Origin: Flavicella sp.
Lineage (GTDB): Bacteria; Bacteroidota; Bacteroidia; Flavobacteriales; Flavobacteriaceae
Length of the DNA stretch: 64,000 nucleotides
NCBI RefSeq assembly: GCF_029238425.1
Contig: NZ_JAQWGB010000073.1
Coordinates: 1 to 64,000, forward strand
Direction of reading: 5' to 3'
The translations under genes were made by a program, and so were the position numbers. This document shows positions 1 to 64,000 of the stretch, piece after piece. The notes beneath the pieces are model-generated. The model saw only the letters and a program-made list of their open reading frames with translations, was not told where the DNA came from and did no database searches. Within the stretch, counting starts at the first letter, position 1. The number at the start of each line of letters is the position of its first letter.

Positions 1-1061
1 GTAGATACGATAGTAGTTCCTACAAACTGTTTACCGTTTAGTTTTCCTTCTTTTTGCCATTTTTTCATTAAGAAATCTGTCATGACAACCATAGTCTGGT
101 TACCATTCAATAATTTCATCTCTCCATTTAAATCTCTAACAGCAATACCAACACGATCACTATCTGGATCCGTTCCTATAACGATATCAGCAGCTACTTT
201 ATCCGCTAATTCTAAAGCCATTTTCAGCGCAGCTGGTTCTTCTGGGTTTGGAGATGCAACCGTAGGGAAGTTTCCATCTGGTTTGCTTTGTTCTTCAACA
301 ATATGCACATTTTTATAACCTGCTTTTTCCAATGTCTGTGGCATTGCAGTAATAGAGGTACCGTGTAGTGAAGTAAATACAATACTTAAATCATCACGAT
401 TGGTAAGTTCTAAACATCCGTTTTTGACTGAAGCATCTGTAAAGGCGTTGTCCACATCTTCACCAATGTATTCTAGTAAGTTTTGATTTGCATCAAATTT
501 TATTTCAGAAAAATCTAAATTGTTCACCTCATTGATGATAGCACCATCATTTGGAGGTACAATTTGTCCACCATCGGTCCAGTATACTTTGTATCCGTTG
601 TATTCTGGTGGATTGTGAGAAGCTGTCAAAACAATTCCTGCAGTACAGTTTAAATAATTAACTGCGAAAGAAAGTTCAGGAGTAGTACGCAATGCTTCAA
701 ATAAAAATACTTTAATTCCGTTGGCAGTTAAAACATCAGCAACAGTCTTGGCAAGTGTATCACTATTATGTCTACAGTCATAAGCAATCACAACACTAGC
801 ATCTTTGGCCTCATTCTTTTGCAAAATATAATTCGCAAGTCCTTGAGTAGCTTTACCTAAAGTGTATTTGTTAATTCGATTGGTTCCTGGTCCCATCAAA
901 CCTCTCATTCCTCCAGTTCCAAATTCAAGATTTTTATAAAAACTATCTGCCAATACATCCGTATCAGCGTCAATTAAGTTTTGAACTTCCTTTTGTGTTT
1001 CTTGATCAAAAGTTGATGTAAGCCATTTTTTAGCTTCTTCGATGATGTTTTGAGTGCTCAT
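1..1061 (-). CDS. Phospho-sugar mutase (phosphoglucomutase/phosphomannomutase family), 3' end cut by window edge
   Basis: Reverse-strand translation from ATG at 1061 gives MSTQNIIEEAKKWL...GTGGMRGLMGPGTNRIN...LTASHNPPEYNGYKVYW...GTDPDSDRVGIAV; active-site TASHNP and DPDSDR motifs present. Open at position 1, so absent from the ORF track. Confidence 0.93.
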   Translation of the reverse strand, partial: MSTQNIIEEAKKWLTSTFDQETQKEVQNLIDADTDVLADSFYKNLEFGTGGMRGLMGPGTNRINKYTLGKATQGLANYILQKNEAKDASVVIAYDCRHNSDTLAKTVADVLTANGIKVFLFEALRTTPELSFAVNYLNCTAGIVLTASHNPPEYNGYKVYWTDGGQIVPPNDGAIINEVNNLDFSEIKFDANQNLLEYIGEDVDNAFTDASVKNGCLELTNRDDLSIVFTSLHGTSITAMPQTLEKAGYKNVHIVEEQSKPDGNFPTVASPNPEEPAALKMALELADKVAADIVIGTDPDSDRVGIAVRDLNGEMKLLNGNQTMVVMTDFLMKKWQKEGKLNGKQFVGTTIVS

Positions 1062-1145
1062 TAGATTTAATTTTTTTTTACAAATGTAATTTTTTATCCA
1101 TGTTGGTTTTTATAGAACTGTTAAAATTTACTAAAACGGTTTCTT

Positions 1146-2099
1146 TTATATTTCTTTAGAAATTTGATAGTTCGCAATATTTTTTTTCGATCGTAATATA
1201 AGTTCACCAATAAAGCCGGCAAGGAATAATTGTGTTCCTAATACCATAGTGGTCAATGCAATATAAAACCATGGACTGTCGGTTACCAAAGGTGAAGGTT
1301 CATTATAGACAAATACACTCAGTAACTTACTTGTTCCGATATAAAAAGCGGCCATAAATCCTATCAAAAACATTAGAGTGCCTAAAAGGCCAAATAAATG
1401 CATCGGTCGTTTTCCAAATTTACTGACAAACCAAATGGTTAGCAAATCTAAAAAACCATTGACAAAACGTTCCATTCCAAATTTGGTTTCACCATATTTT
1501 CTAGCTTGGTGTTTTACCACCTGCTCACCAATTTTTATAAAACCTGCATTTTTAGCTAAAACGGGAATGTATCTGTGCATTTCTCCCTGTACATCAATCG
1601 ATTTTACTACTTTTTTATCGTAGGCTTTGAGTCCGCAATTGAAATCATTCAGTTGAATTCCTGATGTTTTTCTTGCTGCCCAATTGAATAATTTTGAAGG
1701 TAGGTTTTTCTTTATTTTAGAGTCGTATCTCTTTTTTTTCCAACCACTAACGAGATCAAAATTTTCTGAGGTTATTTTTTTATACAGAGCTGGTATCTCA
1801 TCTGGAGCATCTTGTAAGTCTGCATCCATGGTGATAATGACATCACCTTCTACTTGTTTGAACCCTGCATTTAATGCTTGGGATTTTCCAAAGTTTTTTG
1901 AAAAACGCAATCCTTTCACATGTGCATTTTCTTTTTGAAGGGCTTCAATAAGATTCCAAGAATTATCAGTACTTCCATCATCGATAAAAAGAATTTCATA
2001 GGTGTAAGAATTTTCGTTCATCACGCTTACAATCCAATCATGTAATTCTCTTAATGATTCTTCTTCATTTAGAAGTGGGATAACTAAGGATATCTGCAT
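1146..2099 (-). CDS. Glycosyltransferase family 2 (DPM1/ArnC-like) with two C-terminal TM helices
   Basis: MQISLVIPLLNEEESL...DDGSTDNSW...MDADLQDAPDEIP and hydrophobic C-terminus. Confidence 0.9.
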   Translation of the reverse strand: MQISLVIPLLNEEESLRELHDWIVSVMNENSYTYEILFIDDGSTDNSWNLIEALQKENAHVKGLRFSKNFGKSQALNAGFKQVEGDVIITMDADLQDAPDEIPALYKKITSENFDLVSGWKKKRYDSKIKKNLPSKLFNWAARKTSGIQLNDFNCGLKAYDKKVVKSIDVQGEMHRYIPVLAKNAGFIKIGEQVVKHQARKYGETKFGMERFVNGFLDLLTIWFVSKFGKRPMHLFGLLGTLMFLIGFMAAFYIGTSKLLSVFVYNEPSPLVTDSPWFYIALTTMVLGTQLFLAGFIGELILRSKKNIANYQISKEI

Positions 2100-2624
2100 T
2101 TATGCTACTTGTTTAGATTCGTTAATTTTTATAAAAACCACTGTTGTGATTGCAGAAAATACAAATCCAAGAAATGCAGTAAATACAATTCCTATGGCAG
2201 GAGTAATAAAAGAGTTTGCTCCTTCTTCAAGTTTTTCAATTCTAGCATCAATTTGTTCCGTTGTTAAGTCGCTAGAGTTTTCCATTGCAGCTCTTTGAAC
2301 TTCTCCGAGTTGACGAATAAAGTCGGGTTCTATGTATGTGGTGAAAATATAATTATATCCAGTAATCATCAAGGCTCCTACCACTGCAATTCCTATCCCA
2401 ATCTTAAGACCTTCTCCAAAGCTCATGCTGTTGTTTTTAGCGAAGGTTCTAATTCCTAAAATGATGGCAATTAAAATAAATAGAATACTAATAATTCCAA
2501 CAGCTTGGTTTTGTTCTAAATGTTTGTTTTGTGAGTAAAGAACTACACTCATTGCAATTGAAACTAGCCCAAGTAAAAAACCATATTTTAAGATGATACT
2601 TTTACTTATTTCTTTTGATGTCAT
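2100..2624 (-). CDS. DUF4199-type membrane protein
   Basis: Four-TM pattern with SFGEGLKIGIGIAVVGALM; abuts the glycosyltransferase gene. Confidence 0.7.
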   Translation of the reverse strand: MTSKEISKSIILKYGFLLGLVSIAMSVVLYSQNKHLEQNQAVGIISILFILIAIILGIRTFAKNNSMSFGEGLKIGIGIAVVGALMITGYNYIFTTYIEPDFIRQLGEVQRAAMENSSDLTTEQIDARIEKLEEGANSFITPAIGIVFTAFLGFVFSAITTVVFIKINESKQVA

Positions 2625-2753
2625 ATTCTGTTTTTTGATAATGACAAATATAATTATTTCCTTCGAAGTGGGTTTTGATTATTTGTTTTTGTTTAAGGAG
2701 TTTGCATAGATTTTTCTATTTGATTTCGGTTTTAGCATTGTATTTCTTTGATG

Positions 2754-2761
2754 TATATTTG
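2754..2761 (+). promoter_or_regulatory. Candidate Bacteroidota -7 element (TATATTTG) for gldC
   Basis: Matches TAnnTTTG about 25 nt upstream of the ATG; no convincing -33 element at standard spacing. Confidence 0.4.
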
Positions 2762-2786
2762 CCACATTAAAATAAAATAGAAAATT

Positions 2787-3125
2787 ATGGCTGTAGTACA
2801 TAAATCAAAAATAGAATTTGAAATAGGACTTGATGAAAATAAGGTGCCTGAAAAAATAAATTGGAATGCAGAAGATGGGGGAGTAACAGCTGAAGAGTCG
2901 AAAGCGATTATGATGTCTATTTGGGATCCAATTAAAAAGGATACTTTGCGAATTGATCTATGGACAAAAGATATGCCTGTTGATGAAATGAAGCAATTTT
3001 TTCATCAAACTTTGGTCTCAATGAGTCATACTTTTGAAAGAGCTACCAATGATGAGAAAATGGGAGCGACTATGCGCGACTTCTGTGATTACTTTGAAGA
3101 AAAGTTAGAGTTGAAAAAGAAGTAA
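2787..3125 (+). CDS. gldC: Gliding motility protein GldC
   Basis: 112-aa protein KSKIEFEIGLDENKVPEKINWNAEDGG...SIWDPIKKDTLRIDLWTKDMPVDEMKQFF, recognised GldC family. Confidence 0.9.
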   Translation: MAVVHKSKIEFEIGLDENKVPEKINWNAEDGGVTAEESKAIMMSIWDPIKKDTLRIDLWTKDMPVDEMKQFFHQTLVSMSHTFERATNDEKMGATMRDFCDYFEEKLELKKK

Positions 3126-3143
3126 ATCGTCAACTTATGATAT

Positions 3144-3181
3144 AAAAAAAAAGGGTCGATTTTAATCGACCCTTTTTTTTA
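3144..3181. terminator. Bidirectional rho-independent terminator between convergent gldC and the OmpA/TSP3 gene
   Basis: AAAAAAAAAGGGTCGATTTTAATCGACCCTTTTTTTT. Confidence 0.9.
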
Positions 3182-3195
3182 TGATGTGATTGAAA

Positions 3196-6100
3196 TTAAT
3201 CTTGGAAATTAAATTCAATTCTATTATTTAATTCACTTGTTGCGATATCACCAGAGTTAGAATATTTAGGTTGTGTATCACCATATCCCTCAGAAGTCAA
3301 TCGATCTTCGTTAATTCCACCGTCAACCAAGTATTTTAAAATAGCATTCGCTCTACGCTTAGATAAAAACAAACTATATTTTTCATTGTGTTTGTCATCT
3401 GTATGAGAAGCAATTTCAAATTTAGTTGCTGGATACTCTTGCATGATTTTTAAGATATCATCCAAGATGTCCATGGTTTGATTTGTAAGTGTGTTTTTCG
3501 TTCTTTCGAATTTGATTTTTTGAGATAAGGCTTCAATTCTCAAATACACACTTTTGTCAAAGTTTTTATTTGGACATCCTTTGTTTTCAACAGTTCCAGG
3601 GACATCTGGACATAAGTCATCAGCATCAGCAACACCGTCTCCATCTAAATCTTCAGTTGCTGGACATCCTTCGTTTTCTGCTAGTCCTTTAATTTTTGGA
3701 CATCTGTCTTTATAATCAGGAACTTCATCTTTATCTGAGTCTAAAGAAACACCGTTAGAGTATACTTTTACTCCATATGGAGTGTCAGGCTCTTCGTCAT
3801 ATAAATCAATTACTCCATCCTTATCTGTATCTTGAATATTTGCTTCTACAGCTCCTTCAATTTCTGGACATCCTTTGTTCTCAACAGAACCAGCTTTGAA
3901 AGGACAATCGTCAACATGATCCGGTACGTCGTCATAATCAGAATCAACAGCAACACCATTTCCATAAACTCTCGCGTTTTCTGGAGTATTAGGCTCTTTG
4001 TCAAATTCATTCACAACACCATCTCCATCGTCATCAGCCCAATCAAATTCTTTAGCTGATTTTGGACAGCCTTCGTTTTCAACAGGTCCTGCTTTTAATG
4101 GACATTTGTCTTTATAGTCAGGTAATCCATCTCTATCGCTATCAATTGGAATACCATTTCCATACACTAAAGCCCCGGCAGGTGTGTTAGGATCTTTGTC
4201 AAATTGATCAATTACACCATCTTTATCTGTATCTTTTAATTCTAATGGTTTTGTAGGAGCAACGGCAACTTTTGCTTCTTCTTCCTTACAACCTTCTAAG
4301 TCTTTAGTTCCATTTACTAATGGACATTTATCTGCATAGTCAGGAATTCCATCACCATCCGTATCAACAGCAACTCCGTTACCATAAACTTTTGCACCAC
4401 GTGGCGTATTTTTCTCTTGGTCAAATTGATCCATAACACCATCCTTATCAGAATCTTTCATTTCAACAGTTGGTTGATTTGAGGCAGCTCCATTTACGGC
4501 GATACCGGCACCTACGTTGATGTTTGATTTCTTTTCTTCAGGAGCACATCCGTTTAAGTCTGCTGTTCCAGAAATATTTGGGCAATTGTCTTCATGATCA
4601 GGGATTCCGTCGTTATCAGAATCAACAGCTACACCATTACCATAAACTTTAGCTCCTTGCGGCGTGTTTGGCTCTGCATCGAATTGATCCATTACACCAT
4701 CTTGATCTGTATCTGTAAGATCGATAGTAGCTCCAGCTCCAGCAACTGAAGTGTCGTTTGTTGTTTTTGGGCAACCTGCATCTACGCTTGATCCTGGTTT
4801 TAGCGGACAAGCATCTTCGTGGTCCGGAGTTCCATCATTATCAGTATCCATTGATACCCCGTTACCATATACTTTAACTCCAAAAGGAGTATTTGGTTCT
4901 TTGTCAAATTCATTAGCAACACCATCTCCGTCACTATCCGGTGGTAATGGACAGCCTTCATTTTCTTTAGTCCCGTATTTCAATGGACAGGCATCTATAT
5001 AATCTGGTATTGCATCACCATCTGTATCAACAGCTACACCATTCCCATAAACTCTAGCATCCAATGGAGTGTTCGGTTCTTTATCTAGAGAATCAATTAC
5101 ACCATCTCCGTCAGAGTCATTAATACTGATTTCACCAGCATTTGAAGCAATGGCTATATCTTCTGGACAACCCTCGTTTTCTTGAGTACCTTGTTTTAAT
5201 GGACAATTATCATATAAATCAATTACTCCATCGTTATCTGTGTCAATGGCAACACCGTTACCATAAACTTTAGCTCCAACAGGAGTATTGTTATCAATAT
5301 CCAAGGCATCCATCACCCCGTCTTGATCTGTGTCTTTAATTGTGAAATCTCCCGCTTCGTTTGCTTCGATACCTGTATAGTCAGTTGGGCAACCATTGTT
5401 ATCTTCTGGGCCAAAGATCAAAGGGCATTCATCCATATAATCTGGAATTCCGTCTTTGTCTGTATCAATGGCAACACCATTTCCATAAACCATAGCTCCC
5501 ATTGGAGTGTTTAGTTCTTTGTCTAAAATGTCAGCAACACCGTCACCATCTGAATCCTGAAAGTCACCTGCTACATTTGGCTGGATAACATTTAATGATT
5601 CTGTAGGGTTGATACCTTCTTCGTAAATTTCTTTTCCTCTTTCAGAGTCAGGTTGAATATAATTGATTTCAACTCTACGATTTCTTTTTCTTCCATCAGA
5701 AGTTTTATTGCTATGAGTTGGCTGAGCCATTCCAAAACCATCTGCATACAATCTAGATTCATTTACGCCTTTTTCTGCAAGGTATTTTTGAACACTACTT
5801 GCTCTTTTCTTAGAAAGATATAAGTTATAGCTTGGTTCTCCTGTATTGTCAGAATGCCCATCTATCGCAAACTGAGTGTTTGGATATTGCATCATAATAT
5901 TCGCAATTTCATTTAAAATTGTATAAGAATCTCCAATGATTTGATCGCTATTGGTTTTAAAGTAAATGCTTTTCGCTAGTAAAAATATTCTGTTGGTAAT
6001 GTCATCGGCAGCATTGTCTCTTGGACATCCTAAATTCTCTGCAACACCAATAACATCAGGACATACATCGTCAAAATCATACACACCATCACCGTCTCTA

Positions 6101-7065
6101 TCTTCTGGACAACCATCATTTGCCTCGATACCTTTTAAGAATGGGCATTTATCTAAATGATCAGGAACTCCGTCCATATCACTGTCAATTGCTATACCAC
6201 TACCATAAACCATAGCTTCGCTTGGTGTGTCTGGTTCTTTATCAACTTCATCAATTACTCCATCCTCATCGGTGTCAACTACCTGAAACCTTTCATCTCC
6301 AATATCTTCATTATTTGCCCATAAAGCATGTCTTTTTTCTTTACCAAACTTATAAACGATTCCTAAATGAGTAGATAAATAAGTCTCGTAATTATTTTTA
6401 GATGATATCGCAGCATCAAAGTTATCCGCATAAACCAAATTCATGCTTGGTCTTAAAGCAATATCAAATCTTTTGTTGATTCTGTATTTTAAATCTAAAC
6501 CAGCATCAAAAAATAATGAACTTGCGTCATCATAAGATAAAATCTCAGTGTTCGATTCATCGTATAATTTTGTAGAATAGTAATTGGTACCAAGTCCGGC
6601 AATTAAAGACCAGCTCCAGTGTTTACTATTTAACTTCCATAAGTTATTAAAATTAAGAATACCATTTACTTCAAATCCAAACCTAGAACCATCCATTGTC
6701 AATAGCTGATTTCCGTATAGAGTTTCATCTATTCCTTTGATGGCATGATTTCCTGTAAAACCTGTACCAGCAGCACCAAGACCATTATAGTCAAGTTTTA
6801 GTTCCATACCTAAAACTGGATTGAACATTTTGTCTCCATAGATATAGAAGCCAATATTTGAACTACCGTTGTCTCCAAAAGAACTAAGATCACCTGAAGT
6901 TTTTAAACTGCTCAAACCGAGTCCTAAAGACCAAGTGTTGTAAGAGTCTTTGACCTCTTTTGCGCGTTCTTTTGTATGTGAGTCTTCTTTTTCTTTTTGT
7001 GCAAAAGTGGCATTACTGATGCAAATGAAAACCAAGAGTAGTAAGGTTTTTTTTCTTAAAGACAT
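3196..7065 (-). CDS. Large OmpA-family outer-membrane protein with about 10 thrombospondin type 3-like Ca-binding modules and two OmpA peptidoglycan-binding domains
   Basis: Signal peptide, N-terminal barrel-like region, repeated DTDxDGVxDxxDxEPNTPxGAxVYGNGVAxDxDxDGxPDxxDxCPLxxGxxENxGCP modules; OmpA motifs at GHSDNTGEPSYNLYLSKKRASSVQKYL and SHTDDKHNEKYSLFLSKRRANAILKYL. Confidence 0.9.
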   Translation of the reverse strand: MSLRKKTLLLLVFICISNATFAQKEKEDSHTKERAKEVKDSYNTWSLGLGLSSLKTSGDLSSFGDNGSSNIGFYIYGDKMFNPVLGMELKLDYNGLGAAGTGFTGNHAIKGIDETLYGNQLLTMDGSRFGFEVNGILNFNNLWKLNSKHWSWSLIAGLGTNYYSTKLYDESNTEILSYDDASSLFFDAGLDLKYRINKRFDIALRPSMNLVYADNFDAAISSKNNYETYLSTHLGIVYKFGKEKRHALWANNEDIGDERFQVVDTDEDGVIDEVDKEPDTPSEAMVYGSGIAIDSDMDGVPDHLDKCPFLKGIEANDGCPEDRDGDGVYDFDDVCPDVIGVAENLGCPRDNAADDITNRIFLLAKSIYFKTNSDQIIGDSYTILNEIANIMMQYPNTQFAIDGHSDNTGEPSYNLYLSKKRASSVQKYLAEKGVNESRLYADGFGMAQPTHSNKTSDGRKRNRRVEINYIQPDSERGKEIYEEGINPTESLNVIQPNVAGDFQDSDGDGVADILDKELNTPMGAMVYGNGVAIDTDKDGIPDYMDECPLIFGPEDNNGCPTDYTGIEANEAGDFTIKDTDQDGVMDALDIDNNTPVGAKVYGNGVAIDTDNDGVIDLYDNCPLKQGTQENEGCPEDIAIASNAGEISINDSDGDGVIDSLDKEPNTPLDARVYGNGVAVDTDGDAIPDYIDACPLKYGTKENEGCPLPPDSDGDGVANEFDKEPNTPFGVKVYGNGVSMDTDNDGTPDHEDACPLKPGSSVDAGCPKTTNDTSVAGAGATIDLTDTDQDGVMDQFDAEPNTPQGAKVYGNGVAVDSDNDGIPDHEDNCPNISGTADLNGCAPEEKKSNINVGAGIAVNGAASNQPTVEMKDSDKDGVMDQFDQEKNTPRGAKVYGNGVAVDTDGDGIPDYADKCPLVNGTKDLEGCKEEEAKVAVAPTKPLELKDTDKDGVIDQFDKDPNTPAGALVYGNGIPIDSDRDGLPDYKDKCPLKAGPVENEGCPKSAKEFDWADDDGDGVVNEFDKEPNTPENARVYGNGVAVDSDYDDVPDHVDDCPFKAGSVENKGCPEIEGAVEANIQDTDKDGVIDLYDEEPDTPYGVKVYSNGVSLDSDKDEVPDYKDRCPKIKGLAENEGCPATEDLDGDGVADADDLCPDVPGTVENKGCPNKNFDKSVYLRIEALSQKIKFERTKNTLTNQTMDILDDILKIMQEYPATKFEIASHTDDKHNEKYSLFLSKRRANAILKYLVDGGINEDRLTSEGYGDTQPKYSNSGDIATSELNNRIEFNFQD
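3640..6300 (-). repeat. Degenerate in-gene tandem repeat (~180-210 bp unit) encoding the TSP3-like modules, interrupted by the internal OmpA domain
   Basis: Recurring 'accatttccataaact' / 'gtgtttggctctttgtcaaa' words; about 10 protein modules counted by eye. Confidence 0.85.
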
Positions 7066-7188
7066 GCTTAATTTTATTAGGTTGTTTTTTTTGAAATTTT
7101 TAACAAAAATAATTATTTATTTTTATTCGTAATATGAATCCTTTAAATAAAAACGAGTTAATGAACTCTTTATTATATCTAGGGTTTT

Positions 7189-7713
7189 TTATTGTGTAAC
7201 GGTATTAAAATCTAACTTTAAAGCTATTTTAGATATTGGACTGTTGTCTTTGCAGTCTTTTATGTTTTGCTCTAAAGAATCCATTGTAAAAGGAGGTTGG
7301 TTTTCATCATAAATATCAAACAAGGGCAGCAGCACAAACTTTCGATCTATCGCTCTTGGATGAGGAAGCTGTAAATCCTTTGAATTTCTTTTTTCGTTAT
7401 GAAATAAAATAATGTCAACATCAATACTTCTGTTTTCATAATCAGTCCCCATTTTTTCTTTTCGCCCAAGAGATTTTTCTAAGGCTAATAGTTGATTTAG
7501 AAGGTTTTCAGGATTTAAAGAAGTTTTTATTTTGATACAAATGTTGTAGAAATCTTCTCCCTTGAAGCCCCAGGCTGGAGTCTCATAGATTCCAGAAACA
7601 CTAAGTACTGTTGCAATAGAACTGTCTATTGCTTTTACTGCATTTTCTAGATTTTTAAATTTGTCATTCAAGTTGCTTCCCAATGATAAATAGGAAGTGT
7701 AAAATTGGCTCAT
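7189..7713 (-). CDS. folK: 2-amino-4-hydroxy-6-hydroxymethyldihydropteridine diphosphokinase
   Basis: YLSLGSNLNDK...SGIYETPAWGF...LEKSLGRKEK...ENRSIDVDIILF...LPHPRAIDRKFVLLPL. Confidence 0.95.
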   Translation of the reverse strand: MSQFYTSYLSLGSNLNDKFKNLENAVKAIDSSIATVLSVSGIYETPAWGFKGEDFYNICIKIKTSLNPENLLNQLLALEKSLGRKEKMGTDYENRSIDVDIILFHNEKRNSKDLQLPHPRAIDRKFVLLPLFDIYDENQPPFTMDSLEQNIKDCKDNSPISKIALKLDFNTVTQ

Positions 7714-7834
7714 AAAATGTTTTCAATTAATGAATATATTATAAAGCTGCAGGGTAGAAGTATTCTATATTTTACTGATACAAAGAAACGAAAGAATTTA
7801 GAATAGTTTATATTTGTTTTTAAAAAATTAAAAA

Positions 7835-9583
7835 ATGAATTTTCTTAAAAATATTTTATCCTCTGCCGTAGGAGTGCTTTTAGCATTCTTTTGGTTGATT
7901 TTACTTGTAGTGCTTGTAGGTGTTTTTGTTGGGAGTGATGATACTTATGAAGTTAAAAACAATAGTGTACTTAAACTTCAATTGAATGTTCCTGTAAAAG
8001 ATTATGCTCCTGTGGAAGTTGATCCTTTCTCTCAATTGCTAGGATTGCCACCACAACAACTTGGACTTAATGAAATTATATCAGCTATTGATCGTTCTAA
8101 AGATGATGATAGAATTAAAGCTATCAGTATTGAAGGTTCCTTAAATGCAGGGGTTTCTCAGTTAAATGCATTAAGGAATGCTGTTATAGAATTTAAACAA
8201 TCGGGGAAACCGGTATATGCTTACGCAGATACATATGGACAGAAAGAATATTTTTTTAGTTCTGTGGCAGATTCTGTTTTTGTAAGTCCTGTTGGTCAAG
8301 TAGACTTAAAAGGTCTTTCAGCGGAATTGCTGTTCTTTAAAGATTTTCAAGATAAGTATGGGGTGAAAATGGAAGTGATTCGTCATGGTAAATATAAGAG
8401 TGCCGTAGAGCCTTTTATAGCTAATAAGATGAGTGAGTCCAATAGAACTCAAATGAAAGAGTTATTGAATTCTTTATGGTTTGACATGGTAGATGCAATT
8501 TCAATGTCAAGGGATATACCAGTGGAGAAAATTAATAAAATTGCGGATGCGTTATTGGGGCGTACAGCAGATATCTCTAAAGAGAATTTATTGGTAGATG
8601 GTATTATTTATCAAGATGAGTATAAAGAAAAATTAAAGAATAATCTTGGGTTGTCAAAGTATAAAACTACGAGTTTAATGGATTACATTCAATCTAATAT
8701 GGTTTTTGATTTTGATCAAGCGAATGAAAATCCGAAAATAGCGGTGATTTATGCGCAAGGTGATATAATTTACGGACAGGGTGATGAGGAAAAAATAGGG
8801 CAGAAAATGATGGTGAAAGCCATTAATAGAGCCGCAAATAAAGAGTCGGTAAAGGCAATTGTGTTGAGGGTGAATTCTCCAGGAGGAAGCGCATTGGCGT
8901 CTGATTTAATTTGGAGAGCTTTAGAAAAAGCAAAGCAAAAGAAGCCTTTGGTTGTTTCTATGGGAAATTATGCTGCTTCTGGTGGGTATTATATTTCATG
9001 TAACGCAGATAGAATATTTGCAGAATCTACCACCATTACTGGATCTATTGGTGTTTTTGGGATCATGCCAAATGCAAGTGAATTTACTTCAAGAATAGGA
9101 ATTCATTCTGAACGTGTAAGTACAAATAAAAGCCCAAATTATAGTCCGTTTTCTGAGTTAGATCCCGAGTTCTATGAGGTCACAAAAGAAGGAGTAGATA
9201 CTGTATATAAAACCTTTGTTTCTAAGGTTGCTGAAGGGAGAGGAATGACCTATGAGGAGGTACATGCGTTAGCTCAAGGTAGAGTTTGGTCGGGTAAACA
9301 AGCGGAACAAAATGGTTTAATTGATGCTATTGGTGGATTGGATAGGGCGATTTTATCGGCTGCTTCTTTAGCGGAAGTGGATACTTATAAAATTGAGAAT
9401 TATCCAGATTATGAAAAAGATATTAGAGAGTCTTTTAGAAATATGCCTTTTATGAATTTGAAAGAAAATTTATTGAAAGAATGGGTGGGAGAATCAAATT
9501 TTACTTTGTTCCAACAATTAAACAAATTAAAAGGAAAAGAAGGGGTTCAAATGGCAATGCCTTATGTTTTGGATATAAAATAA
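7835..9583 (+). CDS. sppA: Signal peptide peptidase SppA (67K type)
   Basis: Tandem S49 domains; VNSPGGSALASDLIWRAL...VSMGNYAASGGYYISC. Confidence 0.95.
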   Translation: MNFLKNILSSAVGVLLAFFWLILLVVLVGVFVGSDDTYEVKNNSVLKLQLNVPVKDYAPVEVDPFSQLLGLPPQQLGLNEIISAIDRSKDDDRIKAISIEGSLNAGVSQLNALRNAVIEFKQSGKPVYAYADTYGQKEYFFSSVADSVFVSPVGQVDLKGLSAELLFFKDFQDKYGVKMEVIRHGKYKSAVEPFIANKMSESNRTQMKELLNSLWFDMVDAISMSRDIPVEKINKIADALLGRTADISKENLLVDGIIYQDEYKEKLKNNLGLSKYKTTSLMDYIQSNMVFDFDQANENPKIAVIYAQGDIIYGQGDEEKIGQKMMVKAINRAANKESVKAIVLRVNSPGGSALASDLIWRALEKAKQKKPLVVSMGNYAASGGYYISCNADRIFAESTTITGSIGVFGIMPNASEFTSRIGIHSERVSTNKSPNYSPFSELDPEFYEVTKEGVDTVYKTFVSKVAEGRGMTYEEVHALAQGRVWSGKQAEQNGLIDAIGGLDRAILSAASLAEVDTYKIENYPDYEKDIRESFRNMPFMNLKENLLKEWVGESNFTLFQQLNKLKGKEGVQMAMPYVLDIK

Positions 9584-9588
9584 TTTGA

Positions 9589-10347
9589 ATGAAGTTCTCA
9601 ATTGACTTAAATTGTGATTTAGGAGAATCTTATCTTACTAGAAAAATTGGAGATGACGCTGCCATTATTCCTTATATAAGTTCTTGTAATATTGCGTGCG
9701 GGTTACATGGAGGTGATCCCTTAACAATTCAGAATGCTATTGATTTAGCATTAAAAAACGATGTTAATATTGGAGCTCATCCATCGTTTCCGGATTTAGA
9801 AAATTTTGGAAGAAAATATATGAAATTGTCCGAAGAAGAGCTCAAAGCTTGCCTTCGCGTTCAGATTGGTATGCTAAAACAGATGACTGAATTAAGAGGA
9901 GGTGAGTTAAGACATATAAAGCCTCATGGAGCCTTGTATAATGCTGCAGCGGAAGATAAAGAGCTAAGTTGTATTATTATTGAAGTCATCAATGAGTTTG
10001 ATTCTGATTTGTTGCTGTTAGGGTTGGCAGGTTCTAAAATGGAGACTGTTTCTAAAGAAATGGGGTTGAAGTTTGTGCCAGAATTGTTTGCTGATAGAGG
10101 CTATACGGATAAGGGGAAGTTGGTTTCTAGGCAACAACCAAATGCGGTTATTGAAAATCCGGATGAGGTTTCAAAACGTTGCGTGAAAATGGTGCAAGAA
10201 AAAACTGTACTTTCAAATCAAAATACGGATTTAATTGTAGAAGGTAAAAGTATTTGTGTTCATGGAGATACTCCAAATGCTCTCGGTTTGGTCCAGTCAA
10301 TTCATAAAGCTTTCGAGTTAGAACAGATAGAATTAAAGGGGTTTTAA
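9589..10347 (+). CDS. pxpA: 5-oxoprolinase subunit PxpA (LamB/YcsF family)
   Basis: IDLNCDLGESY...SCNIACGLHGGDP...NIGAHPSFPDLENFGRK...HIKPHGALYN. Confidence 0.95.
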   Translation: MKFSIDLNCDLGESYLTRKIGDDAAIIPYISSCNIACGLHGGDPLTIQNAIDLALKNDVNIGAHPSFPDLENFGRKYMKLSEEELKACLRVQIGMLKQMTELRGGELRHIKPHGALYNAAAEDKELSCIIIEVINEFDSDLLLLGLAGSKMETVSKEMGLKFVPELFADRGYTDKGKLVSRQQPNAVIENPDEVSKRCVKMVQEKTVLSNQNTDLIVEGKSICVHGDTPNALGLVQSIHKAFELEQIELKGF

Positions 10348-11018
10348 TGAGTTTTTTATTGAAAGAATTTGGAGATTCTGCTGTTTTGCTGACTTTTGGA
10401 GATCATATCTCCAAAGAAGTTCATTTGCAAATAGTAAGCTTTGTTCAAGAGTTTAAGAAACTTGAGGTAATAGGTGTGGTTGCTGTTATTCCGGCCTATA
10501 CGACTATTACAATTCAGTATGATTTTCTTCAAATTAGTTATCATGAACTCGAAGATCTTTTGTTTTCAATAGATTATTCATTAAAAGAAGAAACCCACAA
10601 AAATATCATTGAGATTCCTGTTTGTTATCATGATGATTTTGCTTTGGATATAAAGCATTTAATGGAGTATACAGGTCTTACCAAACGAGAAATAGTTGCA
10701 TTGCATACTTCAGGTGATTATTTGGTTTATATGCTTGGATTTACTCCTGGGTTCTTTTATCTGGGAGGGTTGGATTCTAGACTTTTTTGTCCCAGGAAAG
10801 AGGGGCCAAGAGTTAAGATAGATAGAGGTTCTGTTGGAATCGCAGGAAGTCAAACGGGTGTTTATTCAGTAGATAGTCCTGGTGGTTGGCAACTCCTAGG
10901 TAAAACTCCATTTAATTTGTTTGATGCAACGAGTGATAAGGTGTTTCCCATAAAACAGGGAGATTATATTCGCTTCAGGGAGATTTCGTTGGAAGAATTT
11001 AATGCCTATAAGAAATGA
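10347..11018 (+). CDS. pxpB: 5-oxoprolinase subunit PxpB (KipI-like)
   Basis: GDSAVLLTFG...YMLGFTPGFFYLGGLDSRLFCPRK...GSVGIAGSQTGVYSVDSPGGWQLLGKTP. Confidence 0.95.
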   Translation: MSFLLKEFGDSAVLLTFGDHISKEVHLQIVSFVQEFKKLEVIGVVAVIPAYTTITIQYDFLQISYHELEDLLFSIDYSLKEETHKNIIEIPVCYHDDFALDIKHLMEYTGLTKREIVALHTSGDYLVYMLGFTPGFFYLGGLDSRLFCPRKEGPRVKIDRGSVGIAGSQTGVYSVDSPGGWQLLGKTPFNLFDATSDKVFPIKQGDYIRFREISLEEFNAYKK

Positions 11019-11947
11019 TTGAAATTATCAAGCCTGGTTTTTATACTTTGATTCAAGATATTGGACGAAATGAATATCAGGAATATGGAATGCCTGTATC
11101 TGGTGTTATGGATAGGGACTCTTATCGTTTGGCAAATTATTTGGTTGAAAATACATCTGGTGAAGCCGTTTTGGAAATTACCATGACGGGTCCAGAAATT
11201 CTTTTTTTGGAGGAAACAGAAATTGGAATCACAGGAGCTGATATGTCACCTATGATAAATGAAGTTCCGCTTGAGATGTATACAACTATTTTAGTCTCTA
11301 AAGGTGATGTTTTGTCTTTTGGTAAATTAAAAAATGGTTTTAGATCTTACCTCTCTGTTAATGGTGGTTTTGAAGTGGATAAGAAGATGAACAGTAGATC
11401 CACGTATACCTATGCTAGTGTTGGTGGTTTTTATGGTAGAGCGCTAAAAATAGGGGATGTAATTCCTGTTGGAGCAAGAGGGTCAGTACAATTAAAAAAA
11501 GTACCGGAAATACTTTTTGTTAAACCTTTTTCTACAACTTCCGTTCGTGTCATCAAAGGTCCAGAATTTGAAGTTTTAAAGTTGGGTGAAGACTCTTGTT
11601 TTTTTTCAACAGAATATCGTATTGGAAATAATAGTAACAGAATGGGATATCGTTTAAAAGGGCAGTCAATAGCTCATGATGCCAAAGAAATGTTGTCTAC
11701 GGGAATTGTGAATGGTGCGATACAATTACCATCAGAAGGAATGCCTATTGTGCTGTTGGCAGATGCTCAAACTACGGGTGGGTATCCTCGAATCGCGAAT
11801 GTAATTCAATCAGATTTACCATTATTAGCTCAGTTAAAACCTGGGGATAAGCTAAGGTTTAGAAAAGTTACTTTAGAAGAAGGGCAATCGAACTATTTTA
11901 ATAAAGAAAAACAATTTAATGGGTTGTTAGGATTGTCTAAGAAATAA
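11015..11947 (+). CDS. pxpC: 5-oxoprolinase subunit PxpC (KipA/biotin-dependent carboxyltransferase-like)
   Basis: IEIIKPGFYTLIQDIGRNEYQEYGMPVSGVMD...ADAQTTGGYPRIANVI. Confidence 0.95.
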   Translation: MIEIIKPGFYTLIQDIGRNEYQEYGMPVSGVMDRDSYRLANYLVENTSGEAVLEITMTGPEILFLEETEIGITGADMSPMINEVPLEMYTTILVSKGDVLSFGKLKNGFRSYLSVNGGFEVDKKMNSRSTYTYASVGGFYGRALKIGDVIPVGARGSVQLKKVPEILFVKPFSTTSVRVIKGPEFEVLKLGEDSCFFSTEYRIGNNSNRMGYRLKGQSIAHDAKEMLSTGIVNGAIQLPSEGMPIVLLADAQTTGGYPRIANVIQSDLPLLAQLKPGDKLRFRKVTLEEGQSNYFNKEKQFNGLLGLSKK

Positions 11948-11980
11948 AAAAAGGAGATTGAATTTCAATCTCCTTTTTTT
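11947..11980. terminator. Bidirectional terminator between pxpC and mdh
   Basis: AAAAAAAGGAGATTGAATTTCAATCTCCTTTTTTT. Confidence 0.9.
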
Positions 11981-11999
11981 ATTTGCAAACTTGAAGCAA

Positions 12000-12926
12000 T
12001 TATACTTCAAGCAAAGAATTCGTTTTCTTAACAGCTGCTGCGCTACTTGCTAATTTTTCTTTTTCAGCATCGGTCAATTCAATTTCAACGATTTTTTCAA
12101 TTCCGTTTTTTCCTAGAACTACAGGTACACCAATACATAGGTCGTTTAATCCGTATTCACCTTCAAGGTAGGTAGAACATGGGAATATTTTTTTCGTATC
12201 ACAAGCAATCGCTTGAACCATTGCAGAAACTGCTGCACCTGGAGCATACCAAGCTGAGGTTCCAAGCATCCCTGTTAATGTTGCTCCACCTACCATAGTA
12301 GCTTTGGCAACTTCTTCAAGTTTTTCTTCAGAAATAAAAGCACTTGCTGGAACTGAATTTCTTGTTGCTAGTCTAGTTAAAGGAATCATCCCTGTATCAC
12401 TGTGACCACCAATTACCATTCCGTCAATATCTGAAGCAGGAGCTCCTAAGGCTTCGCTTAATCTGTATTTAAATCTAGCGCTATCCAAGGCACCTCCCAT
12501 ACCAATAATTTGATTTTTTGGTAATCCTGTCGCTTTGTGCGCCAAATAAGTCATGGTATCCATTGGATTACTTACCACAATGATAATAGCATTTGGAGAA
12601 TGTTTGATGATGTTTTCAGAAACAGTTTTTACAATACCTGCGTTGATTCCGATTAGTTCTTCTCTTGTCATTCCTGGTTTACGGGGAATTCCACTTGTAA
12701 TTACTGCAATCGAGCTACCTGCTGTTTTTGCGTAATCATTTGTACTACCCGTAATTTTTGTGTCAAAACCATTTAAAGAAGCTGTTTGCATAAGGTCCAT
12801 TGCTTTTCCTTCAGCATAATTTTCTTTAATATCTACAATAACTACTTCACTTGCAAAATTTTTAATAGCAATGTACTCAGCGCAACTTGCACCTACCGCA
12901 CCTGCTCCAACAACAGTAACTTTCAT
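12000..12926 (-). CDS. mdh: Malate dehydrogenase
   Basis: MKVTVVGAGAVGASCAEYIA...SGIPRKPGMTREELIGINAGIV...VVSNPMDTMTYLA. Confidence 0.95.
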   Translation of the reverse strand: MKVTVVGAGAVGASCAEYIAIKNFASEVVIVDIKENYAEGKAMDLMQTASLNGFDTKITGSTNDYAKTAGSSIAVITSGIPRKPGMTREELIGINAGIVKTVSENIIKHSPNAIIIVVSNPMDTMTYLAHKATGLPKNQIIGMGGALDSARFKYRLSEALGAPASDIDGMVIGGHSDTGMIPLTRLATRNSVPASAFISEEKLEEVAKATMVGGATLTGMLGTSAWYAPGAAVSAMVQAIACDTKKIFPCSTYLEGEYGLNDLCIGVPVVLGKNGIEKIVEIELTDAEKEKLASSAAAVKKTNSLLEV

Positions 12927-13188
12927 TTTTTATGTTTTAATATTAATATTCTATTCTTTCGTCTGTCGTAAATTTAGTAATTAAAGATGAAATAATCTTG
13001 ATTTTTTGAATAGAATTTTTGAGTTTTTTCGAAATCGAAATAGTTCTGTGTCTATTGTTTTTGTTGAGGTTTTGTGTTTTTTTAATCCAATGATAATTGT
13101 CAGTACATGCAAAATTGTTTTCGAGTATTTTTGTGTGTTGGATTCATCCGAAACTATGGTGATTGAAAAGTACTTGTAGGATTTCTTG

Positions 13189-13226
13189 AAAAAAAACACA
13201 GTCATAAAATATAACTGTGTTTTTTA
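13189..13226. terminator. Terminator downstream of gyrB
   Basis: AAAAAAAACACAGTcataaaatataACTGTGTTTTTT. Confidence 0.8.
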
Positions 13227-13250
13227 TTATAATTGCAAAGAATTGATCAA

Positions 13251-15230
<1,980 letters not shown>

Positions 15231-15247
15231 TTAAAAATCGAGCCAAA

Positions 15248-15255
15248 CAAATATA
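15248..15255 (-). promoter_or_regulatory. Candidate gyrB -7 element (TATATTTG on minus strand)
   Basis: CAAATATA on the plus strand, about 57 nt upstream of the gyrB ATG; -33 not obvious. Confidence 0.35.
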
Positions 15256-15584
15256 ACGAATTAGTCCACTTTAAAAAGAGTTATGTTTAAAACTTTGAAA
15301 AATGTTGATAACTATGAAAGTCTCTTAAATCATCTAAAAACACCTTTATATTAAAAGATGTGTTTTTTTTATCTGTTTTGAAAATAGGGAAATGAGAAAA
15401 TGCATTAGAGTTTAAATTTTGAAGCTGATTTTGGCATAGAAAAAGAATATTTGGGTAGTTTTGTAATACGAAATCGTTTGAAAATGTACCCTGCCAATTA
15501 ATTGTTTTAGTTTGTGATGTAAATCATGTTTTGGGGGATTTGTGCAGATTAATTTTGGTCAATAATTAAGAATAGATTTAGATT

Positions 15585-16850
15585 ATGAGAAATTTAAAAA
15601 AAGGATTTGAAAGATGGTTGGTTTTAACCGTTTTATTGAGTTCTATAGTTGTTTCAGCACAGAAAAAAGAAGAATTCAAACCTATTATAAAATGGAATCT
15701 ATCGGGACAAATTTGGTTGCGTTATTCTGATCTAAACGATGGTTCTGAAATAAATGGAGAACAAACAACTAGTTATACAGATGTTTCAATCAGAAGGTTG
15801 AGGATTCCTATCTCATCTCAAGTTACGCCAAAGATATTTTTGTATTCGATTATAGGCGGGAATAATTACAATATGAAGAATACCGAAATGAAAATCGGGA
15901 TATTGGATTTATATGCAGAGTATTCTTTTGCGAAATATCTAGAAGTTGGTATTGGTAAATCGGGTTGGCAAGGATTGAATCGTTGGAATATTCGATCAAG
16001 TAGTACTTTGATGGGGTTAGATTCTCCTTTGTTTACCTTAAATACTGTTGAGAAAAATGACGATTTAGGTCGTCAATACGGAGTTTGGTTCAAAGGACAG
16101 GCTGCCAGATTCGATTATAGGTTGACTTTTAATAAACCAGATTTGGTTGCTACTGCCCCTAGTGGATCTATTGATTTTGCGAACAATAGACCGCGTTTGA
16201 AGACCTCAGCCTATGTGAAATATCAATTTTTTGAGCATGAATCAAATAAGTCGGCTTATCAGGTTGGTACTTATATGCAGAATAAAAAAGTATTTAATAT
16301 TGGAGCGGGTTTCCAATACCAAGAAAAAGCTATGAGCAATGGGAATGCATCAGATGAAAATACTGAGTTCTATGACATGGAACATTGGGCTGTAGATTCT
16401 TTTTTAAACTTACCAATGGCAAATAAAGATGCTATTACTGCTTATTTAGGTTACTATTATTATGGTTTCGGTAAAGGGTATTTGAGAAATGTCGGCGCAA
16501 ATAATATCACAAGTGGAGGGGATGTTTTTACCGGGTCAGGGGTTGCTTTTCCAATGATCGGAACGGGAGGTTCAATTTATATGCAATTTGGTTATGCATT
16601 TGAAAAAACAAAAATACTAGGTGAGGAAATGATTATTCAACCTAATATCTCAATTCAACATTCTGACTGGGATGCTTTAGAGCAGAATATGACAGTTTAT
16701 GACTTCAATGTGAATTTTATGATAAACGGAAAGCATTCTAACAAGATTAGTTTAGGATATCAATTACGTCCGATCTTTGATGCAACTACATTGAAACAAA
16801 AAGATGCTAAAGGAATGGCTGTTTTGCAATATCAAATAGCATTGAAGTAA
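15585..16850 (+). CDS. Porin-like outer membrane beta-barrel protein
   Basis: Signal peptide; WNLSGQIWLRYSDLND...DVSIRRLRIPISSQVTPKIFLYSIIGGNNYN with alternating barrel strands. Confidence 0.65.
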   Translation: MRNLKKGFERWLVLTVLLSSIVVSAQKKEEFKPIIKWNLSGQIWLRYSDLNDGSEINGEQTTSYTDVSIRRLRIPISSQVTPKIFLYSIIGGNNYNMKNTEMKIGILDLYAEYSFAKYLEVGIGKSGWQGLNRWNIRSSSTLMGLDSPLFTLNTVEKNDDLGRQYGVWFKGQAARFDYRLTFNKPDLVATAPSGSIDFANNRPRLKTSAYVKYQFFEHESNKSAYQVGTYMQNKKVFNIGAGFQYQEKAMSNGNASDENTEFYDMEHWAVDSFLNLPMANKDAITAYLGYYYYGFGKGYLRNVGANNITSGGDVFTGSGVAFPMIGTGGSIYMQFGYAFEKTKILGEEMIIQPNISIQHSDWDALEQNMTVYDFNVNFMINGKHSNKISLGYQLRPIFDATTLKQKDAKGMAVLQYQIALK

Positions 16851-16874
16851 GAGGAATATAGTTTATGTATAAAA

Positions 16875-16913
16875 AAACAAACCCTGATAAATTCTTGTCA
16901 GGGTTTGTTTTTG
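16875..16913. terminator. Bidirectional terminator between porin and convergent T9SS gene
   Basis: AAACAAACCCTGATAAATTCTTGTCAGGGTTTGTTTTTG. Confidence 0.85.
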
Positions 16914-16982
16914 TTTTGAATCAATAGATAAGGTTGTTTTTGAGTCTCGCTGATAAAACACCTAGTTCTAGTAGACTGTTGT

Positions 16983-19469
16983 TTATTCTTTTATGATTTG
17001 AATATTGTAAACTTTATTGTTTGTTGAGATTCTTAAGACATATTGTCCGCTTGAATGTGAGCTTAAGTCAACAGAGTTGGAGTTCTTGTTTTCAAATAAG
17101 AAACGTCCATTTACGTCGTAAACTTCTATTTGATCAATATCATCCAATGTAATATTAAAAACACCTTCAGATGGGTTTGGGTATACTGCTAGTTTAGTTG
17201 CAGGGTCTACTTTGTCGAATCCAAGAGAACCAGAGGTAACGAGTAGTTCGCTATTATAACTATAATGACCCGTAGTGTTGTCAAAAGGTAAAAGACTGCT
17301 CACCGTGTCTGAGTTGGTGTCGTATTTGAATAATCCGCCTAAGTTATTTGCACCACCATCGTTTAGTACACCATAAACTATTTGGTTGTAGATTGATAGG
17401 TTTGGTCCAGGTGTAGAGCCAACAGAGTTATTGTCTATGCTAGCTTGATTTGTGAAAGTAGGTGTGCCTGCGGAAATGTCCATTTTAGAGACAGCGTAAT
17501 TAGAGCTACCATCATTATGAATAGCATATAAAAAATCTCCATCTTTTTGAATCCCACTGAAGACTTCGCTTGAGGCTGTGTTTTCTAGAGTGGTAAATGT
17601 ACTTGAGTTTAAATCAAAAGAAAAAGTAGTTCCAGTTCCGTTGCTACCACCTGCTTTGTTTAGTCCATACACAACGCTGTTGTCAATTATTATTGCAGTT
17701 GGGTCGTTTCCTTCTGCGCTGGTGTTGAACGTGTGCAATGTAGTGTAGGTGTCTGTTGACAGGTCAATGCTCCATAGGTGTTGGCGACTTGATCCGTAAA
17801 GCATGTTGTTGTCTTGGATAATATTAGAAAATACTACAGTGTTTCCAATATCATTTAAGTCGGAGACTGGAGCAATGGGAATTAGGCTTCCTGTTAGTTT
17901 TCCTGTAGCGACATTTAATTCGCTTAAGGCGTATATTGAATTGTTGTTGCTGATAGCTCCCTGAGTTAATTCTACAAGAATATAAGTTTTGTTGTTGTAG
18001 TATATTGGTTTATGAAATGTTCTTTCAATACTGGTTTGATCATCCAGACTTACGTTGTTGGAAATTGTATTGTTAGCTGTGTTGAGTGAGTTTATGGTTC
18101 CGAATTGTTGCCCTCCGGTGTAAGACATAAAGTCTAGGTTTTGGGTGTTAGGGTTTAGTACTAAGCCGCTTTGCGGTGATTTACCGTCGATGTATCCAAG
18201 TTGTGCCTCTACAGTTGTAGTTCCACTTGCAATGTCGTATACCCATATTGTGCCTCCTCTGTTAGATCCTCCAATTTCAGCAATACCATATATTTTCGCA
18301 CCAACTAATACGGGAGAAGCTTGAACTTTAAGTCCTTCATTTTCATCATCGAATACGTGAATTACAGAATAGAATCCGATTGAGCTGTACTTGTATAGTA
18401 AATAGTCGTTATTTGTACCTGTATAAGCGATACCGTATGCATCACCGTTTAAGCCGTTGATAAGTGCAGAGCTTGGTTGTTCACCTAACGCACTACCTTG
18501 AAAATTGTGGACATTTGACATAGATTGATTTCCAAAGTTATACTTGGCAATACTGCCTTTGTTATTGTTTATTCCTCCTTCGCTGAAAGTTGTAAACCAA
18601 CTACTTTGACCAGTTATGAATGCTGGTTCCCAAGATTGTCTTCCGGTTTGTGGGCTTCCAGAGCCTAAGTAGTAGTTGCTTACTCCGTCGCCAGGTGAGT
18701 TAAGGTTTAGTTCTACAATTGCATCACCTTTAGAAATAAACAAACTGCTATTGTATTTCATAAGCCCTCTGATGTTGTTGTTTGCTGTTAGGTTACTTAC
18801 AAATAGAGTAGTGTAAGTAGAAGTTGAAGTGTTGTAAGAAAAATAAACCTCACCGTCTTCTCCGTTCCCTCTTCCACCACCTCCATAGAGTATGCTTCCA
18901 TCAGCATATAGGTTACAAGAAGGGTTTCCTCCGTCAGTGGTTCCGTTGAATGAATGAAGAACAGAATAAGTATCTGTGACAGGATCAATCGAAAATATAG
19001 TACCAAACCCATAAGCTCCACCGCTTAACGCTACTCCATAAAGTAAGCTACCTATTTTATGTAATTTACCGAAAGGGTAACGTCCAGATTCTGCGTTTGT
19101 AAGGTCAAAATCACGAATCAAATGTGTTGTTTGGTTGGTTAAATCATATCGGAAAATAATTCCTGTTCCTTCGGTTTGAGTTATGTTTCGGAATCCATCT
19201 TTAGCAACTATGTATAAAGAGTTATTCGTGGATTCGTGGTGTACACCGCTATAGGCTGTTAGTAATTGACTGTTTGAATCGACACCTGTTTCACCTGTTC
19301 CTATTAATCCAGACATAGAGGCTGCTTGGTAGTTGCTGTTATTAGCGTCAACCTGAAGAATGGTACCGCTGTTATTTGTTCCGCCATTTGATAAAGGAAC
19401 AGATATTATTTGGCTAAAAACCGATAAGGTTACTAAGCAAGAAATAATTATTAGAGTAGTTTTTTTCAT
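16983..19469 (-). CDS. Secreted protein with GloVer-type repeats and T9SS type A C-terminal sorting signal
   Basis: Signal peptide; repeats such as GFGTIFSIDPVTDTYSVLHSFNGTTDGGNPS; tail VYPNPSEGVFNITLDDIDQIEVYDVNGRFL...GQYVLRISTNNKVYNIQIIKE. Confidence 0.85.
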   Translation of the reverse strand: MKKTTLIIISCLVTLSVFSQIISVPLSNGGTNNSGTILQVDANNSNYQAASMSGLIGTGETGVDSNSQLLTAYSGVHHESTNNSLYIVAKDGFRNITQTEGTGIIFRYDLTNQTTHLIRDFDLTNAESGRYPFGKLHKIGSLLYGVALSGGAYGFGTIFSIDPVTDTYSVLHSFNGTTDGGNPSCNLYADGSILYGGGGRGNGEDGEVYFSYNTSTSTYTTLFVSNLTANNNIRGLMKYNSSLFISKGDAIVELNLNSPGDGVSNYYLGSGSPQTGRQSWEPAFITGQSSWFTTFSEGGINNNKGSIAKYNFGNQSMSNVHNFQGSALGEQPSSALINGLNGDAYGIAYTGTNNDYLLYKYSSIGFYSVIHVFDDENEGLKVQASPVLVGAKIYGIAEIGGSNRGGTIWVYDIASGTTTVEAQLGYIDGKSPQSGLVLNPNTQNLDFMSYTGGQQFGTINSLNTANNTISNNVSLDDQTSIERTFHKPIYYNNKTYILVELTQGAISNNNSIYALSELNVATGKLTGSLIPIAPVSDLNDIGNTVVFSNIIQDNNMLYGSSRQHLWSIDLSTDTYTTLHTFNTSAEGNDPTAIIIDNSVVYGLNKAGGSNGTGTTFSFDLNSSTFTTLENTASSEVFSGIQKDGDFLYAIHNDGSSNYAVSKMDISAGTPTFTNQASIDNNSVGSTPGPNLSIYNQIVYGVLNDGGANNLGGLFKYDTNSDTVSSLLPFDNTTGHYSYNSELLVTSGSLGFDKVDPATKLAVYPNPSEGVFNITLDDIDQIEVYDVNGRFLFENKNSNSVDLSSHSSGQYVLRISTNNKVYNIQIIKE

Positions 19470-19539
19470 AGTATTAGGTTTTTGTTAATAAGGATTTGTG
19501 TGACTTTATTTTTAGGTTCAAAGCATAGTGTTGATGTCT

Positions 19540-20172
19540 TTATTGTTTAATTGTCTCCACTAAAATGCTGTTAGAAGTCTCAGAAACTCTGTTGTCTACT
19601 TTGGACTCTAATCTGTAGTAGTAAATCTTAAGCCCCTCTAAACCTGTGACTGTGTGTGACGAACCAGAAACATTAATTCCATCATATCCTGGAATGTAAA
19701 CTGGAGGGTCGGATGTAAAGTTGTTTTTAGAGACGTATAGCGTGTAATCGGTTACACCTGCTACTGCATTCCAGTTTGCTTGAAATCCTGATTGAGTGAT
19801 ATTGGTTCCCGTGGTTGCTACAGGTGCATCAGGTAAGGTAATTACACTAATGGTATTGGAGTATCCAGACGGATTTTGATTTAGGTTTGTGGCTCTAACT
19901 CTGTAAAAATATTGGGTGTTTGAGTTTAGTTGAGTTACAGAAGTAGATGCGCCCAAATTTGATTGTATCAAAGGGTTTGCAAAAGTTGATTCAGTTGCTG
20001 TTTGAAGTTCGTATTCAGTGGCATTTGTTGCGCTATTCCAATTTGCGAAAAATGTTGAGTTTGTTATGTCTGTTGCTTCGGTTGCAGTTGGAGTTTCTGT
20101 TTCTGGGTTTGAATCTTCTTTGCTGCATCCTATTGATATAGTGAGTGCTAAAAGGTAAATAATATTTTTCAT
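19540..20172 (-). CDS. Fibronectin type III lipoprotein
   Basis: Lipobox-like ISIGCSKED; two FnIII-like repeats (FFANWNSATNATEYELQTA..., FQANWNAVAGVTDYTLYVS...). Confidence 0.8.
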   Translation of the reverse strand: MKNIIYLLALTISIGCSKEDSNPETETPTATEATDITNSTFFANWNSATNATEYELQTATESTFANPLIQSNLGASTSVTQLNSNTQYFYRVRATNLNQNPSGYSNTISVITLPDAPVATTGTNITQSGFQANWNAVAGVTDYTLYVSKNNFTSDPPVYIPGYDGINVSGSSHTVTGLEGLKIYYYRLESKVDNRVSETSNSILVETIKQ

Positions 20173-20360
20173 GTGATATGTTTTCTTAAATGTAAGAATT
20201 TTTTTTAATAAAATACATGAAAAATTTAGACTGGTTAATGAGCTTAGTTTTAAGGTTGTTTACCTGTGTTGTTCAGTGTAAGAATACACCATGTGGTATC
20301 GGTGTGTTTGCGGATTTTAAAGTAATAAAATAAACACTTCCAACTCCGCTAAAACTTTCG

Positions 20361-20368
20361 TAATTTTG
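20361..20368 (+). promoter_or_regulatory. Candidate -7 element (TAATTTTG) for the gatC-gatA-gatB/aspS operon
   Basis: TAnnTTTG match 40 nt upstream of the gatC ATG. Confidence 0.35.
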
Positions 20369-20407
20369 CAAGCTTAAAAGTTTGATTTATAAACTAAATA
20401 AAAAGAC

Positions 20408-20677
20408 ATGAGTAAAATAATGACAGTCGACATATTGTCGAGTATTAAAGGAGCAAAGCCGTCCGAATCGGTGAATCAATTATTTGATGTGATTAGAAAT
20501 GCACATCCGACAAATAATAATGCTGCTAATAATGTCAATATTAATGCGGTGTCAGTGAGTGATTTGAGAGAGGATGTTGTTGTGGAAAGTGGCGAGATCG
20601 AAAGAGAAATCATCAAAGAAAACTTCCCGAATGAAAAGGATGGTTATTTAGTTGTTTCAAAAGTTATTGAAGATTAA
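20408..20677 (+). CDS. gatC: Divergent GatC (Asp/Glu-tRNA amidotransferase subunit C)
   Basis: C-terminal half VSDLREDVVVESGEIEREIIKENFPNEKDGYLVVSKVIED matches the GatC tail pattern (LREDVV...APxxxDGYFxVPKVIE); immediately upstream of gatA. N-terminal half is atypical. Confidence 0.7.
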   Translation: MSKIMTVDILSSIKGAKPSESVNQLFDVIRNAHPTNNNAANNVNINAVSVSDLREDVVVESGEIEREIIKENFPNEKDGYLVVSKVIED

Positions 20678-20678
20678 G

Positions 20679-22079
20679 ATGAACTCTCAGATAAAAGAAA
20701 TACACCAGCAATTGGTGTCTAAACAGATAACTTGTACTGCTTTGGTGCAAGAAAAATTAGACTTATTAAAGCAAAACACACACAATACCGTAAATTCTTT
20801 GTTGGAAGATTCAGCATTGGAAGCAGCGGCAAAAGTGGATGCAAAAATAGCGAATGGTGAAGAAATAGGTTTGTTGGAAGGAATTCCATTTGGAATCAAA
20901 GATGTGTATATGGTTCAAGGAACCTATACAACTGCAAGTTCGGATTTATTAAAAAAATATAAATCTGCTTATACGGCTACTGCGATTCAGAAATTGTTAG
21001 ATGCCGGAGCTATTCCTTTGGTAAAAGAAAACTGTGATAGTTTTGGTCATGGATCTTCTTCTGAAAACACGATTTTTGGAGCTGTAAAGAATGCCGTAGA
21101 TGAAACATTGGTTTCAGGTGGTTCGAGCGGAGGATCTGCTGTAAACGTAGCAAAAGATTATACCGTATTTTCTATTGGAGGAGATACTGGTGGGTCAATA
21201 CGTCAACCTGCAGGATACAATAATATTTATGGATTGAAACCAACTTATGGTAGAATTTCTAGATATGGAATTATGGCTTACGCTTCTTCTACAGATTGCG
21301 TTGGACCATTAGCAAAATCTATTGAAGATATTAGAATTGTGTTGAATGTAATGAGTGGTAAAGATGGAAAAGATCAAACTACGTATGCATCTGATGAAAT
21401 TTTAGAAAACGCAATAACTTCAGTTGACGGAGTGAAAACGGTAGGGTATTTCAAAAACTTTATTGAAAGTGAAGCGATAGACCCAACAGTAAAAGCTGAT
21501 TTTTTAGCTGCGATAGAGAAAATCAAAGCAAAAGGAATTGAGGTGAAAGAATTGGATTTCTTCAAGTCAGATACATTGGTGTCTACCTATTATACCTTAG
21601 CGATGGCAGAAACAGCATCTAACTTATCTAGGTTAGATGGTACCAATTATGGAAATAGAATAGAAGATAAAAACTTAAAAGAAACCTATGCAGTGACGCG
21701 TTCAGAGAATTTTTCTGAAGAAACAAAACGCAGAGTTGTAGGAGGAAATCAAGTATTGTCTCAAGGGTTTTCTGATGCTATTTATTTGAAAGGATTGGCA
21801 TTGAGAGATCAGATTTCTGAGAATTTTGAAAAGGATTTTGAGGAAGTTGATATTATTTTGTCACCAGTAACACCTGCTGCCCCTCCAGTAATTGGAGATA
21901 GTTTAAAGGATCCTTTAGCGATGTATTTGTCTGATGAGTATACGGTAGGGTTTAGTTTGGGGCAACTTCCAACATTGACAGTACCACAAGGTACCGTTAC
22001 AGGTTTGCAAATTACTGCAGCAAAAAGAAATGAAGAACAAGTATTGAAGTTTGCTAACTTCTTAAAAGATACATTATAA
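20679..22079 (+). CDS. gatA: Asp/Glu-tRNA amidotransferase subunit A
   Basis: Amidase signature GGSSGGSAVNVAKDYTVFSIGGDTGGSIRQPAGYNNIYGLKPTYGRISRYG. ATG at 20679 preferred over track start 20652, which overlaps gatC. Confidence 0.95.
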   Translation: MNSQIKEIHQQLVSKQITCTALVQEKLDLLKQNTHNTVNSLLEDSALEAAAKVDAKIANGEEIGLLEGIPFGIKDVYMVQGTYTTASSDLLKKYKSAYTATAIQKLLDAGAIPLVKENCDSFGHGSSSENTIFGAVKNAVDETLVSGGSSGGSAVNVAKDYTVFSIGGDTGGSIRQPAGYNNIYGLKPTYGRISRYGIMAYASSTDCVGPLAKSIEDIRIVLNVMSGKDGKDQTTYASDEILENAITSVDGVKTVGYFKNFIESEAIDPTVKADFLAAIEKIKAKGIEVKELDFFKSDTLVSTYYTLAMAETASNLSRLDGTNYGNRIEDKNLKETYAVTRSENFSEETKRRVVGGNQVLSQGFSDAIYLKGLALRDQISENFEKDFEEVDIILSPVTPAAPPVIGDSLKDPLAMYLSDEYTVGFSLGQLPTLTVPQGTVTGLQITAAKRNEEQVLKFANFLKDTL

Positions 22080-25000
22080 TGGAATTAGAGCAATTAAACT
22101 CGGCTATTGAAGCCCACGATTTAGAATTGGTAATCGGATTAGAAACACATGTTCGATTGAATACCAAAACGAAGTTGTTTTGTTCTTGTCCAAATCAAGA
22201 AATTGAAACACCAAATGAAAATATTTGTTCTGTTTGTACTGGACAAATGGGAGTGTTGCCAGCAGTAAATAAAGAAGCGATTTCGAAAGCTGTTTATTTT
22301 GGTAAGGCAGTAAACTCTACTTTTTCTAATGAGGTCATTTCATGGGATCGTAAACATTACGAATATCCAGATAACCCAAAAAATATTCAAATTACACAAT
22401 TTCACAATCCAGTAATTCCTGATGGACAAGTTTCTTGTTATAGAAATGATGGGTCTCAGTTTACTGTGGAATTGACGCAAGTGCATATTGAGGAGGATGC
22501 TGCGAAATTAATGCATGAGAAAAAAGTCTCATTGGTTGATTTTAACAAAGCAGGGGTTCCTTTGATTGAGATTGTTACAGAACCTTGTGTTCGTAATATA
22601 GAAGATGCTTCAACTTATGCACAATATATTCAACGTATCGTTCAGAACTTAAAAATATCTGAAGCGAATCTTGAAAAAGGAGAATTTAAGTCAGATGTTT
22701 CTGTTTCCTTAAGAAAAAAGGGAAGTAATGACATGAATCCAAGAACTGAAATCAAAAACTTGAACTCGTTTAAGTTTATGGTGGATTCTTTGAAAGAAGA
22801 AGTTGAGAAGCAATTGAACTATTATACAGAGCATAAAGAATTTCGTCCAGAACAAACGACGGTTTTATGGGATGCTGAATTGAAGCAAACCAAAACAATG
22901 CGTAAAAAAGAATTTGAAGCGGATTACCGTTTTATTTCTGAGCCAGATTTGCCTTTTGTTTCTATAAAAGATGTGGTAGATAGTATTACAGTAGATGCCA
23001 ATGTATTGCCATATGCTGTAGAATCTATTTTAATTGAAGGTGGTGTATTGCCTCAAGACGCAAAGTTTTTTACGGCTGATTCTTTGCGTTCAGATGTTTT
23101 TGTTGCGATCAATACGGTATTAAATGACCCATCTTTTGTTGCAAAAACATTGTCAAATAATATAAAACCTGAAGAATATACTAAGATAGCAAATTTAGCC
23201 GACTTGGTTGAAATCTTCAGTATGTTCAAAGAGAATAAAGTAACGGTTGTATTGGTTCAAAATGGAATCAAATCGTTGTTGGCCGATTCGAGTTTTGACT
23301 ACAAAAAATATTTTGCTGACAATACGATTTCGGAAGATCAGATAAAAGAGGCTATCGAAAAAGTGATCTCTGAAAACGAGGCTGTAGCAAATGATATCAA
23401 AGGTGGGAATCAAGGAAAAGCAGGAATCCTTGTTGGAAAGGTAATTGCCATTATCGGAAAAGGAGCTTCGGGAAAAGTAATTCGTCAAGGTATTTTGGAT
23501 GCTTTGTCTGGAGTACAAAGTACAAAGTCAGAAGTACAAAGTTCAGTTGAGGGGAAAGAACTTAAGACTGAGGACTCAGAACTTAAGACTGTCGAAGAAC
23601 TTCCAGAAATTCCTTTGGTAATTAAAGATGAGTACAGAACACATAAAACTTCTGATTTATCGGAAGAAACGATTGGTGATGAGGTTACTTTGGCGGGTTG
23701 GGTTTCTAGTGTTCGTGATCATGGTGAGTTGATGTTTATTGATTTACGTGATTCGAGTAATGAGATCATGCAAGTTCGTTTGAGTAGAGAAACTTTTGCG
23801 AATTTAGACGACTTGGTGAAATTGAAACCGGAATCTGTGATTACGGTTACAGGTAAGGTTGTATTGCGTAAAGAAGAAGATTTCAATGCAGGACTACGTT
23901 CAGGAAAAATTGAGTTGGAAACTGCTGAGTTAGAAATTTTAAATTTATCTAGAACACTTCCCTTTGAAATCAAAAGAGCAGCACGTTCTAACGAAGCAGT
24001 GCGTTTTGAATACAAGTTCTTAGATCATAGAAATGATGATGTTAGAAGAGCGGTTGTTAATCGTCATAGAGTGATCAAATTGATGCGTGATATTTTAGAT
24101 GAACAAGAGTTCTTAGAAATTGAAACACCAATTTTAACAGCAGGTACAGATGAAGGAGCAAGAGAGTTTATTGTTCCGACAAGAAAGCAAGCAGGTTCTT
24201 TTTATACCTTGCCACAAGCGCCACAACAGTTCAAGCAAATGTTGATGGTTGGTGGGTTTGAAAAGTATTTCCAGATTGCACGTTGTTTCCGTGATGAGGA
24301 TTCTCGTGGAGACCGTCAGCCTGAGTTTACACAATTAGATATTGAAATGGCCTATGCAAGTATGCAGCAGATCATTGATTTGAATACAAATATGTTCAAT
24401 GACATCGTCAAAAAAATCTATGGTAAAAAATGGATTTTGAAACCTTTTGAGGTGATTACTTACAAAGATGCTATGGATAAGTATGGTTGTGATCGACCAG
24501 ATTTACGTTTCGGATTGCAAATGCAAGATATTACAGAGATTGTAAAAAATACTACTTTCCAAGTGTTTAGCAAGCCAATTGAAGACGGCGGTATCGTAAA
24601 ATGTATCAAGGTTTCTGCAGAAGAGCAGGGAAGTAAGCGTATGTCTAAAGGTCAGATTGAAAAATTGACTGCCATTGCGCAAAATCATGGTTTAGGAGGG
24701 TTGGCTTATATCATCGTAAATGAAAATGATTTACAGTCTCCAATTATCAAATTCCTAGGTGAAGAAATTGCATCAGGAATTATTGCAGCAACAGAAGCTA
24801 AAGTAGGAGATATTGTATTCTTCTCGGCGGCTGATTACGATACAGCAAATAAAGCTTTAGATGCAGTTCGTCAAGAATTAGGAGCGATGTTACGTTTGAT
24901 CAATCCAAAGGAATTAAGACCTGCATGGGTTGTAGATTTCCCGATGTTTGAAAAAACTGACGAGGGACGTTGGACCTTTACCCACAATCCATTCTCTATG

Positions 25001-25414
25001 CCAGCTATGTATGATTTAGACAAGCATATGAATGGTAAAGAGGAAGAGATTGGAAGTATTATTGCACAGCAATACGATCTGATTTTGAATGGATATGAAA
25101 TAGGAGGAGGATCTGTTCGTGCTCACAAACCTGAAATTTTAGAAGCAACTTATAAAAATATGGGTTATGATAAAGAAGGGATGCTAAAGAGTGTTGGAAC
25201 TATGTATGAAGCTTTTCATTACGGAGCACCACCACATGGAGGTATTGCTTGGGGAGTAGATCGTTTGATGATGATTTTAGAGAAAAAAGCATCAATACGT
25301 GAGGTCATGGCTTTCCCTAAAACAGGTTCAAGTGAAGATTTATTATTTGGAAGTCCATCTCCTTTATCTGATAAAAAAGTAGAAGAGATGAATGTGAAGA
25401 TTATGAGGAAATAA
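22079..25414 (+). CDS. gatB/aspS: GatB-AspRS fusion: amidotransferase subunit B (aa ~1-478) + linker (~479-513) + aspartyl-tRNA synthetase (~514-1111)
   Basis: GatB: LVIGLETHVRLNTKTKLFCSCPN...WDRKHYEYPDNPKNIQITQF...AGILVGKVIAIIGKGASGKVIRQGILDALSG. AspRS: YRTHKTSDLSEETIGDEVTLAGWVSSVRDHGELMFIDLRD...FRDEDSRGDRQPEFTQLDIEM...GAPPHGGIAWGVDRLMMIL. Single uninterrupted frame. Confidence 0.95.
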   Translation: MELEQLNSAIEAHDLELVIGLETHVRLNTKTKLFCSCPNQEIETPNENICSVCTGQMGVLPAVNKEAISKAVYFGKAVNSTFSNEVISWDRKHYEYPDNPKNIQITQFHNPVIPDGQVSCYRNDGSQFTVELTQVHIEEDAAKLMHEKKVSLVDFNKAGVPLIEIVTEPCVRNIEDASTYAQYIQRIVQNLKISEANLEKGEFKSDVSVSLRKKGSNDMNPRTEIKNLNSFKFMVDSLKEEVEKQLNYYTEHKEFRPEQTTVLWDAELKQTKTMRKKEFEADYRFISEPDLPFVSIKDVVDSITVDANVLPYAVESILIEGGVLPQDAKFFTADSLRSDVFVAINTVLNDPSFVAKTLSNNIKPEEYTKIANLADLVEIFSMFKENKVTVVLVQNGIKSLLADSSFDYKKYFADNTISEDQIKEAIEKVISENEAVANDIKGGNQGKAGILVGKVIAIIGKGASGKVIRQGILDALSGVQSTKSEVQSSVEGKELKTEDSELKTVEELPEIPLVIKDEYRTHKTSDLSEETIGDEVTLAGWVSSVRDHGELMFIDLRDSSNEIMQVRLSRETFANLDDLVKLKPESVITVTGKVVLRKEEDFNAGLRSGKIELETAELEILNLSRTLPFEIKRAARSNEAVRFEYKFLDHRNDDVRRAVVNRHRVIKLMRDILDEQEFLEIETPILTAGTDEGAREFIVPTRKQAGSFYTLPQAPQQFKQMLMVGGFEKYFQIARCFRDEDSRGDRQPEFTQLDIEMAYASMQQIIDLNTNMFNDIVKKIYGKKWILKPFEVITYKDAMDKYGCDRPDLRFGLQMQDITEIVKNTTFQVFSKPIEDGGIVKCIKVSAEEQGSKRMSKGQIEKLTAIAQNHGLGGLAYIIVNENDLQSPIIKFLGEEIASGIIAATEAKVGDIVFFSAADYDTANKALDAVRQELGAMLRLINPKELRPAWVVDFPMFEKTDEGRWTFTHNPFSMPAMYDLDKHMNGKEEEIGSIIAQQYDLILNGYEIGGGSVRAHKPEILEATYKNMGYDKEGMLKSVGTMYEAFHYGAPPHGGIAWGVDRLMMILEKKASIREVMAFPKTGSSEDLLFGSPSPLSDKKVEEMNVKIMRK
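23511..23600 (+). repeat. Short imperfect repeats encoding the GatB-AspRS linker
   Basis: AGTACAAAGTACAAAGTCAGAAGTACAAAGT followed by two exact copies of GAACTTAAGACTG at 23558-23570 and 23579-23591 (21-nt period). Confidence 0.85.
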
Positions 25415-25426
25415 TTCTCAATATTT

Positions 25427-25459
25427 TAAAAAGCCGGTTTTTAAACCGGCTTTTTTTTT
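25427..25459 (+). terminator. Terminator after gatB/aspS
   Basis: AAAAAGCCGGTTTTTAAACCGGCTTTTTTTTT. Confidence 0.92.
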
Positions 25460-25472
25460 GGGAACATATTTT

Positions 25473-25514
25473 TATCTTTGAGGTTTAATAAATTAAAAAA
25501 AAATGTTACATTTG
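25473..25514 (+). promoter_or_regulatory. Candidate trp promoter region with two -7-like elements: TATCTTTG (25473-25480) and TACATTTG (25507-25514)
   Basis: Both match TAnnTTTG just upstream of the leader peptide ORF. Confidence 0.5.
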
Positions 25515-25531
25515 TTGCTCAATAATACAAG

Positions 25532-25582
25532 ATGATAAATAATACAAATAATACGTGGTGGTGGAACTCTCTTAATCAATAA
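25532..25582 (+). CDS. trp operon leader peptide MINNTNNTWWWNSLNQ*
   Basis: ATG ATA AAT AAT ACA AAT AAT ACG TGG TGG TGG AAC TCT CTT AAT CAA TAA; three consecutive Trp codons upstream of trpE and followed by an attenuator. Confidence 0.88.
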   Translation: MINNTNNTWWWNSLNQ

Positions 25583-25654
25583 GTGAGAAGAATCCTACGT
25601 TTTGTATTTCATGCAATAAATTATAAAGGCTTATCTCACGATAAGTTTTTTTTT
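25583..25654 (+). promoter_or_regulatory. trp transcription attenuator: antiterminator (GTGAGA 25583-25588 with TCTCAC 25634-25639) versus terminator (CTTATC-TCAC-GATAAG + U9, 25630-25654)
   Basis: Mutually exclusive pairings read directly; strand 2 begins right after the leader stop codon. Confidence 0.85.
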
Positions 25655-25703
25655 GTTTTAGATAGAACTAAAACAAAGAGCTAAAAGAAAATATTTATAG
25701 AAT

Positions 25704-25725
25704 ACAACAATTTTAAAATTGTTGT
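25704..25725. repeat. Perfect 22-bp palindrome just upstream of trpE
   Basis: ACAACAATTTTAAAATTGTTGT ending 15 nt before the trpE ATG. Confidence 0.8.
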
Positions 25726-25740
25726 TTATAAAAGATAAAA

Positions 25741-27135
25741 ATGAAGAAAATTAAATTTAAATCCATCACAAAAACGCTTATAGCAGATACGGTAACTCCC
25801 GTAGGTTTGTATTTGAAATTTAGAGATAAGTTTGCAAATACTTTGTTGTTAGAAAGTTCGGATTATCATAGTAAAGAAGAAAGTTTTTCTTTTTTATGCG
25901 TGGACCCTGTCGTTACCATAAAAGCAGAAGATCATCATTTGTCATTGTCTTATAAAGGTGATGAACTGGAAAATCAGAAATTAGAGAATGCTAATTTTTA
26001 TGACATTTTTCAGAATTATACTGATCGTATTGACTTGGAGTGTGATCCTGAAATAAAAGGATTTAATGGTTTGTATGGGTATACAACGTATGATGGAGTT
26101 CAATATTTTGAAAATATTGAACTGAAATCAAAAGATGCTCCATCTGCAATTCCATTAATGCAATATAGTTTTTTCAGATTTGTGATCGCAATCAACCATT
26201 TTAATGATGAAATGATTTTGATTGAAAATTTAGAAGAAAATGAAACGACTAGATTGGACGAAATTGAAACAATATTAAAATCTAAATCTTACAATACACA
26301 AGATTTTTCTTTTGAAGGAAAAGAAACTTCTAATTGTACGGATGAAGATTTTAAAGAATATGTACGAAAAGGAAAAGCCCATTGTAAAAGAGGAGACGTT
26401 TTTCAGATCGTTTTATCACGTCAGTTTCAACAATCATTTAAAGGGGATGAATTTAATGTGTACAGAGCATTACGTTCTATAAACCCTTCTCCTTATTTGT
26501 TTTATTTCGATTATGGAAGCTTTAAGTTGATGGGGTCTTCTCCTGAGGCTCAAATTAAAGTGGGAAAAGGAAAAGCAATCATCAATCCTATCGCCGGTAC
26601 TTTTAGAAGAACTGGAGACATGAGTGAGGATATAAAATTAGGGAAAAAACTATCTGAAGATACTAAGGAAACTGCAGAGCATGTAATGTTAGTTGACTTG
26701 GCTCGTAATGATTTGAGTAAGCATGCGGATCATGTTTCTGTTGAGGTATTTAAGGAAGTACAATATTTTAGTCATGTCATTCATTTGGTTTCTACCGTTC
26801 AGGGAGATATCAAAGGAAATCCAATTGAAATTGTTGGAGACACTTTCCCAGCCGGAACTTTGAGTGGAGCGCCTAAATATAAAGCCATGGAATTGATTGA
26901 TACTTATGAAAACCAAACACGTGGTTTTTATGGTGGAGCAGTTGGAGTTATTGGACTGGATGGTTCTGTAAATTTGGCTATTGCAATTCGTTCGTTTGTA
27001 AGTAAAAACAATGTTTTATACTCTCAGGCTGGAGCTGGAATTGTAATCAATTCTGATGAGGAAAGTGAATTACAAGAGGTAAATAATAAATTAGCCGCAT
27101 TAAAGAAAGCTTTGGTATTGGCAGAGAAAATTTAG
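25741..27135 (+). CDS. trpE: Anthranilate synthase component I
   Basis: RGDVFQIVLSRQFQQSF...INPSPYLFYFDYGSFKLMGSSPEA...PIAGTFRRTGD...AGTLSGAPKYKAMELID. Confidence 0.95.
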   Translation: MKKIKFKSITKTLIADTVTPVGLYLKFRDKFANTLLLESSDYHSKEESFSFLCVDPVVTIKAEDHHLSLSYKGDELENQKLENANFYDIFQNYTDRIDLECDPEIKGFNGLYGYTTYDGVQYFENIELKSKDAPSAIPLMQYSFFRFVIAINHFNDEMILIENLEENETTRLDEIETILKSKSYNTQDFSFEGKETSNCTDEDFKEYVRKGKAHCKRGDVFQIVLSRQFQQSFKGDEFNVYRALRSINPSPYLFYFDYGSFKLMGSSPEAQIKVGKGKAIINPIAGTFRRTGDMSEDIKLGKKLSEDTKETAEHVMLVDLARNDLSKHADHVSVEVFKEVQYFSHVIHLVSTVQGDIKGNPIEIVGDTFPAGTLSGAPKYKAMELIDTYENQTRGFYGGAVGVIGLDGSVNLAIAIRSFVSKNNVLYSQAGAGIVINSDEESELQEVNNKLAALKKALVLAEKI

Positions 27136-27216
27136 TTGAGTTTTTAGTGTTTGGTTGGTCATTTTAATAGGGCAAACAGTTACACAGTTCAACAATTAAC
27201 AATTCAACAGAATAAA

Positions 27217-27795
27217 ATGAAAATATTAATATTAGATAATTACGATTCTTTTACCTACAACTTGGTTCATATGGTGGAAGAAATTACTGGGGTATTTCCG
27301 GATGTATATAGAAATGATAAAATTTCTATAGAAAATGTTGGGAATTATGATTTGATAATGTTGTCTCCAGGACCTGGAATTCCAGATGAAGCAGGAATTT
27401 TAAAGGATGTTATTCGAACTTATGCGGCAACAAAACCAATTTTTGCAGTGTGTTTAGGATTGCAAGCAATTACAGAAGTTTTCGGAGGTACCATCATCAA
27501 TATGGATAAAGTGTATCATGGTGTGGCAACGGAAATGACAGTTACTGATAAGGATGCTTTAATTTTTCAAGGTTTGCCTGAGAAATTTGAAGCTGCTAGA
27601 TATCATTCTTGGATTGCCCAAAACGAGGATTTTCCGGAAGAATTAAAAATTACGGCTGTTGATGATGAAGGTGGAATTATGGCTTTGGCTCATAAAACCT
27701 ATAATGTAAGTGCAGTTCAGTTTCATCCAGAATCTATCTTAACTCCTTTGGGAGAAAAAATGGTTAGAAATTTTATAGAAAACTTAAAAGGGTAG
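27217..27795 (+). CDS. trpG: Anthranilate synthase component II (glutamine amidotransferase)
   Basis: MKILILDNYDSFTYNLVHMVEE...LSPGPGIPDEAG...FAVCLGLQAI...VQFHPESILTP. ATG at 27217 preferred over the track start 27151. Confidence 0.95.
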   Translation: MKILILDNYDSFTYNLVHMVEEITGVFPDVYRNDKISIENVGNYDLIMLSPGPGIPDEAGILKDVIRTYAATKPIFAVCLGLQAITEVFGGTIINMDKVYHGVATEMTVTDKDALIFQGLPEKFEAARYHSWIAQNEDFPEELKITAVDDEGGIMALAHKTYNVSAVQFHPESILTPLGEKMVRNFIENLKG

Positions 27796-27863
27796 TTGGA
27801 AATAGGATGTTGGTATGTAGAAAGTTCCAACGACCAAGTACAAACTACCAAATACCTTAAAAA

Positions 27864-28850
27864 ATGAAAAACATATTAAATAAATTATTTGAGCATCAAA
27901 AGTTATCGCAAGCAGAAGCGAAGCAAGTATTGGTTGATATAGCAGCAGAAAAATACAATGCAGCACATATGGCGGCTTTTATGACTGTTTTTATGATGCG
28001 TCCGATTACGGTAGCTGAATTGGCTGGCTTTAGAGAGGCTTTATTGGAGTTGGCAGTTCGAGTAGATTTGTCAGATTTCAATACAATTGATTTATGCGGT
28101 ACGGGTGGTGATGGAAAAAATACATTTAATATTTCAACACTTACTTCTTTTATAGTTGCCGGAACAGGTAACAAAGTTGCCAAACATGGAAATTACAGTG
28201 TTTCTTCTGCTTCTGGTTCTTCAAATATGTTAGAGTTTTTAGGATATAAATTCACCAACGATGAATCGGTATTAAAAAGGCAATTAGAAAAAGCAAATAT
28301 TTGTTTTTTACATGCACCATTATTTCATCCTGCAATGAAGGCCGTCGGTCCTGTAAGAAGAGAGTTAGGATTGAAAACTTTTTTCAATATGCTAGGACCT
28401 TTGGTGAATCCTAGTCAGCCACAAAATCAATTAGTGGGAGTTTTTAATTTGGAGGTTGCTAGAACTTATAATTATATGCTTCAAGAAACTGATTTGAATT
28501 ATGGAGTTTTATATGCTTTAGATGGTTATGATGAAATTTCATTAACAAGTCCGTTTAAATTATTTACAAAAGAGGCTGAAAAGACAATCTCTCCTAAAGA
28601 TTTAGGATTGAAAAAATTAAAGCAATCTGAAATATTTGGAGGAAATTCTGTGCCTGAAGCTGCAGAGATATTCAAAAATATTTTAGAGGGGAACGGAACA
28701 GAAGCTCAAAATAATGTGGTTTTGGCAAATGCTGCATTTGCATTGAAAACGTTTGATAAAAAATTAGATTTTGAGATAGCTTTTGAACAAGCAAAAGATT
28801 CTTTGTTAGGCTTAAAAGCGAAGAAAAGTTTAGAGTTAATAGTTGAATAA
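27864..28850 (+). CDS. trpD: Anthranilate phosphoribosyltransferase
   Basis: DLCGTGGDGKNTFNISTLTSFIVAGTGNKVAKHGNYSVSSASGSSNMLEFLG...PLVNPSQPQNQLVGV. Confidence 0.95.
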   Translation: MKNILNKLFEHQKLSQAEAKQVLVDIAAEKYNAAHMAAFMTVFMMRPITVAELAGFREALLELAVRVDLSDFNTIDLCGTGGDGKNTFNISTLTSFIVAGTGNKVAKHGNYSVSSASGSSNMLEFLGYKFTNDESVLKRQLEKANICFLHAPLFHPAMKAVGPVRRELGLKTFFNMLGPLVNPSQPQNQLVGVFNLEVARTYNYMLQETDLNYGVLYALDGYDEISLTSPFKLFTKEAEKTISPKDLGLKKLKQSEIFGGNSVPEAAEIFKNILEGNGTEAQNNVVLANAAFALKTFDKKLDFEIAFEQAKDSLLGLKAKKSLELIVE

Positions 28851-28855
28851 AATAA

Positions 28856-28987
28856 TGTCAGTTCGAGTATTTGTTTGACAAATATAATTTGTCTTGAATA
28901 TTTGAAGTTTAAAAGTCAAAAGAACTATATCGAGAACAAATTACTTCTCGAGATATTTGGAATAAGTACAAAATACTCGAAGTGACA
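28856..28987. repeat. Dispersed palindromic (REP-like) intergenic element between trpD and trpC
   Basis: Outer inverted repeat TGTCAGTTCGAGTATTT...AAATACTCGAAGTGACA, inner TATCGAGAA...TTCTCGAGATA. Confidence 0.75.
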
Positions 28988-29013
28988 ATAGAATGATAAA
29001 TTCGTAATTGAAT

Positions 29014-29805
29014 ATGAATAATATTTTACAACAAATAGTAGATTTTAAAAAGCAAGAAGTTGCAAAAATCCGTCAGGAAGTAACGGTGCAGCAACTAGTG
29101 AAAAGTCCTGATTTTAAAAGAACACCTTTGTCATTGGCTAAGTCGCTAACGGAAAAAGGATCATCTGGAATCATAGCTGAATTTAAAAGACAATCTCCTT
29201 CAAAAGGAATTATCAATGATACATCGTCAGTAGAAGAAGTTACTCAAGGGTATTTAGATGCAAATATAGCGGCTCAATCAGTTTTAACGGATACTAGGTA
29301 TTTTGGAGGAACCATGGTTGATTTGATGAATGCAAGGAAAGTAAATACAGTTCGTCCAATTCTAAGGAAAGATTTTGTTGTCGATGGTTTTCAAATAGTA
29401 GAAGCAAAAGCAATTGGAGCAGATGCTATTTTGTTGATTGCTGCCTGCTTGACCGCAGAGGAATTGAAAAATTATGGAAATCTGGCAGACGATTTAGGAT
29501 TGAGTGTTTTATATGAAGTACATGGTCGTGAAGAGTTGGATAAGATTTCGGATTTAGATGGAAAAATTATTGGAATCAATAATAGGAATTTAAAAACATT
29601 CCAGGTTGATTTAGAACACTCAATTGCCTTAGCAGCTGAAATACCGGATACTTGTATCAAGGTTTCTGAAAGTGGAATCAGCGATCCTAGAGTAATTACA
29701 GGTTTAAAAGAATACGGATTTGAAGGATTTTTGATTGGAGAGAATTTTATGAAAACTGAAGATCCAGGAAAATCTTGCAAAGAGTTTATTGATCAATTGA
29801 GATAA
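29014..29805 (+). CDS. trpC: Indole-3-glycerol phosphate synthase
   Basis: GIIAEFKRQSPSKGIIN...VLRKDFVVDGFQIVEAKAIGADAILLIAA...GINNRNLKTFQVDLEHS...SESGI. Confidence 0.95.
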   Translation: MNNILQQIVDFKKQEVAKIRQEVTVQQLVKSPDFKRTPLSLAKSLTEKGSSGIIAEFKRQSPSKGIINDTSSVEEVTQGYLDANIAAQSVLTDTRYFGGTMVDLMNARKVNTVRPILRKDFVVDGFQIVEAKAIGADAILLIAACLTAEELKNYGNLADDLGLSVLYEVHGREELDKISDLDGKIIGINNRNLKTFQVDLEHSIALAAEIPDTCIKVSESGISDPRVITGLKEYGFEGFLIGENFMKTEDPGKSCKEFIDQLR

Positions 29806-29812
29806 GTTTGTA

Positions 29813-29880
29813 GGCTTAGTTTGTCGAAGCCTTTTTAGTTAAGAATAGTTGTATATAATAGTGCTCTTCGTTAAGCTTAG
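29813..29880. repeat. Decayed inverted repeat words in the trpC-trpF gap
   Basis: AGGCTTAGTTTGTCGAAGCCTTTTT and GCTCTTCGTTAAGCTTAGGGTACA resemble the common CTGAGCTTGTCGAAG / CTTCGACAAGCTCAG intergenic repeats. Confidence 0.5.
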
Positions 29881-29899
29881 GGTACATAATTGAGAAAAT

Positions 29900-30511
29900 A
29901 TGAAAATAAAAGTTTGTGGTATGGGAACTCCAGAAAATATTCTGGAAGTAGCTGCCTTAGAACCAGATTATTTAGGTTTTATATTTTTTGAAAAATCAGC
30001 TAGAAACTTTACTGGGGTGATTCCTAGTGTTTCTGAATCCATAAAGAAAACGGGGGTTTTTGTAAATGCCTCTTTTGAATTTATACATGATAAAATTATT
30101 CAGTATAAGTTACAAGCGGTACAACTGCATGGTGAAGAAACGGTTGCATTGTGCGAGCAATTGAAGGATTTGGATGTTGAGGTTTTTAAAGTTTTTTCCA
30201 TAAAAGGAGATTTTGATTTTAGTGTGTTGACTGGCTATGAGCCTGCAGTAGATTACTTTTTGTTTGATACAAAAGGGGAACACCCTGGCGGGAATGGATT
30301 TGTGTTTGATTGGAATGTTTTGAAGGGTTATACTTCAAAAACACCATTTATTCTAAGTGGTGGAATTGGTCCTGACGAAGTACAAGCGGTAAAAGAAATC
30401 ATCAAATCAGATTTGCCAGTATATGCACTGGATTTGAATAGTAAGTTTGAAACAGCACCAGCATGTAAGGATGCTGATCTGTTAAAAGAATTTTTAAATA
30501 ATATTAAATAA
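29900..30511 (+). CDS. trpF: Phosphoribosylanthranilate isomerase
   Basis: MKIKVCGMGTPENILEVAALEPDYLGFIFFEKSARNF...VQLHGEE...FLFDTKGEHPGGNGFVFDW...LSGGIGPDEV. Confidence 0.95.
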   Translation: MKIKVCGMGTPENILEVAALEPDYLGFIFFEKSARNFTGVIPSVSESIKKTGVFVNASFEFIHDKIIQYKLQAVQLHGEETVALCEQLKDLDVEVFKVFSIKGDFDFSVLTGYEPAVDYFLFDTKGEHPGGNGFVFDWNVLKGYTSKTPFILSGGIGPDEVQAVKEIIKSDLPVYALDLNSKFETAPACKDADLLKEFLNNIK

Positions 30512-30541
30512 TCCTGAGAAGGATATAAAATAAGTACAAAG

Positions 30542-31729
30542 ATGGAACCAAAATTTCAACCTACAAAAGAAGGATATTACGGGCAGTTTGGAGGAGCATT
30601 TATTCCTGAATTATTGTTTCCGAATATTAAGGAATTAGAAGATAATTATTTAGAAATAATATACTCTGACGCTTTTCAAAAAGAATATAAATATTTATTA
30701 GATCAATATGTGGGTAGACCAACACCTCTTTATTTATCTAAAGGATTGTCTAAGAAACACAATGCTTCTGTTTATTTAAAAAGAGAGGATTTGTGTCATA
30801 CTGGGGCACATAAAGTGAACAATACAATTGGTCAAATTTTATTGGCAAAACATCTCGGTAAAAAAAGAATTATTGCGGAAACTGGAGCAGGTCAGCATGG
30901 AGTTGCTACTGCAACGGTGTGTGCTTTGATGGATTTAGAATGTATCGTTTTCATGGGAGAGGTAGATATAGAGCGTCAAGCTCCAAATGTGGCTCGTATG
31001 AAAATGTTAGGAGCTTCTGTGGTTCCAGCAAAAAGTGGAAGTAAAACTTTAAAGGATGCTACGAATGAAGCGATTCGTGATTGGATCGGTAACCCTGAGG
31101 AAACGTATTATTTAATAGGTTCTGTGGTAGGGCCTCATCCGTATCCAGATATGGTGGCTCGTTTACAAGCTGTGATCAGTGAAGAAATTAAAGAACAATT
31201 ATTGGCACAAACAGGGAACGAAAATCCGGATACAGTTGTTGCTTGTGTAGGTGGAGGTAGTAATGCCGCAGGTGCTTTTTATCATTACTTAGAAAATGAA
31301 GATGTTGAATTGGTTGCGGTTGAAGCAGCTGGTTTGGGTGTCAATAGTGGAGAAAGTGCTGCTACATCTCAATTAGGAGAAGTAGGGGTGATTCATGGAA
31401 GTAAGACTATTTTAATGCAAGATGAATTTGGTCAAATAGTGGAGCCTTATTCAATTTCAGCTGGATTGGATTATCCTGGAGTTGGACCTTTGCATGCTTA
31501 TTTATATGAATCTAAAAGAGCTACATTTTTAAACGCAACGGATCAGGAAGCCTTGGATGCGGCTTATGAGCTTTCTAGAGTAGAAGGAATCATTCCTGCA
31601 TTAGAAACGGCACATGCCTTAGCTGCTTTGGATAAAATGGATATCAAAGAAGGTCAGGTGATTGTAGTAAATTTATCAGGAAGAGGCGATAAAGATTTAC
31701 AAACGTATATAGACAACTTAAAGGCATAA
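30542..31729 (+). CDS. trpB: Tryptophan synthase beta chain
   Basis: [13 protein letters not shown]...[13 protein letters not shown]...[19 protein letters not shown]...[17 protein letters not shown]...[10 protein letters not shown]. Confidence 0.97.
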
Positions 31730-31809
31730 AACTTAGTTAACTAGCAGCGGTGAAAATATCAGTATATTTGTGTAAATAAAATAATAGGATTAAAATAGTA
31801 GAATGTAGT

Positions 31810-32877
31810 TTGAAGATGAAGAGTATAGGTTTTAAGTTTGATGCTAGAAAAATACACATTGTAAAATATTTTTTCTCCCTGTTGTTTTTTTCTCTAATAA
31901 ATAACGTGATTTCTCAGAATTTGGTTTTTGAAAAGCAACTAGAAAGTGATAATCCATTGGAAAACATTGATTTAGGTTCAGGTGTTTCTTCTGTTCCAGT
32001 GGATATTGATTTTGATGATGACTATGATTTGTTTATTGGTACGAGTGAGGGTAAAATACTTTTTTATAAAAATGTAAGTACAAACGATCAGCCTGATTTA
32101 TTTGAAGAACAAATAGAGGATGCAAACCCTTTATCAGCAATTAAATTGGGCTCCAAAGCATCTCCTTTTTTTGTTGATATTGATAATGATGATGATTTAG
32201 ATTTGTTTATTGGGTATACGAATGGAGTTGCATATTATGAAAATACCGGGTCAAATCTTGTTGCAAATTATGAAGAGAAAGTTGGGGTTTTGAATCCGCT
32301 TTCCGAAGTTACTCATGCCGGTGCAAGGTCTTATGCACCAACTTTTGTTGATGCTGATAAAGATGATGATTTGGACGTTTTTATAGGTTGGTTAGATACA
32401 AATGTAGCAGATAGCCAAGGTATCTTATATTACAAAAATAGTGGAGATAAAGATGTGCCGACTTTTGAAAATGAAATAGCTTTGAATCCCTTTAAAGACT
32501 TCAATGAATTGTATCCAACTCCTTTGTTTGTGGATGCAGATGGAGATGGAGATCAAGATGTTTTTATAGGAAAAGGAGATGGTAAGATGGATTATTATAA
32601 AAACACAACCGACTATGAAAGTTTAGATACTGAGGAATTCTTGACATCAAGTTTTGCTCCTTATCCTAATCCAGCAAGTGGACAAGTTAATTTTAGCGGA
32701 TTAAAGGAAGATACTGAGATTAAAATTTATAATTTATATGGACAAGTTGTGATTCAAAAAGTTGTAAGTCCAGAACAAAATTCAATTGATGTTAGCCATA
32801 TCAAAACGGGTATTTATATGCTAGTAAGTAAAATTGAAGATCAAAAAATTTCGAAAAGATTAGTCATTACCAATTAG
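31810..32877 (+). CDS. Secreted FG-GAP/VCBS repeat protein with T9SS type A sorting domain
   Basis: Signal peptide; PVDIDFDDDYDLFIGTSEGKILFYKN, FVDIDNDDDLDLFIGYTNG, FVDADGDGDQDVFIGKGDG repeats; tail PYPNPASGQVNFSGLKEDTEIKIYNLYGQVV...GIYMLVSKIEDQKISKRLVITN. Confidence 0.9.
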   Translation: MKMKSIGFKFDARKIHIVKYFFSLLFFSLINNVISQNLVFEKQLESDNPLENIDLGSGVSSVPVDIDFDDDYDLFIGTSEGKILFYKNVSTNDQPDLFEEQIEDANPLSAIKLGSKASPFFVDIDNDDDLDLFIGYTNGVAYYENTGSNLVANYEEKVGVLNPLSEVTHAGARSYAPTFVDADKDDDLDVFIGWLDTNVADSQGILYYKNSGDKDVPTFENEIALNPFKDFNELYPTPLFVDADGDGDQDVFIGKGDGKMDYYKNTTDYESLDTEEFLTSSFAPYPNPASGQVNFSGLKEDTEIKIYNLYGQVVIQKVVSPEQNSIDVSHIKTGIYMLVSKIEDQKISKRLVITN

Positions 32878-32902
32878 TAATGGTCATAAAATTGTAAAAA
32901 AA

Positions 32903-33670
32903 ATGAGTTTATTAAATACTGTACTTAACACAAAACAAGATAAATTGTGTTCTGTCTTTTTCTCAGCAGGTTTTCCAGGGCTGAATGATACAAAAAAAAT
33001 AATTCAAGATTTGGATGCCAATGGTGTTGATTTTATTGAAGTAGGACTGCCTTATTCAGATCCTATGGCTGATGGAGAAACCATCCAATATAGTAGTGCC
33101 GTTGCTTTGAAAAATGGAATCAATTTAGATATTATTTTTGAGCAATTAAAAGAGGTTAAAGGAACAGTAAAAGCTCCCTTGGTATTGATGGGCTATTTGA
33201 ATCAAGTCTTAAAATATGGAGAAATAAAATTCTGTGAATTATGCCAAGAATGTGGAATTGAAACGGTAATTCTGCCAGATTTACCTATGATCGAATATGA
33301 AAATCATTACAAAGCCTTATTTGCAAAATACGGTATTAGCAATGTGTTTTTAATAACACCTCAAACTTCTAAAGAAAGAATCTTAAAAATAGATGAAATG
33401 AGCGACTCATTTATATATGTCGTGGCATCATCTTCTATAACAGGGGCCAAAGGAGAAATTTCTCAAGGACAGGTTGATTATTTCAATCGAATCAAAGCGA
33501 TGAATTTAAAGAGTAAATTGATTGTTGGTTTTGGGATTTCGAATAAAAGTACATTTGATACCGCTTGCGAATATATGAATGGTGCTATTATTGGCTCGGC
33601 ATTTGTGAATCATTTAAAAAATGAAGGAGTAGATACCATCGATCAATTTGTCAAAGGTATCATCGACTAA
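32903..33670 (+). CDS. trpA: Tryptophan synthase alpha chain
   Basis: SVFFSAGFPGLNDT...VDFIEVGLPYSDPMADGETIQYSSAVALKNG...VVASSSITGAKGEISQ. Confidence 0.95.
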   Translation: MSLLNTVLNTKQDKLCSVFFSAGFPGLNDTKKIIQDLDANGVDFIEVGLPYSDPMADGETIQYSSAVALKNGINLDIIFEQLKEVKGTVKAPLVLMGYLNQVLKYGEIKFCELCQECGIETVILPDLPMIEYENHYKALFAKYGISNVFLITPQTSKERILKIDEMSDSFIYVVASSSITGAKGEISQGQVDYFNRIKAMNLKSKLIVGFGISNKSTFDTACEYMNGAIIGSAFVNHLKNEGVDTIDQFVKGIID

Positions 33671-33691
33671 TAAACGTATAAAGTTTATGTG

Positions 33692-33726
33692 AAAAGCTCT
33701 TAAATTTAATTTAAGAGCTTTTTTTT
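33692..33726 (+). terminator. trp operon terminator
   Basis: AAAAGCTCTTAAATTTAATTTAAGAGCTTTTTTTT. Confidence 0.92.
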
Positions 33727-33825
33727 GTGCTTTTTTTTAATGTATGATAAATAACATATTTTTTGATTCAATGTGTTTCTAAATTTGTTGTGTAATGAGA
33801 TAAATAGGAACAAAAATAAGTACAC

Positions 33826-36800
33826 ATGGAAAAAAATAAGAAGATTAGCCAGGAGCAAGTAATTAGAAATCGTAAGGATACGGTACGTTACATAAATCTT
33901 CAATTAGCTACTTTAGGGCAGCCAATATTTGAAGATAAAGAAGAGAGTGAATTCAAATATTGCAATCCCAATTTCCATGAATTGACAAGTGGTTTGGTGA
34001 AAAATTTAAAGGAATCTACCCGTTTGTTATCAAAACATTTGACGCCTATTGATCAAAGAATTCAAAACTTTATAGATGCGTATTTGGCAGATGTTGCTTT
34101 AGATGAAAAAATCACATTGCCTAATGATACTTTAGTTTTAACTAAGGCTGGACACGCAAGACAAATTAGTTTACCACCTGATGGGAATGAATTTATCAGT
34201 GAGAATATTACATCAACAAGAATCAAACAAGGGATTTTAAACAATCCTATTCATGATAAAAGGACAACCAAAGGTACATTTCATATAGTGGAAGGAGAGT
34301 TGCCTGTTCCATTGGATAAGTTTGAGGTTCCAAAACAAGTTTTTGCTAGTTTTTTAACAGCAGCCTTTAATCCAACGGATGATTTAAAAACTCTTCCTTT
34401 TACATCCAGTCAAAAGGATAAAGCTAAGGTGATGGTTTCTCTTTTAATGCGACCTATGGTGTGTCCAGAGGTAAAAGGAGTGATGCCTAAAAAAAGCATG
34501 GAGGTACATTTCTTTGCACCAGGAAGTTTGGTAAGTAACTTAGATTTTGTAGAGTCTATTTTCGGAAATGCAGGAGACCCAAATTTATCACAGAATGATG
34601 CTGCCTTAGATCCGGAAACATGGACTGGGCATACGGGTTGTATTGTGCTAGCTCCTCATTTGAAAACTTTGAAGAAAAAAGATCTAGGATTGCCTCATTT
34701 TGATGATGCCACAGAACGTCAAAAAAATGATGGTATGTGCTGGAAAGATGAGAATGAATTATACAATGACGGGGGCGCTTTTAAAATAACCTGTAGAGAC
34801 TCTAGTGGAGTTGTGGTTACCTTGATTGCGGATAATTATTTTGGATATTCTAAAAAAGAAATCAAAACTCAAATTAGCTACTCTGCGAATTTATATGGTT
34901 TGTTAGAGGAAGAACATTCAGGAGGTGCTGTTGCCTTCCCCAGAGCTGTGATGGGAGATATTGTAGACGGTAAATCGTTTATGGGGAAAGATACTACTGG
35001 ACGTACTTTTACGGAAGTTAAAAAGTTCTTAGGAGATAGAATTGACGTGCAGGCTGAAAATTATGGTATAGATAAAAAATATCCTAATATTATTTATGTA
35101 CCACAATCGGCATATTTTAATACGAATACCAATAGTGTTACATGGAATTATGATGGGAAAAAACAGAAATTGATTTTATCACCAGAGAAGACCTATGTGC
35201 ACCCAACAGGGAATAAATTTTCTTTAGAAAAGCACAAAAGTATCAATCTATGGAGGATTTTAATCACTGCAGCGGAAGGAGTAAACTGTCATAAACCTTG
35301 TACCGTATCCGGTGGAGGTAAGTCGGAGATTTCTAAATCTATGCAGAATGCCATTACGTATAAATCGTTTAATCTACAGGATATTGAAAAAGATTTTCAA
35401 TTGGCAGATGAAATTATCGAATATGATTATTCAAAACGTTGGAAAAACTACGATTCTAGCTTAGCACCATCAAGATCTTTTTTAAGTGCGAATAGAACGC
35501 TAGGTTCTGCGGTAAAATTATTAATTCCAAATGATGATAATTCTGAAGAATTCAACGACTTCTTAGGGAATATACCGGTACATATAAGATCGCTAGTGTT
35601 GTTTGTAAAACGCTTGTATAGAGGAGATCATAGGAAATTGAATTGGAAAGATTGTATGTCTGTTGAGGTGATTAATGGACAAAAAGGAAGTAATTTAAAA
35701 TACAACGGAATTGAAGTTGTAGGTAGTTATGTAAGAATCGGATTCAATCAAAATGGAGATTGGATGTTGAACAAATTACGTTCAGATTTTGCTCCAAGTT
35801 TGAAAATTCAAACTGAAGATGATATTTCTGCGTCAATTACGTTGCCAAGTAGTCAGATAAAAAATTTAAACCCAGAGTATGCTGATAAAAGTGTTAAGGT
35901 AACAGCAAATTGTGAGGCGCATTTGTTTCAAAGACCAGATGAGGCTGTAGTGAGAGGTTATGACAAAGGAGCGGAAAAAGATTTGGTTTCTGATAATACC
36001 TTTTTGACAAATTATGAGCTGATGCGTAAAAGTGATGCCATTGAATTGTATGAGGATACGATCAATTTTGATAAGTACACGCAACCCGTAAAAGACTTGA
36101 TTAAAAGTGTAGTGGATAGTGAAAATGAAGAAGAGTATTTTGTAGTTCCTTCTCATACACGTATCGTAGCAGATGGACCTACCAAAAATCCTAGATATTT
36201 AGAACCAAATGTTTTTGTAGAAGAAAATGAAACAAGCTATTTGGCTGAGATTGGAATGCGACTTGCTCGTAAAGTAAATAAAGATGAGGAAGTGGTAAAT
36301 GTTGTAAATGCTGTGTTGCCAGGAAGAAGAAATAATCCCGTGGATAAAGCTGCTGGGATAAGACCGTTGGCGGTGTACAATCCAATTCACTATCAAGAAG
36401 CTCCAGAGTTGTTTATGGATTTTGTGTGTAGTTTGACAGGGAAATCTCCATCTACAACAGGAGCTGGTTCAGAGGGAGCCTTGACAAAAGGGCCTTTTAA
36501 TATGCTGACGCCAACAACGGATTTAAACAATGCCTTGTTGTCTCATATATTAACAGAGTCTAACGCATTTAGTACGGCTGCTGGATATATTGGAGCAGAA
36601 AATAAAGTAGATCATGATGTAAGTTTATTGATACCAGAAATTTGGGCACGTTTGATGCCAGAAGATAGAGATCCTAAAAAATTAATTGAAAATGGATCTT
36701 TGGAGAAAATTGATGATTTTGAATTTGAAGGTAAAAAAGTTCTAGCAAGTAGGTTAGGGTATAGAATCACAGATATTTTTGCCTTACGTTGTATGAATAG

Positions 36801-37305
36801 AATTTTTGATGAGCCTACAGCGGTATTTGACGAAGGAATGCTTCAGCCAGAATTACAAGGAATGGAAGATTATGTGGATGGAATCCATAATATTGTAGAA
36901 GCTCAGAAAAAAGTGGCGTTGAGGTATTTTGAGGATGGAAGTGTAGAGGCTGCCATTCCACCCTTGAAAATTCTATTGAATATCATGGCTTATGGTACTT
37001 ATGAAGGCAAAGAAATTAGTGATCCTGAATTGAGAAAATTCTTTGATAGAGATTATATAATAAATAGTGATTGGTATAAAGAAAGATTGGAATTAAAGCA
37101 GCAAAAAGATTTAGTATTCTATACGAGACAGATCAATTATTTGGAGGAGTTTATAAAAAATCCAAGTAATGTAAATATCGTTGCTGAAATGAGTATTCAG
37201 GAAAGATTGGATAAGGTGAAAACTAAATTCAAGGAAACAAGTTCAGAGAAGTATTTAGAAAGTATAATTGGGACTATTGGAGCTGACCCTCTATTTGTTC
37301 AATAA
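33826..37305 (+). CDS. Large conserved protein resembling PPi-dependent phosphoenolpyruvate carboxykinase
   Basis: 1159 aa; GDPNLSQNDAALDPETWTGHTGCIVLAPHL, NCHKPCTVSGGGKSEISKS, SRSFLSANRTLGSAVKLL, GAGSEGALTKGPFNML resemble, from memory, PPi-PEPCK proteins; size is compatible. Confidence 0.6.
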   Translation: MEKNKKISQEQVIRNRKDTVRYINLQLATLGQPIFEDKEESEFKYCNPNFHELTSGLVKNLKESTRLLSKHLTPIDQRIQNFIDAYLADVALDEKITLPNDTLVLTKAGHARQISLPPDGNEFISENITSTRIKQGILNNPIHDKRTTKGTFHIVEGELPVPLDKFEVPKQVFASFLTAAFNPTDDLKTLPFTSSQKDKAKVMVSLLMRPMVCPEVKGVMPKKSMEVHFFAPGSLVSNLDFVESIFGNAGDPNLSQNDAALDPETWTGHTGCIVLAPHLKTLKKKDLGLPHFDDATERQKNDGMCWKDENELYNDGGAFKITCRDSSGVVVTLIADNYFGYSKKEIKTQISYSANLYGLLEEEHSGGAVAFPRAVMGDIVDGKSFMGKDTTGRTFTEVKKFLGDRIDVQAENYGIDKKYPNIIYVPQSAYFNTNTNSVTWNYDGKKQKLILSPEKTYVHPTGNKFSLEKHKSINLWRILITAAEGVNCHKPCTVSGGGKSEISKSMQNAITYKSFNLQDIEKDFQLADEIIEYDYSKRWKNYDSSLAPSRSFLSANRTLGSAVKLLIPNDDNSEEFNDFLGNIPVHIRSLVLFVKRLYRGDHRKLNWKDCMSVEVINGQKGSNLKYNGIEVVGSYVRIGFNQNGDWMLNKLRSDFAPSLKIQTEDDISASITLPSSQIKNLNPEYADKSVKVTANCEAHLFQRPDEAVVRGYDKGAEKDLVSDNTFLTNYELMRKSDAIELYEDTINFDKYTQPVKDLIKSVVDSENEEEYFVVPSHTRIVADGPTKNPRYLEPNVFVEENETSYLAEIGMRLARKVNKDEEVVNVVNAVLPGRRNNPVDKAAGIRPLAVYNPIHYQEAPELFMDFVCSLTGKSPSTTGAGSEGALTKGPFNMLTPTTDLNNALLSHILTESNAFSTAAGYIGAENKVDHDVSLLIPEIWARLMPEDRDPKKLIENGSLEKIDDFEFEGKKVLASRLGYRITDIFALRCMNRIFDEPTAVFDEGMLQPELQGMEDYVDGIHNIVEAQKKVALRYFEDGSVEAAIPPLKILLNIMAYGTYEGKEISDPELRKFFDRDYIINSDWYKERLELKQQKDLVFYTRQINYLEEFIKNPSNVNIVAEMSIQERLDKVKTKFKETSSEKYLESIIGTIGADPLFVQ

Positions 37306-37324
37306 TTATAGTGTTTGTGTTTTG

Positions 37325-37355
37325 AAAAACTCCTTCTTTTGAAGGAGTTTTTTTT
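37325..37355 (+). terminator. Rho-independent terminator
   Basis: AAAAACTCCTTCTTTTGAAGGAGTTTTTTTT. Confidence 0.9.
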
Positions 37356-37427
37356 GTGTTGTTTATTCAAATATAATGCAACTAGTTCTGATAACATTTA
37401 TAACTTTGCTATGCGAATAAAGTTTTC

Positions 37428-39686
37428 ATGTTAGACACGATTAGACGTTTTATTATCAGTGCTGATTTTTATAAAGGTGTAACTTTTATAATAGCTTCTT
37501 TGGTGCCAATATTGTTGTTTCATTTTGTGTTAGATGCGGCGCATATTGGTTTTGCTATAGCATTAGGTGTTTTTTACAATGCCCCTACAAATAGTCCCGG
37601 TAGTGTAAAACATAGAACTTATGGAATGTTGGTTTCTATCATCCTAACAACCTTAGCTACTTTGGTTATAGGATATGTTGCCTCTAATATTTGGGTGGCA
37701 CTGCCCGTTTTAGGGATTTTTACTTTTGCTATTTCTTATATTTCCGTTTATGGGTTTAGGGCTTCTTTGGTCTCTTTGTCGGGTTTGATGGCCATGGTAG
37801 TTAGTTTTGCTCATACTTATGTACATATGTCTGTTTTAGATTATACCATGTATGTGTTTGTTGGAGGCATATGGTATTTACTCATTGCAAGTATGGCAAA
37901 TTTCTTAAACCCAAAGATGTATATTGAGGAATTGCTTTCGGATACAATGACTTTGACCGCAGAGTTTTTAGAAACACGGTCAAAATTATTGGTAGAGAAA
38001 AAAGAAAGAGAAAAACTCAATACCAAACTTTTTACTTTACAAGCCGAGCTTACCACCAAACATGAAACCCTTAGGGATGTTCTTTTAACAAGTAGAGAGA
38101 AATCAGGTCTTTCTAATAGGATTCGAAGAAAGTTGATGATTTTTATAGAATTGGTAGATATGTTGGAATTGGCAGTTGCAAATCCTATCAATTATAAAAA
38201 AGTTGATAAAATATTTAAAAATAAACAAGAATATATCACACCGTTTGTGGCTTTGATAGATGAAATGGCTGAGCATTTACATTATATTTCTAAAGTTATT
38301 ATTAGAGATGAAAAAGTCAAAGTCAATAAGGGTTTAAATGTAAAATTGAAGGCAATTAAAAAAGCAATAGATACTTATAAAGATAATGAAGGTGAAGTTG
38401 ATGGTAGAGATGGATTTTACATGCTTGTTAATTTATTTGAATATCAATCAACGCAAGTAAAAAAGATAAAAGTATTAGAGAGGGTTCTTAATGTGATTAC
38501 CAGGAATAATAAACTGACACAAAATGTAAATACGGATATTCGGTTTTTAACTCCTCAAGATTATGGATGGAATAAACTAATTGTCAACTTTAGTTTGAAG
38601 TCTTCCATATTTAGACACTCATTGCGACTTTCTATAGCGATGGTGTTTGGTTTTTTGTTGGGGCATTTCTTTGAAATTCAAAATTCCTATTGGATATTAT
38701 TGACGCTTGTTGTAATCATGCGTCCGAGTTATGGTTTGACCAAAGAAAGAATGAAGCACCGTGTGATTGGTACCTTCTTAGGAGCGGTTATAGCTTTGGG
38801 GGTTGTTTATTTGGTAGATAGTACTTTGGTGTTTGGTATTCTAGCAGGTTTGAGTTTGATTTTGGCTCTCGCGTTAGTACAGCTGAATTATAGAACGTTT
38901 GCCATGTTTATTACCCTACATATTGTGTTTATGTACGCAATGTATAGTCCGAATGTATTGCATGCCATCCAGTTTAGAATTATTGATACACTTGTGGGGG
39001 GAGGAATAGCGATGTTGGCAAATTTATTTTTATTTCCATCGTGGGAGTTTATGACCGTATATGATTCTGTGCTGGATACCCTTGCTTCAAATAGAGTATA
39101 TCTAAAAAATATTGAAAAGGTATATGATGGGAAATTAATGGATATTGAGGATTATAAATTGTCAAGAAAAAATTCTTTTTTAGCAATGGGCGAGTTGAAC
39201 TCTGCTTTTCAAAGAATGACTCAAGAACCTAAAAATAAAAGAAAATATTTTTCTGAAATTTATGATATCGTGGTGTTGGCAAATACATTTTTATCGTCTT
39301 TAGCCTCACTAGGAACCTTTGTTAGAAAACATGAATTGTATGAGCATTCCGATCAGTTTTCTGTTTTTGTAGTTAATATTGTTGATAATTTAACCAATGC
39401 CAGGCAAGTTATACGCGGTCAGGAAATGAGTAAAATTCACGAAGAAAATGAAATCATTGAAGCTAAAAATTCTTTCGAAAAAAAGTTTCAAGAGCTCACT
39501 CATAAATATGATAAGATTGCAGTAGATGATAAAAGCAATGAAACAGAAATATCTGAAGTATCTTTAGAAATACGTCAGACGCAAGTAATTTTGGAGCAAT
39601 TGTCGTATTTGTATACTTTATCGGAGAATTTAATTCAAAAAATATCTGTGTATCAGAATAAAATAACATCTGATTCTAATGTATAA
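37428..39686 (+). CDS. FUSC family inner-membrane protein (YccS-like)
   Basis: Two sets of TM helices; YWILLTLVVIMRPSYGLTKERMKHRVIGTFLGAVIALG. Confidence 0.88.
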   Translation: MLDTIRRFIISADFYKGVTFIIASLVPILLFHFVLDAAHIGFAIALGVFYNAPTNSPGSVKHRTYGMLVSIILTTLATLVIGYVASNIWVALPVLGIFTFAISYISVYGFRASLVSLSGLMAMVVSFAHTYVHMSVLDYTMYVFVGGIWYLLIASMANFLNPKMYIEELLSDTMTLTAEFLETRSKLLVEKKEREKLNTKLFTLQAELTTKHETLRDVLLTSREKSGLSNRIRRKLMIFIELVDMLELAVANPINYKKVDKIFKNKQEYITPFVALIDEMAEHLHYISKVIIRDEKVKVNKGLNVKLKAIKKAIDTYKDNEGEVDGRDGFYMLVNLFEYQSTQVKKIKVLERVLNVITRNNKLTQNVNTDIRFLTPQDYGWNKLIVNFSLKSSIFRHSLRLSIAMVFGFLLGHFFEIQNSYWILLTLVVIMRPSYGLTKERMKHRVIGTFLGAVIALGVVYLVDSTLVFGILAGLSLILALALVQLNYRTFAMFITLHIVFMYAMYSPNVLHAIQFRIIDTLVGGGIAMLANLFLFPSWEFMTVYDSVLDTLASNRVYLKNIEKVYDGKLMDIEDYKLSRKNSFLAMGELNSAFQRMTQEPKNKRKYFSEIYDIVVLANTFLSSLASLGTFVRKHELYEHSDQFSVFVVNIVDNLTNARQVIRGQEMSKIHEENEIIEAKNSFEKKFQELTHKYDKIAVDDKSNETEISEVSLEIRQTQVILEQLSYLYTLSENLIQKISVYQNKITSDSNV

Positions 39687-40188
39687 ATCTTTAGCTATGA
39701 AAGTAAATAACGTATACTCAATATTAATTGAAGACTGGGATGAAGAGGTAACTGGTGTTTTTCAGAAAGAAGGCAAGGAGTGGATTTTGATGATTGACAA
39801 TCAAAACGATTTTATTGCAGAAGGTTGTCGTTTTATTCATAAAACGAAAGTGGACGAAATATTACGAGAAGAAGGTGAGATTTTTAAAGAAAAAATATTT
39901 GCAAAAAAGTATCCCGAACTCACAATCAAAGAAAACTATGAATTAAATTCATCTGAAAAGTTGTTTTCTAAGATCATGGAGCAAAATTCATTGATTCATT
40001 TTGATACTGATGATGAAGAAGAGATGGTGGTAGGGAAAATAATCAACGTGACATCAAACGGTTTTGAACTCCGTTCTTTGACGGAAGATGCACATTGGGG
40101 AGAATCAATTTTTTGCGATTATGCTGAAATCAGTACCCTGGCAATAGGGAATGATTATTTGAATTCGTTGAGTTTGCTTTTGGATTAG
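39679..40188 (+). CDS. Hypothetical protein (start may be 39697)
   Basis: ORF overlapping the FUSC gene end; acidic soluble protein, family not recognised. Confidence 0.7.
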   Translation: MYKSLAMKVNNVYSILIEDWDEEVTGVFQKEGKEWILMIDNQNDFIAEGCRFIHKTKVDEILREEGEIFKEKIFAKKYPELTIKENYELNSSEKLFSKIMEQNSLIHFDTDDEEEMVVGKIINVTSNGFELRSLTEDAHWGESIFCDYAEISTLAIGNDYLNSLSLLLD

Positions 40189-40207
40189 ATAAAAAGGAAT
40201 TTTTTTA

Positions 40208-41122
40208 TTAATTCAAATGATGTCGGAACTCATTTGGGCTCATATTCGTTTTTTTCTTGAAAATTTTACTAAAGTATTGTGGATATTCAAAGCCTAAGCT
40301 ATAGGCTATTTGACTGGCACTTTCTTTGGAGTTCAATAATCTGTTTTTTGCTTTTTCAATAATGAATTTATGAATATGGTCTTGAGTACTTTGCCCCGTT
40401 TCCTTCTTTAGTAAATCACTCAAATAATTAGAAGACATATTCATTTGTTCTCCAAAATATTGTACTGTAGGGATGCCCGATTCTAGTTGTTTTTCTAAAA
40501 AATAATATTCCTTGATCAGTTGCTCAAAACGACTAGCAATATCTTGATTTAAGTTGGTTCTTGTGTAAAATTGTCTGTCATAAAATCTTACACAATAATT
40601 GAGTAATAACTCTAAATTTGAAATGATGAGCGTTTGACTATGAGCATCTAAATTCTGACTAAATTCTTTTTCAATTTTTGCAACTATTTCAGTTACTGTT
40701 TTTTGTTCTTCCTCTGATAGGTGTAAAGCTTCGTTGGAGGCATAACTGAAAAAATTAAATTTCTCTATGTTTTTTCCTAATTCTGATTTACGAATTAGGT
40801 CTGGATGAAAGGCAAGCGTCCAACCCTCGTTGTCTTCAACCACTTCTTCTTTTTTAAACTCTAACACTTGGTTTGGAGCTGTGAAAATCATGGCTCCTTC
40901 TTGATAATCATAAGAGTTTCTACCATAGCTAACAATAGAGCAGGGGCAATTTACCTTTAGGCTAATTTGAAAGAGACCTAAGGAGTATTTAAAATTATCT
41001 ACATCAAAATTTTCTAAAACGGTTGAGGTTCTTAAAACAGAAATCAAAGGATGTTTGGGTTTATCCAGGCCTAGAAATTCGTGAGAATCTGAAATTGAAT
41101 TGATTTGAATAATTTCTTTCAT
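40208..41122 (-). CDS. AraC-family transcriptional regulator
   Basis: C-terminal HTH: MSSNYLSDLLKKETGQSTQDHIHKFIIEKAKNRLLNSKESASQIAYSLGFEYPQYFSKIFKKKTNMSPNEFR. Confidence 0.93.
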   Translation of the reverse strand: MKEIIQINSISDSHEFLGLDKPKHPLISVLRTSTVLENFDVDNFKYSLGLFQISLKVNCPCSIVSYGRNSYDYQEGAMIFTAPNQVLEFKKEEVVEDNEGWTLAFHPDLIRKSELGKNIEKFNFFSYASNEALHLSEEEQKTVTEIVAKIEKEFSQNLDAHSQTLIISNLELLLNYCVRFYDRQFYTRTNLNQDIASRFEQLIKEYYFLEKQLESGIPTVQYFGEQMNMSSNYLSDLLKKETGQSTQDHIHKFIIEKAKNRLLNSKESASQIAYSLGFEYPQYFSKIFKKKTNMSPNEFRHHLN

Positions 41123-41131
41123 GTCAATAGA

Positions 41132-42265
41132 TTATAGTTCTTTCCACCACGAACTGTAATCATGGTTGTTCTCTTTTATATTTATTTTTTCACCAATTTT
41201 TGGAGTGATGACTTCTAAATTAAGTTCATCAGCCTTATTGGTTACACGTTGGATAGGGTCCTTCCAATCGTGCAGAGCCAATTTAAACCCAGCCCAATGT
41301 ATTGGCATTATTTTTTTCGCTTTTACATCCACTCCTGCTTGAGCGGTTTCTTCTGGCATCATATGTATGTCAGACCATTTTTCATTGTATTGACCGCATT
41401 CCATTAATGCTAAATCAAAAGGGCCGTATTTTTTTCCAATTTTTTTGAAGTGGCTGCTGTATCCGCTATCACCACTAAAAAATAGGTCGGTGCTAGAAGA
41501 TTTTATCACCCACGAACTCCATAAAGTACTTTGGTTGTTATTGAGTTTTCTTCCGGAAAAATGTTGTGCAGGAGTACAGGCTAACGTTAAGGATTCAAAT
41601 TGTGTTTCTTCCCACCAATCCATTTCAGTGATTTTATTTTTTTCTACACCCCAAGCTTCTAAATGAGCACCGAGTCCGAGTGGAACATAATAATGCTTTA
41701 CCTTATGTTTTATTTTTTGAATGGTAGGATAATCTAAATGATCATAATGGTCGTGAGAAAAAATCACTGCATCAATTTGAGGTAGTTTTTCCATCGCCAA
41801 TGGCATTTCTTCATTAAACCTTTTTTCTCCCAATAAATCATGAGGAGCAGCGACTTGCCCAAACATTGGATCTAATAAAATATTTTTGCCTTCCATTTGT
41901 AGCAAGAAAGACGAATGACCAAACCACACCATTCTTGGAGATTCGTGATAATCTGCAATATTAGTAGAATCTAATTTTATGATGTCTAAATCTTTTTTCG
42001 GCCGTCCGTTAGGAACCTTAGTGGTAAAAAAAGTATAAGCAAGTTTTAATTTTTCATTAAAACTCAAGTCTTTTGGGACTGCCTCTGTATTATTGAATTT
42101 TCCATCTTTGTATTGCTTAGAGTTTTCATACAAAGCTTTTCTTTGCTCTGTGATATCAGCACCTAGACTAGGATAAAATTTATTGAATAATAGATAGGCT
42201 ACTACTAGAATAGTAACTGTTGCGAGAATTCCGATCATTATTTTTGAAGGTGTTTTTTTTAACAT
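41132..42265 (-). CDS. MBL-fold metallo-hydrolase (NAPE-PLD/UlaG-like)
   Basis: VWFGHSSFLLQMEGKNILLDPMF...AVIFSHDHYDHLDYPTI...LFFSGDSGYSSHF...MPIHWAGFKLALHDW; N-terminal TM helix. Confidence 0.92.
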   Translation of the reverse strand: MLKKTPSKIMIGILATVTILVVAYLLFNKFYPSLGADITEQRKALYENSKQYKDGKFNNTEAVPKDLSFNEKLKLAYTFFTTKVPNGRPKKDLDIIKLDSTNIADYHESPRMVWFGHSSFLLQMEGKNILLDPMFGQVAAPHDLLGEKRFNEEMPLAMEKLPQIDAVIFSHDHYDHLDYPTIQKIKHKVKHYYVPLGLGAHLEAWGVEKNKITEMDWWEETQFESLTLACTPAQHFSGRKLNNNQSTLWSSWVIKSSSTDLFFSGDSGYSSHFKKIGKKYGPFDLALMECGQYNEKWSDIHMMPEETAQAGVDVKAKKIMPIHWAGFKLALHDWKDPIQRVTNKADELNLEVITPKIGEKINIKENNHDYSSWWKEL

Positions 42266-42269
42266 CTGA

Positions 42270-43088
42270 TTATTTAAATTGACTCAACAGTATTTTATCG
42301 AATAACGCATCACCGAACCATTTTCTAATAAAAATTGAAGGTTTCGCCATAAAACCTTTCACATAACGCCTTTTAGGTTTGTTTGTAACAGCGGCATGGG
42401 CAATGGTTTTTCCGAGAACATCTACTTGTGTAAGGCTATTATTGGTGTACATTTCAACCATGGTATCGGCAGTTCTATTGGCAAAACCTGCATAGGCACC
42501 TTTGCTAGATGTTTTTCTTAAATTATCTGCAGCGATGGTTCCCCAATCTGTTTTAATACCTCCAGGTTCTACAATAACGACATCGATGCCAAAAGCTTTT
42601 AGTTCAAGTCGCAAAGCATCACTCCAACCTTCTAAAGCGTGTTTTGTGGCATGATACCACGCACCTAAAGGAGCATAGACTTTTCCACCCATCGATGAAA
42701 TGTTTACTATTCTACCTGACTTTTGTTCTCTCATTTTTGGTAATACCAATTGAGTAATTCGTGCAAGTCCAAATATATTTACTTCAAATTGTCTCTTCAC
42801 CTCTTCAATTGGAATATCTTCTACGGCACCATAAGAACCGTAACCGGCATTATTTACCAACACATCAATTTTTCCTTCTTTTTCAAGAATGGTGTTTACA
42901 CAAGACACAATTGAGTTTTCTTGAGTGATATCTAAAGAAAGCGTTTGTACGCCAAGCTCTTTTAAATCTTGCATGGCATCTAACCTTCTAGCTGCTCCAT
43001 ACACAATATGTCCTTTTTGCTGTAAAATTTTAGCAGTGGATTTTCCCATTCCTGCAGAAGCTCCGGTTATTAGTATTACTTTTTTCAT
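42270..43088 (-). CDS. Short-chain dehydrogenase/reductase
   Basis: VILITGASAGMGKSTAKIL...DVLVNNAGYGSYGAVED...NISSMGGKVYAPLGAWYHATKHALEG. Confidence 0.94.
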   Translation of the reverse strand: MKKVILITGASAGMGKSTAKILQQKGHIVYGAARRLDAMQDLKELGVQTLSLDITQENSIVSCVNTILEKEGKIDVLVNNAGYGSYGAVEDIPIEEVKRQFEVNIFGLARITQLVLPKMREQKSGRIVNISSMGGKVYAPLGAWYHATKHALEGWSDALRLELKAFGIDVVIVEPGGIKTDWGTIAADNLRKTSSKGAYAGFANRTADTMVEMYTNNSLTQVDVLGKTIAHAAVTNKPKRRYVKGFMAKPSIFIRKWFGDALFDKILLSQFK

Positions 43089-43312
43089 CCTTTATAGGTT
43101 TAACAATTATACGTTGTAAAATTATTGCATTTGAAAAAAATGCTTGTATTCTAATTACTGATAATTGAATACTTTTTACTGTTCTAATTTAAAACTAAAA
43201 AATGAGAATAGACTGATTTACTCTTTTTCAAAAGAGTGTCATTTTATTTGATCTAAGACATTGGCTTACTTTGAGGAGTAAAGCCTAAGAAAAAATAGTA
43301 TATAGAAACTTC

Positions 43313-45022
43313 TTACAAATCAAAACGGTATACAGCCCCTGCCAATACTTGAAATCCTTGAACTTGGAAATTAGAATATACTTGATAGTTGGTGTTTAAT
43401 ATATTGTTCAGCTCTATAAAAGCGCTCCATTTTCTATTAAAAGTATAATCAGCAGATAAATTGATGTCGACATAAGCATCTAATTCAACCGGAGTTTCTG
43501 TTCCGTCTGATGCGATCAACAAATCTTTTCTCGGTCCTTTTGTAAAAAGTTCTCCTTTTGTATTCCATTTACCAAAAGAGTAAGTTCCAAAAATTGACGC
43601 CATAAAAGGAGGTAAGTTCCAAGCTTCAGCTTCATTATCCATAGAATAAGAGAAAAGAGAGATAGATGCTCCAGTTTCAATATTTTTAGCTAAAGTTGCT
43701 GCCAACTGTCCGTATAAACCTAAAGTACTTACTTTATCATATAAGGCATAAAATGAATTTCCTGCTTGATATCCTTTTGTCACAGCCATGGTTCCATCGG
43801 TTAAATTTTGGTTGGAACGGAATAATAATTTGTCTTTTTCTTGAGAATAAGATGCGTTTACATCATAAGAAATAGTTGAGGTCATTTTTCCTTTGAATCC
43901 TGCAAATAATTTAAAGGCATTGCTGGTGGGTTTGATGTTTAAGGTTGGTGAAACATAAGGGTTTTCGTTAGCGATACTTCGGTATGAGTTTTGAATCAGA
44001 CCACCTGTGAAACCTCCATAAATATTCAATAATTCGTCAATCAGAGCAAAGTTGGCATGGATATCAGGGTAGATAAAGAAACGCCCTTTTTTGTTTTCTA
44101 AATCTGAGTTGTATAAAAGTTTAGCCCCTAATGAAATATATAAGTTTTCCTTTTCAATAGGATAAGCGGCTTCTGCACCTAGGTTTAAAAAACCATAATT
44201 AATTGCCATGGTATTGGAATAGTCATTTTCAAATTCTCCGTGAATTATATCTAAAATAACTTTTGTATTTACCTTTGTTTCTTGAATCGGAAAGGTAAAA
44301 GTTGGAGAATAATAAAATCTTGTTTCATTGCTTCCATGCTTGTCAGAGAATTTTTCCAAACGAGCTTCATTTTCTGAAATCCATTCTTGTTTTAGAAGAA
44401 TGCTTCCTTTTAAAACAAGGTGATTGTAAATTTGTTTTTCGTTAATAGATGCAATTACATCATCTTGATAAACAAGCATATCATCCGGAATTCCATACCA
44501 ATTGTACATGTCTCTTTGGTAACTGGCTCCAATTTCCCAAGTCTGTGCCTTTTTATGATTTTTATAATTCAATGCAATTTTAGTATTCAAATAACTGTCG
44601 CTTAGAACAACATCTTTAATTCCACCATTGGAAGCTTTGTTGTATAAAAAAACTTGACCTTCATGTTCCTTTTTTCTTTTGTAAAGGAAAGCTTCCACTA
44701 AGGGAGTTCCGTAGTTTCCATAACCAACCTTTAAATAGTCTGGGTATTCTGATTTTTTATAGTTGGTTTTTGCAGACTTGTAGCCGCCAGAATAAGGTTT
44801 GAAAACCGATTTGATAGGATGTGATTTTATCCCATATTGCATATTGCTTTTGTCGTTAGTTTCTATAGAAATATCTGGTGTTTCATTTGCTTTAAAAGCA
44901 TCTGAAATAGTAGGTTTATAAGAAGAAACTACATTAATTACCTCTGTGCTTACACTGTCTTTTTCTTTTTGAGAAAAAACCGAAACGGAAATTAAAAGCA
45001 GTAAAATAAAAATATTTTTCAT
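43313..45022 (-). CDS. TonB-dependent receptor-like outer membrane beta-barrel protein
   Basis: Signal peptide; barrel strands ending LNNILNTNYQVYSNFQVQGFQVLAGAVYRFDL; no clear plug domain. Confidence 0.75.
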   Translation of the reverse strand: MKNIFILLLLISVSVFSQKEKDSVSTEVINVVSSYKPTISDAFKANETPDISIETNDKSNMQYGIKSHPIKSVFKPYSGGYKSAKTNYKKSEYPDYLKVGYGNYGTPLVEAFLYKRKKEHEGQVFLYNKASNGGIKDVVLSDSYLNTKIALNYKNHKKAQTWEIGASYQRDMYNWYGIPDDMLVYQDDVIASINEKQIYNHLVLKGSILLKQEWISENEARLEKFSDKHGSNETRFYYSPTFTFPIQETKVNTKVILDIIHGEFENDYSNTMAINYGFLNLGAEAAYPIEKENLYISLGAKLLYNSDLENKKGRFFIYPDIHANFALIDELLNIYGGFTGGLIQNSYRSIANENPYVSPTLNIKPTSNAFKLFAGFKGKMTSTISYDVNASYSQEKDKLLFRSNQNLTDGTMAVTKGYQAGNSFYALYDKVSTLGLYGQLAATLAKNIETGASISLFSYSMDNEAEAWNLPPFMASIFGTYSFGKWNTKGELFTKGPRKDLLIASDGTETPVELDAYVDINLSADYTFNRKWSAFIELNNILNTNYQVYSNFQVQGFQVLAGAVYRFDL

Positions 45023-45055
45023 TGTTTATGTGTCTTGTGTGTTGAGAAAATCCTT

Positions 45056-48000
45056 TTAAAATTCAGTAGATTCCTCTGTTTCTTTTTTCTCTGGTACGAT
45101 GGTGTCAGTTGCTTTGTTCTTAAATTTTTCAGCAGTTCTTAGTTGTTCTAAAATACGACTTGCTTCAGCGGTTAGTTCTTCGAACTGTCCATAATTTTTA
45201 ACGATATTTTCTAAAATATAAGTCGCTTGAAAGGCATCGTTTAATCCAATATTATTTTCAGCCATCACAATCAAACCTTTAACTCCCCAATATTTGTGGT
45301 TTGCATATTTAGAGGCAAGGTCTTGAACTGTTTTGTTTGACTCTTTGTATTTACCTGCTCTGTTTTGAAAATACGCTTCATAATAAAGAGCTTCCGCTTT
45401 TAGAGCTCCTTTGGCATCTTTGGAAACCTCAGAATAAGCTTTTTCAGCTTTTTCTAAATCGTTAGTTTTGATCGCAGAACGTGCAATAAAAATAGTAGCA
45501 TCTGCCTTGATTTGAACATCTGCTTTTTTATGCTCTAAAACTTTTTCGGCATAGACGACAGCCTCTTTATATTTTTCTTGATCGTACATGGCTTTCATTA
45601 AATTACTTTGCGCGAACAAAACATTTTGAGGGAAGTTGGCTTCCAATTCAAGTCTTTCTAAATAAGGAATGGCATCAGGCCAAGAATTTTTCTCAAGATA
45701 AATTTGCACCAACCTAGCTAAAGCTTGTTCTGTGTATTCATTTGAGTTTTGTTCAACAACATGAACATATTTAGGAATTGCCTTTTCTGTATTTTCTAAA
45801 CTAAAATAGGCTTGCGCGCTGTAAAAATTTGCCTTCATGGCATGAATACCATTTGGGAAATTAATCAAGTATTTTTTAAAACTATGAGTGGCTGGAAGTA
45901 ATTCGTTGTTCACGTATTTTTTTTCTGCAGCTTCATACATCGCATTGTCCAAGTCTATATCAGAAAATTTAGTGTATTTGATTTCTCGAATCCAATCAGC
46001 ATATTCGTCAACTTTATCAATATCAATATATACTTGTCTGGCATTTTGAACAGCTTGTTGTGCCTCTTTCGCATTTGGGTATTCGGCTACAACATATTTG
46101 TACTTCTCAATAGATTTGTCTGTATTGTTATCGTTGAAATAAATCAATCCTTGTTTCAATAATGCCTTTGGGATGTATAAACTTGTTTTGTAGTTTTCTA
46201 TCAGTTTGTCGTAAGTGGCAATGGCTTTGTCATTTTCTTTGGCACTGATGTAGGCATTTCCTAATTCATATAAAGCATCGTCTTTGTAAGAAGATTTAGG
46301 GTGTTGATTGTCAAAATCTTTTAAAGTCTCAATTTTACTGTCATTTCTTCTAACAAATCCATAACTGATGGCTTTTTGGTACTGCGCATAATCATCATCA
46401 ATTCCTCTTTGTTCAATGACTTTATTATAAGCTTCCATAGCTTCCCAGTAACTTTTAGAGATAAAGTTACAGTCTCCCAATCGAATATAAGAATCGTTGC
46501 GTTTGACCTCATCGTCATTAGCGCTTTTTACATATGCCGTAAAACTTGATTTCGCCCTTCTGTAATCTTTGAGCTTGAAATAAGTGTATCCAATAGAATA
46601 ATTGATGTCTTTATATTCTGTTGTTTTTTTGGAAGCTGATAATCTCTGGAATCTTTTATAATCAGCAAGAGCTGTTTTAAAATCATTCAATCGGTAAGAA
46701 CATTCTGCTCTCCAGAATAATGATTTGGATTGTACCTCTCTTGATAAGGCTTGAGAACTTGAAGTTTTAAAATAAGTCAATGCCTCTTGGTATTTTGCAT
46801 ACTGGAATAATTGCATTCCTCTATGCATGGTAATTTCGTAGAAGGTTTTGTCTTTTGCCAATTCTCTTCTTTGATAATAGGTCAAAGCCCCTTCAAAATC
46901 TCTACTAGAGTTGTAGGTGTCAATAATCAGTTTGTTGATTTCTCTCGCATTTAAGGAGGTGGTATAGTTTTCTACATAATCCTGTAAAACTTCGGCACTA
47001 CTTTTATAAGGGTTTCCTATTTCATAACTAAGTTTTGCATAGTTATAAGCTGCATCTTCTTTGATATCTTCGTTAAAATCTAGTTCAGAACTGTTTTTAA
47101 AAGCATTTAATGCCTCACTTTTTTTATTTTGTTCAAGATAACAGGCCCCTAAATGATAGTAGGCATTTTGGGCTACTTCGTTTTTTCCTTTGGTAATACG
47201 GTTGAAACGCAAAATGGCATTTTCGTAATCCTTTACTTTGTAATAGGAATAGCCAAGAAAATAATGATCTTCATTTACCAATCTGTTTTTTCTACCTCGG
47301 TAATTTTTCAAATGCACAATTGCCTGATCATATTGTCCTAAATAAAAATAGCTTTCACCCACAACCTTAGAAATTTCTGAGACTTCTTTTTTAGGGACGA
47401 TTTTTAACAAATCGTTTCCGATAACCACGACTTCTTCAAATTTCTTGTTTTGAAATTTGATGTTCATCTTGTAATATAAAATCTCTTTGCGATACCTTTT
47501 ATTGCCCTCTAGTTTGTCAAAATATTTAAGAGCTGTGTTGTAATCTTCTTGTACGTAGGAGATATATCCGTAATAATAATTTGCTTCCGCTGTATAGTAT
47601 TTAGAATTGGTGAGAGGTAAAAAATATTGTTTCGCCTCTGTATACTTTTTATTAGAAAAATAGGCGTACCCCATTTTAAAATTATACGTATCCTCTTCTT
47701 TTGCTGTCAAGTATTTTGGAGAAACTTTTTGAAACCATTTTAAAGATTTTGCAGGTTTTCCATGATTGTAATAATAATTCCCAGCTTCTAAATAGGCTTT
47801 ATTTTTATGTCTGCTAGTTGGATATTTAGTCGTAAAGTCCAACAACATATTTTCACCCTCCTTTTTTTCTAATTTAACCGCGGTAATAGCTAAGTAATAA
47901 GCACAATCTTCGGTGGCAGAAGGATCATTTTTTAAATTTTCTGAAGCTCTAGAAAAAGCATTGAAAGCCGCTTCATAAATATCATTATTGTATAATTCTA

Positions 48001-48112
48001 GACCTTGTTCAAAGTCGTATAAGGGATGCGTAAATTTATCCGATTTTTGACTGTTGCTTAGCAAAGAGAAAAACAGCGCTAAAACAGTGATGAAAATTTT
48101 ATATGGGTGCAT
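45056..48112 (-). CDS. Large tetratricopeptide-repeat protein
   Basis: 1018 aa with signal peptide and many TPR motifs (YYYGYISYVQEDYNTALKYFDKLE, AYYHLGACYLEQNKKSEALNAFKNS). Confidence 0.9.
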   Translation of the reverse strand: MHPYKIFITVLALFFSLLSNSQKSDKFTHPLYDFEQGLELYNNDIYEAAFNAFSRASENLKNDPSATEDCAYYLAITAVKLEKKEGENMLLDFTTKYPTSRHKNKAYLEAGNYYYNHGKPAKSLKWFQKVSPKYLTAKEEDTYNFKMGYAYFSNKKYTEAKQYFLPLTNSKYYTAEANYYYGYISYVQEDYNTALKYFDKLEGNKRYRKEILYYKMNIKFQNKKFEEVVVIGNDLLKIVPKKEVSEISKVVGESYFYLGQYDQAIVHLKNYRGRKNRLVNEDHYFLGYSYYKVKDYENAILRFNRITKGKNEVAQNAYYHLGACYLEQNKKSEALNAFKNSSELDFNEDIKEDAAYNYAKLSYEIGNPYKSSAEVLQDYVENYTTSLNAREINKLIIDTYNSSRDFEGALTYYQRRELAKDKTFYEITMHRGMQLFQYAKYQEALTYFKTSSSQALSREVQSKSLFWRAECSYRLNDFKTALADYKRFQRLSASKKTTEYKDINYSIGYTYFKLKDYRRAKSSFTAYVKSANDDEVKRNDSYIRLGDCNFISKSYWEAMEAYNKVIEQRGIDDDYAQYQKAISYGFVRRNDSKIETLKDFDNQHPKSSYKDDALYELGNAYISAKENDKAIATYDKLIENYKTSLYIPKALLKQGLIYFNDNNTDKSIEKYKYVVAEYPNAKEAQQAVQNARQVYIDIDKVDEYADWIREIKYTKFSDIDLDNAMYEAAEKKYVNNELLPATHSFKKYLINFPNGIHAMKANFYSAQAYFSLENTEKAIPKYVHVVEQNSNEYTEQALARLVQIYLEKNSWPDAIPYLERLELEANFPQNVLFAQSNLMKAMYDQEKYKEAVVYAEKVLEHKKADVQIKADATIFIARSAIKTNDLEKAEKAYSEVSKDAKGALKAEALYYEAYFQNRAGKYKESNKTVQDLASKYANHKYWGVKGLIVMAENNIGLNDAFQATYILENIVKNYGQFEELTAEASRILEQLRTAEKFKNKATDTIVPEKKETEESTEF

Positions 48113-48270
48113 CTAGGCAAATTTTTAGTTGCTCAAAAATAAATAATATTCCTATATAACAACGCATCCAAGGATAGTTTTATTGGCTTAGGGTTCAAAC
48201 TTATACAAACAGTTATTTTTATTGGAAGTTCTTTTTGAATTCGATAAGTTTGTAACACTAAAATTCATAC

Positions 48271-48954
48271 ATGGGAAGCTCAATACTACACTTAGAAAAT
48301 GCTGCAATTTATCAAGATAAAAATTTGGTTTTATCTGATGTTAATTTGAATATTAAAAAGGGAGAATTTCTTTATTTGATAGGAAAAACAGGTTCTGGAA
48401 AAAGTAGTTTGATGAAAACCTTGTATGGAGATCTTCAATTAAAACAAGGGAAAGGTGAAATTGTAGGTTTTGATTTAGAAAAATTAAAAGACAGAGATAT
48501 TCCTTTTTTACGAAGAAAAATTGGAATAGTATTTCAAGATTTTAAATTGTTAAATGATAGAACGGTTTTTGAAAATCTTCGTTTTGTGTTGAAAGCCACA
48601 GGATGGAAAGACGCCAAATTGATTGCAGATAAAATTAGTGAAGTATTGGATAAGGTGGGTATGAAAACCAAAGATTATAAAATGCCTTTCCAGTTGTCTG
48701 GAGGTGAACAACAAAGAATTGCCATTGCAAGAGCCTTGTTAAACGACCCAGATTTAATTTTGGCAGATGAGCCTACTGGGAATTTAGACCCAAAAACCTC
48801 TATAGAAGTGATGGAGCTGATGAGTGAAATTCATAAAAGCGGAAAATCAATTTTAATGGCAACTCACGATTATGCCTTGATCTTAAAATTTCAGCAAAGA
48901 ACCATCAAATGTGAAGGGGGCGAGTTGTTTGAAGTGGTGCAGCAAGGGGCATAA
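48271..48954 (+). CDS. ftsE: FtsE-like cell-division ABC ATP-binding protein
   Basis: Walker A GKTGSGKSSLMKTLYG, signature LSGGEQQRIAIARALLNDPDLILADEPTGNLDP. Confidence 0.85.
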   Translation: MGSSILHLENAAIYQDKNLVLSDVNLNIKKGEFLYLIGKTGSGKSSLMKTLYGDLQLKQGKGEIVGFDLEKLKDRDIPFLRRKIGIVFQDFKLLNDRTVFENLRFVLKATGWKDAKLIADKISEVLDKVGMKTKDYKMPFQLSGGEQQRIAIARALLNDPDLILADEPTGNLDPKTSIEVMELMSEIHKSGKSILMATHDYALILKFQQRTIKCEGGELFEVVQQGA

Positions 48955-48956
48955 TA

Positions 48957-50264
48957 TTATTGAGCGAAAGCTACAAGCTCCGTATAAACACGTTTCCAGT
49001 TTTTCCATTCATTTTGTTCCGAAAGAGAGGAATTATGCCATAGGGAAATAAAAGTTCCTTCAACGGCTTTTACACTATGTATTATTTTTTTGCTTTTTGC
49101 GAGGGCTTCCTCTGGAGTCAATTGCATATAGCCATTTAAAGTTCCGTCCATTATTTGAAATGGATGCAACATTAAATTTGTTTGCTCATTTGTTTTGAGA
49201 TTAAAAAAGGGAAAGGGATTACAAATTCCAGCTCTAAAACCTATTTTAGAGGCATAACCCATTGTGTAGTCATGTTCAATGCCTTCATGGATTAAATTTT
49301 CATAAGTTTCTGGGAAATGAAGCTTTAAAAAATGCTGCCTACTTTTAATTATTTTTTCTCCCAAAATATGTTCTAACCTCTTTTTTTCAACACCAATCAG
49401 TTGTGGATTTTTATTAGATGCGTAGGAGGGATGTAAACCAATTTCATTTTCCTGATGTAATTCTTTAATTAAATTTTGAAATTCAGGAGATTTATGATGC
49501 AGGTTTTTATCAAACTTTCCGTAATTCCCTACTTGAATAAAAAATAGATTGGCGTTTTTATTTTTTTCATTGATGTTCTTGAAAACTGCATAGGTATCAT
49601 AAGGATCTTCTGTTTTTTTTGTAAAAAACGCAAGTTTGTTTTTTAATTCATCCGTATTCCCTTGAAGCAAGTTTTTGATGAAACTACTTGCTAATAAACC
49701 TTTTGATTTTCCTTTATAGGAATATGCTACATCAATATCAATGCTGTTGATGTATTGGTATTCTTTTTTAGGGAATCTATAATCTGGATATTTGGTTTCG
49801 ATCAAGGTTTGTAATTCTTTGATCCAAATATTGACGATTGGTTTTTCTAAAAGATTATTTTTAAAAGCCAGACTATTTTCTGCTCTGAACCTTCCATGGT
49901 TATCTAGGTTCGTTTTGAAATATTCTTCATATCTACTTACCATATAGAAAACACTGGCAAATAAATCATAGTTGATCGATTTATCTGAGGCGGTTTTGAA
50001 AATATATGCAATGTCTTTAAAATAAGATACTTCTGGACTATATTCTTGAAAGTCAGTTTCAGAGGTTATTTGATGCGGTGTAATTTGAATAGCATCCTCA
50101 AGAGATTCTTTGCTATAGTTGATTTTAACATCATTAGAGACTTTTAAAAACTCTTTTTTAGTCACTAAAATATAATCTACAAAAAGCACATGTTTGAAAA
50201 TAACATCCAAGGTGAAAGTCAGACGATTGCTTATAAAATCGCTGTAAATAATTATTGGTTTCAA
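48957..50264 (-). CDS. Polysaccharide deacetylase family protein
   Basis: YINSIDIDVAYSYKGK...NEIGLHPSYASNKNP...SRQHFLKLHFPETYENLIHEGIEHDYTMGYASKIGFRAGICNPFPFF. Confidence 0.8.
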   Translation of the reverse strand: MKPIIIYSDFISNRLTFTLDVIFKHVLFVDYILVTKKEFLKVSNDVKINYSKESLEDAIQITPHQITSETDFQEYSPEVSYFKDIAYIFKTASDKSINYDLFASVFYMVSRYEEYFKTNLDNHGRFRAENSLAFKNNLLEKPIVNIWIKELQTLIETKYPDYRFPKKEYQYINSIDIDVAYSYKGKSKGLLASSFIKNLLQGNTDELKNKLAFFTKKTEDPYDTYAVFKNINEKNKNANLFFIQVGNYGKFDKNLHHKSPEFQNLIKELHQENEIGLHPSYASNKNPQLIGVEKKRLEHILGEKIIKSRQHFLKLHFPETYENLIHEGIEHDYTMGYASKIGFRAGICNPFPFFNLKTNEQTNLMLHPFQIMDGTLNGYMQLTPEEALAKSKKIIHSVKAVEGTFISLWHNSSLSEQNEWKNWKRVYTELVAFAQ

Positions 50265-50326
50265 ATGGCTTTATTTATTATGAGATTAAAGACGATTGTT
50301 GTTAAAAGTAAAAAATAATGAGGACA

Positions 50327-51625
50327 TTATTCTGCTTTAGCTAAACCTATTTTATAGGTAGCTAGAGCACGTTCTCTTGCAAACTTGTGATCTACCATGG
50401 GTAATGGATATTCCAGACTATCAAATTCGGGGATCCATTTACGGATGTATTTCAATTCTTTGTCAAACTTTTTAATTTGTTCAGTAGGATTAAAAACTCT
50501 AAAGTAAGGAGCCGAGTCACAACCAGTTCCAGCCGACCATTGCCAGTTACCATTGTTGGATGATAATTCATAATCTAATAGTTTTTCGGCAAAATAAGCC
50601 TCACCCCAGCTCCAGTCAATTAATAAGTGTTTGGTAAGAAAACCTGCTACTATCATACGCACTCGATTGTGCATATAACCGGTTTGGTTAAGTTCTCTCA
50701 TTCCAGCATCAACAAAAGGATAACCAGTGGTTCCTGTTTTCCATTTTTCAAATTCCTCTTTGTTGTTTCTCCATTCAATGTGGTTGTATTTAGATTTGAA
50801 ATTCTGATCTACCACTTTTGGGAAATGATATAAAATTTGCATGAAAAACTCGCGCCAAATGAGCTCGTTTAGAAAAACTTCATTGTGTTTTAATTGTACT
50901 ACTAATTCACGAATACTTACGGTACCAAACCTTAGGTGTGGACTTAAGTAGCTTGTTTTATTTATATACGGAAGGTTTCTTTCTATTTCATAATCATGCA
51001 AATCATCAATAGCGTAGGGTAAAACTTCAATGGAAGATTTTTTGAATCCTAAACTTTCTAAACTAGGTAGGTCATAATGATTTTTGTGATAAGAATCCCA
51101 ATGATTTACGCTATAATTTTCTAAAGAAACTCCATGGAAAATATTTCGCCATTTGTTTTTGTAGGGAGTGTATACAGTATAAGGAAGTCCGTCATTCTTT
51201 ACAACTTCTGATTTTTCAAAAATCACTTGGTCTTTGAAAGAATGAAACTGTATTTTTTTTTCTTGTAGCAGTTGACAAATATTGATGTCTCTTTTTATGG
51301 CATAAGGTTCATAATCTTCATTGGTGTAAACAGCGTCCACTTCATAAGTTTCAATCAATTTTTTCCACACCTCTTTCGTTTTTCCTTTGATGCAAAGTAA
51401 ACTTGAATTATGTTCTACTAAGGTTTTTTGAATTTTTTCTAGAGATTCATAAATAAAACGAATACGTGCATCATTTTCAGGCAATTCGTTGATGATTTCT
51501 TCGTCAAAAATAAAAATGGGGATTACTGGAAGCCCTGTTTGTAGTGCTTTATGAAGGCCATGATTGTCATGGAGTCTTAGGTCTCTTCGAAACCAAAAAA
51601 ATGTTGTTTGCCTTTTTGATTGCAT
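50327..51625 (-). CDS. phr: Cryptochrome/deoxyribodipyrimidine photolyase
   Basis: FFWFRRDLRLHDNHGL...SPHLRFGTVSIREL...LIWREFFMQILYHFP...GYPFVDAGMRELNQTGYMHNRVRMIVAGFLTKHLLIDW. Confidence 0.96.
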   Translation of the reverse strand: MQSKRQTTFFWFRRDLRLHDNHGLHKALQTGLPVIPIFIFDEEIINELPENDARIRFIYESLEKIQKTLVEHNSSLLCIKGKTKEVWKKLIETYEVDAVYTNEDYEPYAIKRDINICQLLQEKKIQFHSFKDQVIFEKSEVVKNDGLPYTVYTPYKNKWRNIFHGVSLENYSVNHWDSYHKNHYDLPSLESLGFKKSSIEVLPYAIDDLHDYEIERNLPYINKTSYLSPHLRFGTVSIRELVVQLKHNEVFLNELIWREFFMQILYHFPKVVDQNFKSKYNHIEWRNNKEEFEKWKTGTTGYPFVDAGMRELNQTGYMHNRVRMIVAGFLTKHLLIDWSWGEAYFAEKLLDYELSSNNGNWQWSAGTGCDSAPYFRVFNPTEQIKKFDKELKYIRKWIPEFDSLEYPLPMVDHKFARERALATYKIGLAKAE

Positions 51626-51635
51626 TTTAGGATTT

Positions 51636-52538
51636 CTATCGATTGATTTTTTTGTTGAGTAGTCCTAGTTTATAAAAATTAAGCACTGATATATGAAAAT
51701 AGTATCCTTTTATTAGCATTAGTTTCAAAAGAGGAGCACTAATATAAGTCAAAACCTTTAATAGCCACAGCAGATTTCTGTTTTTTATGATATTAAATAT
51801 TGTTAGGATTTTTATATTTTGGATAAGTTGGTTTTGATCTTGGTATGATTTTAATATATAAATCAGATTATCGATACTATACTCAACTTTTTTTAAATAA
51901 TCACTGTTCAATTCATAATCAGCATTTAAAATAGGATTGTCAATATGTGTTAACTCAATGTTTTGATGCTGTAATGAAAAACCAAATAGTGTATCTTCAT
52001 GACCATATTTTTGTATACTCTCATCAAATTTAATTTTTTTTAAAATAGACTTTTTAATAACAAAATTATTAGTCATAAAAGAATTGTATGGTTTGGCTTT
52101 CCTTTTATTTAAAGACATTGTCTCTTTTTTTAAACCATATTCCCAATTTAAAAGAAATTTTCTAGAAGGCTTTAAGTTTGGATACATTCTTCCTCCACAA
52201 ACCACAGAACTTTGTGTTTCTCTTTTGAAGATATCAAGGTAAGACGAAATAAAAAAAGGACTTATTACACGTCCATCACAATCCAAAAAAAGGAGATATT
52301 CATATTTTGCATATTGAACAAATAAATTTCTGATTTTGGCCCTTCCAATATTTTGGTTTAATTGTATATAATTAGTGATTTTATTTAGGTTTTCATTTTT
52401 TGCTCGGTAATCATTATTAGAGGCATCGTCAATCAAAATTATTTCTGTGGAACTAGAGAATTGACTCGTTTCTAGCAACAATTCGTTTACAAAGGGGACA
52501 ACATTTACATTATATATAGGGATGCAAATAGATAACAT
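51636..52538 (-). CDS. Glycosyltransferase family 2
   Basis: LSICIPIYNVNV...EIILIDDASNNDY...YLLFLDCDGRVIS. Confidence 0.9.
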   Translation of the reverse strand: MLSICIPIYNVNVVPFVNELLLETSQFSSSTEIILIDDASNNDYRAKNENLNKITNYIQLNQNIGRAKIRNLFVQYAKYEYLLFLDCDGRVISPFFISSYLDIFKRETQSSVVCGGRMYPNLKPSRKFLLNWEYGLKKETMSLNKRKAKPYNSFMTNNFVIKKSILKKIKFDESIQKYGHEDTLFGFSLQHQNIELTHIDNPILNADYELNSDYLKKVEYSIDNLIYILKSYQDQNQLIQNIKILTIFNIIKNRNLLWLLKVLTYISAPLLKLMLIKGYYFHISVLNFYKLGLLNKKINR

Positions 52539-52604
52539 GAGAAAAAAGAAAAACTTGAGTTAAGGATAAACGCTAAGGTAATTATATTTTTAGCAATAGA
52601 TGCT

Positions 52605-53717
52605 TTAAATAATCCCTTTATAGAAACTCAGTAAAGTTTTTTCTTGCTCTTCCCAACTATATTTATCAGAAATAGATTGTAAGTTTTTTTGCCAAATATT
52701 GTATTGAGCTTCGTTATTCAACGCTTCTTGTACAAGGCTTGCCATTTTTTTTGGATTATGTGAATCAGAGACCAATCCAATGTTGTGTTTTTTTACTAAT
52801 TCTCCGACAATTTTTCTATTTGAAACTAATAATGGTGTTTCCGCTTGAATATAGTCAAAGATCTTATTAGGCAGGCTATATTCATAATTAAGGTTTGTGT
52901 TTTTATCTAAAGATAATCCAAGATCGGAAATCTTAGTATATTCCATTAAAGAAGCGTAATCTATTCTACCTAATATTTGCACTTTATACTGGAGTTTATA
53001 CTTGCTAACTATCTTTTTTAACTTAGGAATAGCATGTCCGCTACCAATTATAAATAATTTCATGTTTTCCAAGTATTGCATCATTTCAACAGCTTCTTCC
53101 GCACCACGATCTATATTAATTCCAGCACCCTGCAGAATTAACATTTTATGATTTCCTTTTACCTCTCTACTAAGTTCAATGTTTTTGTTTTTGTTTTTTA
53201 ACATTGGCGCAATGTTTCTTATGACAATAACATGGACGTTATATTTTTTCTCATAGATTTCAGCAATAACTTTATTTACAGTTATTACGTTTTTTAGTTT
53301 GGGAAAAATGAACTTTTCAATGGCAAGCCATATTGATTGCACTCTAGGTCTATTTATTAATTCTGGAACTTCTGTGTATAGTTCGTGACTATCGTACACT
53401 AACTTTTTCTTCATTAATTTTGAAATAATGAAATTAGGTAAAAGGGTATCCAAATCATTGGCTAGTAGAATGTCTTTCTTAAGGAAGAAAATTTTGAAAA
53501 ATACACGAAGATTGAATTCTGCGAAGAATAAAAATCCTTTGCTAAAAAACAAACGCATTCTTTTGGTTTCATATTCTCTATTTAGCGGAGAAGATTTGTG
53601 CAATGTATATCCAATGACAGTTATTTTATAACCTGCTTTAGAAAGTGTAGTACAAACTTTGTGAACTCGTTGATCCGTTTCTAGATCGTTTAAGACAGAG
53701 ACAATTATACGTTTCAA
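52605..53717 (-). CDS. Glycosyltransferase family 4
   Basis: LVYDSHELYTEVPEL...ILQGAGINIDRGAEEAVEMMQYL...YSLPNKIFDYIQAETPLLVSN. Confidence 0.9.
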   Translation of the reverse strand: MKRIIVSVLNDLETDQRVHKVCTTLSKAGYKITVIGYTLHKSSPLNREYETKRMRLFFSKGFLFFAEFNLRVFFKIFFLKKDILLANDLDTLLPNFIISKLMKKKLVYDSHELYTEVPELINRPRVQSIWLAIEKFIFPKLKNVITVNKVIAEIYEKKYNVHVIVIRNIAPMLKNKNKNIELSREVKGNHKMLILQGAGINIDRGAEEAVEMMQYLENMKLFIIGSGHAIPKLKKIVSKYKLQYKVQILGRIDYASLMEYTKISDLGLSLDKNTNLNYEYSLPNKIFDYIQAETPLLVSNRKIVGELVKKHNIGLVSDSHNPKKMASLVQEALNNEAQYNIWQKNLQSISDKYSWEEQEKTLLSFYKGII

Positions 53718-53826
53718 ATTGAATAAAATATTGAGTTTTTATGAAGCTCGAAAATACTCAATAAATTTCATATTCGTCTTAGGAATAAAAAAATATAAAT
53801 TCGTAGATGTAAAATATCTAAAAGGA

Positions 53827-53970
53827 CTAAGGCTTTTTACCGAATAAAGTTTGAAAGCGGGTTTTCGTAAGTTTTTTGATTCTCGATATATGTGCAAATG
53901 AATTGATCTCGTTTTTAAATACAATCGTCCGTAGGTTTCTGAATTTATTTTCAGAATCTATTCAAGGAGT
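53827..53970 (-). pseudogene. Degenerate copy of the tmRNA 5' half plus upstream region (pseudo-ssrA)
   Basis: Minus strand TTGAATAGATTCTGAAAATAAATTCAGAAACCTACGGACGATTGTATTTAAAAACGAGATCAATTCATTTGCACATATATCGAGAATCAAAAAACTTACGAAAACCCGCTTTCAAACTTTATTCGGTAAAAAGCC aligns with tmRNA TTGAATAGTTTCTGAAACATATTTAGAAACATGGGGACGACTGGTTTTGACAGCGAGATCAATCAATATGTAAGCATGTCGAGAAAGGAAACAACTCTCGTAAAACTCGGTTTCAACATTTTATACGGTGAAGAATC. Confidence 0.82.
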
Positions 53971-54065
53971 ACCCTGATACCAGTGTGATTCCCAATAAAT
54001 AATATCTTGTTGTTCCTCTGATTTTTGGAGTCTCTTCTCCTTAAAATGGAGTGAATAGTTTGTGT

Positions 54066-55499
54066 TTACCTTTCAACTAGTAAGTATTCTAAATATCTTA
54101 TAGCTGATGCTATTACGTTTTTTCTTTTCTGTGCTTTTCCATCAAAAGCATCTAAAGTTTCTCTGTCGAGCATTCTACCTTTTACAAAAACAAAAGTCGG
54201 ATTCTTCAAAGAGGACAGAGTTTCAAGTGGATTTTCATCTACTAAAATAAAGTTTGCAATTTTTCCCTTTTCAATTGTCCCAAGTTGATTCATAATTGCA
54301 TGTGTTTGAGAGGCGTTAACAGTTGCCGTTTTCAAAACTTCAAAATTTGAGAGACCTGCTTCTTTATAAAATGCCAATTCTTTATGAATTGAAAATCCTG
54401 GAGTGGTCACACCGATTCCCGAGTCAGTCCCACAAATGAGAGTCACATGTGCATCATGAAGTTTTTTAACAATCATCAAATGAAATTCATGCTGTTTTTT
54501 AATCCTATCAACAGATGCGAGGTCTTCTTTCTTAGTGTTGGACCAACGTTCAAACTGTTTTTTACTATCTGTTTTTTTTATGAGTGGATTCATATATGAT
54601 GCCAATTCTGAGTCTAAAATGGAAGCATCTAACATCATTTGGTAGATGTTGTTGAATACAGTAATAGTCGGACAATAATTGGTGTGTTTGGATTGTGCAA
54701 TGGCATCAACTATGGGTTGTAATTTCAAAGAGTCTAAATCAAATTGCAATGGTTGTTGTACAATTTCTTCAGCATGTTCTATAGATTTAATCTGGGTGTT
54801 TAAATGATATGTAAAGGGCACTTTTTGTGATGGATGTGCTACAATATCGATTTCCGAAGTTTTGCATTGTTCCAGAACAGCATCAAAAATTTCCTTATCC
54901 AAACCATAATAAGTTTTGATAAAATCATAGCCTCTGTTTTTGTAAGAAATTACTTTTTCTTTTGCATCCACAATATTGCTTAAATTTATATTATCGTCCC
55001 CAATAAATTCGTGTCCGGTTAATTTGGGACCTGTTGTGAAAAATATTGGAGCTATTATTTTATCATTTGCAATATCATTCTTAATTCTTAAATGAGCAGG
55101 CATACCCCATAAATTTCTTATTGTGGTAACGCCGTTTGATAAATACAAACCAAGTTCATATCTGTCCCAAACATGTACATGCATATCTATAAGCCCAGGA
55201 ACTAAATATTTGTTTTTACCGTCAATAACTTCTAAGTCATTTGCAATGATGTTGTCAGAAATCTGTTCTATAATTCCCTTTTTTACAAGGAGCATTTTAT
55301 TTATTAAAACAGTGTCTTGATCCATAGGAATTATATTGACATTGGTCAAAAGAAAAGTAGTGCTGGAACCTAATTCATTCTTGTCAATTTTTAAATAATT
55401 AGTTCCTTGATAATCTAGATAAAGACTAATCATAATAGTAATTAGAATCGCTCCAAAGAGTACTCCAATAATTTTTAAAAGTCCTTTAAGTATTTTCAT
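54066..55499 (-). CDS. Membrane-anchored amidohydrolase family protein
   Basis: N-terminal TM; YLVPGLIDMHVHVWDRYELGLYLSNGVTTIRNLWG...LICGTDSGIGVTTPGFSIHKELAFYKEAGLSNFEVLKTATVN...GTIEKGKIANFILVDENPLE. Confidence 0.92.
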   Translation of the reverse strand: MKILKGLLKIIGVLFGAILITIMISLYLDYQGTNYLKIDKNELGSSTTFLLTNVNIIPMDQDTVLINKMLLVKKGIIEQISDNIIANDLEVIDGKNKYLVPGLIDMHVHVWDRYELGLYLSNGVTTIRNLWGMPAHLRIKNDIANDKIIAPIFFTTGPKLTGHEFIGDDNINLSNIVDAKEKVISYKNRGYDFIKTYYGLDKEIFDAVLEQCKTSEIDIVAHPSQKVPFTYHLNTQIKSIEHAEEIVQQPLQFDLDSLKLQPIVDAIAQSKHTNYCPTITVFNNIYQMMLDASILDSELASYMNPLIKKTDSKKQFERWSNTKKEDLASVDRIKKQHEFHLMIVKKLHDAHVTLICGTDSGIGVTTPGFSIHKELAFYKEAGLSNFEVLKTATVNASQTHAIMNQLGTIEKGKIANFILVDENPLETLSSLKNPTFVFVKGRMLDRETLDAFDGKAQKRKNVIASAIRYLEYLLVER

Positions 55500-55637
55500 A
55501 AAACTATTTATGGTTGATTTAATAAGTATTTCCTAGATACTTCTGATTAGATAATCTTTCAAACCTAAAAGTAGGCAAATAAGTGATGCATAGCATGTCG
55601 ATCAAAAAATTTTAAAAAAGGATATTTGCCAAAACCC

Positions 55638-55665
55638 AAAAAGCTCCCTTATAAGGAGCTTTTTT
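55638..55665 (-). terminator. Rho-independent terminator-like hairpin
   Basis: AAAAAGCTCCCTTATAAGGAGCTTTTTT; T/A tracts on both sides, orientation uncertain. Confidence 0.7.
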
Positions 55666-55682
55666 AATGAGATCATAGGTGG

Positions 55683-56105
55683 TTAATTTTGACTAAGAAT
55701 CATGGATTCTAAACTATCAATAATTACATGGTAGAAACCTTCAAATAATTCGATCATTGCTGCTTTTGTTTCTTCATTTGTTTCGAATTGAGAACCCCAA
55801 GTAACTTTAGAACCTGAGTTTTCTAGAGCTTCAACTTTTACATTACTCACATATCCAGTTATAGGAAAAGGTCCTTCCGTTATTTTGTACTGCATTTCCA
55901 TGGAGTTGTTGTTTACTTTTTCCAAAACTTCATGAATCATTGCTCCATCTGGCATGTAGCATGTTCTTTTGGCACCGGCACCTTCACCTACAGTTTCCGA
56001 CCTTTCGATGGGTGAAATGGCTTCAATGTTTCTAAATGAGGATAATGTTGACCATACTTTGTTCGCTGGTACTTGAATTCTTTTGCTTACTACTACTTCT
56101 GTCAT
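55683..56105 (-). CDS. SRPBCC family (polyketide cyclase/START-like) protein
   Basis: VVVSKRIQVPANKVWSTLSSFRNIEAISPIERSETVGEGAGAKRTCYMPDGAMIHEVLEK. Confidence 0.85.
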   Translation of the reverse strand: MTEVVVSKRIQVPANKVWSTLSSFRNIEAISPIERSETVGEGAGAKRTCYMPDGAMIHEVLEKVNNNSMEMQYKITEGPFPITGYVSNVKVEALENSGSKVTWGSQFETNEETKAAMIELFEGFYHVIIDSLESMILSQN

Positions 56106-56185
56106 AATAATTAGATTTAATGGTTAATACAACAAAAATAAGGTTGCTTGTTCCATCATAAAAAAACAGCGTTCAGTTAAAAGAA

Positions 56186-56761
56186 TTAGCGAATAAAATT
56201 CAGTTGTTCATCTATATAAGCTTGCAATTCATCCTTTGGTTTTATTTTGTACAAAATACTAAGACTGAAAATAATTCCAAGTAAAAACTCGGCATAAGTA
56301 TCTATGCTGTTTTCATTTTTAATTTGCCCTAAATTATAGGCTTTTCTTAGTACTACTTTGTAGCTGTCTGTGAGGATCTGGAAATATTGTTCATACTTAT
56401 TGATAATATCTCTATTCTCGTTACGCATTTCAACAATCGTATTGACCATCAAACAACTTTTTGGAAAGGTTTTATCAAGTAAAGCTTCGATAATTGAATA
56501 AAAAAAATCTTTTAAAGAGTCTAGGCCTTCTGTCGTTTCTCTTAATTGCTGAAGAAAGGGATCAGAGTAATTAGAAGTATAGTATTTTAAGGAGTCAATG
56601 AAAAGCATTTCTTTTGGGTACTTATTGTAAATAGTGGAGGTACTAACACCGACATGTTCTGCCAATTCTTTAGCGCTAATTCCTTTAAATCCATGAAGCC
56701 AAAAAATTTCTTGAGCTTTCTCTACGAGTTCATTGTACGAATGTGATAATTCTCTAGCCAT
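56186..56761 (-). CDS. TetR/AcrR-family transcriptional regulator
   Basis: KAQEIFWLHGFKGISAKELAEHVGVSTSTIYNKYPKEMLFIDSL. Confidence 0.93.
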   Translation of the reverse strand: MARELSHSYNELVEKAQEIFWLHGFKGISAKELAEHVGVSTSTIYNKYPKEMLFIDSLKYYTSNYSDPFLQQLRETTEGLDSLKDFFYSIIEALLDKTFPKSCLMVNTIVEMRNENRDIINKYEQYFQILTDSYKVVLRKAYNLGQIKNENSIDTYAEFLLGIIFSLSILYKIKPKDELQAYIDEQLNFIR

Positions 56762-57317
56762 GTTTTTTTAAAATTACGTTAATACCAGTTTCTATATGTT
56801 TTTCACGTTGATCTTTTGAGTGGATGAGGCAAAAACTTGTTGCGGTACAATACAAACCAAGAAAATGACGTGCAAGCAAATTAGAGTTATCAGATGAAAC
56901 ACCTTTTCGTTGAAGCAGCATATTGAGTTTATTTTCGATATCCGATAGATAGTCATCAACCAAGACCTTAATTTTTTTGTCTTTGTCCGCTAGTTCCGTT
57001 GCGATATGAATAAAATAACATCCCGGTATTGCATTGCTTTCATCAATAAAGCTTAAAAAGAAGTTTTTTAAAATTTCAGGTAATTCTCCTTCAGCCTTTA
57101 ACAGATCAAGTTTTTCTTGACAATACCTTTTTTTGTATAAATGAAGTGAAGCATACAGGATCCCTTCCTTGTTTTCAAACTCATGGTATAAAGAAAAGCG
57201 GTTCACCCCAGTTGTTTGAACAATTTCATTGATGGAGCACCCCCTAAAACCATTCTCCCAGAATAATTTAATTGACTTTTCTAGTACATTATTGGTATTG
57301 TATTCTTTGTATCGCAT
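56754..57317 (-). CDS. TetR/AcrR-family transcriptional regulator
   Basis: KSIKLFWENGFRGCSINEIVQTTGVNRFSLYHEFENKEGILYASL. Confidence 0.93.
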   Translation of the reverse strand: MRYKEYNTNNVLEKSIKLFWENGFRGCSINEIVQTTGVNRFSLYHEFENKEGILYASLHLYKKRYCQEKLDLLKAEGELPEILKNFFLSFIDESNAIPGCYFIHIATELADKDKKIKVLVDDYLSDIENKLNMLLQRKGVSSDNSNLLARHFLGLYCTATSFCLIHSKDQREKHIETGINVILKKHG

Positions 57318-57411
57318 AATCTATTTCAAATGTAGTCAATTCAAATTTTTAGAAAAAAAATGGCGTTCAGATATGAGTTTTAGTTTGTCATGTACTTAAT
57401 TCTTGATAGTA

Positions 57412-58130
57412 TTAGTTTATTTCATTTGGAAATAATTCTCCTTCAAATACGGTTCCCCACACCTTTATATCCTTTAAAGCATCAGGGGCAACTTTATACG
57501 GGTTTTTATCGATGATAGTAAAATTGGCTATTTTATCCTTTTTGATACTACCAATACTATCTTCCATTCTCCATGAATAAGCCGCTTCTATTGTAATACC
57601 TCTCATGGCACCATGGATGGATAGGGCTAGGTCCGGGCGATGCACATTGCCATGCAATGATTTCTAGTGACAGCACACCAAGCAAGATACAAGGGATCAG
57701 AAGGTCCAATAGGGAGATCAGAGTGAAGGGAATAAGGGATATTGTATTTTTCAACTGTTCCAGATCTAACCATTGCTGAGGCTCTTTCAGGCCCTAAACC
57801 AATTTTTGAGTAATTATCACTAAAGGCAGTTACGTAGTATGGGTTTGCACTTATTATACAACCAAGCTCAGAAAGTTTTTTTACTTGTTTGTCAGTAGAG
57901 TTTGCAAAATGAACGATGGTTGTTCGGTGGTCCTCTCTAGGAAATTCCTTCATTTTTCTTTCGATAACTTTTAACAATTCATTCATGCCTTTGTCACCTT
58001 TTACATGAATATGTATCTGGTATTCTAAAGGCCAAAAAATATCAAAAAGTTCTGAAATTGTTTCAGGGTTTTGAATCCATTCTCCTTCATGACCATCTAG
58101 ATAACCGTCTTCCATCATCATTAATTTCAA
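57412..58130 (-). pseudogene. YtcJ-like amidohydrolase remnant: N-terminus missing, frameshifted near 57650
   Basis: Fragment KLMMMEDGYLDGHEGEWIQNPETIS...HIHVKGDKGMNELLKVIE...LHSDLPIGPSDPLYLAWCAVTRN, then another frame LHGNVHRPDLALSIHGAMRGITIEAAYSWRMEDSIGSIKKDKIANFTIIDKNPYKV. Neither ORF is complete. Confidence 0.87.
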
Positions 58131-58491
58131 TCCAATATCCATCCGGATCTTGAATGTAAACCTGTTTGATTCCATCTTGTCGAATATAATCTTTACTAGG
58201 TGTATCCTTCCAATCCGTATAGGGGATCTTTAATTTATTTAAAAATAAAATAAAAGAAGCAATATCAGCTGTTGATAAAGCAAAATGAACAGCCTTGTTT
58301 GTTTTTATTTCTGCCTGTGGTCGGGGGATAAGGTGCAGTTGTTTACCATCACCAATGGACAACCATCTCGTTTTTGAATTAGAAGCTGTGTTTTTAATTT
58401 CTTGGAACTGAAATACTTTGTTGTAGAACTCAAAGGAAAGATCCACTTGTTTTACAGAAATGGCAATATGGTTTATTTTAAAAGGAAGCAT
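58087..58491 (-). CDS. VOC/glyoxalase family protein with 3' end running into the amidohydrolase remnant
   Basis: INHIAISVKQVDLSFEFYNKVFQFQEI...KQVYIQDPDGYWIEIN followed by DDGRRLSRWS, out-of-frame amidohydrolase DNA. Confidence 0.85.
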   Translation of the reverse strand: MLPFKINHIAISVKQVDLSFEFYNKVFQFQEIKNTASNSKTRWLSIGDGKQLHLIPRPQAEIKTNKAVHFALSTADIASFILFLNKLKIPYTDWKDTPSKDYIRQDGIKQVYIQDPDGYWIEINDDGRRLSRWS

Positions 58492-58518
58492 TTGTGTAAA
58501 ATATTAATATAGAAATAT

Positions 58519-59229
58519 TTACTTATTTGGAAATTTGTGAACTCTTTTAAATTGTCTTGTAACAAGAGAATCAGAATTCAAAAGTTTTAGTGTTATTAGA
58601 TTTTCTGCGAATTCAATACGCCAAAAATCTCTTTTGAGTGGGGTGCTATAAGGAATTAGTTCTAGCTCAGGTTTGTGGCCATGAACATTGTAAACACCAT
58701 GAACTTTTCCTTTTTTGGTTCCAATAACAAAGCGCTTATCCCATCTGATAAAAAGATATTCATTATTTTCATTTGTGTCGGATTCCATAAAATAAGGACC
58801 ATTACCAGTGGCTTTTTCTAATAGCCATAAACCAAGTATTTTATCAGCATAGGTTTCAGGTAATTGAGTAGAACGTTCTAGATGTACTTTAATATGCTGT
58901 CCTTCTTCGATTCTTTCCCAAATCATTTCATTTGCGCCCAACGTCATCATAAAAGGAGGGTTTGAGTCTTCAAGTCCGTTTGTGTTTATAATAAATAGCT
59001 CGTTTTTGTTTTGATTCAGCTCCCATAATCCATAGGAATGTTGGAATCTTCCGTTCCCTGATTCTTGTGTTTGATCCGCATGAAAACGGGTCCATCTCGC
59101 ATTGGGTGTCATTTTTTTCTCACCAACCATTACAGATTTTACAACCCATAGCCCTTCAATTGTTGAAGGTTGATCGCAGCTAGTAAAAGATAGAACGACA
59201 GTTAAGAATACTATACCGCTTAATTTCAT
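58519..59229 (-). CDS. Hypothetical lipoprotein
   Basis: Lipobox-like VLSFTSCDQPSTIEGLWVVKSVMVG. Confidence 0.7.
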   Translation of the reverse strand: MKLSGIVFLTVVLSFTSCDQPSTIEGLWVVKSVMVGEKKMTPNARWTRFHADQTQESGNGRFQHSYGLWELNQNKNELFIINTNGLEDSNPPFMMTLGANEMIWERIEEGQHIKVHLERSTQLPETYADKILGLWLLEKATGNGPYFMESDTNENNEYLFIRWDKRFVIGTKKGKVHGVYNVHGHKPELELIPYSTPLKRDFWRIEFAENLITLKLLNSDSLVTRQFKRVHKFPNK

Positions 59230-59329
59230 TTCTTTTTGTTAGATTTCTAAAGTTGGATACCTTATTTATTTGAGCTTTTCTAAAAAAAACACGATTTACA
59301 GATAACCAAGGCATGATAAACATTCTAAT

Positions 59330-59770
59330 TTAGCTCCTATCTTCATATATATCAAATTCAGCATTTATGGAAGCCATTAATTCTGCATCTTCAAAATCAG
59401 CATCCGCCATTTGAGCTAATTTTTCTAGGTAAAGATCAAATTGCCCATTTTTAAAAATACTTAGCATTTTGCCTCCTTCTGTACATCTTGCGGCATGCCA
59501 AACATTTGGTGGAACTGTTATAGTATCTCCTTTTGTAGCGATAATTGTTTCATCATCAAATATCAATTCTACAGTACCTTCTAGTATATAAAATACCTCC
59601 GTCATAATTTTATGATGGTGTCTGCCTAAATAAAAACCAGGCTTAAGAGTATCTTCAACAAAACTTAATTCGCCGTTGGTATGATGCGATGAAAGTTTCA
59701 CAAAACAATGATCTTGAGAATAGTTATAGTTTTTTCCTTCTCCGTTTTTAATGATTTCTTTTTCTTTCAT
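59330..59770 (-). CDS. Cupin domain protein
   Basis: GFYLGRHHHKIMTEVFYILEGTVELIFDDETIIATKGDTITVPPNVWHAARCTEGG. Confidence 0.9.
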   Translation of the reverse strand: MKEKEIIKNGEGKNYNYSQDHCFVKLSSHHTNGELSFVEDTLKPGFYLGRHHHKIMTEVFYILEGTVELIFDDETIIATKGDTITVPPNVWHAARCTEGGKMLSIFKNGQFDLYLEKLAQMADADFEDAELMASINAEFDIYEDRS

Positions 59771-59964
59771 TTCTTTATTTTTAATTGATTCAATTCTTCT
59801 TCTAATAATGTGGCCTCGTTTTGAAACTTTGTCATCGCTTTTTTGAGTTTAATTACTTTTTTTAAGAGTTCAACCTTGTCAACGACCTTAAAGCAATTTT
59901 CTCCATTAGTTTCTATAATTTTTGATTTTCCGCCACAAGTTGGACAGTCTATTGTGTTGCTCAT
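59767..59964 (-). CDS. Small CPxCG-containing coiled-coil protein
   Basis: MSNTIDCPTCGGKSKIIE...LKKVIKLKKAMTKFQNEATLLEEELNQLKIKK; overlaps cupin start by 4 nt and lies in an apparent operon. Confidence 0.65.
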   Translation of the reverse strand: MSNTIDCPTCGGKSKIIETNGENCFKVVDKVELLKKVIKLKKAMTKFQNEATLLEEELNQLKIKK

Positions 59965-59965
59965 G

Positions 59966-60589
59966 TCAATTTACGGTTATTATGGCTACTTTGCCATTAA
60001 ATTTTGATTGAATTTTATAGGTATCGGTAGCTATAGAAGATAAAAACTTCTGACTGTCAGTCATATTTGCGTTATCGACATAAATATGTGTATTTGAATA
60101 AAAGTTAGGTTCTAACAATTTAAAGAGGGGCAAGTACAAGTCCATCCAACCATCTAAAACTAATAAATCTATACTATTGCTGTAGTTTTTTAAGGTAACC
60201 AATGCATCACCAACTTTTATGTCAATTAGGCTTTCTACTCCTGCTTTTTTAAAATTATTTATTGCCTTTTTGGCTTTTGATTCTAATAATTCGGTAGTGG
60301 TAATATATCCACCAAATTTTGCAACCCCTTGAGCCAAATACAATGTTGAAATCCCAAATGAAGTTCCGAATTCGACTATGTTTTTCAGCTTTTTATCTTG
60401 AATCAAATGCACCAACGCCTCACCTTGATCTTTGGATATAGCTAAATAAGCATCTTCAAAATTTTCTGGTTTAAACGATCTGAATAAACTTTTTGCCGCT
60501 CCTTTGAGCATTTTTAACTTGTCGTATTTTGCATCCTGATATAGGGCGTTGATAACAGCAGCAAGTGTATGTTCCTCTGTTTGTGTCAT
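59966..60589 (-). CDS. Class I SAM-dependent methyltransferase (O-methyltransferase-like)
   Basis: KNIVEFGTSFGISTLYLAQGVAKFGGYITTTELLESKAKKAINNFKKAG...DLLVLDGWMDLYLPLFKLLEP. Confidence 0.87.
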   Translation of the reverse strand: MTQTEEHTLAAVINALYQDAKYDKLKMLKGAAKSLFRSFKPENFEDAYLAISKDQGEALVHLIQDKKLKNIVEFGTSFGISTLYLAQGVAKFGGYITTTELLESKAKKAINNFKKAGVESLIDIKVGDALVTLKNYSNSIDLLVLDGWMDLYLPLFKLLEPNFYSNTHIYVDNANMTDSQKFLSSIATDTYKIQSKFNGKVAIITVN

Positions 60590-60857
60590 TTTATAGTGTT
60601 TTTAATTACAGTATAAAATTACTCTAAGTAAATACTTAATAGCTGATACAAATGAGGCTAATAATGGTGAAAGTAGGAAGTATTGGTTTTTCGTGAAATA
60701 TTCGAATAATTAATATATAGCTTATATGTTGAAATTATACTTTTTAAGTTTTTGATTTTTAAAACAGTTTGTATTTTAGTAAAATAAATAAATATTGATT
60801 GATACTAGATTGTTTTCTATTCTGAATGGTTACAACTAGTAGGTATGAATCACATAA

Positions 60858-61931
60858 ATGTATTTTAATATGTATAAACTATTTACTACTTTTTTTTTAT
60901 TAGCAATTACTCATTTTTATAGTTTCGCCCAAAATGATTCTTTAGTTCTTGTTAATGGTAATATCATCGATGGTGACTTGAAAAGTATGGACAAAGGTGT
61001 ACTTACAATTGAGCCTACGTATTCCGATTCTGACTTTAAAATAAAATGGGAAGATATAAAAGAAATGAAAACCTTTCAACGGTATTTAATTACACTTTCT
61101 GATGGAAGGAGAATCAATGGGACTTTTAGGAGTTCTGGTGATGGAATGGTTTTTATTGCTAATGAAAATGGTGCTGATATTACCATTAGGCAATCTGAAA
61201 TTGTTACTGTAAATAGTGTCGATAGTAGTTTTTTAAGTCGTATTTCTGCGAATATTGATTTTGGGTTATCACTTACTAAAGCGAATAACCAACGTCAATT
61301 GAATGGAAATCTTAGGATTGGGTATATTGCAGATACTTGGTCTACAGAATTGTATTATAATACCTTATTAACAGCTCAGGACGATGTGGAAGACATACAA
61401 AGAAATGATGCCGGGCTTGGTGCTCGTTATTTTCTACCATCTGATTGGAACCTATCTGCAGATATAGATTTACTTTCCAATACAGAACAGTCCTTAGATT
61501 TGCGTACCACAGCCATGCTAGGTGTTGGTAATTATATTATTCATACGAATGCATCCTATTGGAATTTATCTACAGGAATGGCTTACAATAATGAGTCATT
61601 TTCAGCGATTATTGCAGATGATGGTTTTATTACGCCAGAATCTACAAGGAATTCTGTTGAAGGATTTATTGGAACAGAATTAAATTTATATGATGTAAGT
61701 GATTTAAATCTATTTACTAATATCATCGCGTACCCAACGATTGTCGCAGATGAAAATGTAGAAGCGGGTCGTTTTCGTACCAATTTTAGATTTGATGCAA
61801 AATATGATGATTTTATATTAAAAGATTTCTACGTAAGAGCAGGATATACACTCAATTATGATAATAGACCAGTTGAAGAGGGTAAAGAAATAGATTATGT
61901 GTTTACCACAGGTTTTGGTTGGGAATGGTAA
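60858..61931 (+). CDS. DUF481 (YdiY-like) outer membrane protein
   Basis: Signal peptide; LVNGNIIDGDLKSMDKGVLTIEPTYSDSDFKIKWEDIKEM; C-terminal barrel ending FTTGFGWEW. Confidence 0.87.
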   Translation: MYFNMYKLFTTFFLLAITHFYSFAQNDSLVLVNGNIIDGDLKSMDKGVLTIEPTYSDSDFKIKWEDIKEMKTFQRYLITLSDGRRINGTFRSSGDGMVFIANENGADITIRQSEIVTVNSVDSSFLSRISANIDFGLSLTKANNQRQLNGNLRIGYIADTWSTELYYNTLLTAQDDVEDIQRNDAGLGARYFLPSDWNLSADIDLLSNTEQSLDLRTTAMLGVGNYIIHTNASYWNLSTGMAYNNESFSAIIADDGFITPESTRNSVEGFIGTELNLYDVSDLNLFTNIIAYPTIVADENVEAGRFRTNFRFDAKYDDFILKDFYVRAGYTLNYDNRPVEEGKEIDYVFTTGFGWEW

Positions 61932-61951
61932 TCATGATTTCTTATTTAAAT

Positions 61952-61998
61952 AAAAAACCTCAACAATACTGTCAGTCAGTTTGTTGAGGTTTTGTTTT
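61952..61998. terminator. Bidirectional terminator between the DUF481 gene and convergent tmRNA
   Basis: AAAAAACCTCAACAA...TTGTTGAGGTTTTGTTTT. Confidence 0.85.
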
Positions 61999-61999
61999 G

Positions 62000-62389
62000 T
62001 GGAGACGCCGGGAATCGAACCCGGGTCCAAACAAGCAACCGCAAGGCTTTCTACATGCTTAGTTTCTAATTAATTTTCGATCCAATGCCGCTTAAAAACA
62101 AGCTACAAGAGACTTATCTTCTTTAATTTCGAAAAAATATCGAAGCCTATTTTTTCTATGTATACTTTTACGACACCTCAAAATGGAACGCCGCATACCA
62201 AGGCTTTCCGGAGATGCATAGCCTGCTCACCTTGTGAGCCGAGGCCCATCCTACTATAATTCAGATTAGGCAGCCATGGCGAAAGATTCTTCACCGTATA
62301 AAATGTTGAAACCGAGTTTTACGAGAGTTGTTTCCTTTCTCGACATGCTTACATATTGATTGATCTCGCTGTCAAAACCAGTCGTCCCC
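62000..62389 (-). ncRNA. ssrA: Transfer-messenger RNA; tag GEESFAMAA*
   Basis: Minus strand 5' GGGGACGACTGGTTTTGACAGCG...; tag GGT GAA GAA TCT TTC GCC ATG GCT GCC TAA at 62295-62266; 3' GGACCCGGGTTCGATTCCCGGCGTCTCCA; acceptor stem GGGGACG/CGTCTCC pairs with one G-U. Confidence 0.97.
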
Positions 62390-62522
62390 ATGTTTCTAAA
62401 TATGTTTCAGAAACTATTCAATGAGCTGGCTGCAAAATTAGACAAAATAATAAGATATTCAGCGATTGTTTTGTGAGAAATTTGAAAAGAAATAATATTT
62501 TTGATGTTGTTAAAAATCAAGA

Positions 62523-62750
62523 ATGCAAGAGCAACAAGAGTATTTAAAAAAATTAGCACATACAAGAATGCCCTTTGGGAAGTTTAAGGGAACGTATCTT
62601 ATTGACTTGCCCGAGCATTATATCGTTTGGTATCATAACAAAGGTTTTCCAAAAGGACAAACAGGGGATATGTTACGTTTGGTATATGAATTAAAATTAA
62701 ATGGATTGGAACATCTGATCCATAAAATTAGAAAAGACTCAAGTCGTTAA
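62523..62750 (+). CDS. DUF3820 family protein
   Basis: RMPFGKFKGTYLIDLPEHYIVWYHNKGFPKGQTGDML. Confidence 0.88.
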   Translation: MQEQQEYLKKLAHTRMPFGKFKGTYLIDLPEHYIVWYHNKGFPKGQTGDMLRLVYELKLNGLEHLIHKIRKDSSR

Positions 62751-63751
62751 TCAATTCTGAACTGGAGTATCATTTCAGTCTCCAATAAAACATTTAAAGT
62801 AGTATTCTTTTTGCCTGCAACAGGTATTTTTAAAATAGCTTTACTCCCTTCAAATTCAGGTATGATAGAGGTTAGATAATAATCGTTTTCAAACGCAAAA
62901 CCCATTTCCGATGCAGGAGGTAGATTGTCTATTTCTATAAGAATAAATGCTTTGTTTTTCGGATGAATAATTCCCGATATTGGGGCTAATAATTTTAGAT
63001 TATTGTCAAAAAACAAAGAAGAATATATAGGCTGACTTGTGAATTCTTTTTCATTTAATGAAGGCTGAGTCAATTGCCATTTTTTTTCTTCTGGGTAGTG
63101 TGTTGTGAGTAAGTCTTTCGGAGCGGTAAAAAAATAATGTGCATCAAAATCTTTAACCCAGTGTTCAGAGTCTCTGCTGTATCCTGCACCCCAAGTAGTG
63201 TCAATCAGTTTCCATTGATTGTTAATATACACAGCATTCCATGCATGTTTTCCGCTTAAAGGTAATTTGCCAATTTGAGAAAATGGACTTCGACTGTATC
63301 CACTGATAATTTCACATCTGATGTTTAGTATATCACAGACCTCCTTGAAAACCATAGAATAGCCTTCACAAATGGCTCTTTTTTCTTGCATTGTTTTGGA
63401 TATGATTTCTAAATCTCGCGCTCTGATTTTCTGTTCTAGTTCCTCCTTAGAACTATACCGGAAACTATAGTTGGTAGCCCCATAATTCAATTCATTTATA
63501 TTGTAATCTATATGATGGGTTAGCCAAATAAATAATGCACGTACTTGATCGCTTTGATCTTTGAAGTCATCAGAAATATGTGTAGCCAAAACCTTGGCAT
63601 CAGAGATACCACTGCTGTAACTTAAAGCAATCTCATCTATTTTTTCAAACTTTTGCGCGTAGGAGTGAAGCACTACAAAGAGAGCTGTAAATAGAAAAGA
63701 CTGTTTTACATTTCTGAAAAACAGTCTTTGTATTTTGTTAAGAACAAACAT
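62747..63751 (-). CDS. Transglutaminase-like domain protein
   Basis: Signal peptide; RAICEGYSMVFKEVCDILNIRCEIISGYS...KHAWNAVYINNQWKLIDTTWGAG (Cys-His-Asp triad context). Confidence 0.9.
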   Translation of the reverse strand: MFVLNKIQRLFFRNVKQSFLFTALFVVLHSYAQKFEKIDEIALSYSSGISDAKVLATHISDDFKDQSDQVRALFIWLTHHIDYNINELNYGATNYSFRYSSKEELEQKIRARDLEIISKTMQEKRAICEGYSMVFKEVCDILNIRCEIISGYSRSPFSQIGKLPLSGKHAWNAVYINNQWKLIDTTWGAGYSRDSEHWVKDFDAHYFFTAPKDLLTTHYPEEKKWQLTQPSLNEKEFTSQPIYSSLFFDNNLKLLAPISGIIHPKNKAFILIEIDNLPPASEMGFAFENDYYLTSIIPEFEGSKAILKIPVAGKKNTTLNVLLETEMILQFRID

Positions 63752-64000
63752 TAACTTAATGTATTGATCGTTTTTCTGATAGCAACCAAATTACCTAATA
63801 AGCTTTCTAGATGTTGTAAATCTAACATATTTGCACCGTCTGATTTGGCATTTGCAGGATCAAAATGTGTTTCTAGGAACAAACCATCTACACCTGTTGC
63901 AATTCCAGCTCTGGCAATAGTTTCAATCATGTCAGGTCTTCCTCCGGTAACTCCGCTTGTTTGGTTGGGTTGTTGCAAAGAATGTGTTACATCTAAAACC
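63751..64000 (-). CDS. kdsA: 3-deoxy-8-phosphooctulonate synthase, C-terminal part (start beyond window)
   Basis: Reverse frame VLDVTHSLQQPNQTSGVTGGRPDMIETIARAGIATGVDGLFLETHFDPANAKSDGANMLDLQHLESLL, open at 64000. Confidence 0.95.
   Translation of the reverse strand, partial: VLDVTHSLQQPNQTSGVTGGRPDMIETIARAGIATGVDGLFLETHFDPANAKSDGANMLDLQHLESLLGNLVAIRKTINTLS

Follow-up and report, generated by a model that had tools for sequence, protein, structure and literature searches.

The window analysed here, 64,000 nucleotides of a Flavicella sp. contig, raises the question of how the beginning of a tmRNA gene, together with the leader in front of it, could come to lie ~8 kb downstream of an intact ssrA. 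The intact gene (61997–62389, minus strand, tag GEESFAMAA*) scores 135.7 bits with Rfam model RF00023, and is not detected by ARAGORN. The second sequence (53829–53969, minus strand) was recovered by Smith–Waterman alignment, by profile match and as a direct repeat; it is a decayed copy of ~36 nt of the ssrA leader and of tmRNA positions 1–107. A sequence-only reading had aligned this block by eye, on the minus strand, with the upstream and 5′ region of ssrA, and had left two explanations standing: the scar of a duplication or integration event, or a tmRNA-derived small RNA that kept its upstream region.

The homology is confirmed, at essentially the coordinates first given. The copy aligns with 62283–62425 (minus strand), a partner that begins ~36 nt before the 5′ end of the mature tmRNA and ends with position 107 at the start of the tag, with matches at 105 of 140 aligned positions and four one-base gaps. 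The alignment score is 120, against 33.7 ± 5.2 for dinucleotide shuffles (maximum 59); not one of 1000 shuffles reaches 120, in a comparison on which the sequence-only reading had staked its case, and the best score among 692 other blocks of the window is 51. An independent repeat search returns the same pair as the longest direct repeat in 48000–64000 (71 nt ungapped, 72%), both members lying in the same orientation, and a profile of 21 Flavobacteriaceae tmRNA 5′ halves, with the copy left out, detects it in the window at E = 2.3e-5 (E = 1.2e-3 on a per-genome scale). The short motifs picked out by eye are present, including GGT AAA AAG CCT TAG at the tag position; the 5′ acceptor strand reads GGGG in ssrA and ACGG in the copy.

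The ssrA 3′ half (pseudoknots, T arm and acceptor 3′ strand) has no significant match on either side of it, as had been supposed from inspection. Homology reaching beyond the copy was considered and dropped, because no match in the flanks is significant against shuffles (an upstream stretch resembling a 3′ scar, CTCCA...CAACAA, p = 0.38; an upstream AT match, p = 0.08; downstream matches, p ≥ 0.08). Searches by blastn with the copy as query were uninformative: in its own genome even ssrA is not found, and 100 relatives return only short AT-rich matches, of which several fall on a dispersed palindrome, GATTCTGAAATAAATTCAGAATGAC.

The copy shares with the leader of its own ssrA a palindrome that lies just 5′ of the mature tmRNA (GTTTCTGAA-ACATA-TTTAGAAAC, 62392–62414, minus strand, fold z = -4.5), with its counterpart at 53937–53956 (minus strand), where TTCTGAA-AATAAA-TTCAGAA can be read from the sequence. 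The palindrome sequence of the intact gene is absent from congeners. In a congener, G001, another palindrome occupies the corresponding position just 5′ of the mature tmRNA end (L099:242-275), and none was seen in the other congeners; the palindromes of the window and of G001 are possibly processing or regulatory hairpins. Farther upstream, TAATTTTG (62433–62440, minus strand) fits TAnnTTTG, the Bacteroidetes -7 element, and belongs to the ssrA promoter.

Comparison with relatives indicates where the copy came from. Its tmRNA body scores 81 against its own ssrA and 58 against that of the next-best genome, and its leader scores 43 against its own ssrA and, for the best body matches listed, no more than 20. 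The copy is thus far closer to the ssrA of its own genome than to those of relatives, and would therefore be a paralogue made in this lineage, most likely by a duplication after the split from the other congeners compared. No counterpart was found in congeners, either by a Smith–Waterman scan of the ssrA neighbourhood or by a whole-genome profile search of G001–G003.

Mismatches between the copy and its own ssrA fall on 15 of 42 invariant columns (those at least 95% identical across 41 tmRNA sequences) and on 10 of 37 variable columns (p = 0.47, from a small sample of 141 nt). Invariant columns are therefore hit as often as variable ones, the pattern of neutral decay, and the base changes are AT-directed, with GC-to-AT changes at 16 of 51 bases and AT-to-GC changes at 10 of 89. 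RF00023, whose use had been suggested alongside the alignment, gives no match in 53600–54150 at E ≤ 10. Having neither the 3′ acceptor strand nor the T arm, the copy cannot form a tRNA-like domain and therefore does not act as a tmRNA. Homology beyond chance and loss of functional constraint, the latter judged over only 141 nt, together indicate a pseudogene, apparently a genetic fossil with no sign of use.

The position of the copy can be understood from the surrounding gene order, for which a check of synteny had also been proposed. In several Flavobacteriaceae loci recovered via a group-1 glycosyltransferase (52605–53717, minus strand, Pfam), ssrA lies directly upstream of that gene and on the same strand, across gaps of 268 nt (L121), 446 nt (L191), 568 nt (L158) and 699 nt (L169), and of up to ~8 kb at other loci; in the window the gap is ~8.3 kb. 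Congener G001 has the order ssrA, 2 kb, glycosyltransferase, second glycosyltransferase, photolyase and so on, and the window is alike save for an additional 8-kb block. The adjacency of ssrA and glycosyltransferase is therefore taken as ancestral and the interval between them as a hotspot, which in the window is an insertion relative to several relatives. The inserted accessory block (53970–61996) was annotated with Pfam and PHROGs and carries genes for a DUF481 protein, an O-methyltransferase, a cupin, a glyoxalase, a disrupted amidohydrolase, two TetR regulators, an SRPBCC protein and an amidohydrolase, with the copy at its glycosyltransferase end. These genes are not beside ssrA in congeners; two that were compared have matches of only 30–39% identity elsewhere in congener genomes. 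Among the interval proteins scanned, Pfam and PHROGs recognised no integrase, phage structural gene or other mobility gene.

Two genes of the block merit a separate remark. An amidohydrolase (Amidohydro_3, 57412–58175, minus strand) is split between overlapping fragments that lie in different frames (57412–57657 and 57627–58175), the second of which overlaps the glyoxalase reading frame; the damage is consistent with decay within the inserted block. The O-methyltransferase-like protein (59966–60589, minus strand) partially matches the PADLOC model mad2 (E = 9e-10, residues 3–162), probably through nothing more than a shared methyltransferase fold.

Relatives preserve other traces of traffic at this site. 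In G001 a decayed ssrA 3′ end with its terminator stands immediately before the glycosyltransferase (score 56 against 19.0 ± 3.1, reached by 0 of 2000 shuffles), and in Polaribacter aquimarinus (L176) an exact 16-nt ssrA 3′ end plus terminator lies ~400 nt before it; both are what integration at the 3′ end of ssrA typically leaves behind. As a separate observation, the 62-nt hairpin-terminator that follows ssrA in another congener (G002, L101; CTTCGCTCGCCGAAGCATCGAACACC...) recurs exactly ~1.5–2 kb downstream of ssrA and gives rise to several high-scoring blocks.

The closest parallel is found in another genus of the family. In genome G169 an intact ssrA (727247–727642) is followed by a tyrosine integrase with Phage_integrase, SAM-like and arm-binding domains and by 45 kb of inserted DNA, after which comes a second ssrA of full length but in decay, on the same strand as the first; the Rfam scores of the two genes are 128.2 and 49.3 bits. 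Homology of the second ssrA begins ~30 nt upstream of the gene, in the leader as in the window. The likeness thus extends to an intact ssrA, inserted DNA and a directly oriented second ssrA in decay, and the difference is that G169 has kept a full-length second gene and its integrase, whereas the window has neither; G169 presents the end arrangement of the window in a younger state. The second ssrA of G169 (C1:772761-773172, equivalent to L240:17762-18173) is itself a mosaic that shares ~97% identity with the intact gene at positions 96–175 and ~70–93% elsewhere, which suggests gene conversion or an uneven history.

Across 400 Flavobacteriaceae genomes, a profile search at E ≤ 1e-4 finds a second strong tmRNA 5′ half in just two of them, G169 and G322 (6% contaminated), at a threshold that would miss copies as decayed as that of the window (E = 1.2e-3 per genome). 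The weaker second matches of G029, G202 and G006 (E 1e-3 to 7e-3) are close to what chance would give in 250 genomes. Well-preserved second copies thus appear to be rare in the family, and strongly decayed ones would escape such a search. On the same result we set aside the idea that isolated tmRNA 5′ halves form a conserved family.

We consider it likely that the block is a pseudogene representing the remaining 5′ part of a second, once longer and probably full-length ssrA at the glycosyltransferase-side end of inserted DNA. Synteny places ssrA at first directly upstream of the glycosyltransferase, and DNA would then have been inserted recurrently just downstream of ssrA, with the ssrA 3′ end serving as attachment site in some relatives, as their scars suggest. 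An insertion in this lineage would have left a second ssrA, in direct orientation, at the far end. The simplest route would be an element whose attachment region carried an ssrA of its own from the same lineage, so that crossover at the 3′ end put the host ssrA at the near end and the element-borne ssrA at the far end, the same ends as in G169 beside its tyrosine integrase; a homologous single crossover could also have supplied the second gene. The redundant copy would subsequently have shed its 3′ part by deletion, the integrase would have been lost, and what remained underwent the neutral decay described above. Several observations weigh against this history: no mobility gene is left in the 8-kb block, no 3′-end scar is detectable next to the copy, the flanks of the copy have no significant match, and a 5′ fragment lies downstream of the target. 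Since neither an integrase nor a 3′ scar beside the copy survives, a role for an integrase at this locus is proposed by analogy only.

Of the two earlier explanations, then, the scar of a duplication or integration is the one that fits the neutral decay, the lineage-specific origin and the place of the copy at the distal end of an insertion. A duplication need not have involved an integrase: ssrA, with or without its neighbours, might have been duplicated in tandem, or a circle bearing ssrA might have entered by homologous single crossover, foreign genes then gathering between the copies while the distal one decayed. Direct orientation, inclusion of the leader and absence of an integrase would all be accounted for. 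We nevertheless regard this as unlikely, though deserving of some weight, given that 48000–64000 holds no other long direct repeat hinting at a larger duplicated block, that the site is independently an integration hotspot with 3′-end scars in relatives, and that G169 has the same end arrangement beside an integrase.

The geometry of the locus bears on a further idea, that the copy is simply the displaced fragment (attR) that a single site-specific integration into ssrA ordinarily leaves. It is true that ssrA is a preferred integration target (PMC4383910) and that relatives bear such scars at this very site. Integration at the 3′ end, however, leaves a 3′ fragment downstream, whereas here a 5′ fragment with its leader lies downstream of the intact gene, with no ssrA 3′ end beside it; the copy therefore cannot be a simple displaced fragment unless the element itself carried ssrA 5′ sequence, and we hold this explanation to be very improbable. 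The odd geometry would be resolved if a complete second ssrA had stood at the distal end and been truncated later.

A functional tmRNA-derived small RNA, for instance a decoy or regulator still equipped with the leader of ssrA, draws on the somewhat lower mismatch count in the leader than in the body (6/36 vs 29/104) and on the palindrome of the copy, whose pairing is still perfect over 7 bp. A functional RNA of tmRNA type would nevertheless spare the tmRNA-invariant sites, which are unconstrained here. A pattern scan upstream of the copy finds no TAnnTTTG, its predicted fold is no better than shuffles (z = -0.1), and no terminator-like site was found for it. With no Rfam match and no counterpart in the congeners tested, this half of the sequence-only reading has no support, and we think it hardly credible.

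We give equally little credence to the notion that the copy derives from RNA, as a reverse-transcribed 5′ fragment of precursor tmRNA, or is still used as an expressed tmRNA fragment competing with tmRNA. The upstream edge of the homology (~62425) falls near the expected ssrA transcription start, given the position of the -7-like motif, and would suit either form of the proposal; the homology start in G169 is compatible with both as well.

Some phages carry permuted tmRNAs, which consist of two pieces; that the copy is the coding piece of one can be discounted almost entirely. Permuted tmRNAs start with the same 5′ motif, and four viral contigs with that motif match the permuted-tmRNA model RF04321, but neither RF04321 nor RF00023 matches 53600–54150 at E ≤ 10, and the copy has its match, leader included, in the standard ssrA of the genome in which it lies. 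A phage origin was rejected as well. The viral contigs in question (L242, L246, L247 and L248), which came up with the 5′ motif of Flavobacteriaceae tmRNA, have tmRNA genes of the permuted type, and a further contig (L244) has the motif in another tmRNA-like context that gives no Rfam tmRNA match.

Pseudogenes of tmRNA and fragments made by islands are already documented, and what is unusual here is which part survives. The window resembles a documented case of a second, non-functional ssrA-derived sequence that is missing one gene end in a genome with an intact ssrA, and differs from it in that what has been kept here is the 5′ end along with the leader, at a site downstream of the intact gene, and in that the integrase is gone. 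It likewise resembles the Islander-type islands in tmRNA genes (an intact gene, accessory DNA and a same-strand fragment at the far end; PMC4383910), sharing the common orientation of gene and fragment and an interval that is an insertion relative to relatives. The Islander definition, however, needs an integrase and a standard configuration, a 3′ fragment downstream or a 5′ fragment upstream, and rejects a 5′ fragment downstream (PMC4383910); the window locus has neither. In Dehalococcoides, ssrA-bounded genomic islands also place accessory genes just downstream of ssrA between ssrA-derived direct repeats, but there each repeat comprises 20 bp from the 3′ end of ssrA (PMC3146451), as against ~141 nt of 5′ end and leader in the window.

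Turnover at the 3′ flank of ssrA in Flavobacteriaceae has left a clear fossil in the copy, which beyond that reflects ordinary genome decay. G169 points to elements that bring with them, or generate, an entire second ssrA and not only a short 3′ fragment, and such cases would escape island finders that assume the standard configuration. Elsewhere in the window, a Bacteroid-trp leader (RF01692, 59.6 bits) lies at 25512–25635 on the plus strand, before a gene starting at 25741.
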